Of a stretch of 64,000 bases of DNA, positions 1 to 64,000 are shown one piece after another. The position numbers and the translations under genes were made by a program. Source of the DNA: Boletus sp. NGJ (taxonomy: Eukaryota; Basidiomycota; Agaricomycetes; Boletales; Boletaceae); contig JAGTXK010000094.1 of the NCBI GenBank assembly GCA_019096195.1, positions 1-64,000 of the forward strand. Direction: 5' to 3'. Every line of letters starts with the position of its first letter. Within the stretch, counting starts at the first letter, position 1. Under the pieces are notes generated by a model. It was given only the letters and a program-made list of their open reading frames with translations, searched no databases and was not told where the DNA came from.

Positions 1-1680
1 CGATTACATCTTTACCTCGACCGCTGAAAATTGCCACGAGGCAAAGGAGATCCAGAGCGTCGCTCTGATGCCAGGCTATATTCCATCTTGTCTAGTTACG
101 GCAAAATGGAATCGACTTGGACCCCGCCCAGTATATTGTATTTCTGACGGTACTTGAACACTAGCCGCGTTTCGATTGTGTAAAACGGACAACCTAATGT
201 CTTAGTCTGGTCGAGGTTTCCTCGATAGGCTGCTGATGCTCTCATTGGTTTCGCGACACTAATGGCTGGAATAAGGACTGGACTGCCTCTGATTTGAGCA
301 TGCTTCGAATCGGAATTCCTGTGGGGCCTGATGAAAAGAACACCGGTTATACCTTGTGTGAATGACTGCGACAACGTTTTAACCCCAAACGTCGAATTCA
401 CGAGTCTCGTCGATTGAGTAGAAAGCAGTGCAAGCCGCGGCGGAACTTGCAACGACCACATGATGATAAGATTCACCTGATGAATGCCATTTATTTGATT
501 GGTGCTCTAGCTAGCCCTACAGCAACGGATGTAAATTTATAGGCTATCTGGAACCGTAAGTTATGTCAATGCCCGAGCCACCCACAGCATGCGATGGGGC
601 TCAGAGTGTAGCCGGGACTCGGGAGGTATTCCCCGTCTTTCCCCAGAGCTCGAGCGGGTGATATTTTATCTACTTACCGAGGTATTTCTAACCGTTTGAT
701 GCTCGTTGCATCCCGCGTAAAGACGTAGTAGCGAGTCAGCTCACAGGTTAGTTATCGTTCGCCCAAGTATACAAAGTCGCACGTCGAAACGCTCTGCGTG
801 CTCCGGGCTTATATTCGTGCATGTGGGCTGACAATTTTTTGCAGAAATAGAGCAATTGCGGACTCGGGATAAATACTACATACAGCACTGCGGCGAGCAT
901 GGGAGGTCGGGCCATGTCGACAGTACCTGAGCACTGCAGCTGAGCGGGGATCAATCGGGGCAGGTCAGAGGACCGTAGCAATCGGGACAGAGCGTATTGC
1001 CTCGTTGTCACTGATAAGTATGACTCTGGGATGCGGCCTCGCCAAGATGAGAACCGAAAGATCAGAGTCGTCACACAATAGTCATATCATGACTCATATG
1101 AGCACTCAGTAACGCATCGGAAAACAATTAGTCAAGAACGGAGTATCTTGTCTCGTATTGTCACTCAGAATAGTGGGAGTTTGAGTAATAGGCTGAGATT
1201 TTCGGACTGCTGTAATGACAGTGGGAGCAGATGCCTAGCACGAAAGGTAGACTGTGACAGCTGTGTTGAAACGAAATAGGCTGCTAAACGCGCTGGTCCA
1301 TTTCCATCGGTAGAATCCAAAAGGAAATGAACCGACGAGTCATCTCGAGTCCATGTTGACTCCGAGTCCTTTCCGATCCGTGCAGCAACATTACAACTCT
1401 AACTCTATACTGCGGCCAGCTTATACATAGCCTCCGTGATGAGTTATCGTGTCTGATCATGGAAATAACCGGTGCTTCAAAACCGGCTTCCGTCGATCAG
1501 TCATGACTCGAAGCGCAGTACAACCACAGCTGAGAATCACTAATCGCAACCCGGAGGTTTACTTCCGCGTGAGGATATAAATGAGATGGTGAGCAGCGCC
1601 AGATCTTCATCATAAAGTCACTGCACAACCACCGCTTTGCACATAAAGGCACCCATCTATCAATTAATACAGCACTCGTC
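1..1680. other. No recognisable gene
   Basis: Nothing on either strand could be tied to a known family. The open frames here are short, lack splice-linked continuation and read as low-quality peptide. The last 100 bases probably form the promoter and 5' leader of the small gene that starts at 1681. Confidence 0.5.
1575..1582 (+). promoter_or_regulatory. Possible TATA box
   Basis: The sequence ATATAAAT lies about 100 bases upstream of the ATG at 1681, a normal distance for a fungal TATA element. No other promoter element was identified. Confidence 0.35.
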
Positions 1681-2055
1681 ATGACCAGCAGACCCTCTGC
1701 ATCTTCTCCTCCCCCCTATTCTACCATGCATTCCCCCCCTCAGAAAGACTACGCGGCAGCCTTTGCTGCATTGCAGTCCCAATATGGTTTGCCATCAGGA
1801 GGTCTCCTTGTTCCATCATCGCTTCCCAAGACAGACACCACTATAACGCGGAAGTGGTACAAATGGGGAGCGTCTCCCTCTTCGTCCACCGCATCCCTGA
1901 CGCGACCCACGGCACGGCCTGACGCGACACCCCCACTGTCGCAATGCGCCGTGCCGACTCAAGGGACTCTGACCGAGTCTGAATTGCGACTCGCCAATCT
2001 GATGGCAGAGTACGGTCACGGGCCTGTCTCACAAGCCCATTTCAATCGTAAATGA
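1681..2055 (+). CDS. Small Pro/Ser-rich protein of unknown function
   Basis: A single uninterrupted frame of 124 residues begins at an ATG preceded by GTC and ends in TGA. The N-terminal 15 residues are almost all Ser, Pro and Thr. The middle holds a short aromatic/basic patch (RKWYKWG near residues 58-64) and the C-terminus looks weakly helical (ESELRLANLMAEYG). There is no signal peptide or membrane segment, and I do not recognise the family. A TATA-like element lies about 100 bases upstream. The case for a gene rests on the biased, protein-like composition and the promoter spacing; a chance open frame cannot be excluded. Confidence 0.5.
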   Translation: MTSRPSASSPPPYSTMHSPPQKDYAAAFAALQSQYGLPSGGLLVPSSLPKTDTTITRKWYKWGASPSSSTASLTRPTARPDATPPLSQCAVPTQGTLTESELRLANLMAEYGHGPVSQAHFNRK

Positions 2056-2389
2056 TGCGATGGTCTCCCATCACATTGCAATGTGCGTGAGGTTCGCTGT
2101 GAACGACATTCATTGTCGTAATACTGAAGGTGTATGATCTAGGCGCTGGTACCTGTTTTATTTGGCGCTTTGACGCTGCGGGGATCGTAATTCGGGCTGA
2201 AAAAGTTATTTATACAGTACTGTAGAATAGTATACAACGGCTACATCAATATGATATGTTTGTGTAAAATATCGGTAGTCACTCTGCTTGACGAAGTGTG
2301 ACAATTTGTGACATATCCATAAAAATCTCGCGTATTTTTGATTATTTGTGCAAGGTATATTGCGGTGAACCTTGTGTCGGAACTGTACG

Positions 2390-2829
2390 ATGCTGCCATC
2401 ACTCATCTTGCGGTCAGGCAGGTCAGCTTGGAAAGGTCAGTTTTTGTTATATATCAATGGTCAGCTCTAAGACGTATATTAGGTCCATACTTTGTGGCCT
2501 TTTCAAACCTGAAGCAAGCGTTGGAGGACAATGTCCCCATACGCACAAACGCGCGGGCTTGTACCATCCTGCCAAATTTCGTCGGGTGAGTGGGTCGGTT
2601 AGGAGTGTTCCTTTTACTTGACCTGTGAACGTTGACAGCGTCCGATTTTTGGTACACAACGGCAAGGACTACGTCCCAGTGGCGGTCACTCAAGACATGA
2701 TTGGCCACAAGCTCGGTGAATTTGCCCACACAAAGAAACGATTCACTTACAAGCAAGTGTTTTCTTGACGTTAATTTTACTCACGACTCACTGTTTGAAA
2801 ACTACTCTAGGGCAACAAAGAATCGATGA
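2390..2829 (+). CDS. RSM19: Mitochondrial small-subunit ribosomal protein uS19m
   Basis: Four exons (2390-2435, 2483-2585, 2639-2752, 2811-2829) give 282 bases, encoding 93 residues plus stop, close to the roughly 91 residues of the yeast homologue. The N-terminus carries the family start GRSAWKGPYFV. The core shows [17 protein letters not shown], then HNGKDYVPV, then [10 protein letters not shown] and KKRFTY, the classic S19 signature order. S19 sits in the head of the small ribosomal subunit and contacts S13 and rRNA; the short basic N-terminus fits import into mitochondria. The first two introns are GT-AG. The third begins with GCAAGT and ends with CTAG, a canonical GC-AG intron, and only this choice restores the expected C-terminus KATKNR. 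Exons sum exactly to whole codons, so the gene looks intact. The symbol follows the yeast name. Confidence 0.93.
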
Positions 2830-3299
2830 GTTGCCATGCACTGTTTCAGTTCGGCCATCTTGCCCCGCGAATCTTAAGGCGATGTGTGATGGATCACCCA
2901 CGGGGATGTTGCCCGGCGTCGACAGAAGCTCGGAGCAGAAGACAGCTCGTATCGTGAATGTAGATGGCTCACATCTGCCCGGTCTGGAATGTATAGCCCA
3001 AGTACATTGTCTTTTTTTGTGATCTCTGTTACCGTAGCGATATGTTTTGGTGGGCGGGTACATCCGAGCTGAGCCACGACCGAATCTTGCCACTTCTCCT
3101 TCTACTTGTTTCGTATCGTCCCTAATTTGTTTCGCTGTACTTGTTTATTCCTGCGCGCTCGTCGTCTATCACAGCGAGGAATCGCACCGTGACGACCACC
3201 TGTTTGAGCGACTCGTTACTATTTGGTCCCAACCTCTTCAACCCCCCCGCTGACACAACCCCACGCCTCGAGCCTCGTGCTTTAATTTCTGGATGGACA

Positions 3300-6203
3300 A
3301 TGGCCTTCAACGTTTCCGCGGCGAACCTGACTCCTTCCAGACCTGCACCACAGGCACCTCTGCGGCGAATAACAGATTCTCCATCATCATCACAGTACAA
3401 TAACGCTCTCCAAACCTCGGGCTACAACACATCATTCTCATCCGGCTCATCGTATGCTTCGGACTACACCGGCATAGGCGGATCTCCAATTCGGTACTCA
3501 GACACATCGATGAACTCTCATGTCATTCGGAACGGTATGGTCAGCTTGAAGGAGGAGGGTTTTGCCAGTTTTATGTTCTTGAGAAAATGGTTGATCTTGA
3601 AGGAGTCTATGCTGACTATACATAAGACCGAGGTGCGTAGGATCGGCGCACAATCAGCTTCTTGCGCTCTCCAAAATCGTTTTCCTCGTTTATGCACTGA
3701 TGTCGTGCTGCACAGTCTTCCCCGGTACAAAGCATGATCATGTTGCATGATATAACCAATATCGAACGTGTAGACTTGAAGCCTTATTGTCTGCTCCTGG
3801 AGACCAAGGACAAGCGATACCACCTTGCCCTAAAAAATGATGAGGAGCTCTACGGTTGGCAGGATGATATCTACTCCCGAAGCCCCTTGATGGGCGTCAG
3901 CAACCCAACGAATTTCGTGCACAAGGTACACGTCGGGTTTGATCCCATTTCTGGCGCCTTTACCGTACGTTTTTGATCATCTGCTCACTTACTCGACATC
4001 TGATTGTATTCCCTGTACTCTGACGGACAGGGCATGCCCGAGCAATGGAGCAAGTTGCTCACGAAATCAGCCATCACCCGAGAAGACTACGCAAAGGACC
4101 CGCAAGCTGTGCTCGACGTCCTCGAGTTTTACACCGATCATCAGAAGCGCGAACTCGAAGAGATGGGGCATGGGCATGTCTCCAATTGCACGCACTGTCT
4201 CGGGCAACTCGACCGGCTCGTCGCTCGCACCATTCTCGGTCGACGGCACCACCCCTCCCCCACGGTTCAACGCCGGGACAGGCCTTGGCGGTACAGCCCT
4301 CAGCAAAATACCCTCTCCCTTCGATGCTCGGTCCCCAGGGCCAAAACGCCAGGAAAACGCACCCACCGAAATGTCCTCGAGCACCTCCTCACAAAACGGT
4401 CTTTCCCCCACCGCCCTCGCTGCCGCGCGTGCCGCGGAACTGGTGAGCAGCTCGCATACCCAACACGCACACACCATTTCCTCTGCGGGTCAGGGGACGG
4501 GAGCGCGTACACAGATTCCGGCCATATTGCAGGCGTCGACGTCACTTCAGCCGAGTCGACCTGCACCACCTCGTCCGTTGTTGACGGCGACGCGTCCGGC
4601 GCCTGCTGCTCCTAAACCGCTTATCACTGATCGTACTCCGTCAACGGCTGATCTACGTGCGAGAACGCAGGCTCGTGGTGGGCCCGAGTGCACGTCAAAG
4701 CCTTCCTTGGACAAACAGCCCTCCGTGGACGTACTGAGAGACAAGGAACGTGAACAGCGAGAGCAACGGCGGAGAGAGGAACGGGAGCGAGAGAAAGAGA
4801 GGGAGCGGGAGCGAGAACGGGAGAGACAGCGAGCCAGGGAAGAGACCGAGCGTTCTGCTGTCGTCCCGCCTAATTTGACCCCGGCGACCACGCTTCTAGC
4901 GACGCAGGCTGTTCTTGGGGTTGCTGGCGCGACTGTCGGGCCTCCCACTGTGAAGCCATTGCAACCGGCGAAGAAGAAGGAGATGCCTACCCCTGATGTC
5001 ACCATCACTGCTCCCGAGGGCGAGGATCCCGGCGTTGCTGAGGCGGCGAAGAAGCTCGAGAAGCCAAAGGAGAAGGAGAAGCGCATCAGCACTATGACGG
5101 AGGCTCAGATCATGGAGAAACTTCGCTCAGTCGTGTCCGAGGATGATCCGAAGACGCTATACAGCAAGATCAGGAAAGTTGGTCAAGGGTGTGTCTCCAA
5201 TCTATTGCTACCTGTTGAAGATGTTCATTTACGTAATACAGTGCATCTGGGCATGTCTATGTCGCGAAGACTCTGGCCAGTGGCAGGAAAGTAGCTATCA
5301 AAGAGATGGATCTCTCCCACCAACCGAGAAAAGAACTCATCGTGAATGAAATTCTCGTCATGAAAGAGTCTCAGCATCCCAATATTGTCAACTTCCTGGA
5401 ATCGTATCTCGTCAAGAACACCGAACTTTGGGTGGTCATGGAGTACATGGAGGGAGGTGCACTCACTGACATCATAGAAAATAACACGCTAGAGGAAGAC
5501 CAGATCTCAAGTATAAGTTCAGAAGTAAGCATTTTCGATGGTCTTTAGATCGGTTGATCTCATCGCTGCCTCTAAGACGTGCAAAGGGTTATGCCACCTG
5601 CATAGCCAATCCATCATCCACCGTGATATCAAGTCCGATAACGTTCTCTTAGACGCAGAGGGTCGCGTCAAGATCAGTGCGTGTCATTCAACCTTGTCCT
5701 TACTCACCCCTCTGATCGCCTCTCAGCTGATTTCGGTTTCTGCGCCAAGCTCACCGATCAAAAGTCGAAGCGAGCGACCATGGTGGGTACACCTTACTGG
5801 ATGGCGCCCGAGGTCGTCAAGCAGAAGGAATACGGTGCCAAAGTCGACATTTGGTCGCTTGGTATTATGGCGATTGAGATGATCGAAAATGAGCCGCCGT
5901 ATTTGGACGAAGAACCGCTCAAGGCGTTGTACTTGATCGCAACTAATGGCACGCCGACGTTGAAGAAACCAGAGGCGTTGAGTAAGGAGCTCAAGAGTTT
6001 CTTGAGCGTGTGTCTCTGCGTCGACGTCCGAAGTCGAGCCAACTCGAGCGAGTTGTTGCAGGTCGGTCGTCCCATCACATGCTGCCTGCCGTTCTCTGAC
6101 GTTCACATGCACAACGCAGCACGATTTTTTGAAGAAGGCGTGTGCGCCGTCTGGGTTGGCGCCGCTGTTGCGGTTCAGGAAGAAACAAGCCCCGTCATCA
6201 TGA
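3300..6203 (+). CDS. CLA4: Cla4-type p21-activated protein kinase (PH-CRIB-kinase)
   Basis: Seven exons are supported: 3300-3632, 3716-3964, 4031-5188, 5242-5524, 5577-5676, 5727-6061 and 6120-6203. The product is about 846 residues, close to yeast Cla4 (842). A PH domain starts near residue 80 (GMVSLKEEG...FLRKWLIL). A CRIB/p21-binding segment follows ([16 protein letters not shown] equivalent, here [16 protein letters not shown]), then a Pro/Ser-rich and Arg/Glu-rich linker. The C-terminal Ser/Thr kinase shows [29 protein letters not shown], a DFG loop and [10 protein letters not shown]. Such kinases bind Cdc42/Rac-GTP and drive polarity, septins and cytokinesis. The kinase frame is offset by +1 from the CRIB frame: near 4165-4180 one base is surplus, and the exon total is exactly one above a multiple of three. 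A sequencing or allelic indel is likeliest, though a cryptic intron in the unconserved linker is possible. CNOT11 lies convergently downstream. Confidence 0.92.
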
Positions 6204-6300
6204 GCACGTTTGACGTTTTCAGTCGCATTGACGCCGTTTTGAATCTGGCTTTCTTTCCTTGCCCCATTCCTGTTCCCCCTTTTTTTCTCTTCTTCTTGCA

Positions 6301-6314
6301 TATATATATATATA
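6301..6314. repeat. TA dinucleotide microsatellite, about seven units
   Basis: Seven TA units lie in the presumed 3' untranslated region of the kinase gene, inside a long CT-rich tract. Confidence 0.85.
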
Positions 6315-6572
6315 CACTTGGTCCCCTCTGCCTCCCTTTCTTTATCTTCTCTCCACCTCATATCGGACGACTTCGGCGGTTTTGCACGGTGTTCGTCCTT
6401 TGCCTCGACAGCCTCTCGCCCGTCTCCAGTCCGGTCCCACCCGACTACTTTCATGCCTTGACCTCCCCTTGTAATTTACCCAGACCTAAACCAAACCGTT
6501 AACGCACCGAATTCCTGCTCTACCTTTTATCCCCCTCTCGCCATCCATTTTGGACGACTGAACGATACGTAG

Positions 6573-6587
6573 GCGCGCGCGCGCGCG
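6573..6587. repeat. GC dinucleotide run
   Basis: An alternating GC/CG tract of about seven units lies between the kinase and CNOT11. It is a possible Z-DNA-prone tract and a likely length polymorphism. Confidence 0.8.
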
Positions 6588-7223
6588 TTCCTTTTCCGTC
6601 TCTGTCTCTCTTCTTTCCCTGTGCGTAGTGATGCCTTGATGCGAATGTCAAGTACCAACGGTCTCTGTTGTAATTATGGATTCCACTTTCTTTTCTTCTT
6701 CTGTCCGTGTCACTCTCGTATCTGATTTTGAGGCATACACTGAATTTTTTTCATTCTTTGTGCATGTGATAAACTCTTTTCGTATGGGTGTTGCTCGCAA
6801 ACCGCGATGTGCATACAATATCATAGGCGTATCCGTGATGATTCGGAGGACGACAAAAACGCGACATGAATGAAATCAACATGCAAAAAAAAGGCACATG
6901 GGTACGATACACGATACGATGCATGAGTGAGGCATAACGGTGTGAGTACGGACGACGACGACGACAACGATGAACAAACAGACATGAGAAGAGACGCGGG
7001 TAAGACGAGGCATGGGTGGATCGTGTTGATGGAGCGGACGTGGATGTCAGACGTATGCTGGATGGAAGAGGAGGAATGGTTCGTGAGTTTCTGCATAGTC
7101 AAAAAGAGCCGCAAAGCCATATGGAAAATAAAGCTATTGACGAGTGGGTGACAGTCATGATATCGATGACAATGGTGGTGGTAGCATGGTCATGGTGACC
7201 TAAGAGCATAAACGGGCGTGTCC

Positions 7224-8896
7224 TCAAAACCGGCCGGCAGCCAAAAGGCGGTAAAGCGCGTTCGCTTCCTCAAACCGCGAGTTACGCAGCGTGAAATGCG
7301 CCATCTCGGCGGTGTCCGCATCCAAGGCCATGTCCACGATCGAAACCCTCAACAGGGAGGCATAGAAACGACAGAGCTAGACACCCGACACACCGTGAGC
7401 GCACGATCAAAAGTCGACGTAACCAAATGGTGTGATCGCTACCCACGTTTTGAACGCCTTTTGCAAAGCGATCGTCACTGATGAGCCCTTCTCGCTCTTC
7501 TCTCTCGGCACTGTCGAGCCATTTGATGCTTTCATGAATAAACCGCCCGAGAGCCTCGACACGGACTACATCAGCGACAGTTGTTTTACCCCCTGTGGCA
7601 GGGTCGATGACGATGGACGCATCCCGGAGCAAGCGGACGAGAAGATCAAAAGAAGGCAATGTCGGAGGAAGCTTCGTCAGGACATCTAGATAAGGGTAAG
7701 GTCCTTGTGACTGTGCGTTAGAGGTGGTTAACAACGCCAAAAAAAGTTGATAGGCTAGATTAGGATTATTAGCGACAATGGATGGCAGATCCATTGACGT
7801 TATCATAGGAGGCGACGCTAGGTTGGGTATCATTGGGGTCAGAATCTGTCGCATGTACGAGGTGAGAATGATGTCCGATGCGCTCTTCAAGGAGCACGTA
7901 CCCGTTGTTCCGTAAGTGTAAGTACTCGGTCGCGAGCTGCTAGAAGCAGCTTCATACTTTGAGCAATTCGCTCCTTCATTTCATCTTCCTCAGGGTTCAC
8001 TGATACCTCTACGGTCTGCGCCGAAGAGGGAGACTTGGGTTTGAAAGGCTTGGCGGGCTTTTCACCTTCCCCCTGTTGGGGGTTGATGGCGGCAATACCC
8101 CTGTAAGACAGATATAGAAAGTTTGCTACAGAACGAGCCAACTCAGTTTTCTACTTACGGCTCGGGCGTGCTCGTTTCCGCAAAGTTCTCTTCGTCCAAA
8201 AACAGATGTAAAGCTCTAAGTTCAGGGAGAAGTGGGGACCTTGTGAGCGTGCTAGGAGAATAGGGGCCAATCTGCAGAAAGGTCAGCGGGATGACCTACG
8301 ACGGGGGAGAAGGAATGTACATCATTTCCGTCCCCTTTGAGAATTTTCCAGAGGACCCATACTAGCTGCTCATTGTCACTGAAACCACCTTCGGCAGTGA
8401 CCTTGATGGCATAACCTCTCTCCTTTAGGAAGGTACCATACAGAGCAGACTTGAACGGGTTGAGGGAAATCGGATAAGGAGCGTACATTGAATACAAGAT
8501 GAATGAAACGAGAATGCGTTGAGCGAGCTGAAGTCACGGGAGAAGGTGACGTAGTGAATATGAGATGAACCATTAGCGCAAATAGTGTGTACTAACTTCG
8601 ACAGAAGAATTGAGAAGGGGCAACAACGCGTCAAGAGCCAGCTGGAATCGCGCGGTGGGCTGTACGAGCTGAGAGAAAGCCTGTGCAGCTGTGGAACAAG
8701 GAAGGGTATAGGCGCGGACTAGGAGGTGTGCAACTGACGCCCGGACAGGGTCCCCTGAACTGATCTGACCCGGGAAAGTTGGAGATAAAATATTTGAGGC
8801 CGCTGAGGACTTTGGAAAGAGTCTCGAACCAGCCATGGCTGGTGTGCCCGGACTGACCCTGCTCGCTGTCGGCAACGGCGACGAGGAAGTCATCAT
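7224..8896 (-). CDS. CCR4-NOT complex subunit CNOT11 homologue
   Basis: Exons on the minus strand: from the start to 8597, 8527-8321, 8271-8159, 8100 to about 7890 running on to 7447, and 7376-7224. The C-terminal half matches the CNOT11 (C2orf29/DUF2363) core: LPSIVANNPNLAYQLFLALL, then LPPTLPSFDLLVRLL, RFIHESIKWL, and LCRFYASLLR before an FTLRNSRFEEANALYRLL ending. The N-terminal half shows the family's helical region (LYSMYAPYPISLNPFKSALY). CNOT11 joins CNOT10 as a module on the NOT1 scaffold of the mRNA deadenylase. The start is uncertain (ATG at 8896, 8893 or 8836). Near 7890 the frame changes as if one base were missing just after LTEQR; the exon sum is one short of a multiple of three, so an indel error or damaged allele is likely. 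Length is about 475 residues. Confidence 0.85.
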
Positions 8897-9105
8897 CCGA
8901 ATTACCAACGTCAAAGTCAAATGCCCATTACTTTCATATCTCGTTTGTCCTTGTTTGCTTTCCGTGGCAACGGATGGCTGTGTAACCCCGGATGACATAA
9001 CGCAATCGCTTCGTCCAAGGGCGTAATTTATATCTTGTGCAGCAAAACTTTAAAAAATGTATCGGACTACCTGACATTCCGCAGTCCCTTTCTCAGACTT
9101 TTACC

Positions 9106-9830
9106 ATGACCATCATACACAGCGTTGGCCTAAGGTCACTGGGCTCAGATACCCAAAGCACTCAGGTCAGACATACCTTGGATCAGAACTTGATCGGTCC
9201 CGCTGACCGACCACCACGCAGTCCCTGATTCAATATTCCTACTTTATCGCTGCAGCCGTGATCCTGTTCGCTCTTGTAATTCTTAGGTATGTTCCATACG
9301 ACGACACTCTCATGCAGATCTGACACCATAGGGTCTGAAGAATCATCATTCTGCGAAGGCGCAATCGGACACTTTCTGACTTCTTCCGAATAGGCGGCAG
9401 TTCTCGATATTCCTACGGCTCACCTCCCCCGATGGAATCCAACTACGGCTCAATGTACCATGGCATACAATTAACTCCTCTTCCAGTTGCGTACCGCCCA
9501 GACCGCAGGATACGTGCCACGGATACTGATGCGCATGGTCGCCGGCTTGATCCTACTATGGAGAATTGGGATGGAAAGGACGCTCTTCCGGCGTATGACA
9601 ATTTCGACAGACCACCCAAGTATGTTGAGGCCGGTTGGACACACGGAGGGCCTCCCCTGCCTGCGCAGCAATCTACGGTGACTCCAAGCCCGCAGGGGGA
9701 TCACAGTGGAATAGCACATCCGAACATCGCCGACGGAGCTACCGTGGACCCATTTTACCATACCTATGCTGTGGCAGGTATAACCCATGAGACCGAAGCA
9801 CGATCCCCTCACGACTTGGCTAGTAGCTGA
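9106..9830 (+). CDS. Small single-pass membrane protein, unknown function
   Basis: Three exons (9106-9165, 9222-9286, 9341-9830) sum to 615 bases, giving 204 residues plus stop. A 20-residue N-terminal segment leads into one hydrophobic helix (about residues 25-46, YFIAAAVILFALVILRIIIL), followed at once by the stop-transfer cluster RRRNR. The long C-terminal tail is polar and Pro/Tyr-rich with PPPMESNYGS and PPKYVEAG. By the positive-inside rule the tail is cytoplasmic. No family is recognised; the layout resembles the many short single-pass proteins with PPxY-like tails in Agaricomycetes. The second intron uses an acceptor CTGAAG at 9340, chosen because it keeps the frame and continues the helix into the basic cluster. 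The gene is divergent from CNOT11, sharing about 210 bases of upstream DNA. Confidence 0.7.
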
Positions 9831-11176
9831 CGAATATCTCCACCTCGATTTTTTGATACCTCTGTGCCGACTCTCTCCGCTCAGAGCGATACCACGAATT
9901 ATGTACTTGGTATGAATATTCCCACTAACGGACGTTGCTCGTCTCCACTCTACGTACTAGCACATATGATATCTAGTAAAAGCGGTTGCTTCATCACAGT
10001 TATAGAGTCGAGAACTGTTCTCTGCTCGAAAAGCTGCTCTTCCCGGCCCGGATGGGATGGTTGATCTCATGGATTCACTCACAGAGCCGCCACGGATTCA
10101 TGCCGCTATACCAGGCGTGCCCTCGTCGTCGAACTCAACTCATACAGTTGATGAGCTGCATGTCCTGGTCTTTAGAATGTTGTCTGAGACACAATTGACA
10201 TCGTCTCGAGCGATAGTGCATTCACAGAGGAGGCTGAGGACAAGGACAGGAGTGCTCAGGGTCTTGCCTAGGTGCAGACGTAACTGCGGATGTTCGATAG
10301 GATGCTGCGGTAGTGACTGTCAACGATTACGTGTGCATCATCCATGAAGTCTCCACACTACCTCATGATGGAAGGCCGCATCATCCACTTATGCGGCGTC
10401 CTACTCTCTTTGCTGAACCAGTGCACGTAGTCCGCACGTCGCACCGCTTGGGATGAACACTACATGGCAGGCGCACTCGAAGTTTTGGTTTACAGGACTC
10501 ACGGTAGTGAACCGGTGGGTGTTTTAGCAGTTGACGCCCCCTAAGGAAGGCAGCGCCGAGGATCAAACAGGCGACGTACAGTTCGGGGATTGTGTTGCTG
10601 ACGATGACCCATCTTTTACATACGCGAGATGAACGCGGCTCTCAGAGAATCTCGCGGGGACATTCCATCCCACTTCTCCCACGTCCCGCGGTGATGGTGT
10701 AATGCAATCGAATGCGATGAATGAAGAAGATAGGGCGAGAAGGTTTTCAGAGCGGACGAGTAGTTCATTCAGAAGGTGCGGTCGGCCTTTCGAGTGGCGG
10801 GTTTCATGTTCGCCCGACAGAGTCCATTGCGGTATTTGGGCGTAGGTGAACCTGTGCATCGTTGCCTTTTTGGACGTTGCCCGCTCGCACAATATTCCTT
10901 CCCAAACCACCATGTCGAACCAAGTTCGGTCAGCCCAAATGGATTCAAAAGGTACTGTTCCTTTCTGCCTGTGCGGAGAGCAGCGAAATGACGTGACGGT
11001 GCCCGCCAGTCGATCAGTTGCATTCACTGGCGAAATTTCTTGTCGCCAAGTTTGAGCAAGGAGGCGGGACCAATTACATCGACGAGGCAATCGTCCTTGA
11101 TCGCGAAGCACTTGAACTCCTGAGTAATATGTCTCCTTGACGTGGCTTGGAATTCATCTAAGTGATCGTTGTGACC
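9831..11176. other. Intergenic stretch, no confident gene
   Basis: The first 700 bases show nothing recognisable on either strand. The part next to the retroelement contains one longer minus-strand open frame, listed separately. No repeats or RNA genes were seen. Confidence 0.5.
10563..11111 (-). CDS. Doubtful open reading frame beside the LTR element
   Basis: About 180 codons are open on the minus strand without an obvious ATG near the upstream end. The downstream half reads protein-like (for example SFIAFDCITPSPRDVG) and a second open frame follows upstream at 11024-11215, running into the LTR boundary. This may be a fragment of a host gene disturbed by the gypsy element, or chance. No family is recognised and no splice model was found. 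Confidence 0.2.
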   Translation of the reverse strand: MLRDQGRLPRRCNWSRLLAQTWRQEISPVNATDRLAGTVTSFRCSPHRQKGTVPFESIWADRTWFDMVVWEGILCERATSKKATMHRFTYAQIPQWTLSGEHETRHSKGRPHLLNELLVRSENLLALSSSFIAFDCITPSPRDVGEVGWNVPARFSESRVHLAYVKDGSSSATQSPNCTSPV

Positions 11177-11508
11177 CGCAAGCGCGATATTCGAGGGAGA
11201 GAAAAGGAATTCCAAGATTGAGCTAATACAGGTGTTGTGGCGCTACTTATATACTAACTACTGGCGTGAGCACGGACCAGCTTAGGGCCGGTCGTGGAAC
11301 CTACTAGAATGTTCCGTACGACGTACGGTGACGTAGTGGGGTCTAGCCTGTTCTATGGGTATGGGGTTGTGACGTAGGCTGACTAGTGTGTGACGTATGG
11401 TCTAGACGTAAGGTCTAGGCATAATGGTAACTACGTAAGTGCGTTCGTGGGGTCGTCAAGTGTTAGCTAACTACGTAAATAAAGGCGAAAACGTCCGAGT
11501 TCGTTTCA
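11177..11508 (-). repeat. 3' LTR of the gypsy element
   Basis: About 332 bases are nearly identical to 18076-18404. On the minus strand it begins TGAAACGAAC directly after the polypurine tract. The other boundary, near CGCAAGCGCG on the plus strand, is where similarity between the two copies stops and may be off by a few bases. Confidence 0.88.
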
Positions 11509-14500
11509 TTACCCCCTTTCTAGCCATCGAACTCCCGGTCGATGATGATACCGGTGAGGTTGACGTCGCTATGGGGTGCGGGGATCTCGAAGAGTTGGTC
11601 GGGGAGGCGGTTTAGGGAGGCCGCGTACGAGCGGAAGGACGGGTCGTCGAATAGGGGGGTTCCGGGGAACGCGCAGGTTGGGCAGTCGCACTCGCCGTCG
11701 GCAAGGGTGCGGATGGCGGTGGGGTTCTCTCGGTGGAACTTCTCGATCGCCTGTGGGGCGTTTGAGACGTTCCTTTTCGGTTCCCATGTGCGTTCCTCGC
11801 GGGGGTACCCTTTCCACTGTACTAGGTACTCGGTTCTGCCGCGTCGCTTACGTGAGTCGGCGACGTGCTCCACTTCGTACTCTTCTTGTTGCTGGACGAT
11901 AACCGGGGGTGGCGGTTTCGGTTTCGTCTGGGAGGGGGATGTGCCCGGGTGGTAGGGCGTAAGAAGCGACTCGTGGAATACGGGGTGAATCCCTTTCCAC
12001 GTGCGCGGGAGGTCCTAGCTCGTAGGAGGCCTCGCCGATCTTACGCTTCACCTTGAACGGGCCGTGTCGTTTGTCGTCGAACTTCTTGGTCGGGCGATCG
12101 GTCCGAACGTGGGTTCCTTCGAGTAGGACCTGCTGGCCGACCGTGTATTCGACGGCGGGGGATGCACGTTTGTCGTGCGCCTTCTTCATCGCTTCTGCCG
12201 CTTTTTCCAGCGCGTCCTTGGCCGTGTTGTGGTGGGTTTTCATTGTTTCGGCGAAGGAGGCGGCGGATTCGTTTCTCACTTCCACTCGCTTGTTCGGTAT
12301 GAGCGGCTGTTGCCCGTAGTTGAGCAGGAAGGGGGAGACGCCGGTTGCGCTGGTGGTCTGCGAGTTGTGGGCGAACTCGGCTAGGGGTAGCCATTCGGCC
12401 CAGTCGGTTTGGCGATGGTTGACGTAGATGCGCAGGTATTTCTCCACCTCTCGGTTGATGCGCTCCGTCTGCCCGTCGGTCTGGGGGTGGTAAGCGGTAG
12501 ACGGGTTGGCTTGGATGCCGAGGAGGGAGTAAAGGTCGCGCATGAACGACGACACGAATTGCGTTCCTCTGTCGGAGATCACCTTGCGTGGGACACCGTG
12601 GAGCTTGAAGATCTGGTCGCGGAAGATTGTTGCGACCCCTTGGGACGTTATGGTGTCCATAACCGGTGCTAGGTGGATCATCTTGGAGAAACGATCGACG
12701 ACAACCAGGATGGCGTTCTTGCCATCTGATTGGGGGAGGGGGCCGATCAGGTCGACGGAGATGATTTCCCAGGGGGAAGATGGGATCTCATTCGGGTGGA
12801 GCGGTGTGTTGATGGCCGAGGTTTTGGCTTTTACCTTTTGGCACGTGTCACACCCTTTGACGTAAGTCTCCACGTCGCGTCGAAGCGAGGGCCAATAGTA
12901 TTCGCTCATGATCAAATCGCGAGTGCGCCGGATGCCGGGGTGGCCAGCGATCGGATGATCATGGTTCGCGATGAGGATGTCCTCTCTGAGTTTCGCGTCG
13001 TTCGGCACGTAGACGAGCGTCTTCCAGTGGACAAGTCCTTCTTTGCGGCTCCAGGGGGAGTTCTCCTTTCTCCAAGCCTTCCTTGGCGAACTGCTCTAGT
13101 TTGTACTGTAGCTTTGTGATCCTTGAGAGCGTGCTCGCCGGTGCGACGGCTTTGAGGGAGACCGTCGTGGAGGTAGGTGACGGTGGGGGCGAAAAAAGGG
13201 CGTCAGGCAGTAGTGTCTGCGCGGTGTTGTCGGATGTCACCCCCTTTTCAAAGTCTGGCCTCCTGGACAGAGGGTCCGCGGGGTTGGTTTTGCCAGGGCG
13301 ATGGCTGATCACCACATGGTATTCCTGTAGGACCTGTTGCCAGCGGGCCTGACGGCGGGTGAGATCCTGGGGTTTCCGGAAGAACTCGAGGTTCTTGTGG
13401 TCCGTCCAGATCTCGATCGGGTGGGCTGCCTCGAGGAGATATTGTCGCCACTCGTTGAGGGCGAACATGATGGCTAACATCTCGAGGTCAGCGGCGTGGT
13501 AGTTCCTCTCGGCGTCGTTGAGGGAACGGGAGATGAAGGCGACGGGGTGCCATGTGCCGTCGTGTCTTTTGGGAGAGGATGGCGCCGATGCCAATGCCCG
13601 AGCCGTCGGTTTCGATGCGGTAGGGGTCGGTGTCGGTGGGCATGGCGAGCGCCGGGGCGGAGGAGATGGTGTCCTTGAGGGTTTGGAAGGCCGCTTGGCA
13701 GGCCGTCGTCCACTCGAAGTCTCTTCTTCACCGACGTGAGCGCGTTGAGGGGGCGCGCGATCATGGCGAAGTTCTTGACGAACCGTCGGTAGAAGTTGAG
13801 GAACCCGAGGAATCCTCTGCAGTGTTTTCTTCGAGGTGGGGACGTTGGCCAGCTCTTGATGGCTTCCACCTTCTTCTCGTCCATCTTCACCTTGTCTTGT
13901 GCGACGATGAGCCCGAGGAACTCGGTCTCTTGGACCTCAAAGTCGCATTTGTCGTGACGCAGGTAGAGGTGTGCGTCGCGGAGGATTTGTAGCACCTCGC
14001 GTACCACCTTGCGGTGCTCTTCGAGCGTCTCTCGTGAATATCATGATATCGTCTATGTAGACGACCACTACGCCTCGGTCCACCAAGTGTCTAAACAGCG
14101 CGTTCATCATCGTCTGAAACGTCGCTGGTGAATTGGTGAGCCCGAAGAACATCACGAGGGGCTCGAATAGCCCGCGGTTTGCTCGGAAGGCGGCCTTCCA
14201 CTCGTCGCCTTCTGCCATCCGTACGTTGTTGTACCCCCATCTCACGTCGAACTTGGTGTAGTACTTGGCCGACTTGAGCTTGTCGACCAGTTCGCTTATG
14301 AGCGGGAGCGGGTAGCGGTTGCGTCTTGTCACCGCGTTCAGCTTGCGGTAGTCTTGCACGGGGCGGAGGCGTCCGTCTTTCTTCTTGATGAAGAAGAAGG
14401 CCGATGCGAAGGGTGACTTGGAGGGTCGTATCCTCCCGGACTTGAGATTCTCCTCGAGGAAGGAGTCCAGTTCCTTCTGCTCGCCCGGGATTGAGAGGGA

Positions 14501-17500
14501 TAGACCTTGCAGTCTACCTCGTGGTTCCCGGGGAGGAGCTCGATGGCGTGATCCCAAGGGCGTCTCGGGGGTAGCGCATCGAAGCTTTCTTTGTCGAAGA
14601 CGTCCTTATACTCGTGGACGTACTTCGGGGCGGCTTCCTCGAAGGTCTCTCTTCTTTCTTCTGGGACGTAGTCCTTGATGGCCACCTCCGTGGCGACGTT
14701 TCGATTTCGCATGTACTCTACTACATCGAGTTCGAATAGTCTGTCGCCTTGGGACGGCCTGTAGTCTACGTCCATCTCGTCTTCCTCCTCGTCTACACTG
14801 CCCACGGCGTGATCCCCTCTTGCATCTGAAAGGAAATTCTCCCGGTTTTCCAGTTGATGGCTGGGTTGTGCATCTTCAGCCAGTCGTGTCCGAGGAACAC
14901 GGTGTTCGGCCCGAGGTTGGTTACTGCGAGGGCCAACTGTTCCCTGTGGTCGTTCACCTGGAGCTTCGAGGATCACGAATTTCTCTACTTTGCCTCCGGC
15001 GTTCGGCGTGCCATCGGCGTTGTAGACGGTGAGGGGGCGGGGGAGGGAGTGCGTCTTTACCCCCTTTTCAGCCACGAACTTCTCGTGGATGGACGATCCG
15101 GTGCAGCCTGAATCGATCAGTGCCTTGACGTTGGCGGTCTGTCGGTTCGGGAGGGTTAGCGTCACCGGGATCTCCAGCGAGTTTCGCTTCGTGGATCGAG
15201 GGGATGCTTTCCGGAATTTCGGGGCGTGCTGTAGGTCATGGAGGACCCAGTACGCGTCTTCGTCGGAAAGTCTTCGGAGGTCCTGCACGAGGTCCCGAGA
15301 CACTTCGATCGTCCGGCTGTCGTGAACGAAGGACTTCAGGTGGTGGATGCTGCGGTCAACATCCGTGTTCTCCACTTGGGCCTTCATCCAACGTATGGAC
15401 CAGGGGTCCAACGTGTTCAGCCAGGAACGAGAGGACGTCTCTCCCTTTCGTGCTTCCTTTGGGTGTTTGCGCGGGATGGTGTCGGCGTCGTTCGGGCCGT
15501 CGTCTCGCTTTACGGACGGCGCGAACTTCACCTTTCGCGGCATGATGGTCATTTTCTTAACGGGCGGAGTGCCCGGGAGGTTCACGCGTTGTTCGTTTCC
15601 TCGTCTTCAGTCTCGTCAATGCTTAGGACGGAAAACTTGTTACATTCAGCAATGACTTATGTTGTACAGCAGGTCGACTGGTGTCTACTGTACAGGCTGA
15701 AAACCCGAGTCACTTTGTACATCGGGGGCGTAAACTACTGGTTCTACTTGCGGGGCTCTCCGCTGAGTCCATCATGGCTCGTATCGTAGCAAACATGTCC
15801 GGGGAAACTTCCTGACCGTTTACCGTGATGCTCCTCGCTTGCGGGCGAGGGCGGGGCGGGTGATCGGCGCAGGGCCAGGGCTTCCTGCATTTTCGGCACA
15901 GTCCAGCTGCGCGTGCCTTGTCGAGCTCCATGGGAGCGCCTTGTCCGGGGAAGACCCCGGTGGTCTGAGGGTGCGGGCGCGCGACGGGCGCCGAGGGGGG
16001 CGGGCGGGTAGGCGGGGGTGCAGCGGGAGGTGCGTACGAGCGGGGACGCGGGATGAAACGCGGGTTGTAGGTAGGGGCCGGTGGCGAAGACGTTGGAGGC
16101 CTTCTTGCGCTCTGCGATGGCGCCGAGGACCTCCTCTGCCCGTACCAGGGCGGTCTCCCACTCGCGGACGTCGGTGGAGTCGATGAGGTCCGGCTTGTAC
16201 CTCTCGACGTACTCAACCAGTTCGTTCCGGGCCTGGTGCCGGATCTGGTTGACGATCGTCCTCCCGTTTATCCTGACGTCGAATTTGGCCTCGATGGCCA
16301 GCTGGAACAGGCGCGTGAAGTAGTCTTCGACGCTGTCCTTCCCTTGGCGAAGGGAGAACAGTTTCTGTTCCGCCAGGCGCACGAGGCCGGCGGGTTGGAA
16401 CGTCTTCTTGAGTTTCTCCACGAAAAACTCAAAGTTGACGGCGGCGTATGCGTCTCCTTCGACCAGGAGGTCTGAGAATCGCCCGGCGGCGTTATCGCCT
16501 CGCATGTACGACAGCGTGATTAGTATTTTCTGCCGATCGGTCGGCGTAGCTTCGAAGCCGTTCAGGTAGAGGGTCACGGTCCTCCACCACTGAACGAACT
16601 TCTCCTTGTTGCCATCGTAATGCTCTGGCTTAGCGGCCAGGCTCTTCCCGATCCTCGGGGAAGTCGGGGGGAAGCCACGTGCGGCGGGCCGAGGGATCCC
16701 AGGTGAATTCGAGTGGGATGGGGAGCTCGGCTGCGGGGCGTGGGGAGCGGGCGCGAGGGAGCTGGGCCCTGCGGTGGGACCAGTCGGGGTGTCCTCCCGG
16801 GAGAAGGGATGTGAACTCGGATACCTGAGCTCGGGGAGTGGGCTCCGGGAGAGGGAGCGGGAGATTGGCGGGAGGGTCCACCCTGGGGAGCGCGATTGGT
16901 GGGGGCGGTCCAGCCGCTACGGGTCTGCCGCGAACGCTTGGCGCCACACGTTGTACCTCAGGACGGACTGGTGCAGGAGGTACTGCTCTATGTCCTGTTG
17001 GCGCGTGGGGGACGGAGGGGCCTGCGGTAGCGGCGCAGGGATCGACTGCGGGGTCGGCTGTATAAGTTGAAGGGTGGGGAGCCCTTGCGCGGCGGCCCGG
17101 TTGGCCAGGTCCCTGAAGGAACCCGGGGCGGCTGCTACGGACGGGGGGCGTGAGTATGGCTGCTGCGGGGGTACGTGGCTCATCGCGTCTTAAGCCGGCG
17201 AGACGAGCTAGGCGGGTGATGGTTCTGTGGCGGTGGTCGTGCGTGGAGTAGGTCGTCAAGGTCGTGTGGATGACGAAAGAATAGTCGGGGTGTACCCAGA
17301 CGTAGCGGCGTCTGAATACGTTGTAGGTTCGGGGGCCGTCTGAAGACAGGGCTGTAAAAAGAATAACGGCGGGAAAGACCGCGCACCGTCAGGAGGGGGG
17401 AGAGTCGGGCGGTGATATGGAACCGGAGGATAACTTCCTTACTACAGGAAGGTGGTGCACGCTCGAAAGTCGAGATAAATCGAGTTATCGCACCTACGTG

Positions 17501-18075
17501 ACGTCACGGGTGATCACGCGAACCCGAGTCCACTATCGTAGGACCAGCGTACGTTTGGGTCGACAACCACCCAAAAAGCGGGGCTAGTGCTCTATGCCCG
17601 GTAGCAACGTTATCCTTATTTGTGACGCCGGACGAGCGTATAGACAAGCGTTTCGCCGAGTGCTTTACTCGCGTACGTCACGTGTACGAGCGGGTCCCTC
17701 TAAACCTGAGGTCCGGTATATGGGTGAACGGCGGCGACGAGCCCACGCGTTCGGAAGTGGATGGGGGAGGAGGGAGAAGCGAGACCCGAACTCCTTATTC
17801 GTTCCCTGCAGTCAGAGGAGATCCCTGCGCTGACAACCGCCGTATAGGTCCGGTATTTACGTCTATCGCTAACGGGGATCCCTCGGTTCCTCTGAGGGTC
17901 AGATACGGGGAGTGTTGGATCGAAGGGCGAGAGCGGTACTAGCGAGCAAAAAGTTTGCTCGACTAGGCAAAAACAGTAGGAGGTAGAGGGGAGGAAATGT
18001 CCGGAGGCGAAGAGCCCGGGGACGAGGGATAATCTTGGAATTTGAAAGGAAAGAAGACCTTAATATCTCAAGAGT

Positions 18076-18404
18076 CGCAAGCGCGATATTCGAGAGAGAG
18101 AAAAGGAATTCCAAGATTAGCTAATACAGGTGTTGTAGCGCTACTTATATACTAACTACTGATGAGCACGGACCAGCTTAGGGCCGGTCATGGAACCTAC
18201 TAGAATGTTCCGTATGACGTACGGTGACGTAGTGGGGTCTAGCCTGTTCTATGGGTATAGGGTTGTGACGTAGGCTGACTAGTGAGTGACGTATGGTCTA
18301 GGCGTAAGGCCTAGGTATAATGGTAACTACGTAATGTCTTCGTGGGATCGTCTAAGTGATAGCTAACTACGTAAATAAAGGGAAAATATCCGAGTTCGTT
18401 TTCA
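18076..18404 (-). repeat. 5' LTR of the gypsy element
   Basis: This second LTR copy of about 329 bases differs from its partner mainly by transitions and a few one- or two-base gaps. Its plus-strand right end (TTTTCA) is the exact start of the AT-rich island. Confidence 0.88.
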
Positions 18405-20444
18405 ACTTTTTGAATTTTGCTTTCCATGGAGAAATGAAAACAGCTGTAACAACATTATTAGATTATTATATAAGATGATTATAACTCTCATAATTTCTAC
18501 CATTTCAATAATTATTACTACACATCCAAGTCAAGGTAACATCTGGTGGATGTCAAAATTTGTTTATGTTGGACTTACATCAGTGAGTGGTGTGGCTAAG
18601 AATTTCCATCAATTGTATGGTGAGCAATGTGCTAAACATGGTTATTGTGACATGCTGCATGTAATTTATTTGTTGTTTGTATTGTTAGTTGGCTGTTATG
18701 TAAGGGTTCAGACATTTCATTTATGTTTCAAGCCAGCTGTGTCAACAACCCCAACCCAAGCATTCACTCAATATTAAGTAGGCATTCAGTGAACATCCAT
18801 GTTTTTACATAGTTTTGATGCAATATAAATAGATCTTACATTTACTTGAATAGCACAATGAGCACAGCAGGCTTAACATACATACATAACAGGTTGAATT
18901 ATTAGAATATCCAGTACATTGAAATGTAATAACATAAATAAGTGGGTAGAGACAAGACTCAGGCACACTTTTGAGTGCCATGAGCCAGTAAGGTGGTTTG
19001 GATACATGTGGAGGTGGGTGGATACTTGGTGTTTCGATGAAATGGGTGGCAGGACTCAGATGGTGGTGGGGACAGCAATGGTGAAGGCAATGCTACACTA
19101 TGTGGCATGCACAGTTTATGTAGACCTGGGATATGGGCAACTTAGGGCAAGATTGTGCAGCTGTGGTTGTTAGAGAAGTATAGGTTGAATGTTGAATGTT
19201 AAATGTTGGGCATTTGAGCTGTAACTTAAAAATTTGCATGTGATATAATCAACTGTTATGTGACTTCACTTGCAAAAATTTATCTAAGTTCTAAAGCATT
19301 AGGAAAGGTTGGCTACACTTGATTAGCTTACTGTAATCAACCAGATTGGTATATACTATTATAGACATTTCTATCACAATAGTAAATTAAATTTGTATAC
19401 ATTTTCAGTGATTACACATTTCCTTGTCTGATACTAGAACACCTGGGCTGTTTGACAGACAGTGGGGCTACATTAGTCAGACATCTTACCTGTTATGGCA
19501 GCATAGCATATGGTCCTATATCTCTTTGATGCATGAAGAGTGACACTGACTGGTTGTCACACAAATATATCATATATGCCATACCACAGACAGCCTTCAT
19601 GTTACTCCAAGCACATCATACTTATATGTATTCACACAATATTGAAAATACATCAAATTAACATTTTTCATCAAATATCACTGTTTTGAAAGCTTGACTT
19701 GGGTGTGTACTTGAAAGGTAGGCTTGTATATGTGAATATATAGGTCAAATGACATTAATAATAGTTAAAAAATTTGTGGTTAAGTATCTTAACTTCTAAT
19801 TTTTATGGTAAGTTATAATCTATATCCATTATTGAGTACAATATATTATAATGTAATGAACAGTCATTTGATAATAATATGATATGACAATATAAAGGTC
19901 AAATAAATTGTCAAAGTAAATAAAATTTGTGGGCATTGTAGAAAAATATTTGATTATAGAAATATTGTAACATCATAGTATTATTATACTAGATATTTTA
20001 ATAAACTATCTACTAAGAGCCAGTTTGATATCCTTTGTGTATTGTTAGCCAGTATCACTAGGGGTGAACAGCACAGCCATTATATCAGCTAGAGTACTGG
20101 CTTGATGTAGACTGCAGAACAATAACAATCTCTGCCATACCTGGGTCTGAAATTTGCATTGAATCAATTGAGGGTTCTTCATTCAGAACCCTAATATTGA
20201 ATCTTCATAACATGTACTGGTAGTAGTTATGTCTCCCTTTCAACAACCATCATAAAAAATGTGTGGCAGAGACATGCCCATATATAAATGTATTTTCCTC
20301 CTTCCATAGTATATGAAATGTTTGCCCACACCTGATGGTTTATCCATGAATATTTCAATCACTTGCTATCTCCTTGATCAGATGGAACCTGGCTGCTAGA
20401 ATTTAATCATAAGGTGTGATGATGATTTGAAACTGAAACATCAC

Positions 20445-20591
20445 CATATATTCACCATATTCCATATGTCTGCCTCTGTTTGATACTTCAGGATATAGTC
20501 ATGACTGAAATACTAGTAGTACATAAAACATATATTCATCATATTCTATATGTCTGCCTCTGTTTGAAACTCTGAATACAATCATGACTGA
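20445..20591. repeat. Two-copy imperfect direct repeat of about 64 bases
   Basis: The segments 20445-20508 and 20529-20591 are near-identical, each starting CATATATTCA and ending ATCATGACTGA or GTCATGACTGA. A partial third copy begins near 20609. This looks like a local tandem duplication in decayed DNA. Confidence 0.75.
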
Positions 20592-23376
20592 TAGTGTGTA
20601 AACATGACCGTATATTCACCATAAGTAACTATAGTACACCATCTGGATAAATATGATCTACAACAACCACAAGGTGGCCAAGAATATGAGAACTTGAACT
20701 TTTGAATATGCTGATAGTGGTAGCATTGAAGTGGTGGGGAAATTATGGCTGGGATATAGTGCAAAATAATGGAGAATAGTGATCTGGAAGTGACCACAAG
20801 AATAAAATGAAGCAGAGGCAGTATGATGTGATAATAGTGACTCTGTGTGGCAAGAAATAGCAGTTGCAATGCAACTGGCAGTGATTGAGTGGGAACAAAA
20901 ACTATAAAAAAGTTAGTATTTTATCTAGAACAGCTGCAACTTGCATGATTACAGCATACCTCTACTTGCAGCTTCATCTAGAACATGAATTACCCCTGGC
21001 AGATGCTGATTCCTTATTTGTGTTGACAGCCCTCTTCTTTCTCTTTCCTTTGATAGTAGTTGTAGTCATGGGTGGTGGTGGCAGCATTGCTCATTTATTT
21101 GTAAGAGATGTAAGAGGTGCATCTAGTAGCTCTCCATCTGTCAAAGGACTATCAGGTGTCATTGGATTAGTAGCTGCACATGATAAAGTTCTAGTGTAGG
21201 TAGGTGTGGAAGGGCAAGAACTTGATGTGCCAAGACATGGTGTTGTTGTTGATCAGCTAACCTCTGAGGATGTACTAGAGTCAGACTACTCAAGAGCTGA
21301 TGATCCTTCAGTCAAAGAAGCTTCTGTCACAGTGATATGAAACTACATTTGGGCATGGAGTTTCTGCATAATGCTTGTTGATTGATTTACACTGGATGAT
21401 TTCAAGGCTTCTGCCTCGTTTCTTATATTTTTTGAATTGGAATGCATGTGGCCATTTTTGCTTCCAAACATTTTTCTAAAAATATCCAAGATACTGCTAA
21501 ATGTTGAGGATGCATGCACAACACTGATCTATTCCACTATTTCAATAAATCATCCTCCATTTGGTATTGATTGCATTGTGGATAAAGGAGACTATCACAC
21601 AGTAAAGTTTGAAGTACCTCAAAACACCATCACTTTCACACCATTGGCTCATTGACAAGATTGCAAAATGAGTCTGAGAATGGTGCAAGCTCAAATATAT
21701 ACTCAGAATAGATGATGTGAAATGACCTACTTGAATGCATATGTAAGTGATGTGTTCTGCTTCAATGGTGGTCATGCCATGTAATATTGCATTGCATGTG
21801 CTGAATTACCTTCTAAGGCATGTGATGGTCCAAGGAAGATATGTTAACCAATTTGGACAAGCATATATCCATTGAAGAGTCTGTGAAGTATGTTATTGAG
21901 ATTGAAGTCATTCTCAGGGGATTCTTCACTTCAGAAAAGGGTGGGAAAATTCTTGGTATTCATAGATATATCACCTGACCATAAATCCTTCCATGCTCTG
22001 CAATAGATTAGTAGGCTATATATCATACTCAGACAATAAAACATTACTGCTTCTCATCTGCATCATATCTCTTAGGCTAATCAATGGAGCAGGGGAATCC
22101 AGCAAGGATAGGGTGATTCAGCTCTATGTCTACTCATCCATTTGTATTGATAATTGGTGGATTAATTTGGGACTTGAACAGATTGAAAGGAATGTATTGA
22201 GCGATGTGGGGTTTAAGATGGAGATAGATTGCATCATTTGATTGTGTTGTTCATATTGTTGAGTTCATCTGCTGGTGAAACACATAACCTTAATATATGT
22301 GCTCTATTTCATGATATATCTACCTTGAAAGTTATGATTGCTAGTTCTGATGCTTTGGTCATTCAAGTTGATAATGGCTCTGAGGCTTGGTATGATTTAA
22401 AGGATCTTGTAGTAGATTCAAATAAGTAGTTCATGTTCCTCTGGATCACTGTATGTGCTCATCAACAGCAAGAATGAAATAGTGTTATGTTTTAGCTTAT
22501 AGTTTTGATAGTGTTTCATCTTGTATATGGCTCTGTCTTGTCAAGCTCACCTATGTGGCTCTTATCTGCCTTCTCAATCATTTGAGCCTTCCTAATAACA
22601 GTATCTACTTCACACCAGAGGCTGATGTATCATGTGATAACATGTGCAGCACGATGGTAGACCTTGTGAGGATCCAGTGCATCACCCTCTGATCTACATT
22701 TGAAGCCTGTTGTGAATGTTGGCTTACCAAGACAAGAGGACATACTTTTTCTTCTTTCTTGAATTATTTTTTTTGGTCTTTGGATTCTTGCTGGTGTTGT
22801 TGGAATCTGGGGACATTGTGGTGGAATGAGATCAAGATACAAAGTCCACTATGGGCCACTTTGCTGCTCATTTGCATGTGATCACCACTAAGTTATAACC
22901 CTAACCTAAATCAGCATATATGCACTCAGGTGACTTAGTCACTAGAATCCATTTGGACCATTCTGACATTCCTAAGTTCCCTACCACCATGTTGTTTTCT
23001 GTCAACCAACAATCTGGCTCTTCAATCATTGCAATCAACCACAATAATGTCATTGTACTTAAGATTGACAATCTTCTCACCAATTGGCCAGCATATATTA
23101 TAAACTACACTTCCAAGCAGCCCAGCCCTCTGGTACAAAGATTCTGTTCGGCAATGAGATCAATAGTACTCACAATTGGCTGTAGAAAATCATTTTGAGG
23201 TTGAAAGACACCAGCAAACATGCTGTAGAAGATGACTTGGACTTGGATGATGAGAAAGACACCACAGTGCCAGTAACAAAAGTTGCAAAACAGCATGTCA
23301 AGCCTAAAGGCACTTGCATAACCATTCACATTCCTTTATCATAAGGATTCCCCTCCTTTTTTTGTGTGTGTATGTA

Positions 23377-25461
23377 CCATGGCTCAAAAAACTGTCTGCA
23401 TGTTTGGTCATTTTTCACTAAACGTGTTATTCCCCAATAACTCCTAACCCTTACCCTAACATATAGGTGTATGAAATAAAGCACTGACCCTTGGCTTTCT
23501 ATCCATCAAGGTTTTAAGACATATGAATAAGAATGGATGAACTGGCAGCCATTTCAAAACAATGACTCATTTAGACAGTTTTTTGACTCTAAGTTTATCT
23601 AGGTATCTAGTACTTAGTATGAGCTCCTTTGGCCTTGATAACTGCTTCAATCCTTCTAGGCATACTTTCTATCCATTTCTGACACTATTCCTCATCAATT
23701 TTTCCCCACTGCTCCACTACTCTATCCCACAATTGATGAACACCTATAGGAGCATTTTTGTTATAATATACGAAATTTTCAAACTTTTCATATAAACACT
23801 TACTTTTCATTTTCATCAACCTTTTTCTTCATAAGTCACATGACTGTGCATGTGACCATGGGAACAAATCACATGATAGGTCTAGAACCTATGACATCAT
23901 ATAACATCACACCTCATATGATCCACAACTCTTTAATTTCCACTCTTCTCACACAGCCCCTTTAATCTCCATCTTACTATACTTAGTAAATTATCACATG
24001 CACTGCTTGGTCCGTGCACATCTCACTCATGTATATAAAGTAGCACTTTGACAACTGGTAACCCCAGTCTAATCCACTTGTATTTTTCCTCCAACAACTC
24101 ATTAGCTTTGGCCACTCTGGTCATCGTAGGGTTGGGAACAGTACAGACTAAGACTCTCCACCTCATTCGTTGAGCCAGGATCTGTGTAACCTACAAATAG
24201 TTTGAGCCTTGTGATTTGTGCCGAAAGGTTCATAACAATTTTCATAACCTAAGAGGCACCTCTTGAGGTGATTTCAAGTATGTTCAATGGAATTAAGGTT
24301 TGGAGATTGTGCAGGCCAGTCCAGAAGCTTGATTTCTTGCTCTTCAAACCATCTTTGGGCTCTTTTAGAGGTATGCTTGGAATTATTATCTTGTTGAAAG
24401 ATAATGTCATCTTCTGGAATTACAGATTCCTCCATGCTTTGTAACAACCCCTGCTCCAATATGGCCACATACTGTTCAGCATCCATTCTCCCCTCCGCCT
24501 CACTCAAAATCCCCACTCCATTCCACCCTATGCAGCCCCATACCATCAGTGAACCTCCTCCAAACTTGACTGTGCCTTGGATCTCTCTAGCAATTAGCCC
24601 CTCTCCATTCTTTTTCCACACATACTCTTGCCCATCTGACCCAATCCTATTGATCTTGGTCTCATCTGACCATATAACTCTCTTTCAGTCCTTCACAGTC
24701 CAATGCTGGTACTTGAGAGCAAAGGCTAATCTTCTTTTCTTGTAACCACTAGAAAGCAGTGGCTTTTTCTTCTTTACCACAGCCTTTAAGGAGGCTTCCT
24801 TGAGAGTATTTCTAATAGTCTGAGGACAGACAGGGGTATCAATAATGATATTGATGTATTGGGCAGCATAAACAGCATTCCTGGCCTTGCCAGTAATAAT
24901 TTGCTGGACAATAGCTCTTTTGTTGGTAGAGGTAAGCTTGGAAGGACAGCCACCAAGAAGCCTAGTCTTCTCTGGCTGGAGTTCCTGAAGCACTTGGCAT
25001 ACTGTAGACTTCCCTAGGCCAGTTTGGGCAGAGATTTTTCTAGAGGAAAGCCCATGAGAAGAGAGAGAGATGATATTGTTTCTTTGAGAGATGAAAATGG
25101 GTTTCATAGTGATGGTGGGAAAATAAACATGGAATGATGGGGTTTATATATGTTGTCTGATGCTTAGTTACATAATGGTGACATAATAGAAGCCTTACCA
25201 AATGTATGTAATCATATTACAGCATGCTAGGGTCCCAATATATGTAATCAAAAACTTAGAGTCAAAAAACTGTCTGAATGAGTCATTGTTTTGAAATGGC
25301 TGCTAGTTCATCAATTCTTATTTATATGTTTTAAAACCTTAATGGATAGAAAGCCAAGGGTCAGTGCTTTATTTCATACATCTGTAAGGGTTAGGGGTTA
25401 TTGGGGAATAACATGTTTAGTGAAAAATGACCAAACATGCAGATAGTTTTTTGAGCCACTG
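23377..25461 (-). mobile_element. Tc1/mariner DD34E transposon with degraded transposase
   Basis: Long terminal inverted repeats of about 210 bases (left from 23377, right ending 25461) carry GGCTCAAAAAACT near their tips and are flanked by TA at 23375-23376 and 25462-25463. The minus-strand transposase starts at 25107 with paired helix-turn-helix segments (LSSRKISAQTGLGKSTVCQVLQ, then a GCPSKLT hinge). The DDE core shows WSDETKI, IIFQQDN and SPNLNSIE, with 34 residues between the second Asp and the Glu. Two Trp codons have become TGA (in the DWKRV-like and HLWNH-like motifs) and a TAG interrupts the C-terminal part, which lies at about 23765-23615 (IESMPRRIEAVIKAKG). The C-terminal part is separated by a 479-base solo LTR. 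Without that insert the element would be about 1.6 kb, the family norm. Confidence 0.88.
23759..24237. mobile_element. Solo LTR inserted in the Tc1 element
   Basis: The 479-base unit begins TGTTATAATA and ends TTCATAACA, giving TG...CA ends with a six-base inverted match. It is flanked by a perfect five-base target duplication, ATTTT, at 23754-23758 and 24238-24242. It splits the C-terminal coding part of the Tc1 transposase. A TATATAAAGTAG motif inside could be its promoter. It keeps more CG dinucleotides than the surrounding DNA, so it is younger than its host element. Confidence 0.85.
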
Positions 25462-26078
25462 TATGATCATTTGTAGTAATAAGGACAGCAAAGACACTGA
25501 TGGTGAAAATGATAAAATGCTTATAGTCAATGCAATCCCAATCACTTTTTATGGCATTTCAAAGAAAACAATCCCTCCTAGGCCCAAGTTCTTCAATTTT
25601 AACAATATAGTCTGGCCACCTGTTCATCTGAGCATTCTACAAGCTATTGGCAACAATGAGTTGGCATCTGGCTTTACATTTCTGAAGATCTTTTCTGCTC
25701 CAGTGAAGGTAACAGACAATTAGCCTGAGTAGTCTGTGATATAGAAATCATGTACTTGTATTTTAAATGCTGTCAAATGGCTATCATGCCAGTACTTTGT
25801 TAATTGCATGCAAATCTCTGACTCAAAGGATGTGTCTTGAGTATTCATACTAGGAAAATAGTACATGATGCAGTACTGAACCACTTTTTATGAGTCAATG
25901 TGCAACTTGTCAACAATGGTTCACCATATACCACTTATAGGTATGTTCTTATGCTTTCTAATAGGCATTGCAAGATCTGATTTTATTTAGTATCTGTTGT
26001 GCTCCTTTCTGTAATCTGGAACATATTTAAATGCAAAGCAGAAAGTGACAAGGTGCATTTTGTCTGATTGACTGTCCC

Positions 26079-26940
26079 ATGAATGGCAAGCACTCATGTT
26101 TTGGCTGCCAGAAGCCTTTTCCAAGTTTCAAAAGACTTCAAGCTCATGAGGCAATGTGCAAAGTTAGCAAGCATCTCAATATTGACATGGCACAAGTCCA
26201 TCTACTATGTCTCAAGAAGGCTCAAATCAAGGATAATGAATACCTAAACTGACTGCCACAAAATATTCCTATCCCACTACCTACACATATACCATCCAAG
26301 TTGAACTCTGGTGCCTCTGAGGCACAAGCTGCCAGCCTCACAACACATGATGACAATTTTGCTTGGGTATGTAGTATGCTCACTTTCATCCAAGTCCGTC
26401 AATACATATTTACATCTTCTATAGTTAAAAAACAATGCTGGGCCTTCAGGTCCACATTATGATGACATTCTTGAGCCTCCTGTTGAATTCCCAGGTCCTA
26501 CTATTTCAGCACATTCTGGACAATATATACAGCTTCCTACTTGTTACACTGACTCTCTTCCAACTGTGAATGGTCTTTATCATATCCAATCACCACTGCA
26601 TAGTTCTGAGCCACTCAATTGCTCACCTTCTCCATCTGAGCAGCCCATACACATCAAGTACTATGGGTCTGTTCTAGGTCTATCCTACACATCCAACCAT
26701 CTTCCTAAAAGGTGACCAGACTATCCATAGTGCTATGGATGCACCAACTTTGGATTTAGCAGATGCAGACTCTGAAAGCCAGCCTCCTGGATAGGATGCC
26801 CACAGCCTTATACAGACTACTGATAGTCTGTCACCATTAGAAATCATATGTGAGAACATATTCTCTGCTTTCAGCAGCCCAACAGCTGATCTTTTAATGT
26901 GTTGGCAATATTCTGATTCAAATTTGAAGTTGCAGGTGAG
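26079..26940 (+). pseudogene. Decayed DNA-transposon gene with C2HC finger (Plavaka-like?)
   Basis: A 57-codon frame from the ATG at 26079 encodes a zinc-finger-like motif, CFGCQKPFPSFKRLQAHEAMC-type spacing (C-x2-C-x12-H-x3-C). A Pro-rich, low-charge segment follows in the next frame up to about 26365. A GT-AG intron-like gap of about 55 bases leads to a further open stretch from about 26430. The order (N-terminal C2HC/C2H2 finger, then a long disordered linker, then a conserved LLMCWQYSDS-like stretch near 26900) recalls N-termini of basidiomycete Plavaka-type transposases. That assignment is inference. The frame is broken and the downstream transposase core is absent, apparently cut off where the next Tc1 element begins. 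Confidence 0.35.
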
Positions 26941-26989
26941 CTCAATTATCTCAGGTCCTTTATTTGAGATTCTCAATTTCACCCCACTC

Positions 26990-29186
26990 CACATGCTATA
27001 TTTTCAACTGGTATCCTATTCATTCCATTTGAACTCTTTCCCACAATTCATAAATTCCACTAGTAGGGTTTTCATGCTGTGCAAGCCTTCTCTTGAGACA
27101 ACCCCAAAGATGTTCAATAGGGTTTAGATCAGGGGTGAAAGGAACAACCAACAAAGTGAAGGGTGGAGCCTAAACTTGATATCTCAGGCATTGCCAACTG
27201 AGGCAATACGTATATGAGAGAGAGAAGAGCAATTTCAAGGCTAAAAGGGAACATGGTACTCTACCAGCTACTTTATATACTACTGATAGTGGCGCACGGA
27301 CTGTGCTATGCTATGATGTCATAGGTACTGGATATGATGTCATAGGAACAAGGAAATATTAGTGTCCAATGGTGAAAGAGAGAAATGGTGGAATGAAATG
27401 CATATGGTATGCATATATAGGTGAAAGACAGTCCATGATACTCTAGGCATGGCTACATTGTGATATATCAAGGGAGATCTAATAGAGGGATGAAATGAAA
27501 GGAAAATGAAAGAGTGACGCTTAAGACATTGCATAGGTTGATCATTAGATCTGGTATTGAGATATGTAGGATCGTATCAGGGATAGATCAGATCTTGTCT
27601 AATGTATCTAGGGATCTAATAAATAGGTTAATCTAGTATTGGCTTGATTAGTGCTTGTATAGAGTACCAAGTGCTGCATTAGGTACAGTCTATGAGCCTT
27701 GTGTGGATACTGAGCACTGCATCAGACATATCCATGGGGTGTTGTAGTTTAAAGACATGTGGGCCTATGCTTGTGGTGATGAATGCTGGGGTTAGCCGTG
27801 AGGCTACTTGGTGTTGTAGTGTAACAGATACAACTAGGGTACTACTAATGAAAGTGTACTCAGATGTGGGTGACAGTATGATGTATTATATGGTGAAGAA
27901 TATGATGGATGACTACTCTATATGTATGTGATGTGAGGCTAGAATGGAGCTTGGTTGATAGGTAGGCGAATGTATCATCTATAGGTAGTGTGAGAATGTA
28001 GAGAGGGTGGTAATAAATAGTAGGTATCAGATGTGAATGTTTCAAGGGGACTGTGCAGGCCACACCATAGTACTGAATTCTTGCTCCTATAGCCAATTCT
28101 TGAGCCTGCAGGTATGCTTGAGATCATTGTCCTACTAAAAGATAATGTCAGGAGGATTGAGACCATAATACTCCAGGGTTTGTTGGAGTTCATTCTTCAA
28201 AATTGAAGGTAGAGGTCTCCATCCATCCTATCATCAATCTTGGTAGCAAAACCAACTCCCTCCCAAGTTATACAGCCCCACATCATGAAAGAACCTCCTC
28301 CAAACTTGAGGGTTCCCTGCACCAGCCTATCACTAAGGCCCTCACCTGCCCTTTTCCATGCCCATTTGTGTTCATCTAACCCTAGGTAACTGATTTTGGT
28401 CTCATCAGACCATACTACCTTCTTCCAGTCCTCTATAGTCCAGTCCTTATAAGCATAGACAAAATCCAAATGAGTTTTGTGATACCTAGCAGAGAGAATA
28501 GGGCATTTGAACTTGACTACAGTTTTCATACCAGCTTTCTTCAAGTGGAGGCAGACAGTACTGGCAGAGAGAGATTGGTTGATGATGTTGGTAAGTGATC
28601 TGGTCACTTGGACAGCATTTTCAGCCTTTCCAGAGATGGTAAGATGTTGGGCATGATAGATATTGATAGGAGAAAGCTTGGAGGGACGACCTCCAATAGC
28701 TTTAACAAGGTCAGAACACTCTTTGGAATGAAGTTTAGATATGGCAGAAGGGCTAACACCAGTTTGCTTGGCAATGGCTTCACCAGAATGGCCAGAATCA
28801 AGCAAAGAGAGGATGGTATTTTGTTGAGTAAGAGAAAGAGATCTGACTATGATGGTGGTTGAGAATCAAGAAGTGTGGGAGCTTTTTTAAACTCAGACAT
28901 ACTTTTTATATGTGTATCTTTGTTTGTACTAACAAACAATGGCAATTATACTACAATATGACTAAGATCCCACTTAGCAATTCAAAAGCTCAAAAACTCT
29001 TTCCATGATATTACTGTTTTGAATTGACTATATCTCTATAGCCTGGGAACAAATCACATGACCTAGGGGGCGATTCTTGTACTATTTATAACTCCACCAA
29101 AGCTAAGCAAATTTCCCACAGTGTCTGGCAGTGCACTTCACACACTGCTGTAAGGGTTAGTATGGAAAGGGTTTTTGAGGTCACTG
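26990..29186 (-). mobile_element. Tc1/mariner element, 3'-truncated, carrying a solo LTR
   Basis: The right terminal inverted repeat ends GGTCACTG at 29186, followed by TA. The minus-strand transposase starts near 28850 and shows helix-turn-helix segments (IAKQTGVSPSAISKLHSK), a GGRPSKLSPIN hinge, KKVVWSDETKI and a degraded QDN site. A solo LTR interrupts it between WPAQSP and DLNPIEHLW. The last coding part follows at about 27130-27000 (IEHLWGCLKRRLAQHE, IYELWERVQMEW). A TAG replaces a Gln just before the QDN site and another stop interrupts the segment after it. The left inverted repeat and the SMPRR tail are missing, so this copy is dead. It is paralogous to the plus-strand element at 31602-34163, which lies in opposite orientation. 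Confidence 0.82.
27136..28044 (-). mobile_element. Solo LTR, family shared with 32676-33762
   Basis: The 909-base unit reads TGAAAC...TTTCA on the minus strand and has a perfect five-base target duplication (AGGGG on the plus strand) at 27131-27135 and 28045-28049. It sits inside the Tc1 transposase at the SPDLN motif. It contains a TATA-like AGTATATAAAGTAG near its downstream third. Compared with the sister copy it has lost most CG dinucleotides. Confidence 0.85.
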
Positions 29187-29199
29187 TATGTTCTGGTGT

Positions 29200-31150
29200 G
29201 TCATGTGTGGTGAGTTTCTATTCTGTCCTGCTGTTCTTTAAATGACAACTGAGCTCGTCAGACAGGTACTCCCCTCCACAATTGGAACAGAGTCGTTTCA
29301 CTGGTGTCCCATGCTGCATTCTCAGCCAGAACTCAAACTCCAGATATGCCTGGAATGTATTGGACTTTGCAGCCATGGAGTTGACTCATGTGTAGTGTGT
29401 GTGATCATTGGTAAAAGAGCAATAATAGCTCCACTTTCTGAGCATCAGGATAGAAGAAGGTCCCCAAACATTGATATATACAGTACCTCCTCACCAAGGT
29501 GTTCTATTCAGCTGGGATCACAATCCTTCCCAATAGGTGCATGGGTTGCTTTCCCATACTCACAAGACACACACTGACCCATAGTGCTATGATCCAGATC
29601 TAAAGTCACACTGGTGATCATCTCTTTCGCTATTATCTCACATATTGTTCCAACTCTGATATAAGACAAGTGAGCATAAAGATCTTCCATGGTAAGTCAC
29701 TGGTCCCCCTTTGCAGTCACTGTGGTTGCTGAGTAATCAGATTGTGTTCTGTATAGACCATTTGCAACCTTGACTTGGCCCAAAAGATGGCGATTCATAT
29801 CAAAGATCTAACATATTCCTCTATTGAAGACTGCAACAGCCAGCCTCTGCAAGATGACTTATTGAAATGAGGGTTACTTGCATACTCAGTGTGTATAGGA
29901 CATTTTTTAAGAGAATTTGTGACTAAGTGTCACCATTAGGGAGATAAATGGATAAGTCCCCTTGTCCAATGGAATCAAACATTCTGTTGTCCATACCTCT
30001 GATTGATTTAGATGGAATACTAATAAAGTTCAGGAATCATTCATAACATGGAGAGAGGTGCTGTGAGGCACCACTATCATATAGCTCCAGAATCTCACCA
30101 TGAAGATGCCAACATTGCCTGTAATAGGCAATTCAGGTTTAGGTACAGTGAGCCAGGTACTATCAGGTTGGATGGTATCTTTGTCACTTGAGGTTGCATT
30201 GGCAGAGACTGATGACTTAGTTTTTGTTTTGTTGTCTTTAGCTTTCTTCTCACATGATTTCTATCCCTTAGGTGCCTAACCAGCTTTCCCACTGCCCTCC
30301 TTCCAGCAGTCTCAATCTTTATGACTGGACCAACCACAATTGTAGCAGTCACTGCTGAACTTCCTCCTCTTTCCTTTTTCTTTCTTGGACAATATGTCAA
30401 CTCTGAATGTGGCATCCTCACTCAATAGGTTCTTCTCCTTTCCCCCACTTTGGAGTGTAAGTCTATCGTATTTCTCCAACACAATGTCCATCAGGGTGTC
30501 TAACATGATGACAGTGCCTTATAAGTGCATTGTGGAGGACAATGCAGTGAGTCCAGGATTATATGAGCATGGAAGTGATGCATATATGATGTTAAAAAGG
30601 TCTTCATCCATCACCAGTCATTCCATAGAGGCTAGGTCTTCATAAAGTGCAATGATCTTGTCTATATATGTGCATATATCTCCCTCTTCTATCAATTTAA
30701 GCTCTCCTAGCTAACACTGCATCTCAGTGCTAATGATAAGGGATCGCTTCTTGAAGAGAGCACAGAAGGTCATGAAGTACTCATGAGCAGAATTCTTGTT
30801 CACAAGACAAATGAAGATGGTGTTAGAAAGGGTGTTTGCAATCATGTATCACACTTTTGTGTCCTTTTCATCCCAAGTCACCAGATCCTTCTTATAACCT
30901 GCAACCAACTTGAGTTCAGTATTATCAGTTGGTGTCCATCTAGGTGTTTTCCCAATTGCCAAATCTATGGGCTTTGCCTTGCTCCCATTGAGGTATCAAG
31001 CAAGTCCCCAACTGCTAACAGCAAGTTGAAGTTGGACCTTCCAAGTGGTCCATTCCTTGCCAGACACATCAAGCTTAGGTAGCTTGACTTCTTCTGATAC
31101 AGTACTAGTCATTTCAATGGATGTATATGCAGTATCGACATAAATAAATG
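29200..31150 (-). mobile_element. Ty1/copia-like retroelement fossil (gag and start of pol)
   Basis: Minus-strand fragments in transcription order match a copia Gag region (about 31.1-30.3 kb, beginning with the KLPKLDVSGKEWTTW-type motif), a CCHC-like zinc knuckle (CYNCGWSSHKD, about 30.3 kb) and, near 29.65-29.5 kb, a GAG-pre-integrase zinc motif (CVSCEYGKATHAP). It is heavily decayed with many breaks and AT-biased. No integrase core, reverse transcriptase or LTR was seen, so this is a truncated old copy lying between two Tc1 elements. Confidence 0.7.
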
Positions 31151-31424
31151 TGTTTGATCTATAGATTAAAGAGCAGGGCTCATAACCTGTAGAAATGTAC
31201 TCAGTATAGAACAGAGTCTGTGACTGATGTATTGCACACCTGTAGAAATGTACTACAGAGTGTAAGTATGAAATACAAAGTATAATTGGGATGATCTCAC
31301 CTCAGTACAGGATGGAGCCTGTGACTGAGGTAGAGACAGGTCAAAATCTATCTTATCTACCTGAGAATTATGTAATATGGAATTGTCTAGGTCTGTTTGA
31401 CTACATGAAGAATAACAACACATA

Positions 31425-31590
31425 GTGCTCATAGTGAGGGTCCAACTGAATAGTGGTTTTAGTACTATAACAGTGTCTCATAGTCTGTTCATAATGTAAC
31501 CATAGTCTGTTATAATACTGTCATAGTGTCTCATAGTATTCTCATAGTACTTCCATAGTGGTCATAGTGATGCCATAGTTACCATTTCAG
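31425..31590. repeat. Degenerate CATAGT-rich tract
   Basis: The hexamer CATAGT recurs about ten times with irregular spacers such as CTCATAGT, GTCATAGT and CCATAGT. It abuts the left end of the Tc1 element at 31602 and looks like an eroded minisatellite. Confidence 0.7.
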
Positions 31591-31601
31591 AACAGAAGTT
31601 A

Positions 31602-34163
31602 CAGTGACCTCCAAAACTGTTGCAATGTCTAACCCTGATGTGGTGCGTGCAGCACACCACAAACACCTGTGGGAATTACACTTCGCTTTGGTGGGAACAA
31701 ACAAGGTACACACTCTTGGCTACAATCCGGCCTCTGGATCATGTGATGTGGATCAGAGGCTGTGGAGTTATGTCTATTTCAAAACAGCAATACCATTGCA
31801 ACAGTTTTGCACCTTTTAGTAGAGAATGTGCAATCTTGTTGAAATATCATCATAAGTGGCAATGTTTGGTTATACAAACAAAGATACACATACAAATATT
31901 ATGTCTGAGTTTGAAATAGTTCACACACTTCTTTATTTCCAACCACATCATCATGAGATCCATCTCTTCTACTCAGAAAAACACCATTCTCTCTATGCTT
32001 GATGCTGGCCAGCCAGCTCATTCTATTGCTGCCACCACTGGTCTCCATGCTTCTACCATATCCAGGCTCCACTCCAAAGAGCGTTCTGAGCTTCAGAAGT
32101 CTGCTGGAGGTCGCCCATCCAAGCTTTCTCCTATCAATCTTCATCATGCCATCCGTCTTATTTCATCTGGAAAGGCAGAAAATGCTGTCCAGGTGACCAA
32201 GGCTCTCACCAATGTGGTCAACCAACCCCTCTCTACCTCCACAGTATGCCGGCACTTGAGAAAAACTGGTATGAAGGCTGTGGTAAAGTCTAAACGCCCC
32301 CTTCTATCAGCTAGGCATCGCAAGGCTCGCTTGGACTTTGCCTATGCTCATAAGGATTGGACTATAGAGGACTGGAAGAAGGTAGTATGGTCTGATGAGA
32401 CTAAAATCAATCGCCTAGGGTCAGATGGGCGAAAATGGGTCTGGAAAAAAGCAGGTGAAGGGCTTAATGATAGATTGGTTGAAGGGACCTTGAAGTTTGG
32501 AGGAGGTTCTCTCATGATGTGGGGGTGTATGGCTTGGCAGGGAGTTGGCTATGCTACCAAGATTGATGGTAGGATGGATGGAGACCTTTACCTTCAGATT
32601 TTGAAGGATGAGCTGCTGAATACTCTGCAGTATTATGGTCTAGATCCTCCTAACGTGATCTTTCAGCAAGACAATTGAAACGATCACCAATTATACCACC
32701 TATTTATTAGCACTCCTACCTACACTTTCGTACCACCTGCAGACGATACACTCGCCTACCCTCACCCAACCTCCATTCTAGCCTAACCCCACATACACCT
32801 AGAATAGTCACTCACCGTATCCTCCCCCATATGATACACCACACGACCGCATACACCCATGTATGCTTTCACTAGCAGTACCCTAGTCGTACCCACTATA
32901 CTATGACACCAAGTAGCCTCACAGCTAAACCCTGGCCTCACAGCCACAAGTAAGGCCTGCACGCCTATAAACTATGCCTCCCCCATGGACCTACCTGATG
33001 CAGCGCTCGGTAGCCACATCACGTGACATAACGCTGTATGATGACAATAACCCCTTTGTCATGTACACGCTCGTTACACGCATGACACCCGTAGACCATA
33101 CCTGATGCAGTGCTCGGTACGCTACACAAGTACCAATCAGGAGCTCGCCTCCAGATCCTTGAATCCCCCACTTAATCCCCGATCTCCAGCCCACACCATA
33201 GATCACCCACCGTACCGCCAAGTACTAATCAAGCCCACACTAGATTAATCCAAGTACTGATCAGGCGAATGTCAGATCACAACCCTTAGACCTAGACAAG
33301 ACCCGATCCATCACCCGATATGATCTTGTCTCGATACCAGATCCAACGATCACCCCATGCAATGCCTTATGCATCATCCTTTCATTTCCTCTTTCGTTTC
33401 TCATCTCTGTTCCTATCTATTAGATTCCCCTTCCAGATATATCACACGTAGCCACGCCTAGAGTGCTCCGGACTACATTTCACCTACATGCGCATACCAC
33501 GTGCATCTCATTCCATCCCTAGATACTTTCGCCATTGGACACTAACAGTTCCTCATTCCTGTGATGCCATACCCAGTACCCTACGACATCACAGCACAGC
33601 ACGGTCCATGTGCCACTATCAGTAGTATATAAGTAGCCGGTAGAGTACCATGTTTCACTTAGTCTTGAAATTGCCTTTCTCTCTGTTGCATATTGCTTTG
33701 ATTAGCAACGCTTCAGATATTGGGTTTAGGTTCTTTCTTTCGTCCATTGCAAGTTCCTTTCAGAAGGCTAGCAGATCAAAAACAACCTCCTAGTGGAATT
33801 TATGAGTTATGGGAGAGAGTTCAGGTGGAATGGGAGGGGATACCACTTGAGGAGTGTCAGACATTAATTGAAAGCATGCCTAGGAGGGTTGAGGTAGTGC
33901 TCAAGGCAAAAGGAGGCTATATCAAGTACTAATACCCACTTCATATCAAGAGATGCAAAACTGTTGCAATGGTATTGCTGTTATGAAATGGACATAACTC
34001 CACAGCCTCTGATCCAAATCACATGATCCAGAGGCCGGATTGTAGCCAAGAGTGTGTACTTTGTTTGTTCCCACCAAAGCGAAGTGTAATTCCCACGGGT
34101 GTTTGTGGTGTGCTGCACACACCACATCAGAATTAGACATTGTAACAGTTTTGGAGGTCACTG
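31602..34163 (+). mobile_element. Tc1/mariner element with internal deletion and solo LTR
   Basis: Terminal inverted repeats of more than 200 bases (31602 to about 31815, and about 33950 to 34163) start CAGTGACCTCC and are flanked by TA at 31600-31601 and 34164-34165. The plus-strand transposase opens at 31953 (MRSISSTQKNTI), with HSIAATTGLHASTISRLHSK, a GGRPSKLSPIN hinge, KKVVWSDETKI and IFQQDN. The frame then runs into a solo LTR. The C-terminal end resumes after it (IYELWERVQVEWEGIP and SMPRRVEVVLKAKGGY, ending near 33932). About 55 residues, including the third catalytic acid in the PDLNPIE motif, are missing between the two parts, so the copy cannot be active. It retains far more CG dinucleotides than its relatives and is probably the youngest Tc1 here. 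Confidence 0.87.
32676..33762 (+). mobile_element. Solo LTR, sister of 27136-28044
   Basis: The 1,087-base unit begins TGAAACGATC and ends GTTCCTTTCA, matching the minus-strand copy along its length. It lacks a target duplication, and the flanking Tc1 coding sequence has lost about 165 bases, so it probably formed by recombination between two nearby insertions. It contains AGTATATAAGTAG as a promoter candidate. Confidence 0.82.
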
Positions 34164-34452
34164 TATGGAACCATGAACATGACCCACCAGCATAATGGTT
34201 ATCCATAGTCGACATGGCCTACTATGTTAGTTCCTTGGACCAGCTTGCAGCTGTAAGCATCATTTTGTCATGGATGAAAAGCCTGTCAGCCTTCAGCCTG
34301 AGTGATAGGCTCCTTCTCAATCTTCACCCACTATGTAATGACTCTAACCATAGATCAATATCTGATTCCTATCCTTGTATTCTGATGCACACCTTAGATA
34401 CACTGATACTCATACATTTGTGTAATTATACAACCCTCACATCCTTGACCTT

Positions 34453-36566
34453 TCACAACCTGATACCAAGGTTGACATGTACCCCTTTTATGTTGGTGTA
34501 GTTGTCCAAAGCATACTCGCTCAGTTCTCTTCCTATACCCGACTGCTTGAACCCTCCGAAAGGCATCTGAATTTCGGTCTGGTTGGTGAAGTTGACCTGT
34601 TATCGCATCGGTCCGTGTCAGTTACGTGTAAGCAAAGGAAGAAACGAGAGTGAGAATGGAGTTTTAGGAAAGAATGCGCGAGGGATTCACGTACCCACAT
34701 ATTACCTGCCTCTAGGGCATGTGCAATACGCAACCCTCTCTCAATATCTTTCGTGAATACAGCCGCTGCAAGGCCGTACGTCGTGTTGTTGGCTTCCTCG
34801 ACCACCTCTGTACATGCATCGTCAGTGGTTTAGCGCCAGGTGTTAGGCACAGCATGGCACTAGCAAAGGAGTATGTACCTTCTTCGGTCTTGAACCTGAG
34901 GACACACGCGACGGGTCCAAAGATCTCCTCCCGTACGATCTTCATCTGTGGTTGACACTGCGTGAAGATGGTCGGCTGGATAAAATATCCCTCGTCTCCG
35001 ATACGCTTTCCGCCTAGGTGCACCGTTGCACCATCAGCTTTACCGGATTCGATATAACCCATGATGCGCTGGTTCCGAGCCGGTGGAGATTAAAGGGCAC
35101 GGCTCTAAAGTCAGGGCAGAGAAAAATATACCTCGAATTGGGTCTTGGACACTTGAGGTCCTTGGTAGGTTTCTTCCTCGAACGGATCGCCCACCTTGAT
35201 CGCAAGCGTTTTCTCCGTGAACTGTTTGAGGAACTCGTCGTAGATCCCCTCCTGTACGAATATCCGCGACCCAGCCGAACAGTTCTGACCATGGTTGAAG
35301 CTACGAAATAACAACAGGTCCAATCTCCACCATGAACCTAGAAAGACAATGATCACGCACTAGATCCCGTGAATAGCCCATTTGACGGCCTGTTCCAAAT
35401 CGGCATCGTCAAAGATGATGTTGGGACTCTTTCCCCCGAGTTCCAGGGTAACAGGCTTGAGGTTGCTTTTGGCAGCAGCTTCCATGATCTTGCGACCTGT
35501 GAGAGTGCTGCCGGTGAAGGCGACTTTACCGATGATGGGGTGCTCGGAGATGGCTTGACCGGCAGTAGCACCGTACCCGTTGACGATGTTGATGACACCT
35601 GGGGGGAACCCAGCTTCTTCGATGAGGGTTGTGAAGAGAAGAGCGGACAGTGGGGTGAGTTCGGAGGGTTTGAGGATGATGGTGTTGCCTGTTGCAAGGG
35701 CAGGTGCGATCTTGAGCGAGAGGGAGAACACTATCTTAACGAGGTTAGGAGAAGGTGTGATCAAGAGGAGAGATATTCTGACTTGGTACGTTCCACGGAA
35801 TGATTTGGCCCTATGAAAAGGTGAGTCGTAGCTGGAGGAACACGCAAAGGAGGGATGGGGAAACAAACCACAACACCTATGGGTTCGTGGCGAGTATACG
35901 ACAGCTTCTTGTCATTCGTCTGTAGATAGCCAATTGGGATGAGTAAGGGAAGCGTGGTCGATTGGTGAGCCCACCTCGATCGTCTTTCCATTGATCTTGT
36001 CGGCCCAACCAGCGTAGTATCTCATGACAGCGATACCACCTTTGTTATCCCCCCGGTATGCAGTCTTGTAAGCCTTGCCTACCAAGAAGCCTTAGTCTCA
36101 TTTTACTGAAAAACTAGTGTCACAAGCGTACCATTGGCAAGGGCATCCAGAGCAGCAAATTGTTCAATGTGCTGTTCCATAAGGCCAGCCAGCTTGAACA
36201 GGAGCCTCCCGCGCTCTGTGCCGGGGACTTTGAGTCCCCAAGAAGTCTTGTAGGCTTTCTGCGCAGCCTGCGCTGCAATGTCGATGTCGGCTTTTGTGCC
36301 GGCCGCAATGGAAGTGATGACCTTTCCTGTCGCTGGTCATAACGTCAGTCAACCGTCAACCACGAAACGGAAAGGCAGACATGGATTAACGACTCTGGAC
36401 AAGAATTAGCACGAGCATCGAATGTGAGAATCAAAATCGTGACACACTCGATTGATCCACCTTCCACAGGATCTACGTGCTTTCCATTAATATAGAGTCC
36501 CAGCGGGATCGTGATAGTCCCTTTGTACGTTGGTGTCTCGAATGTCTTGGTGAAGGTAGCCGGCAT
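34453..36566 (-). CDS. NAD(P)+-dependent aldehyde dehydrogenase
   Basis: Eleven exons on the minus strand: 36566-36448, 36394-36381, 36332-36132, 36078-35975, 35919-35869, 35810-35790, 35734-35361, 35300-35132, 35068-34879, 34807-34695 and 34596-34453. They sum to exactly 1,500 bases, encoding 499 residues, the usual class 1/2 ALDH length. Motifs: [22 protein letters not shown], the catalytic Glu in ELGGKSPN, the catalytic Cys in [19 protein letters not shown], and PFGGFKQSG near the end, finishing VHVNLGIRL. The enzyme oxidises aldehydes to acids in the cytosol (no targeting signal seen), for instance acetaldehyde from ethanol; the true substrate is unknown. Two exons are tiny (14 and 21 bases). 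The gene is intact, and its 3' end touches the AT-rich island. Confidence 0.95.
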
Positions 36567-36634
36567 CTCGTGAATCGCAAAAATGTGAACAAAGGATAAG
36601 AGAGAGAGAACAAGTCAGTAGGGGAGGTGACAGC

Positions 36635-36642
36635 TACTTATA
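36635..36642 (-). promoter_or_regulatory. TATA box of the aldehyde dehydrogenase gene
   Basis: TATAAGTA on the minus strand lies about 70 bases upstream of the ATG at 36566, followed by a CT-rich leader typical of well-expressed fungal genes. Confidence 0.5.
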
Positions 36643-36739
36643 GCTGATGGAGGAGCGTGAGCCTCGTCAGGTGCTTTGGGTGCCATCGTGGATACTTCAA
36701 TACTATACTTACTTGTCATCCAAGAATATATTTTCCGCC

Positions 36740-37097
36740 ATGGCTCCGTCACGAGGCGGCCCGCCAAGTGCCGCGGCGCAACTTGAAGGAACTCGGGCCT
36801 CCTTGGAGGAACGATTGTTCGTTACTATTGAGACCACGTTGCGAGTCTGTAACGAGGTCAAAACTTGCCTGTCAGTGCTTTCCGTTTGTCGCTACATAGA
36901 ACATAAATTTCCATACTAGACGGAAGATGTTGGTGCCAAAGAACAGAGAATATAGTACTAGTAGGCGCCGGAACCAATGTTATCACCTGCCACAGGCACT
37001 GAATCAGCATGATGGGACGAACTTCTCGCTCGCCGCTGCCTACCAGTCTCAGGGACCCGTTTGCCTCCCGAGAGCATGTTTGTTGTGTGCTTCTTGA
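36740..37097 (+). CDS. Doubtful two-exon small protein
   Basis: A frame from the ATG at 36740 (MAPSRGGPPSAAAQLEG, then SLEERLFVTIETTLRV) runs to a GT at 36871. An AG at 36919 would join it in frame to a second open stretch ending in TGA at 37095-37097, giving about 102 residues. The first exon has a plausible amphipathic helix; no family is recognised. A minus-strand frame covers 37293-36958, so coding is not certain. Confidence 0.25.
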
Positions 37098-38088
37098 AAG
37101 AGTCCAGCGCCACGGCCCTCTCGCTGCTGGTCCGGACGGCCGATACTAATAGTAGTACAGTATCATTCACTGCTGACAAGCACTCGGCCGAAACTGTTCG
37201 CATTCTGCCGGACACTGCCGGAAACCAGTTCGTTCCGCCGCCCTCCATTGAACAGTAACAACAAGAGTCGAACATCTTTATCATCCGAGCCAACTCATCA
37301 ACCTAATTTTCGAGACTATCACACTTGCCTGGAAGGGTGGCATCGACTTAGGCATTATCGATGTGCCTGGCTATGGTTGTACCTTCGGACAAACGCAAGT
37401 CTGGCACTGGCATTCTTCACCGCCTGGCACTGAATAATCTAGATGGTGACACGTGGAGCAAACGTGGAGTTTACTTGGTTCTGCTGCTTCTTCGTGCCAC
37501 AGACACCTGGTACCCGACACCACACCGTCGAATAGCCCATGCTATAGTGCACGTGTTGAATCCTAGTTAGGGAGGCATCCGAGCACTCGGATGCACAGTG
37601 CTCTCCGTGCATTATATCCTGAGTTGTTTAACTGGGTCTTACCAGTTAGGTGTTCTCATCCCAGGTTTTGTCCTTTGCGGGGTGGTCGTAATCGCAGGAT
37701 GTTGACTCGTGGTAACAGTCGATAGGAAGGAGGTATCGCAGTGTATATCATGGTGCAGTGGAGGTTCTGTAAGGGTTCGCTGCAGTCAGCTCGTGGCATG
37801 CCCAATATCCAACTACAACGAGTAGAGTTCGCAACGTAAAGTTTGGTGGAGTCATTGTGGGCGTAAGTTTCCAAGGTTATACAGCTCGTTGGTCACATTG
37901 CTGATTCTGCAGATTCGAGGGTTGCCCGATCGAGCGCAACGCTGATCATCGTGATATATAAGATCGACTTCTTATTCGCCACCCCCTTGCACGCGTGTTC
38001 AACCTCCTGTGCACTCCCACCATCTTCAAAACCCGTCCCCGCGTCGCTTTGAGCCGCACTCGATCTTGCTTTCTGCGGAACACCCCAA
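37098..38088. other. Intergenic region upstream of the helicase gene
   Basis: No gene was recognised. A few open frames of about 60 codons overlap on both strands without family resemblance. The last 150 bases form the promoter and leader of the helicase gene. Confidence 0.5.
37955..37962 (+). promoter_or_regulatory. TATA box of the helicase gene
   Basis: TATATAAG lies about 130 bases upstream of the ATG at 38089, followed by a C- and T-rich leader. The pseudogene copy has no equally clear element in the matching place. Confidence 0.5.
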
Positions 38089-41000
38089 ATGAACCAGGCT
38101 CGCGCTAATCAGCTCAACAAACGCTTCTACGATGTCTTGCATGGCAAGGTCCCGCTGGAGCCTCGTAACTCTCGCCTTTTCCTCGAGGCCATTTGTGCCC
38201 AGGAAGACACCGCAAAGTGTGTGGACAGTCTTGTTTCGAGTCAGCATGGACTACCTTCCATCCAAAATGCTATGCGCTTCGATCTCTCTCCGCCGTTCCT
38301 CAATGGTCACGCCACCAGTACCCTTGAGTACTTACTATGCGCCGCTAACCTCGGTGGAGGTGTGCTAGATCACATCCTTTTCACTATCGTGGAACCTCCT
38401 ATTTTCTGGTCGCCATTCGCGCAGGGATTTGAGGCGGGGGCGTTGACGGAGAAAGCTCAGCTCGTCTTCGCAAAACTTCTAGATAGGCTGATCGCTCTCA
38501 AGGACAAAAATGCCTCTCCATATAGAGAGCTCGCCTCACGGTCATCTATTATCAACAAGCTGGTCGAATCATCTGAGCACGAGGTGCGGCAGATTGCTCA
38601 CCACATCAATCACGTCCTCGCTGCCTTTGCTTCCGGTGGTACTCTTGGCGATTCGTGTGGCCCCGGGGGCCGACATGACAACGACCTTCCGAATTTTCGC
38701 GACATTGCCATCCTCCCTACAGCTGATGAGATTCTTAGCACTCAGCCCCCTTTCATCAGATCCGCTTCTGTTTTGGATGATCCAGGGGCGTCCGACACTC
38801 GCGTCGCGGATTATTTGGACAATACCTTTCGCATGCTCAGGGAAGATATGATTTATGACATGCGTGAAGAGCTTCAAATTGCGCTGAAGAAGAAACCTGG
38901 GCGGCATCGCGGTCTCCACATTAACGGGCTCTCCATGGTCGATGTGTACACTGGCTCGCAGGATAGAGGCTCCCGTTGGGGACTCGTCCTTCAATGCCAT
39001 CACGACTTCCAACAGCTCCAAGGGTTAAAGGATTTTGATGATAGGAAAAAATTCCTCTCGGACGATCCTGGGTTCAAGATTCTTAGACACCAGTCACTCG
39101 CTTGTCTTATTGCAGATGAAGATATCATTTCCTTCGCTACTGTTCTCCGCGTGGATGATCTACTCGCCCAGAAGCCCCCCAAGATCGTCCTCCAGCTAGA
39201 AGGCGAAGCCAGCACGTCCAAAACCCTCTTTCGTTTAAGCACTGCCATGCACGCACGGCTGCTTCAGATCGATACTGCCTTGTTTGCATACGAACCTATT
39301 CTTAAAGCACTTAAGAACATGCAGCTTGTTCCTCTGTCGGATGAGTTATTGTTCTGGAACGAGGGGGAGACACTTCCACCGCCCCACACACAGGTTGACG
39401 AAGTCGTACAGCGGCTCTCAGACAACCCCTCCGCGGACCTCCAGTCGATCCTTGCGATGTCCAAATCGGTCCAACTCGATTCCTCTCAAGCAGAATCACT
39501 CCTTGCTGGATTATGCCAGCGTGTAGCATTGATACAAGGGCCCCCAGGTGCGTATTCGCTTTTCAACCATTCAACCGGATGTGCATTCTCATCTACGTTG
39601 TATATTAGGTACTGGGAAGTCTTTCATTGGTGCTCTTCTCGCTAAAGCGATCCACGAGCACACATCTCAAACGATCCTCGTTGTGTGTTACACCAATCAC
39701 GCTCTTGATCAATTCCTCGACGATCTTATGGGGATAGGTATTGCTGCTAACTCGATTGTTCGTATCGGTGGACGCGCAAGCGCGACCGTGCAGCACCTCT
39801 CGCTACAGTCCCAGGAACGCGTCAAACACCCACGCTCTAAAGCGGAGTGGACCCTCATCGAACAAGCCAAGTCCAGGTCTGCCTTTTTGGTGGACCGTTT
39901 ACAGAGCTCTTTCCAAGCACTTGCGAAAGCAGACAGAGCGATCTCGCTCGACGACATACTCACTCACATTGAATTCGAAGACTCTGAGTTCTGGGATGCG
40001 TTCCAGGTTCCGTCGGAGCCTGACGGATTGCAGATCATGAGGAAGGGGAAAAAGATACAGCAGGATTATCTCCTATGGCAATGGTCGAAAGGGTGGGATG
40101 CCGGAATATTCAAGAACTACCCCACAGTACGTGATGCGGCAACGATCTGGAGCATGGATTTGCCCTCTCGTCAAGCGTTTCTCGCCAGGTGGAAGGGAGA
40201 CATCATGAAGGGTGTCGTTGCAGATATATGCAACGTTGGCAGGGATTATAATAACGCTCAAGATGAATTGACTCGCAGATTCGGAGAATCTACAGTGGCG
40301 TTGTTGAAACAAAAGAGGATTATCGGGTGTACGACCACTGGGGCTGCCAAGTATGCGGAGGATCTTGCCGCGGTTAGTCCGGATGTGTTGCTCGTCGAAG
40401 AAGCTGGCGAAATCCTGGAGAGTCATATTCTGACGGCTTTGGGCGAAAAGACGAACCAGATGATCCTCATTGGTGACCACAAGTATGTATTGCTTTCGCG
40501 CAGTGCGACATACCTGAATGCTCATACCCACTCTAGACAACTTCGCCCGAAAGTCAACAACTATCAATTGACGGTTGAGAAAGGAGAAGGGTTTGATCTT
40601 AATAGATCGCTCTTTGAACGCCTCGTATTGAAGGAATTCCCTCATCAAACTCTGACGACGCAGCACCGTATGAGGCCTGAGATTTCCGCGTTCATCCGAG
40701 AGCTGACCTATCCCGAGCTCATCGACCACCCAAGTACAAAAAACAGGCCCGATATTTGTGGTGTTCAATCTAACATCATCTTCGTCAATCATGCACATCC
40801 CGAGGATGAAGAGACACGAATCGCGGATCGCAGGGACGCTGGGTCCACGTCATCAAAGCAGAACACGTACGAGGCCGAGATGGTCCTCAAGATTGTGCGT
40901 TACCTCAAACTACAAGGATACAAGAACACGGACATGGTCGTCCTGACCCCGTATTTGGGCCAACTGTTCAAACTCCGTGAAGCGTTGCAGAACGAACACG

Positions 41001-42110
41001 ACCCAACTTTGAATGATTTGGATGCCAACGACCTGCAGAAGGCTGGGTTACTGGGTCAAACAGGCCCGGTCGCTACTAAGGCTCACCAGGCTGGGATACG
41101 ATTGGCGACCATCGGTAAGGTTTCTATAAAGTATGACGTTCGATGTATGTAACAACCTCAATAGATAATTACCAGGGCGAAGAGAGCAAGATTGTCATTG
41201 CCAGTTTGACCCGGTCAAATCCTAACAACAGCATCGGATTCATGCATTCCCCTGAACGTCTCAATGTCCTGCTCTCTCGTGCACGGGACGGATTGATTCT
41301 GATCGGAAACTCGCACACGTTCCTCAACTCCAAGAGAGGGGCTGGCCTTTGGGAGGAGTTTTTTTCGATGCTAAACAGAGAACGGTATCTCTACGATGGC
41401 TTCCCGATCAAGTGTCAGAAACACCCCGCAAGGACTGTGATCCTCACGCAACCCGGAGAGTTTGACAGTCGATCCCCTGACGGCGGATGCACAGATCCCT
41501 GGTAAGTCTCATCGAGTTCTCCGTTTCAATTCCCCATTTCACTCACTACCTCGCTAGTGGTGTGCTTTTGAAGTGCCAACTCCACGCGTGTCCGAAGAAA
41601 TGCCACCCACTAAGATCAGCTCCTGGCCAGCCTGACGTCCATTCCTCTATGCTGTGTATGCACCAGTCCAAGGAGAAGTGCCCCATTGGCGTGCATACGA
41701 TGTCCTGGAAGTGTCACCAGGGGCGTCCCGCAACTTGTTCCTCATGCGATCGTCTGGCCAAGGCTCTCGAGAAGCAGGCTAAATTGGATATAAAGGCTCA
41801 AGAGGAACGTGACAAAGCGCAGCGCGAGTACGACATGAAAATGACTGAACTTCAGGCGAAACTGCAGTACCAGCAGGAGGCGTTGAACGACATCCAGGCA
41901 CAGAAGGACAGGGAGAACGAGCTCAAGCAAAAGGAGAAGGATATCGAGGATGTGAAGCATCAGATCCGAGATGCCGAGAATGCGGCGAAACAGGCGGCAG
42001 CGAAGGCCAAGGTGTCGTCTCAGAATCCCCCCCAAGGCGCTGCCAATGGTCCCACTTTCCAATGCACCCGCACCACCTCGTCCCATGTTCCCGTCTCCTG
42101 CGAGAGATAA
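38089..42110 (+). CDS. ZNFX1/Hrr1-like SF1 RNA helicase with NFX1-type cysteine cluster
   Basis: Exons 38089-39547, 39609-40482, 40537-41114, 41165-41501 and 41558-42110 give about 1,266 residues. The N-terminal domain carries the ZNFX1 hallmarks NFRDIAILPT and YLDNTFRMLREDM (residues about 205-265). The UPF1-like SF1 motor follows: Walker A GPPGTGKS (about 484), VVCYTNHALDQFLDDL (Ia), LLVEEAGEI (II), LIGDHKQLRP (III), QHRMRPEIS (IV), DNYQGEESKIVIASLTRS (V) and ERLNVLLSRARDGLILIGN (VI). A Cys/His cluster (CGVLLKC...CPKKCH...C) and a long coiled coil follow. Relatives act in small-RNA silencing (fission yeast Hrr1, worm ZNFX-1) and antiviral RNA sensing (human ZNFX1). The frame ends at a TAA inside GATAAG, where a +1 frame opens the AAA protein, so this may be the first half of one large protein. 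Confidence 0.85.
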
Positions 42111-45100
42111 GTGGGAGGATCAGAAGCGTGTCGATGGGGCGCAAAATGACGCCATTGACAAGATCATGGACATGACTGGGCTCGAAGAGGTCAAGGAGAA
42201 GATCTTGCGCGTCAAAGGTAGCCTTGACACGATGCGCCGCCAAGGCGTGCCTATCGATAAGGAGCGTATCAATATTGTTTTACTCGGGAATCCGGGGACA
42301 GGTGCGACGCGTTGTGATGTATGAAGAAAAAAACCACTGATTCCACGTTCTAGGGAAAACCACGGTTGCGAGGCTCTATGCAGAATTCCTCGAGTCCATC
42401 CAGGCACTCCCGGGCAAGGCGTTCCTGGAGACTACGGGTTCCAAACTCTCCTTTGAAGGGGTGCAAGGCGCTCAAAAACTGGTTGATGACGCATTGAAGG
42501 CGGGCGGAGGTGCCATCTTCATCGACGAGGCATATCAACTCGTCAGTGAGCATGATCAGTCTGGAAAACAAGTCTTGGATTTCCTCCTCGCGGAGATGGA
42601 GAACAGGGTTGGCACGCTCGTGTTTATCCTCGCTGGGTACAGCAAAGAGATGGAGAAGTTCTTCGAACATAATCCGGGGTTACCAAGTCGAGTACCCTAT
42701 CAGCTAACGTTCGCGGATTACACCGATAAAGAGCTGCTGTCGATGTTGGAGGATCTCGTTTACAAGCGCTACAGTGGTCGGATGAAAGCCGAAGACGGCA
42801 TCAATGGACTGTACGCTCGCATTGCCGTCAAGCGGTTGGGTCGCGGAAGAGGCAGACCCGGCTTCGGGAACGCCCGTGCGTTGCAGAACATGTTCGCCAA
42901 AGTCCGTGAACGTCAGGCCGACCGAGTCGAGAAAGAGCGCCGGTCAGGAATGCAGGTGGACGATTTCCTCCTGACGAAGGAGGACCTTATTGGACCTGAT
43001 CCGGCTCACGTCCTTCCCAACAGCGCACCTTGGGCGAAGCTCCAGGGATTAATCGGCTTGGAGTCCGTCAAGGACTCTGTACGCCAACTTTTTGAGCTTC
43101 TGCAGACAAATTATCAGCGAGAACTGGCGGAGAAGGAGCCGATGGAGTTCTCTCTCAACCGGGCTTTCCTCGGTTCGCCGGGGACAGGGAAGACGTCAGT
43201 CGCCAAGTTGTATGGCCAGATTCTCGCCGATCTTGGCATGTTGAGCAATGGTGAAGGTGAGGCAACGGGTCCGTCGTATATCATATTTGCGGCGTTAAGA
43301 GTACGTTTTGTCAGTGGTGGTCAAGAATCCGGCAGACTTCGTAGGGGCCCACTTGGGACAATCGGAGAAGAACACAAAGTCGATTCTGGAGAGTACACGA
43401 GGGAAGGTGCTCGTCATCGACGAGGTTCGTTGCATCGTCTGCCTGGGCCAACAGTCTCTGATGAGCGTCTAGGCGTATATGTTGTATAGCAAGAACGCGT
43501 CGGATCCTTACAAGACCTCGGTCATCGACACGATGGTCGCCGAGATCCAAAGTGTTCCCGGTGAAGATCGGTGTGTCCTCCTCCTTGGATATAAGGACCA
43601 GATGGAAGAGATGTTCCAGGTAACGTCGTCGCAGCCTGTGTTCCCACCAAACTTGACACCACCGTCCTCAGAACGTCAATCCTGGGCTTTCTCGACGATT
43701 TTCGATCGAGAACGCCTTCCATTTTGAGGACTTCACGGAACCCCAGCTCATGAAAGTCTTTGAATACAAGCTCAAAGATCAGGATTTGTCTGCTACGGAC
43801 GACGCCAAGGAAGTGGCGCGCGAGCTGCTCAGTCGAATGAAAAACCGCCCCAACTTTGGCAATGCGGGAGAGGTTGAAAATCTGTTAGGACAGGCTAAAG
43901 CGCGGTATCAGAAACGCGTGGCATCAGTTCCTGCTTCCCAAAGGACGGATGTCGTGTTCCAGCCTCGGGATATCGATCCCGATTTCGACAGGGGTCAGAA
44001 CGCGTCTGAAAACCTCGCAAAGATGTTCGCGGATGTCGTGGGTTGCGAGGAAGTCATAAGGAAACTCGACGGGTACCAAAAGATCGCCCGGATGATGAAA
44101 GAAAAGGGTCTGGATATGCGTACTCAGATCCCGAGTAACTTTGTCTTCAAGGGACCACCAGGTGGGTTGTACCCAGTCGAGGATCTGTAAATTACTCACG
44201 CAGAACAGGTACGGGAAAGACGACGACGGCTCGAAAGCTTGGGCAAGTATACTACGACATGGGTTTCCTGGCCTCCAAAGAAGTAGTGGAGTGTTCCGCG
44301 ACCGACTTGGTAGGACAGTACGTCGGGCAAACGGGACCGAAAACGAAAGGAGTATTCGAAAAAGCCCTCGGCAAGGTACTCTTCATTGACGAAGCTTATC
44401 GGCTGAGCGAAGGCCATTTCGCTAAGGAAGCGATGGACGAGATTGTGGGATTGATGACCCACGAGCGCTTCATGAACAAGCTCGTCATTATCCTGGCTGG
44501 CTATGACCACCAGATGAATGAGCTGTTGGCAATCAATCCGGGGCTCTCCAGTCGTTTCTCCGAGGAGATTGTCTTCCAGAATATATCCCCGGAGCAATGT
44601 CTGGAGCTCCTCGATAAGGACCTGCAGAAGAACCGGTTCAAAGTTCCCGAACTCAGCGACAAGGCCTCACCAACCTACGTGGAGATGCAAGGTGTCGTTG
44701 CTCAGATGTCCGCACTTCCGTCTTGGGGTAATGCACGTGATGTTAAGACACTTGGGAAGACGTTGACTCAAAAAGCTTTTGCTAACATGGCTAACAGTGG
44801 GACCTCGGTGTCTCTCTCTGCGGAAGAGGCTCTAAGCGTCATGAAAACGATGCTGCAGGAGCAGCTGGCCCGGCAACGTATAGCTCGCAACGCACCCTCC
44901 TCGAGCTCTATGCCAATGGCAAGTATGAATGGCTCAGCGCCACCACGGCCTTCCATGTCCACATCGACGAATCAGGCGTCCAAGCGTGCTCCGCCGCCTC
45001 CCCCGTCATCTTCGCCCCCGAGCGAGCCGCCCAAACAACCAGGTTTGAAGAACACATCGCGGGCAGACCCATCGACCCGGCAACGCTCCAAACGCCCCCC

Positions 45101-45632
45101 TCCGCCTGCAAAGGAATCGACTGAGGATCAGCCTCTGAATTACAGAGTTGCACGTCGGGATGCCGGGGTCTCTGATGCTGTTTGGAATCAGCTTCAGGCA
45201 GACATCGCGGCAGAGAAGGAGGCGAAGAGGAAAGCCGCAGAAGAAGAACGGCGTCTCGAACAAGAGGTCAAGAAGGCTGAGAAGCAGAACCAAGCTGCGC
45301 GGGCACGGGCGGTGGCACTGGAACATGCTCTGGCCGCGGCCAAGGACAACGTGGAAAAGGAGCGCCGTGAGATCGAACGTCAGCTTGAAGAAGCGCGCCG
45401 TCGCGAAGCGGAGGTGAAAGCCGCAAGGGAAAGGGCCATTGCTGCTCTGAAGAAGAAGCAGCAGGAAGAAGAGGAACAGAGGCGAAAGGAGCTAGAGATG
45501 CAGCGGAAACTTGATCACATGGGTCTTTGTCCCGCGGGATATCATTGGATCAGACAGGGAGAGTGGGTACAGATGTGCGGGTGGTTCACATTTCATCTCG
45601 CATGGCGGACTTGGTATGCATTAGCAACTTGA
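42085..45632 (+). CDS. Triple CbxX/SpoVK-type AAA+ ATPase (possibly fused to the helicase)
   Basis: Exons 42085-42301, 42354-43256, 43315-43424, 43473-43619, 43672-44161 and 44209-45632 encode about 1,096 residues. Three AAA+ modules of the CbbX/SpoVK/EccA type follow one another. Module 1: GNPGTGKTT and AIFIDEAYQL. Module 2: GSPGTGKTS and VLVIDEAYML. Module 3: GPPGTGKTT and VLFIDEAYRL. Each ends with a NPGL-S-R arginine-finger segment, and a Pro-rich linker and Lys/Glu coiled coil complete the protein. Such ATPases remodel protein complexes; the fungal target is unknown. The first ATG in this frame (42085) overlaps the helicase stop by 26 bases in a +1 frame. At the C-terminus, after CPAGYHWIRQGEW, the other frame would give the conserved RCAGGSHF ending, so a small indel near 45565-45575 is likely. 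Confidence 0.82.
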
Positions 45633-46174
45633 ACTGCAGCCCGAACGTTATGCTCGTTGTAGATCGGCGACAACTGCTGAAATAGTCGGATTCTTTGTAT
45701 AGTATATCTACGGTCATCGTAGCGCAAGATTAGTTCCAAAGTTGCCAGTCGGTGCCCACAGAAATTAAGCAGCCCATTTTACATTAATATGTATTCATTG
45801 GCCTCGTCGAAAAAGGGATATACCAGCGAGTGAATAAACAGTGATGCATCATGAAGAAATCCCAAGGCGACAAACTGGAGGTCAGAAAGAAAAAAGTATG
45901 ACGAGACGAGGGGATGCGGCAACACTGTAGCCCAGACATTGAATGGACCCGAGTGGACGTACTTATCCTTACGCTTTGGAATAGGAATAAGAGCCTGTGT
46001 TTTGGTGGGGCTACCAGGACTAGGAAAGATACATGATGGGAGGGAGTTAGAGTCAGGGATCTGACGCAAATGATCACCTGATGATCGCCAATGGCTATCG
46101 CCGTGCACATAAACGCCCGAGGGAGCCATTGATCGCACATCCCACTCACATTCAAGAGGACTCTCAAGCCTGAC
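45633..46174. other. Intergenic region between AAA and SDR genes
   Basis: About 540 bases without a recognisable gene. It probably contains the 3' untranslated region of the AAA gene and the promoter of the SDR gene. Minus-strand open frames here show no family resemblance. Confidence 0.5.
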
Positions 46175-47463
46175 ATGTCGACCGAAACCCCGGGTAGGTC
46201 TAAAGGCGTTGCTTTAGTCACAGGTTCGGGGCAGGGTATTGGTCGCAGTATTGCACTCCGACTCGCGAATGACGGATACGATATCGGGTTGAACGACCTT
46301 CATGCAAACAAGAACAAGCTTGAGGTTCTAAGCATAGAAATTACTCGACAGTGTCCTGGACGACGTGTTTGCGTTCTGGTGGCGGACGTGAGCGTCGAAG
46401 GGGAGGTGAAGGATATGGTTGATGGGGTGGTAGTCAGCCTTGGGAAGCCTCGACGTGGTAAGCAGAATGAATTCAAATTGACGTAGTACCACTTTCCGGG
46501 TCGTGTCTTGGAGACAAACTGATCAGATTACCACCGTTAGATGGTGGCGAATGCGGGCGTGCTGAGAGTGAAGACGATCCTTGAAAGTAAGATTTTTCAT
46601 AGCACCGTACCGGCTGATCTTCTGATAATACTGTACATAAATCATCGTCACAATAGCAACCACAGAGGACTGGGACACTACGTTGGCGGTTAATGGTCGT
46701 GGAACATTCCTCTGTTACAAGTATGCCGCACAGGAAATGATTTCCCGGGGCTCCAAAGGACGTATCATTGGTGCTAGCTCCATCGCTGGCAAGCGAGGTT
46801 CGTGGGAATCTAAGCTGGTGTAGTACCTTACCATGCCAGCACCACGTACTAGGAGGCATCTTAACTGGTGCCTACTCTGCGTCAAAGTTTGCAGTTCGTG
46901 GGTTGACACAGTCTGCAGGTCGTACACAGTCGATTTCCTGTATTGTGGTACAGAGCCACTGACGAGATTCTGGCAGCCAAAGAGTTTGGGCAGTATGGGA
47001 TAACTGTCAATGCTTACGCTCCTGGTGCCGTCGAGACTCCTATGTGTCTGTTATTCTTCTTCTTTAATTACTCTTCAATGGTTAACGGATGTGAGCCACA
47101 GTGACTACTCTGCAAGATGCCTGGGTGAAGCATACCGGTGACGAAGGGGGTATCTATGAAATGGTGAGCACTTTCGCTTCCGTGGAAATTGTCGCACTTA
47201 TACCAGCTGAATAACAGACGAAGAAGTTGGGAGCTGTTGGCTATATAGGCAATACTGAGGACATCGCTGGCCTCGTGTCGTATTTAGTGTCGCCAGAGGC
47301 ACGCTATATTACGGGTATGCATCTTCATTTAACGGCCCTCACAGCACGTTGTGACTATCAGCCATTACAGGACAGACGGTAATCAAATATATCTTTTCGA
47401 CGAACTGACGGCTGAAGAGGCTGTTGATAGATCTCCATCAATGGTGGCGTGTACTTTGATTAA
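46175..47463 (+). CDS. Short-chain dehydrogenase/reductase (SDR)
   Basis: Nine exons: 46175-46457, 46541-46586, 46657-46797, 46853-46918, 46956-47045, 47102-47163, 47218-47314, 47371-47378 and 47431-47463, giving about 274 residues. The Rossmann dinucleotide motif TGSGQGIGRSIA is near residue 16, then MVANAG, the Ser of GASSIAGKRG, the catalytic YSASK, an APGAVETPM loop and a C-terminal ITGQTISINGG. This is the classical SDR pattern, closest in feel to acetoin/diacetyl or 3-oxoacyl reductases; the substrate cannot be told. Exon 8 is only eight bases (GQT). Exon lengths sum to one base above a multiple of three: an extra C near 46447-46451 shifts LGKLDV into LGKPRR, so one indel is probable. 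The gene lies between the two helicase/AAA copies and seems unrelated to them. Confidence 0.85.
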
Positions 47464-47754
47464 TCCGTGCCTCGATTGAATATTGAAGTCCGAGCTTGAG
47501 TGTACTATCATGTAACTTTGGGTTTATTGCAAGCACTATTAACCAAGTTTCTATCCTGGCAACCCAGCAAATTTCAATCGGAAATATAGCCTCTGATGAA
47601 CAACTTCAAGCGCTCGGTGGTTGGCGGCTATATACTCCAAATCCGTACAGCGACTCGAGATCTTTGCCGCATAGGAGGAACAATTCGGGTTCTTTTTTAT
47701 ATTCCTTTCTACTCAAGGTTTTCACAGCAAAGCCTCCCACTCGAATACATCCCA

Positions 47755-50700
47755 CGGATCGCAAACGGCAGCTCAACAAATGCTTTCTCGATATACTCAG
47801 CGGGTCTACAGATGTCGAACGCCACAAAGCTCTCTTTCTTGAAGGCCTTTCTCTGCAAGATGATCCAGCAGCCTGCGTAAGCAAAATAGTCGAAAGTAAG
47901 CATGGGCTTTCTGCGGTACAGCAGGCTATGCGCCACGACCTGAGCACAAGATTTATGAACGGGCTTGGCACCAATGTAATCAACTATCTCCTCCGTGCCA
48001 GCGACGTGGGAGATATACTCGACACCGTCCTTCTCCACATCCTCAGTCCGCCCATCTTTTGGAACAAGTTCTGCGAGGAGTTCGAGAAGGGAAATCTGGA
48101 CGAGAATGCAGAATCCGTATTCGCGCAATTCCTTGCTTATCTCCTAAGGATGGAAAACACGGATACTTCCTGCTACCGTGACCGCGCCAAGCAACCTTCC
48201 ATCTTCAATAGGCTCGTCGGCTCGGACCATCCAGAGGTCAGAGCAGCTGCCAACCTCATCAAAGAGATCCTCTCTACTGCATCCGTCACTTCCGCCCTCT
48301 CCACGCCAGAGGGTCCTGGAGGTCGTCACTATAACGACTTCATGAATTTTCGCGACATCTCTATAGTTCCCACTGCAAATGAAATCCAATGCACCAAGAA
48401 GGCTTTTTATAGGCATGCGTCATTGCTCGACGACCCTACCGCCAAGGAGACTCGTACCGCAGATTACCTCGACAACACATTCCGCCTCTTGCGAGCAGAC
48501 ATGTTGTACCAACTGAAAGAAGAACTTAAACCCATCCTTACCAAGGATAACAAGAAGAGGCAGCGCGGAACTGTGATAGAGGGGTTGTGTGTTGTAGGCG
48601 TTTATACGGGACCTGCCGATCAGAAGACCCGGACTCGACACGGAATTGTGCTCCAATGTAGCGGAGACTTCAAGATATTCAGGACAGCGACCGAATGACC
48701 GCCCTCAAGGGTTCTCGTGGTTCAAAATTCCTCAATCCTTAGCATGCCTTATCGCCGGTGGTCAGCTACTCACCTTGGGGACCATCCTACGAGTGGAGGA
48801 TTTGTTGGTGAAGAAACCTCCCGCTGTCGTCTTTCAAATCTGTGGCGAGGCTAGCTTCGTCAAGGCACTTCCGAAGCTGAATACCGCGAAAGAAGTCAAG
48901 CTCGTCCAGACAAACACTGTCATCTATTCCTTCGAGCCTGTTCTCAGGGTACTTCCAACGATGAAAATTGTCCCCTTGGCAGACGAGATACTGTTTTGGG
49001 AGAACGGGATTCCCATCGGTAGCCCGTCAACTATCATTTCCAAGATTACCATCCCTCTAGCCAGAAATCCGTCTATGGATATTCAGCCATTACTTGGGAC
49101 TCCGACCCCCATTAAACTCGACCAAGCACAAGCGGTCTCATTACTCACCGGTCTGAACCAAAGGGTTTCTCTGATACAAGGTCCTCCTGGTACGTTTTGT
49201 TCAGTTACATTGCAGAACACTTTGCAACTGACTCGAATGCAGGGACTGGCAAGTCCTTCATTGGAGCACTCCTCGCCAAGGCCCTACATGACTTCTCTGA
49301 CCAGACAATTCTTGTGGTCTGCTACACGAACTATGCACTCGACCAGTTCCTTGAAGACCTATTGAAGATCGGCATTCCAGGATCCAGCATCGCGCGCGCC
49401 TAGGAGGACGCGCTAATTCCGCAGTTTCTCAGCTTAGTCCGAAAAACCAGACCAAGGAGAAATTCCTCCGCTCAAACGCCGCATGGACCATCATTGACAA
49501 TCTGAAGGAAAGAGCGGATTTTTTGCGTGATGTGCTCGAGACCACGTTCAGAGGTTTTCTCGCGTCTGATATATCCTTTGAGGATATGCTCACCTACATC
49601 GAGTTCGAGGATACGGATTACTCCGATGCATTCCAAGTTCCCGAGTCCATGGATGGGATGATTCGCGTGGGAAAGCAAGGGGACGCCATTGACACCACAT
49701 ACCTCATCTCTCAGTGGTCCCGAGGACGGAACGCTGGGATATTTGAACATGAACCACATATCCAGGAAGCCGCAGAAATATGGTCGACGACTGACGCCCA
49801 ATGTCAACAGAGGTTGGCGGATTGGAAGTTGACTATCCACCGGAGCCTGGTGGACGATATCTGGAAGCATGGAAGGGACTATGATGATGAATGTCAAGAT
49901 GAGCTTTCGCCGATCACGAGGCTCCAGGATTTCTTATAATGCCTGATAATGCCTTGTCATATAGACCTAGCGTTTTTCATGTTATCCGACCATTGTTATT
50001 TGGTTATTGTACTTAAGAAGGTCTTATAAGCGCTGATAATAGCCTTGCCCAGGCCCCCATTGTCGCGTGACATGGCAAACATTCACATTGTCACAAAAGC
50101 AGATATAACGCTAGGGTGGTCGTCGTGATGCGCGCAAATTTAGCGAGTCCAGCGTAGCGGTACTCAAGCAGAAGCGGATCGTTGGGTGCACTCCGACTGG
50201 GGCAGCAAAGTATACCGAAGATATCAGGGCTGCTTCACCCGGGGTATTGCTCGTCGAAGAGGCAGGAGAGATTCTCGAGAGTCATATCATCACCGCACTT
50301 GGGAAAAATACAACTCAAATGATTCTCATTGGGGATCACAAGTAAGTTACTACTACTACTTTCGTCCCATTATTGATTGAGTAACGTTCGCAGGCAGCTC
50401 CGACCCAAAGTGAATAACTACGAACTGACGGTCGAAAAAGAAGAGGGATATGACCTGAACAGGTCTCTCTTTGAACGCCTCGTCCTTAAGGGCTTTCCGC
50501 ATGTAACCCTCACAGCCCAGCATCGCATGCGTCCCGAGATTTCTGCTCTTATTCGCGAGTTGACGTACGCTGGACTCACTGACGCGCCGAAAACCCAGAA
50601 CAGAGACAACATTCGTGGTATCCAGAGCAACATTGTCTTCGTGGATCACAATCAAGATGAAGATGACGAGAAGCGAATCTCTGATCGTGGGGATGGTGGT

Positions 50701-53700
50701 TCGCTGACCTCAAAACGAAACCAGTTTGAGGTAGACATGGTTATGAAGATCGTCCACTATCTCTTGCAACAGGGATATAGAAGCGAGAATATCGTCCTTC
50801 TCACCCCGTATCTGGGGCAGTTATCCGCGCTCCGCGACGCTATCGAAAAGGACGCCGATGCGCTTATGAATGAACTAGATTCTGGGGAACTCACTCGTGT
50901 AGGATTGTTGGCCTCACCGACACCACCTGCCAAATCTCAGAAAACACGCATTCGGCTAGCAACCATTGGTCTGTGCAATACAATTCACTTTCTGACTAAT
51001 CTGTTCACGGTGTGCTCCTCAGATAATTACCAAGGTGAAGAAAGTGATATCGTGGTTGCGAGCTTGATTAGATCAAACTTCAACGGCGCGGTTGGATTCA
51101 TGAAGTCTCCCGAACGTCTCAACGTTCTTATATCTCGTGCACGCGATGGCCTCATTTTGATTGGGAATTCGCGAACTTTCAAATCCCCCAAATTGAGTGG
51201 GGATCTATGGATGAAATTTTTTAGTCTCTTACGAGACAGTAACCATATATACGACGGCTTTCCCATCAAGTGTGAACGGCATCCAAACAAGACTGCCTTG
51301 ATCATGTCTCCCGCCGAGTTCGATAGCTTGGCTCCTGACGGCGGGTGTACCGAGCCATGGTAGGCCTTATAATCTGTGTTGTGTTTGGAGTTCTCACGCA
51401 CTACTGCAGTGGTTCGCTGCTTAACTGCGGGGTTCATACTTGGACCTGGTCAACCGGGTGTCCACACGACGATGCCTTGTAACCACCTTTTCAGCGCGCC
51501 ATGTCCCGCGAATATTCACCAGCTGAAGTGGAAGCGCCCACCGGGCCCCCCAGAAAAGTGCACGTCTTATGAGAAGGAAAGACAGCGCCTGGAGAAACAA
51601 GCTAAGCTCGACCTCGAGGCTCAGGAACAACGCAAGGCTGCGAAACGTCAGCACGAGTTAGACATGACGGAGCTTGAAGCTCAGTTACAGTTCGAGAAGG
51701 AGAAGTCAGCCGATATCCAAGCCGCTAAAGACAGGGATGACGAGAAGCGGCAAAAGGTGAAGGAAGTCGAGGATGCGAGGAAACAGGTGAAAAACGCAGC
51801 GAAACAGGCCGCCGTCCCTGGATCCCAGACACCTGCGTCAACGTCGGGGTCCGGAAACGCAAATTTGATCCCGCCCCAGCCTACTCATTCCACATCGAAT
51901 CAGTCTCAGGACGGAAACCGTACCCCCGCTCATCCGCAAAGGTCTACGTTACGTCCCGGTGTCGTCCCCCGCTCGAGATAAGTGGGAGGACCAGAAACGC
52001 ATCGATGGCGTGCAGAATAACGCCATTGATAAGATCATGGATCTGACAGGGCTTGAAGAAGTCAAGGAACAGATCCTAAGGATCAAGGCAAAGATCGACA
52101 CGATGAAGCGCCAGGGTGTTGCCTTGGACAAGGAACGTCTCAACCTTGTTTTACTCGGTAATCCGGGGACAGGTTAGCTATATTTTCCATGTCGGTGAAT
52201 TACTAATGTCCCTCTGAACCAGGAAAAACGACGGTTGCGAGGTTGTATTCGCAATTTTTAGAATCCATTCAAGTCTTGCCTGGCGACACATTTATGGAGA
52301 CCACTGGGTCCAAGTTATCCTACGAAGGAGTTGGAGGTGCACAGAACCTGATCAATCAAGCGCTCCAAGTTGGCTGAGGAGCTATCTTCATTGACGAAGC
52401 CTACCAGCTTACGAACGAAAATTCTGGGAAGCAGATCCTCGACTTCCTACTCGCTGAGATGGAGAACATGGTGGGCACGCTCATCTTCGTCCTTGCGGGA
52501 TACAACAAAGAGATGGAGAAGTGCTTTGAACATAACCCCGGCTTACCGAGTCGCGTTCCATATCGACTCCAATTCGCAGATGTAGAACTGATGACGATGC
52601 TTGAAGACTTGATCCTCAAGCGATATCAGAGCAGAATGGACATTGAAGATGGCATCCGTGGTCTGTACAGCTGCGTCGCTGTCAGACGTCTCAGCCGCAG
52701 CCGAGGTGTGCCAGGTTTCGGCAACGCTCGTGCATTGCAAAATATGTTCGCGAAGGTCTGTGAACGCCAAGCAGAACGCGTCGAGAAAGTGCGTCGAGCC
52801 GGGGCTTTTGCGAATGATTTCTTCATGACCAAAGAAGACCTGATTGGACCCGATCCATCACAAATGCCGAATAACGCAACCTGGACAGAGCTGCAGGGGC
52901 TCATTGGGTTCGACTCTGTCAAACAGTCCGTGCGCAACTTCTTTGCGCTCGTCGAGACCAACTACCACCGTGAACTGGAGGAAAAGGAGCCTCTTCAGAT
53001 GTCGCTGAATCGAGTTTTCCTTGGTTCTCCGGGTACAGAAAAGACGACCGTCGCCAAGCTATATGGTCAGGTACTTGTGGGTTTGGGTCTCTTGAGTAAT
53101 GGGGAAGGCAGGTGACCATCGTTAGGGGGTTAAAACACTAACTAATACGTCGTTCTTTTAGTCGTTGTAAAGAACCCGTCAGATTTTGTAGGCGCATACT
53201 TGGGACATTCAGAGAAAAACACCAGAACTATTTTGAATAGCACTCGAGGCAAGGTCCTTGTGATCGACGAGGCGAGTTCGAGCCATCCCTGTTCAACTAA
53301 GATGATCGTTGACTTGTACGCTAGGCATACATGCTATATAGTGGCAAGAGTCACGGGCAAGATTCGTTCAAAACTACTGTCATTGATACTATCGTCGCAG
53401 AAATCCAAAGTGTGCCTGGTGAAGATCGATGTGTGCTGCTTCTCGGTTACAAGGAGCAGATGGAGGAGATGTTCCAGGTATGTCTTCCGTGTTATTTACT
53501 GACTTTTCTGACGGCGCACCGATGTAGAATGTCAATCCAGGTCTAGCCCGTCGTTTTGCGATCGAGAATGCGTTCAACTTTGAAGACTTCACTGAACCAC
53601 AGCTTATGGATATCTTCAATTACAAGTTAAAAAAGCAAGACCTCGCCGCTACCGACGATGCGATGGAAGTCGCATGAAAGATCGTCCCAACTTTGGTAAC

Positions 53701-55650
53701 GCAGGCGAGGTGGAGAATATGCTTAGCCTTGCGAAGGACCGATATCAAAAGCGGATGTCGTCTGTACTACCTCACCAACGATCCGACGTCGTTTTCGAAC
53801 CCTAGGACCTGGATCCAGACTTTGACCGAAGCCAGAATGCATCCGCAAACTTGGCGAAAATGTTTGAAGATGTGATAGGGTGCGATGAAGTCATCCAGAA
53901 ACTTGACAAGTACCAGAAAATTGCACGAACGATGAAAGCCCAGGGGCTGGATATGCGCAAGCAGATCCCAAGTAACTTTATTTTCAAGGGACCGCCCGGT
54001 GAGCACGAATTCGGTAACCTCCAGCGTGTAAACGTGTTCATGTTTGTCTCGACGATCAAGGCACCGGGAAAACGACCACTGCGCGGAAAGTTGGTCAAGT
54101 GTACTACGATATGGGGTTCTTATCCTTCACAGACGTGATCGAGTGTTCGGCATCTGATTTAATTGGTCAGTATGTGGGACAGACGGGACCCAAAACCAGG
54201 AAGCTCTTCGAGAAGGCGCTTGGAAAAGTACTGTTCATCGACGAGGCGTACCGCCTGGGTCAGGGGCACTTCGCGCAGGAGGCAATGGACGAGATCGTTG
54301 ATATAATGACGAAAGAAAAGTTCATGAACAAACTGGTTATAATTCTTGCCGGATACGACGACGAGATGAATAAGCTTCTAAAGGTCAATCCTGGCCTTTC
54401 GAGTCGCTTTTCCGAGGAGATCCATTTCCATAACATGACCCCTGATCAGCGTCTTGCACTACTTGACAAGGACCTTCGCAAGAGCAACATTGTCGTCACC
54501 GAGATGGCGGACCCAAATTCCCAACACTATCAACAGATGCGAACAATTGTCTCCCGGATGTCCATCCTATCGTCGTGGGGAAACGCTCGCGACATCAAGA
54601 CACTCGGTAAACATATGTTTCAACAAGCATTTGCCAACGCTTCCAATGGCAGCGGACCACCAACTCTCGTCGTTGCGGAGGCCATAGACATCATGCAGTC
54701 CATGCTCAAGGAGCAACGAGAGAGACTTGGTGTTCCTAGCAGTCGCACCGTGAACTTGCCACCTCCCGTAGCAACAAACTTTGGTGCTCCACCACCACCC
54801 CCTACCGCATCTTCTTCCTCTTCTCAATCATCGAAGCATCCACCGCCTCCACCTTCTTCCAACGTGTCCAAGCCTCCGCCGCCGCAATCATCCTCACCCA
54901 AGTCGGGCGGATCGCAACCGCTCCCTGTGCAAACGCCTCGAAATGATCGGCCTTCGAAGCAACGCGGAGGACAGACGGCTAGTACTAAGCAGTCAACACT
55001 AACCAGGCAGACGACCCAAACCAAACCGGCCAAGTCAGCTGCATCCAAGATACCTTTCGTTCAGTCTCCACCTTCACAAGTCTCGCGCGCACTTGCAGAC
55101 AGCAGATTCCAGTTCGCACGTTGAACGAGATCCAGGAGTGTCGGACGAGGATTGGAACCAGCTACAAGCCGACAAGCGCGCTGCAGAAGAGCAAAAGAGA
55201 CGTGCCAAGGAAGAGCAAGACAGGCTCCAGCGATAGTTGAGGGAAGCGCGGGAAGCGGAGGAACGAGCCAAGCAGCGCGCGGCTGCTCGAGAGAGAATCA
55301 AACAGCAGGCTGCGGTAGACAAGGTGGAGCAAGAGAGGGTTCAACGCGAGTTGGAAGCTGCTCGGAAGCGTGAGGCGGAGGCCAAAGCTGCTAGGGAACG
55401 AGTCGTTGCAGAGCTGAAGCGGAAGCAACAAGAAGAGGCTCAGAGGCAGCTACGGCAACAGGAGATACAGCGTAGACTAGGAAGATCGGGACGCTGCCCG
55501 ATGGGATATCGTTGGGTGCAGCAACTTGGGGGATGGCGATGCGAAGGGGGTTCCCACTTTGTCAGCGACCAGCAGCTCAGCGCATCACCAGCAGTCTTAA
55601 AGCTTGGTTTGGCATTATATGAGATTACATTGCTAAGATTTAATTTTTGA
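47755..55650 (+). pseudogene. Decayed tandem copy of the helicase and triple-AAA locus
   Basis: The region matches the 38089-45632 locus in the same order throughout. Helicase part: FRDISIVPT, YLDNTFRLLRADM, GPPGTGKS, LLVEEAGEI, LIGDHKQLRP, QHRMRPEIS and DNYQGEESDIVVASLIRS. AAA part: GNPGTGKTT, an altered second Walker A (GSPGTEKT) and an intact-looking third module. Introns lie at matching sites. Lesions: no ATG near the conserved N-terminus; frameshifts near 48690 and 49400; foreign DNA at about 49910-50145; a TGA for Gly just before AIFIDEAYQL (52376); a small deletion near 53675; a TAG at about 53803; stops near 55124 and 55236. The copy is a pseudogene, though some segments could still be translated. 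The same +1 offset before ARDKWEDQKR is present near 51960. Confidence 0.85.
49910..50145. other. Non-homologous insert in the pseudogene
   Basis: About 235 bases interrupt the helicase-like coding sequence between QDELS and SESSVAVLKQ, with no counterpart in the intact copy. The insert carries two related stretches, TCTTATAATGCCTGATAATG near 49931 and TCTTATAAGCGCTGATAATA near 50025. It could be a short non-autonomous element; no clear terminal repeats or target duplication were found. Confidence 0.5.
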
Positions 55651-57017
55651 CATGCCTTTGTAATGCTTTCCAATGTCATGTAAAGTCATGTCATGCTTTG
55701 AGTGGGCTACTGATGGCCAGATCTAACTCGGTCCGGTAGTCATCAAGGCCAATGGTAATGATGCCAGCGCGAGTGAGTTGTTGACGCGAAGTACAAGTAC
55801 TGCAAGTAGCATCGGCGAATGAGAAAGTTTTACCGTAGTAGGTTCTTGCGGAAAGTCGTGACGACATTAGGACAAAGGTGCAACCTACTACTGTAGTTTA
55901 TCCCATCACCTTCTCCATCAACGGCAGCACAACGAGAGGCTGCCTTGTTCAGCGACGCATCCGCTCAGCATGTGGGCCCGGAAGGCAGTGCACAATGCGG
56001 GCGCGTTGACCAAGCACGTAAGATACACGATTGAACCTTATAACTAGGCTTTGTCAATGAATGACAACGCAAGTGTAGCCTCCTTCATCTCCGCTATTCG
56101 GCGTGACCACAGTTGGAAACGAATACAAAGGCGTCATGTCCCCGCGCATGAGAGTAATCTCACCATCGAAGCAAGCTCTTTTTTTTTTTTCAGTCCATCC
56201 ACCGTGTATTTCTCCATGCAGGGCGGGATTTTACTTGGGATCCGAGAATGATGGAAGACAGCACTGTTCGGACCCGCTCTGGCCGGGTTTCAGCAAGGAG
56301 CACACTAATTTGCCACAAGTCAGCTGAACGTGCTATAGACATGCTTCTTTGCAAGGACGAGCAGGCTTGTGGCGGGATGGCGCGTGTTGGCTAGGAAGCT
56401 GAGCAAGCCTGCTATGTTGATAGTGACCCATTGAGAATGACACATTCACATCACATGCTCCAACTTGAATGTGAGGCGCCCATTGAGCGCTTTGTACTGA
56501 ATTCAGCGCTTTCAGCAGTGAGATTGGCAATCACGATGACGACCGACAGTTACGCTGCTACATGAATTCAGTAGAATGAACCTCGAGGATGATCATGCTG
56601 TACACACGTTCCTCCATGTCGATATCATTTTTGCCGTGTGCGGTCTGCCAAGTCTACAGACCCGCCCAAGTTCGGTGGCCATTCGGCGGCAGCCACCAGC
56701 CACACAGGAACCAGCCATTTTCATTGTAGGTTCACCGCATCAAACAGCCAGCCGCATCATTTATCCAGACACAGCCCATATGAGTGCATGTTCACCCCGT
56801 GGAATGGCTGAGCCATGGCAGCCAATTGAAGGTCACTTTCTGCTCCGCTCGAAAAAGATGGCTTTAAAGGAGTTCGTTGCCAGATGAGTTTGGCGCTTGG
56901 TTTCCATTTGCCGTGTGTATGATGTATGTATCTCGTTTCACATGTCTCTTTCTCGCTAGCGGGTGCTGACGACAGAGCGCTCTTCCAGTGGTGGAGGTTT
57001 TCGTGTTTTGACGACTC
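55651..57017. other. Intergenic region, nothing recognised
   Basis: No open frame with family resemblance or splice support was found. A run of T at about 56178-56189 and several palindromic-looking CATG-rich stretches near 55650-55700 are the only visible structures. Confidence 0.5.
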
Positions 57018-58793
57018 ATGCATATATGCCTCACGATCGACGAAATCTTGACGATAGTTTTTCAACATGCGTTTATAATTTCGAAACCCGAACCTAAATC
57101 ACGAGAGTTTCGTGACCGTCGCACCCTTGCGAGGCTCGCAAGGACCTGTCGCTGCTTCCTTGAGCCTGCTCTCGATGTGCTCTACTACGAGATTAATGAC
57201 CTGCTATGGCTCATCAAGTGTATGCCGGATGATCTGTGGGTGGTCAACGGGAAGCGGCTGGTATGTCTTCTCCATGTACATTGAATTAACGAGCGCAATC
57301 TGAAACTTGAGCACATTTAGTCGTTCAACCGGCCAATGCAGCAGTCTGACTGGGATATTTTCCTCCGCTACGCACGTCGGGTGCGAAGCCTAGAGTTTGA
57401 TCGACAATGTTTATCCACCACGCACCCGAAAGTTTACGTGGCGCTCGCGCAGCCACCGTCTCCTGTTGTTATCTTCCCGAGATTGGTGCATTTCCGATGC
57501 GGGGAATACCGAATGGAGGCCATTCCGTTCTTGATGCACCTTCTCCAACCTACGGTGGTCCACGTGGATATTGATAATTTAATGTCAAATCCCCTTACAT
57601 TCGCTGTTCTACCCTTGTTACCCTCCCGGTGTCCACGCATCAGGCAGATCATGGCTTTCCGCAACTTCGTGTTCCAAAGGGGCGATCAGGCCCTCGAGAC
57701 GTTTTCAAAGGTCCTTTGCCAACTTACGGAGCTCCAAACTTTACGTTGCGCAGAGCTACCAGATGATGGTGTCTTGCACCTCTCTCACTTGCCCAACCTG
57801 AAGATCCTTCGTATGGACTTGCGTTTAGTTTCCCTCGACCACATCGAATCCGCATTCGGCTGCATCAGATTTCCCGCTCTTCAAGAGGTTTTGCTCTCTG
57901 CCCCTAGCATGTCTCATTCTCTCCGTTTCCTAAGATTCATTCAGTCCACGTCGGTTGATACAATCAATCTCAATGTCGACGACGAAACCTGCGCTGCCGA
58001 TTATACCGCTATTTTTACTTCATGGGCCTCTGATCCCTCATATCGCAACTTGTCCGCGATCGACATTTCCGAGATGCAGGTCTGGAGGGACTATGACTAC
58101 AAGCACATCATTGATATCACCATCCTCCGCCCTCTCTTCCAACTCAAACATCTTACGTCTTTGAAATTGGAAACGTTGTGTACATTCGACCTTGATGATG
58201 CCGCTATCAAGGAGATCGCCATGGCCTGGCCACTCCTCGAAACATTGGATCTCTCCATTCGTGAATGTGGATGGGAGATCCCTTCCAAGGTGACGCTCCC
58301 GGGTTTGGTACCGCTCTTACGCCACTGTCCAAACCTCGTTCTCTTGGGCGTTGTCGTCGATGCGACTGTGTTACCAGTCAATTCGACGAGACTCCCAGGT
58401 GCGGGTGTGCGGAACACGTCCCTGGAGTCGTTGTGGTTGGCCGATTCAAAAATCACGCGACCCTCGCTCGTCGCCTCGTTCTTGTCCACAATCGCCCCGA
58501 ATATTGAACAGATCGTGTCGTGGAATACGCCGTTGTTGAGCGGAAGGAATGGAATGGATAAGTATCTAAAGAGATGGAAGGAAGTGGAGAGTTCGGTGCG
58601 TCACTTTGCTCTCGCTCGGAAGCAGGAGCGGGAGTGGGCGAGTCGTTGGTATAAGGGTGGATGCGCGGACGATGCCGTCGAGGTGGTCGTAGATGAACAG
58701 GTGCAGGTGTATGATTCAGAACCCGAGCCACCAACTGACTCGGACGATGATGATGGCGATGAATTCGAAAATTGTTATGCGGATGTATTTTAA
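57018..58793 (+). CDS. F-box-like / leucine-rich-repeat protein
   Basis: Two exons (57018-57260, 57321-58793) sum to exact codons and give 571 residues. The N-terminus (LTIDEILTIVFQHAF, then DRRTLARLARTCRCFLEPALDVLYYEI, residues about 5-60) is a typical divergent fungal F-box helix set. The middle contains irregular leucine-rich repeats (LTELQTLRCAELPDDGV, LPNLKILRMDL, HLTSLKLETL, LLETLDLSIRECGW). The C-terminus is acidic (SDDDDGDEFE). F-box proteins link substrates to SCF ubiquitin ligases through Skp1; such genes form large, poorly conserved families in Agaricomycetes. The gene looks intact. The region 58794-59104 beyond the stop separates it from the convergent ferric reductase gene. Confidence 0.85.
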
Positions 58794-59104
58794 TTCATAT
58801 TGCGCCCCCCCTCACCCCTTTTTTTTTTCCTGCGCCGTTGCCCGTATGGGAAGTTGATACTCTTGTATATTACTATGAAGCTCCAGATCGCAAGGCGCCA
58901 GTGTCTTTGACCTCTAAACCAATCCACCGTCGGAACTTGAATATTACTTGGCCATGCCAGCTCATCCAGCCAACTTAGACTGTACGATCATTCAAGAAAA
59001 TAATCCGACCTGCGGAAAACACCAACGAATGGCAGCTGTGTTGCATAGCCGACTTATGGACGCGTGACAAACTCCCCTTTACTCACAAGCCCACCGACAA
59101 ATCC

Positions 59105-61471
59105 TCAGGCATATCCAAACGACTCGACGTGCAGCGTCACGCTCGGTCCCCCACTCAAAACGCTAGACGGTCCCGAAACCGGAAACCTCACCGCACGACG
59201 CACCGACCTTGTCAGACTCTGGGAACCACACACTGTGCAACCACACGTCACCATCAGCCAGTGCCCAACAAGACACGTCAGGCAAAGCAAAATAGTACGC
59301 ACCCGTGACAGACATACTCCCCGTCGCCGTTCTCGCCTCGCCTCGCAGGATCGACGTTAAATTTGGCCTCCCTTCCTCCAACCGGACGGATGGCGGCAGA
59401 ACCCAATCAAGCGGGCCTTCCTTATCTGGCGTTCGTTCCGAATCAACTGAGTTGATCTCGCCAAAAGGTATACCGCCCCTGGTGGCAAAGATCCTGGTTG
59501 AGACCGTAAGCCAAGTTGGCGTGAGAGCGTCAGCTCGGAAAAGTGCATCCGAGATCCACCGGAGGTGACCTGAAATTGTGGCGGGCGGTGTCAGAATGCG
59601 GCAGTTGACAGTGACATGCAGTTCATTGTGCTCACTTGCGTCGCGTACTGCCCAAATAAACACCACCCTGCGACAATGGCTCGATCCCCTTCGAGCTGCC
59701 CTGGAAGTAGAGAATATTTCCGCACCGTAGGAAAATGTATCCAAACGACTTACTCAATCATGTTGAGGAATAACGGCAGCGTGTACGTGATGCCTGACCC
59801 TCCTGCCAGTACCGGTCAACCTCAAATGCTTACTCCCAGATAACAACTTACCAGCGATGAATATGGACGTATCATATACGCCCATATCAGGTGCAGATCC
59901 GTAAGGACCATCGATGAACAATTTAACAGTCTGATTTTGCGCTGCAAAATCCCTCAAGCGCTTCGTAAATCCACCTCTGACATTGATGAGGAAGACGAGT
60001 TCTTTCCAATCCGCAGGACCATTCCTCGCAGAGTACTCGTCTCTGGTGCCAGGGTGGAACAGAGCAGAGTCTATAGTCGAGATGGAAAAGGGATGTGCTT
60101 CGAGCGGAAACGTCGAAACAGATGGCATGATGAGGTACGCGGTCTGTCCAGGTGACCACTGAAAATGTGGTGGACGACGCACTCTCAGCCGGACAAATTC
60201 ATCGCAGAGCAGTTCGGTGGTGGCATCTTGGAGGCTCGCGCGCCTACTGAAACCACAGTACAAGTGGTTGCAAACCACAACCCGAGCGACGCGCATCAAA
60301 CGATCGAGCCCCCAAAACATGTAACATGGCCAGATCCAGTATGAGGCACTCAAGTACACTTGTCAGCATCGTGTCTTGAATCCGATGTGATTCGCTTACT
60401 GTTTTGCATTGGTATGATAGTACGCCCCTAACAAGAAAATGCTGACTACAGTGAGACGGGAAAGGAAAAAGGCTTAGTTAAGATTTTGCTCACAACACCG
60501 AAATGAAATGCGCGTAGAAGAAAAGCTCGTAGGCCCTTGTGCGAATTGGACGGAGTGATACGATCGATAGGACGGCTAGCGAAACCATCGCTGCTATGCC
60601 CAAGCGAAACCAAGTTTTCTCTAAAGCTGTGTGGATGCTAGGAAAGTGATTAAAGATACATATCTCGCAACCGCATGACTAGCATACCTTGCAAGACTAT
60701 ATAATTCACCGCCTGCGTGAATTAATAACAATCCGAAACACGACCGAGCCGTGACACGGTGAAGGTAGTTTAGCTGAGGATGTGGTCAGGTTATTACTCA
60801 AAGTATGGTATCAAAAAGTGAACCTTGTCATAGCCAACGCCGGTGACGACTGCACAGACGGAAATCAACGTTGCGTAGAGAAGGGAGCTAGGGATCACCC
60901 ACGGGACACAATATTGTTCTTAGTGCCGAGGGCCGTGACAAGCGGGAGCTGGCTTGCAGCGAGAACGCCTGCACGGCGACTCCAACCACTTACGTTGGGC
61001 TTGGTTACCTCAAGCTGTTTGTCTGCAGATGTCCAGAATATATATGGATGACGTGATGAGAGGAGAATCTGTTCTTGGTAACTCACCGCCTATAAAGGTC
61101 CACGTGAGGAGAAAGGCAATGTACGCCAATGTGAGGAAGACATCGGCCACCTTGAGATCGTACGTGCCAAACTGGAGTGTCCAGCGGAAGGCGACAACCC
61201 GGAAGACATTGACCGCCCCAAGTGGAAGACGCGCAAGGGACCATCCATGAGTGGGGCGAGCAGACATGTGTGTCGACTCTTCGTCAGCACCCCGTCGTGG
61301 ACGACGACGTTGTCTGGCCACTTTGGAGTACAGGACCGAACCCCACTGGAAAAGACCGATCACGACTAAGAAGATAGCGAGGGAGATCCATGCTTCCTCT
61401 GGGTAGAGGTCAGAGCTTGTAGAAGTCGTGGGAGCCGTTTGAGTCGATGAGGGGCGCGAGGGGGACGCCAT
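59105..61471 (-). CDS. Ferric/cupric reductase (FRE-type transmembrane oxidoreductase)
   Basis: A minus-strand gene of at least ten short exons starts at the ATG at 61471 (MASPSRPSSTQT) and ends at 59105 (SVTLHVESFGYA). The N-terminal part has several membrane helices (ISLAIFLVVIGLFQW; VFLTLAYIAFLLTWTF) and haem-ligand His motifs (GYDKLNYLHR; YELFFYAHF). The C-terminal half carries the FAD site (EAHPFSIST) and the NADPH site (DGPYGS, then IAGGSGITYTLP), with a CGSQSLTRSVRRA segment before the end. The final intron (59302-59233) is required, as without it the frame would end early in a wrong sequence. The enzyme moves electrons from NADPH through FAD and haem to extracellular Fe(III) or Cu(II), the first step of reductive iron uptake. 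No lesions were seen. Confidence 0.88.
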
Positions 61472-61854
61472 AGCGGTTGGGAGAGAGGCGAGTTGGAAAG
61501 GAATTGAAGGATCCGAGGCTAATATATGGAATGCTATCTTTCTCTTCGGATACGCCGCATCCGCAGCGGACACGAACGTGGATGTACCCCGCGGTCCTAG
61601 CGTATTACTTGCGTCAAGAAAGCTTCCGGAACGAGTACATCTTCGTATGTAGGTCTTCGCGGCGGTCGTGCTGAGAAACGCCGATCGGCGACGCTTTCGG
61701 TGGTACTAATCTCTTACCTTGACCTACCTGTTTCCGGTGGCAGGGCAGCAGGCAGTGCACGAACTAGGGCTTCAAGTTGACGAGTTGTTTCACTTGTCGA
61801 ATACGACGACATGACTCGCCGGACGATGGTCAACGCGTTAGCAATCACAGAAGA

Positions 61855-61883
61855 CGATAGCTTCATACTATCATATCTTATCA
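61855..61883. promoter_or_regulatory. Cluster of three HGATAR sites upstream of the ferric reductase
   Basis: CGATAG (61855-61860, plus), TGATAG (61868-61873, minus) and TGATAA (61877-61882, minus) lie within 29 bases, about 385-410 bases upstream of the ferric reductase ATG. HGATAR is the known target of fungal iron-sensing GATA factors of the Urbs1/SreA/Sre1 family. Binding is inferred from motif and position only. Confidence 0.4.
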
Positions 61884-61899
61884 TAAGGGCGCCAGGCGT

Positions 61900-63824
61900 C
61901 CGTTTGCATCCGTTTCGTTTCGTTTCGGATTCCTACCGTTTGGAAACGGACGAGCGCGTGCAGCAGTCGCCGGCAGCCTATTTCGTTCAAAACAGCTGTT
62001 TCACTGTGATAGTCTCGAAAACGTGCTACATCTACTACTACCGGTCAGTGTCGTTACGAAACGGTGCGATAATCTCAGCCTGCTCCCATCGCTTCTAGTG
62101 GCAACACGAGACAAGATTCATGTATCATCCACCTACTCGAGCTGATATTACACATGTGTGTATGTATCAGCTGTCGCCACATAGATCTTTGAGTGCGGTG
62201 ACGGTGGCCTGTACTGAATATTTGTGGATCGGCTGCGATGAGTAATGATTTCCATGGCCATTGGCACACCAAAGGCTTTTCAAACACATTTTGAAACCGT
62301 CACTCAACCAGGCAAGAACTCAAGGCCACAGACTCAACCTCTCGTGTTTCACTCTAACCGACATGAAGATCGGCACAAGGTCCGTGCCCAGACGACAACT
62401 TTCCCCGACCACGACTTACTCGCACTTAAACACTGCCTACTGCAACCACCTTCAAAGTTGATGCACGCGAAGACACAAGAAATTAACATTACACATTGTT
62501 TCCTGTCCTGCCATGTATAGACCCTTCATTTCAATGTATGGAACAAGTCATCTCCGAGGCGCAGCAAGCTTGTGCCAGTAGAGTAGTACCCTTACTACTA
62601 CAGATTGTGTTCGCAGATGCCATGTCGCTGCGGAGATTCGAGTTGCCTGTTGCCTCCACTGTCACCCACCGCTCAATCCGCACCCGGAAAGACAAAGAAA
62701 GAACGCGTGAGTGAATGAGGCAGGTGATTCACGAAATCCATTTTCTTCTGCCCAGTGAAATCTTGTTCAAGCAACCTCCAAGGTCGTAGCTCGGAACGTC
62801 GGCTAGGTAAACTCGATATTCAGCACACCATACACTGCCCGACATTTCAGACCAACTTTGGTTTGACTGTCTTGATTCTTGAGTGAAGTCTGGTATGTGA
62901 ATTGATGATTCATCGGTGGTAGGTTTATGACTCATTAGAAGGTTTTGATTCAGAGGTGGAGCTACTGAATTCGTATTGTAGCTTCTTTGGCTATGGCTTG
63001 CCTTCGTCGCCCGCCGAGAGTGCGAGCAGGCGAGGAGCTGAAACAGAGTGTGCCGTTTCCGCCTGCCGCTCCGACCTTCTCGTCACTCGCTCAGGCTGCT
63101 CATGCAGCACATCCTATTAAGCGCGTAACGCGCTCTCTGGCCTCGTGGACCTTGCGCATGTCGTGCCAGGTCGCAATCTCAGCGGTCTCGTCGTCGACTC
63201 GGACCGGTTGACCCGCCATCCGGGTTCCCAAGACACGACGCAGCCTCCGTCATCCCATTCCTAGCGTGCTCGCGTTGACTGCGACACTCAAGATGATGCT
63301 GCCAGTAATCTGGTTCATCGCTCCTTTTCTCGATCCCGATCCTCGCGCTGTGACTTCCTGCACCCAGGCCCTCAGCTCTTCGACTCCTGAGCTCGACTTA
63401 CATGGTCGGTCGCTGATTGACCGTCTCGCTTGTATTGATCCTGATAACAATCATCGTCGAGTTTACCGTCAAAAGCTACCTGGCCCCTGCCAGGACGCCG
63501 CGTCTGACGCACGGATCAATGCCCTCAGATGCAATTACCCGAGTTCCGAGCCCTCTGAGAGCTTAGAATAACCCTCATGAGGTTGTTCAAGATAGAAATA
63601 AGGCGGTCCTGAGTGTATAGTCAATGATAGGTTGCTACCCACGAGCCGACGACCTAATCTGCGATGGATCTGCCAACGGTCTGCGGTTAGACCTAACAAC
63701 ATTGGATGGCATACGACTGGGCTGGACGAGCAGAGGGGTGCCAGAAACGTTTGAACTACGTCAGAAACCCAATTTCAACAGGCGAGACTCGTGGGTTCTC
63801 GCATTTATTCATTCCCGTATATAA
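61900..63824. other. Intergenic region, no confident gene
   Basis: Short open frames near 62987-63211 and 63266-63571 lack family resemblance and splice-linked continuation. A TATATAAG element at about 63818-63825 precedes the frame that runs off the window. Confidence 0.45.
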
Positions 63825-64000
63825 GTGCTCGAGACCTATGAAGGGAGATTATGTTCTAACCCTATTCGCCAATGGCTACGTGAAGTTCAGTCAAAGTGTG
63901 TTCCACCGTCTATGGATATCTACCAGAATGGAGCTAGGCCTCAGATATTATTCTCTGCTGATCAGCGAAATTTTAATTACCGTCTGGCCTGTCCGGAATG
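63825..64000 (+). CDS. Partial open frame at the window edge
   Basis: About 58 codons are open to the right edge with protein-like content (CSNPIRQWLREVQSKC, then SADQRNFNYRLACPE). No start codon or family is evident. It could be an internal exon of a gene or transposon that continues beyond the window. Confidence 0.25.
   Translation, partial: MLETYEGRLCSNPIRQWLREVQSKCVPPSMDIYQNGARPQILFSADQRNFNYRLACPE

Follow-up and report, generated by a model that had tools for sequence, protein, structure and literature searches.

Copy A, a locus on contig JAGTXK010000094.1 of Boletus sp. NGJ, encodes a ZNFX1-family SF1 helicase followed by a Cys/His cluster, then a coiled coil, and finally three AAA+ modules of the CbbX/SpoVK type; the window analysed was the first 64,000 nucleotides of this contig. 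The same layout was found at a second locus, L052, located on a separate and apparently fungal contig binned in a bacterial MAG, which splices to one open frame of 2,332 amino acids. Because L052 encodes both halves in one unbroken frame, the fusion looks real, and it looks old as well. The fusion is proposed to be a single fungal protein of ~2,300-2,400 residues, with an N-terminal helical-repeat domain, helicase, short NFX1-like Cys/His cluster, coiled coil, AAA1 to AAA3, second coiled coil and C-terminal motif. The layout is observed; the explanation as a whole, including the mechanism proposed below, has an even chance of being correct.

Copy A starts with the ATG at 38089, and its features are detailed in Table 1, in which the coiled coils were judged by eye. 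Introns split Walker A in the helicase, in AAA1 and in AAA3, and in these three the motif is therefore intact only after splicing. The first-pass annotation had placed the gene at 38089-45632; its start was retained, but the ancestral gene probably did not end at 45632, since a second frame offset near 45570-45590 takes the conserved C-terminal motif of the fusion (CPxGY...CAGGSH) out of frame.

Table 1. Features of copy A and of its tandem paralogue in the window.
Feature	Position	Strand	Content
Exon 1	38089..39547	+	Helical domain at the N-terminus; block of ZNFX1 type, GGRHDND..RDIAILPTADEI..YLDNTFRMLRED; beginning of the helicase Walker A
Exon 2	39609..40482	+	Helicase GTGKS, VVCYTNHALDQF, VEEAGEILE, GDHK
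Exon 3	40537..41114	+	Helicase QLRPKVNNY, QHRMRPEIS (AAA_12)
Exon 4	41165..41501	+	Helicase DNYQGEES...SRARDGLILIG; start of Cys/His cluster
Exon 5	41558..42110	+	Cys/His cluster with one C..H.C...CH unit, followed by coiled coil (by eye) and linker; TAA 42108-42110 closes the upstream frame
Frame-change interval, coiled coil to AAA1	~41956..42093	+	Candidates: weak intron, assembly error, real lesion
Start of AAA half in AAA frame	42094..42301	+	SPARDKWEDQKR...NPGT, first part of AAA1
Exon, remaining AAA1 and start of AAA2	42354..43256	+	Walker B, NPGLPSR, GNAR; AAA2 GSPGTGKT
Exon, AAA2 pore-loop region up to Walker B	43315..43424	+	
Exon, AAA2	43473..43619	+	
Exon, AAA2 lid and start of AAA3	43672..44161	+	GNAG, sensor-2 Arg absent; AAA3 GPP
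Last exon	44209..45632	+	AAA3 with CbbX-like pore-loop region (GQYVGQT), then a Pro-rich linker, a second coiled coil (by eye) and the altered C-terminus
Copy B, tandem paralogue with the layout of copy A	47760..55650	+	Pseudogene

Once spliced, the helicase of copy A carries SF1 motifs that include GPPGTGKS, VEEAGEILE, GDHKQLRP, QHRMRPEIS and DNYQGEE, and is matched by the Pfam families AAA_11 (E=1e-25) and AAA_12 (E=2.5e-40); this confirms the SF1 motifs reported in the first-pass annotation. Among PDB sequences, the best match of the helicase core was ZNFX1 (E=1.9e-89), followed by UPF1 (E=2.1e-29), and ZNFX1 (PDB 9q9z) aligned to copy A in four collinear segments. The N-terminal RDIAILPTADEI...YLDNTFRMLREDM block (PT..E...PF.R...YLD..FR.LRED), a segment weak by itself (i-Evalue 0.035), is collinear with the core in the comparison with ZNFX1 and is largely kept in copies A and C and in L052, in agreement with the ZNFX1-specific N-terminal motifs described previously. 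The Cys/His cluster, annotated earlier together with the coiled coil, aligns with the finger region of ZNFX1. The NFX1 zinc-finger array is absent from copy A, with one C..H.C...CH unit recognized by eye and no Pfam NFX1 finger match among the best 25 of 30 families. Scans of copy B (C-terminal frame), of copy A up to its altered end (among the best 25 of 30 families) and of the last frame of L052 (at E<=0.001) gave no Pfam RZ match. The predicted structure of residues 1-180 of copy A was mostly helical, with pLDDT of 62-90 in blocks of ten and an overall mean of 53.6; in the ARM-type fold comparison of the N-terminal part the top match was ZNFX1, at only E=0.012, and none of the 1,108 matches reached E<=0.001. 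The SF1 UPF1-like core, with ZNFX1 as its best match, places the helicase in the ZNFX1 family on sequence grounds.

Pfam AAA matched three stretches of copy A, and AAA_lid_6 matched two. Walker A, a DEA-type Walker B (IFIDEAYQL in AAA1) and NPG..R were found in AAA1, AAA2 and AAA3, so that the three modules with intact Walker motifs claimed at first are all there, although for AAA1 and AAA3 the Walker A exists only in the spliced sequence. The sensor-2 arginine is missing from AAA2 in copy A, copy B and L052. The AAA1 exon matched TIGR02881 (E=5.2e-49), TIGR02880 and TIGR03922, the PDB matches of the AAA part were 3syk, 3zuh and 9lur, and the pore-loop region of AAA3 aligns to CbbX DLVGQYIGHTAPKT. 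The AAA core with AAA_lid_6, and CbbX, SpoVK and EccA as best matches, assign the modules, as judged from sequence, to the CbbX/SpoVK subfamily; the equivalog cut-offs of CbbX, SpoVK and EccA were not reached (best 166.6 bits, for the AAA1 exon, versus 422.95 for SpoVK). Between copies A and B synonymous sites were saturated (pS 0.77-0.87 in all segments), and pN was 0.15, 0.17 and 0.19 in AAA1, AAA2 and AAA3; the helicase core stood at 0.27, the segment with the Cys/His cluster and coiled coil at 0.34, the N-terminal segment at 0.36 and the tail at 0.55. The AAA modules are more strongly conserved than the helicase between these copies. In the Boletus sp. NGJ genome, every match of the AAA1 and AAA3 queries lies behind the helicases of copies A and B, apart from decayed fragments on C20 and C63.

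The AAA modules had been described as directly following the helicase part; there is no intergenic gap between them, but the coiled coil and AAA1 of copy A lie in different frames, with the switch falling somewhere within ~41956-42093 and no good intron to account for it. In a first search, frame-restoring GT/GC-AG candidates numbered 125 in copy A and 39 in copy B, and the best 30 of each were examined. In a second one, GT-AG candidates of 40-129 nt (21 in A and 16 in B, best 8 of each examined) were scored with a matrix from only nine copy A introns. An intron ending before the conserved SPARD was rejected, with best scores among those examined of 6.3 (A) and 7.2 (B) versus a lowest known-intron score of 10.1. 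Two candidates that would remove SPARD do reach this threshold and speak against the rejection, 42012-42123 in A (10.1, 112 nt) and 51959-52049 in B (14.3, 91 nt). Both exceed the lengths of the nine known introns (47-61 nt) and would delete residues common to A and B.

In L052, on the other hand, 2,332 codons without a stop follow from the removal of six introns, whose boundaries were placed by hand from the frame and the similarity to copy A, with one acceptor revised. Each of the six coincides with a copy A intron in both position and phase, and the exon 7391-8139 crosses the junction, spanning from the zinc finger to the Walker A of AAA1. Identity with copy A was 44% in the helicase half and 52% in the AAA half. 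The single frame and the shared intron positions support the physical link between the helicase and three CbbX/SpoVK modules put forward in the first-pass annotation, as well as its suggestion that the combination may occur in other fungi, since the two parts are fused on this apparently fungal contig too. One of the two conditions it named for refuting the link, the lack of any other species with the parts fused, is thereby contradicted.

The first-pass annotation had overlooked the tandem copy B, and also copy C, which lies beyond the window and consists of a helicase half lacking any AAA module. Copy B is a pseudogene, with an in-frame TGA at 52375-52377 in AAA1, a stop ahead of AAA3 and at least three frame changes away from the intron sites of copy A; the Walker A of its AAA2 reads GSPGTEKT. 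Decayed fragments were found on C20 and C63, and among the fusions found in this genome only copy A is near-intact. A helicase with a CCCH finger is present on C65, where no AAA-half match was obtained, and L062 carries AAA modules without a helicase match. Identity to copy A was 0.54 for copy C and 0.45 for L052, which by this measure makes C the closer of the two. A phylogenetic tree built from copies A, B and C together with L052 and C65 separated B, C and L052 from A and C65 with a support of 97 and an inner support of 51, but it was distrusted because the residues of C65 and B had been chosen with A as query, biasing toward A-C65. The three possible splits of the A/B/C/L052 quartet had 24, 18 and 22 residue patterns.

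A viral or prokaryotic origin was rejected, as helicase searches gave no relatives with alignments A1 and A3 against viral_contigs or with A1 against genome_contigs. The AAA queries recovered five loci in viral_contigs (L051 and L063-L066), of which L051, the one inspected, was phage-like by eye, and two in genome_contigs, namely L052 and L053 (Prevotella, 32% identity).

The locus could instead comprise two adjacent genes, one for the helicase, terminating at 42110, and one for the AAA modules, with its start in the linker, as might be suggested by the junction offset present in A and B alike and by the existence of copy C without AAA modules and of L062 without a helicase match. Such an arrangement is very improbable, given the single exon over the junction in the one open frame of L052, the overlapping frames of copy A, which leave no intergenic space, and the AAA frame of copy B, devoid of an ATG between the upstream stop and the SPARD block. 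The offset shared by A and B was likewise not accepted as proof that the gene was ancestrally split: L052 lacks any offset, and copy B carries several further frame changes. Finding the two halves apart does count against a linked function. Decay of copy A, in which both offsets would be real mutations, the genome would be without a functional fusion and copy C, which lacks AAA modules, would do the work, is unlikely but deserves attention: two offsets in A, the pseudogene and the degraded fragments fit it, whereas both halves of A are otherwise open with their catalytic motifs present, and the linker interval contains a homopolymer run, a type of site at which assembly errors are common.

RNAi genes of the Argonaute, RdRP and Dicer families are present in the Boletus sp. 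NGJ genome, and an Argonaute gene adjoins the L052 fusion. Adjacency holds at just one of the two fusion loci, since the contig of copy A (C94) gave no match to Argonaute, RdRP or Dicer, a result that weighs against a silencing function. Neurospora NCU09357 is named an RNA helicase in the accessible parts of PMC5384783 and PMC3571971 and "stage V sporulation protein K" in that of PMC6468284; from these two names it is probably the same helicase/AAA fusion, which has thus probably been annotated already. No published description of the fusion was found, and the accessible parts of the three papers likewise give none of the function of NCU09357. The gene is among 20 rapidly evolving sex-associated genes, beside the Argonaute QDE-2 and an RdRP, with faster evolution significant on one branch only (PMC3571971, accessible part). 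Its expression in conidiation has been reported; neither this nor the sex-associated set requires a role in RNA defence.

For the fusion as a whole, the helicase would act on RNA and a six-module AAA ring would remodel proteins there, a proposal that we consider evenly balanced. The helicase would bind RNA and move along it; this RNA would probably be aberrant or derive from viruses or transposons, and would feed RNA silencing. CbbX forms hexamers, and ring assembly and client pulling are the expectation from the CbbX/SpoVK AAA+ family; two chains, with the coiled coils as putative dimerisers, might accordingly bring six modules into one ring, presumably driven by AAA1 and AAA3 and regulated by AAA2. 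The ring would pull on RNA-bound protein, dismantling or resetting the complex. A role in RNA defence is plausible, and one in RNA surveillance or silencing is consistent with the Argonaute beside L052, the RNAi genes of the genome and the listing of NCU09357 with QDE-2 and an RdRP. That a single polypeptide joining an RNA-translocating helicase to a protein-threading ring (two chains, six modules) strips proteins off foreign RNA in one step, in fungal silencing or virus defence, is a speculative and rather doubtful extension.

The fusion might have a role in mRNA surveillance at large, or in the development of spores and fruiting bodies, rather than in defence, a tentative alternative of less than even probability: the core also matches UPF1, but far less well than ZNFX1, and the fungal relatives SAD-3, Hrr1 and RnhA act in RNA silencing (PMC5384783, accessible part). 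It is distinctly unlikely that the protein is a self/non-self or virus sensor with the ring as a switch and not an unfoldase. The tandem copies, with a pseudogene among them, and the scattered fragments are reminiscent of an immune family evolving by birth and death, and the animal helicase ZNFX1 acts in innate immunity (PMC11959080, accessible part); against this, no effector domain was detected by Pfam in either half of copy A (among the best 25 of 30 families), and the motifs kept in all three well-conserved modules suggest ATP turnover. If the proposed mechanism is true, RNA recognition and protein unfolding are joined physically, which would offer a clue to how ZNFX1-type helicases treat their RNA complexes, and NCU09357, under two unrelated names in print, would make the fusion testable at once.

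Compared with known systems, the fusion resembles ZNFX1 (PDB 9q9z) in that the N-terminal block, the SF1 core and the first zinc-finger segment follow one another in the same order. Six NFX1 fingers, plus an RZ finger at the C-terminus, are described for human ZNFX1 (PMC11959080, accessible part), whereas the fusion shows a single NFX1-like unit, gave no RZ match in the scanned parts and carries three additional AAA+ modules. S. pombe Hrr1, N. crassa SAD-3 and Mucor RnhA are fungal helicases of the same kind with RNA-silencing roles, but at 999, 1,160 and 1,231 amino acids they are too short to hold the AAA part (PMC5384783, accessible part); the C65 helicase is possibly their counterpart in Boletus sp. 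NGJ. CbbX, SpoVK and EccA belong to the same AAA subfamily as the modules, from which the fusion differs in scoring far under their equivalog cut-offs, in an AAA2 without the sensor-2 arginine, in having three modules per chain and in the helicase attached to them.

Copy A, the window gene with a ZNFX1-family helicase half and an AAA half, contained nine introns of 47–61 nt with GT..AG ends (boundaries placed by hand). After splicing, its helicase half comprised 1,266 codons and its AAA half 1,109 codons (from a start point chosen 20 codons before 42106), both open throughout. AAA_11 and AAA_12 were found in the helicase half (Pfam), and its best relative in PDB was ZNFX1 (9q9z; E=1.9e-89), collinear over four segments, followed by UPF1 (2.1e-29). 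The AAA half carried three AAA and two AAA_lid_6 stretches (Pfam). Its only PDB relatives at E<=1e-8 were two CbbX sequences and EccA1, and the two exons scanned matched SpoVK, CbbX and EccA with scores far under the equivalog cut-offs.

The union of the helicase with three AAA modules, which the first-pass annotation proposed as a physical or genetic link, was recovered in the second locus, L052, as one open frame of 2,332 codons after splicing, but not in copy A, where the coiled coil and AAA1 are read in different frames. Comparison of copies A and B indicated use of the AAA frame from SPARD (42094) onward, since the same five residues are encoded in both copies and four of the five codons differ at silent positions only. 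No candidate linker intron ending before SPARD scored like the other introns of copy A.

The contig of L052, NYXK01000109.1, was one of two matches in a genome_contigs scan with the AAA1 exon (63% identity) and is titled a Deltaproteobacteria MAG. Intron-split genes, a 2EXR-family gene, which we take to be of fungal type, and an Argonaute surround the fusion, and for the bin 25 matches were listed to PF04082, a fungal transcription-factor family (24 over the cut-off, none of the 25 on the contig of L052 itself; none in 14 control genomes). On these grounds, the contig was read as a fungal one that sits in the wrong bin. The bin, titled Deltaproteobacteria (G001), apparently contains fungal contigs.

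The L052 gene encodes a helicase followed by a Cys/His cluster, a coiled coil, three AAA modules, a further coiled coil and the motif CPVGFRWIKQRTGYRCAGGSHF. All six of its introns coincided in position and phase with six of the nine of copy A, and three lie within Walker A motifs; this match was partly guided, as frame and similarity to copy A were used to place the boundaries by hand (the AAA2 acceptor being revised during the analysis), while the split frames themselves were unguided. Together with the open frame, the common intron positions are best explained by descent from one fused gene, either vertical or by transfer.

Features of the helicase/AAA family and its neighbourhood (G000, the Boletus genome; C94, the contig of the window; C20 and C63, other contigs; L, loci)
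Feature	Location	Remarks
Copy A start	window, ATG 38089
Copy B	window 47760-55650	Same layout as copy A
Copy C	G000:C94:66493-70659 (L016)	N-terminal part, helicase, Cys/His cluster, coiled coil
Decayed family fragments	G000:C20 (L030:2598-5939)	AAA3 and tail, SDR-like fragment (by eye), N-terminal fragment
Decayed family fragment	G000:C63 (L029:4799-5086)
L052 fusion gene	L052:3889-11377	No stop after splicing
L052 exon	L052:7391-8139	Zinc finger, coiled coil, linker and start of AAA1 in one exon
Argonaute gene beside fusion	L052:11746-14784	Tail to tail, 368 bp from fusion
CbbX-type triple AAA gene	L062:10447-13699	No helicase match

Over alignable stretches with >=40% identity, pS between copies A and B was saturated (0.77-0.87), whereas pN was 0.15-0.19 across AAA1 to AAA3 and higher elsewhere: 0.27 (helicase core), 0.34 (Cys/His-coiled coil part), 0.36 (N-terminal part) and 0.55 (tail). 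Copy B is now a pseudogene: its AAA1 carries an in-frame TGA, a stop precedes AAA3, the Walker A of AAA2 is altered, and the frame changes at three or more points that do not correspond to introns of copy A. Part of the divergence is therefore neutral, and constraint, if anything, understated.

Copy C lacks AAA modules: only two weak coiled-coil matches were obtained for the AAA half in L016, which stops 2.8 kb past the copy, and genome searches with AAA1 and AAA3 gave nothing on C94 besides A and B. Short-chain dehydrogenase-like frames were seen by eye in the interval separating A from B and also ahead of C. The fragments on C20 are arranged as if the A-B interval (tail, SDR-like fragment, head of the next copy) had been copied elsewhere. 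Contig C65 holds another gene of the same helicase family; it has a CCCH finger, its C-terminus looks Cys-rich by eye but matched nothing in Pfam, and no AAA-half match was obtained there. L062, from the same bin as L052, encodes AAA2 together with AAA3 in one frame of 930 codons and AAA1 (Walker B FIDDAH) in an overlapping frame, with no helicase match within 15.5 kb. As a family, these genes are modular.

Elsewhere in the window, long frames were observed at 11848-17388 (-) in which some stretches resemble retroelement integrase and RNase H (by eye). The region 18000-32000 is AT-rich (GC 36-42% in 2-kb windows vs 54-62% upstream), in the context of which a transposase-like frame lies at 31920-32678 (by eye). 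The AAA matches at G000:C35:320454-321810 and C50:4491-5847 scored identically, suggesting that the assembly contains duplicate sequence left unmerged.

Co-occurrence with Argonaute, RdRP and Dicer, the check proposed earlier, was found for all three families at the level of the Boletus genome, and an Argonaute adjoins the L052 fusion, but none of their matches fell on C94. Piwi matches occurred at six places (two on C122 and one each on C40, C124, C10 and C22). RdRP matches exceeded the cut-off on four contigs, and Dicer-dimer matches fell at four places. The L052 Argonaute showed ArgoN, ArgoL1 and Piwi over the cut-off and ArgoL2 under it.

AAA3 retains a CbbX-like pore-loop region (alignment to CbbX). 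The lid motif of AAA1 is GNAR in A and L052 (NAR in the CbbX counterpart) and that of AAA3 is GNAR in A, with GNGR as its L052 equivalent; in AAA2 it is GNAG in A, L052 and B and GNGG in L062. Since the lid Arg is thus replaced, AAA2 is likely regulatory. CbbX forms hexamers and, with three modules per chain, two chains would make one ring, suggesting by analogy a two-chain single ring.

No description of a helicase-triple AAA fusion was found in the literature searched, which included a minority of subscription papers. Fungal databases contain proteins annotated with both domain sets, so the existence of the fusion is probably already on record. The fungal helicases SAD-3, Hrr1 and RnhA function in silencing, and Neurospora crassa NCU09357, proposed here as the same fusion, is described as their more distant, uncharacterised relative (PMC5384783). 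In other papers, it is named 'stage V sporulation protein K', with lower transcripts in the ada-6 mutant according to the text (PMC6468284), is again given as an ADA-6 target (PMC11708020), and is named 'ATPase, DNA/RNA helicase, nonsense-mediated mRNA decay protein' among 20 sex-associated genes that evolve rapidly, a set to which QDE-2 and an RdRP also belong, although for NCU09357 significance was reached on the N. intermedia branch alone (PMC3571971). What may be new is the intron evidence, together with the link to NCU09357; the two unrelated names of this gene would fit what a helicase-AAA fusion would produce.
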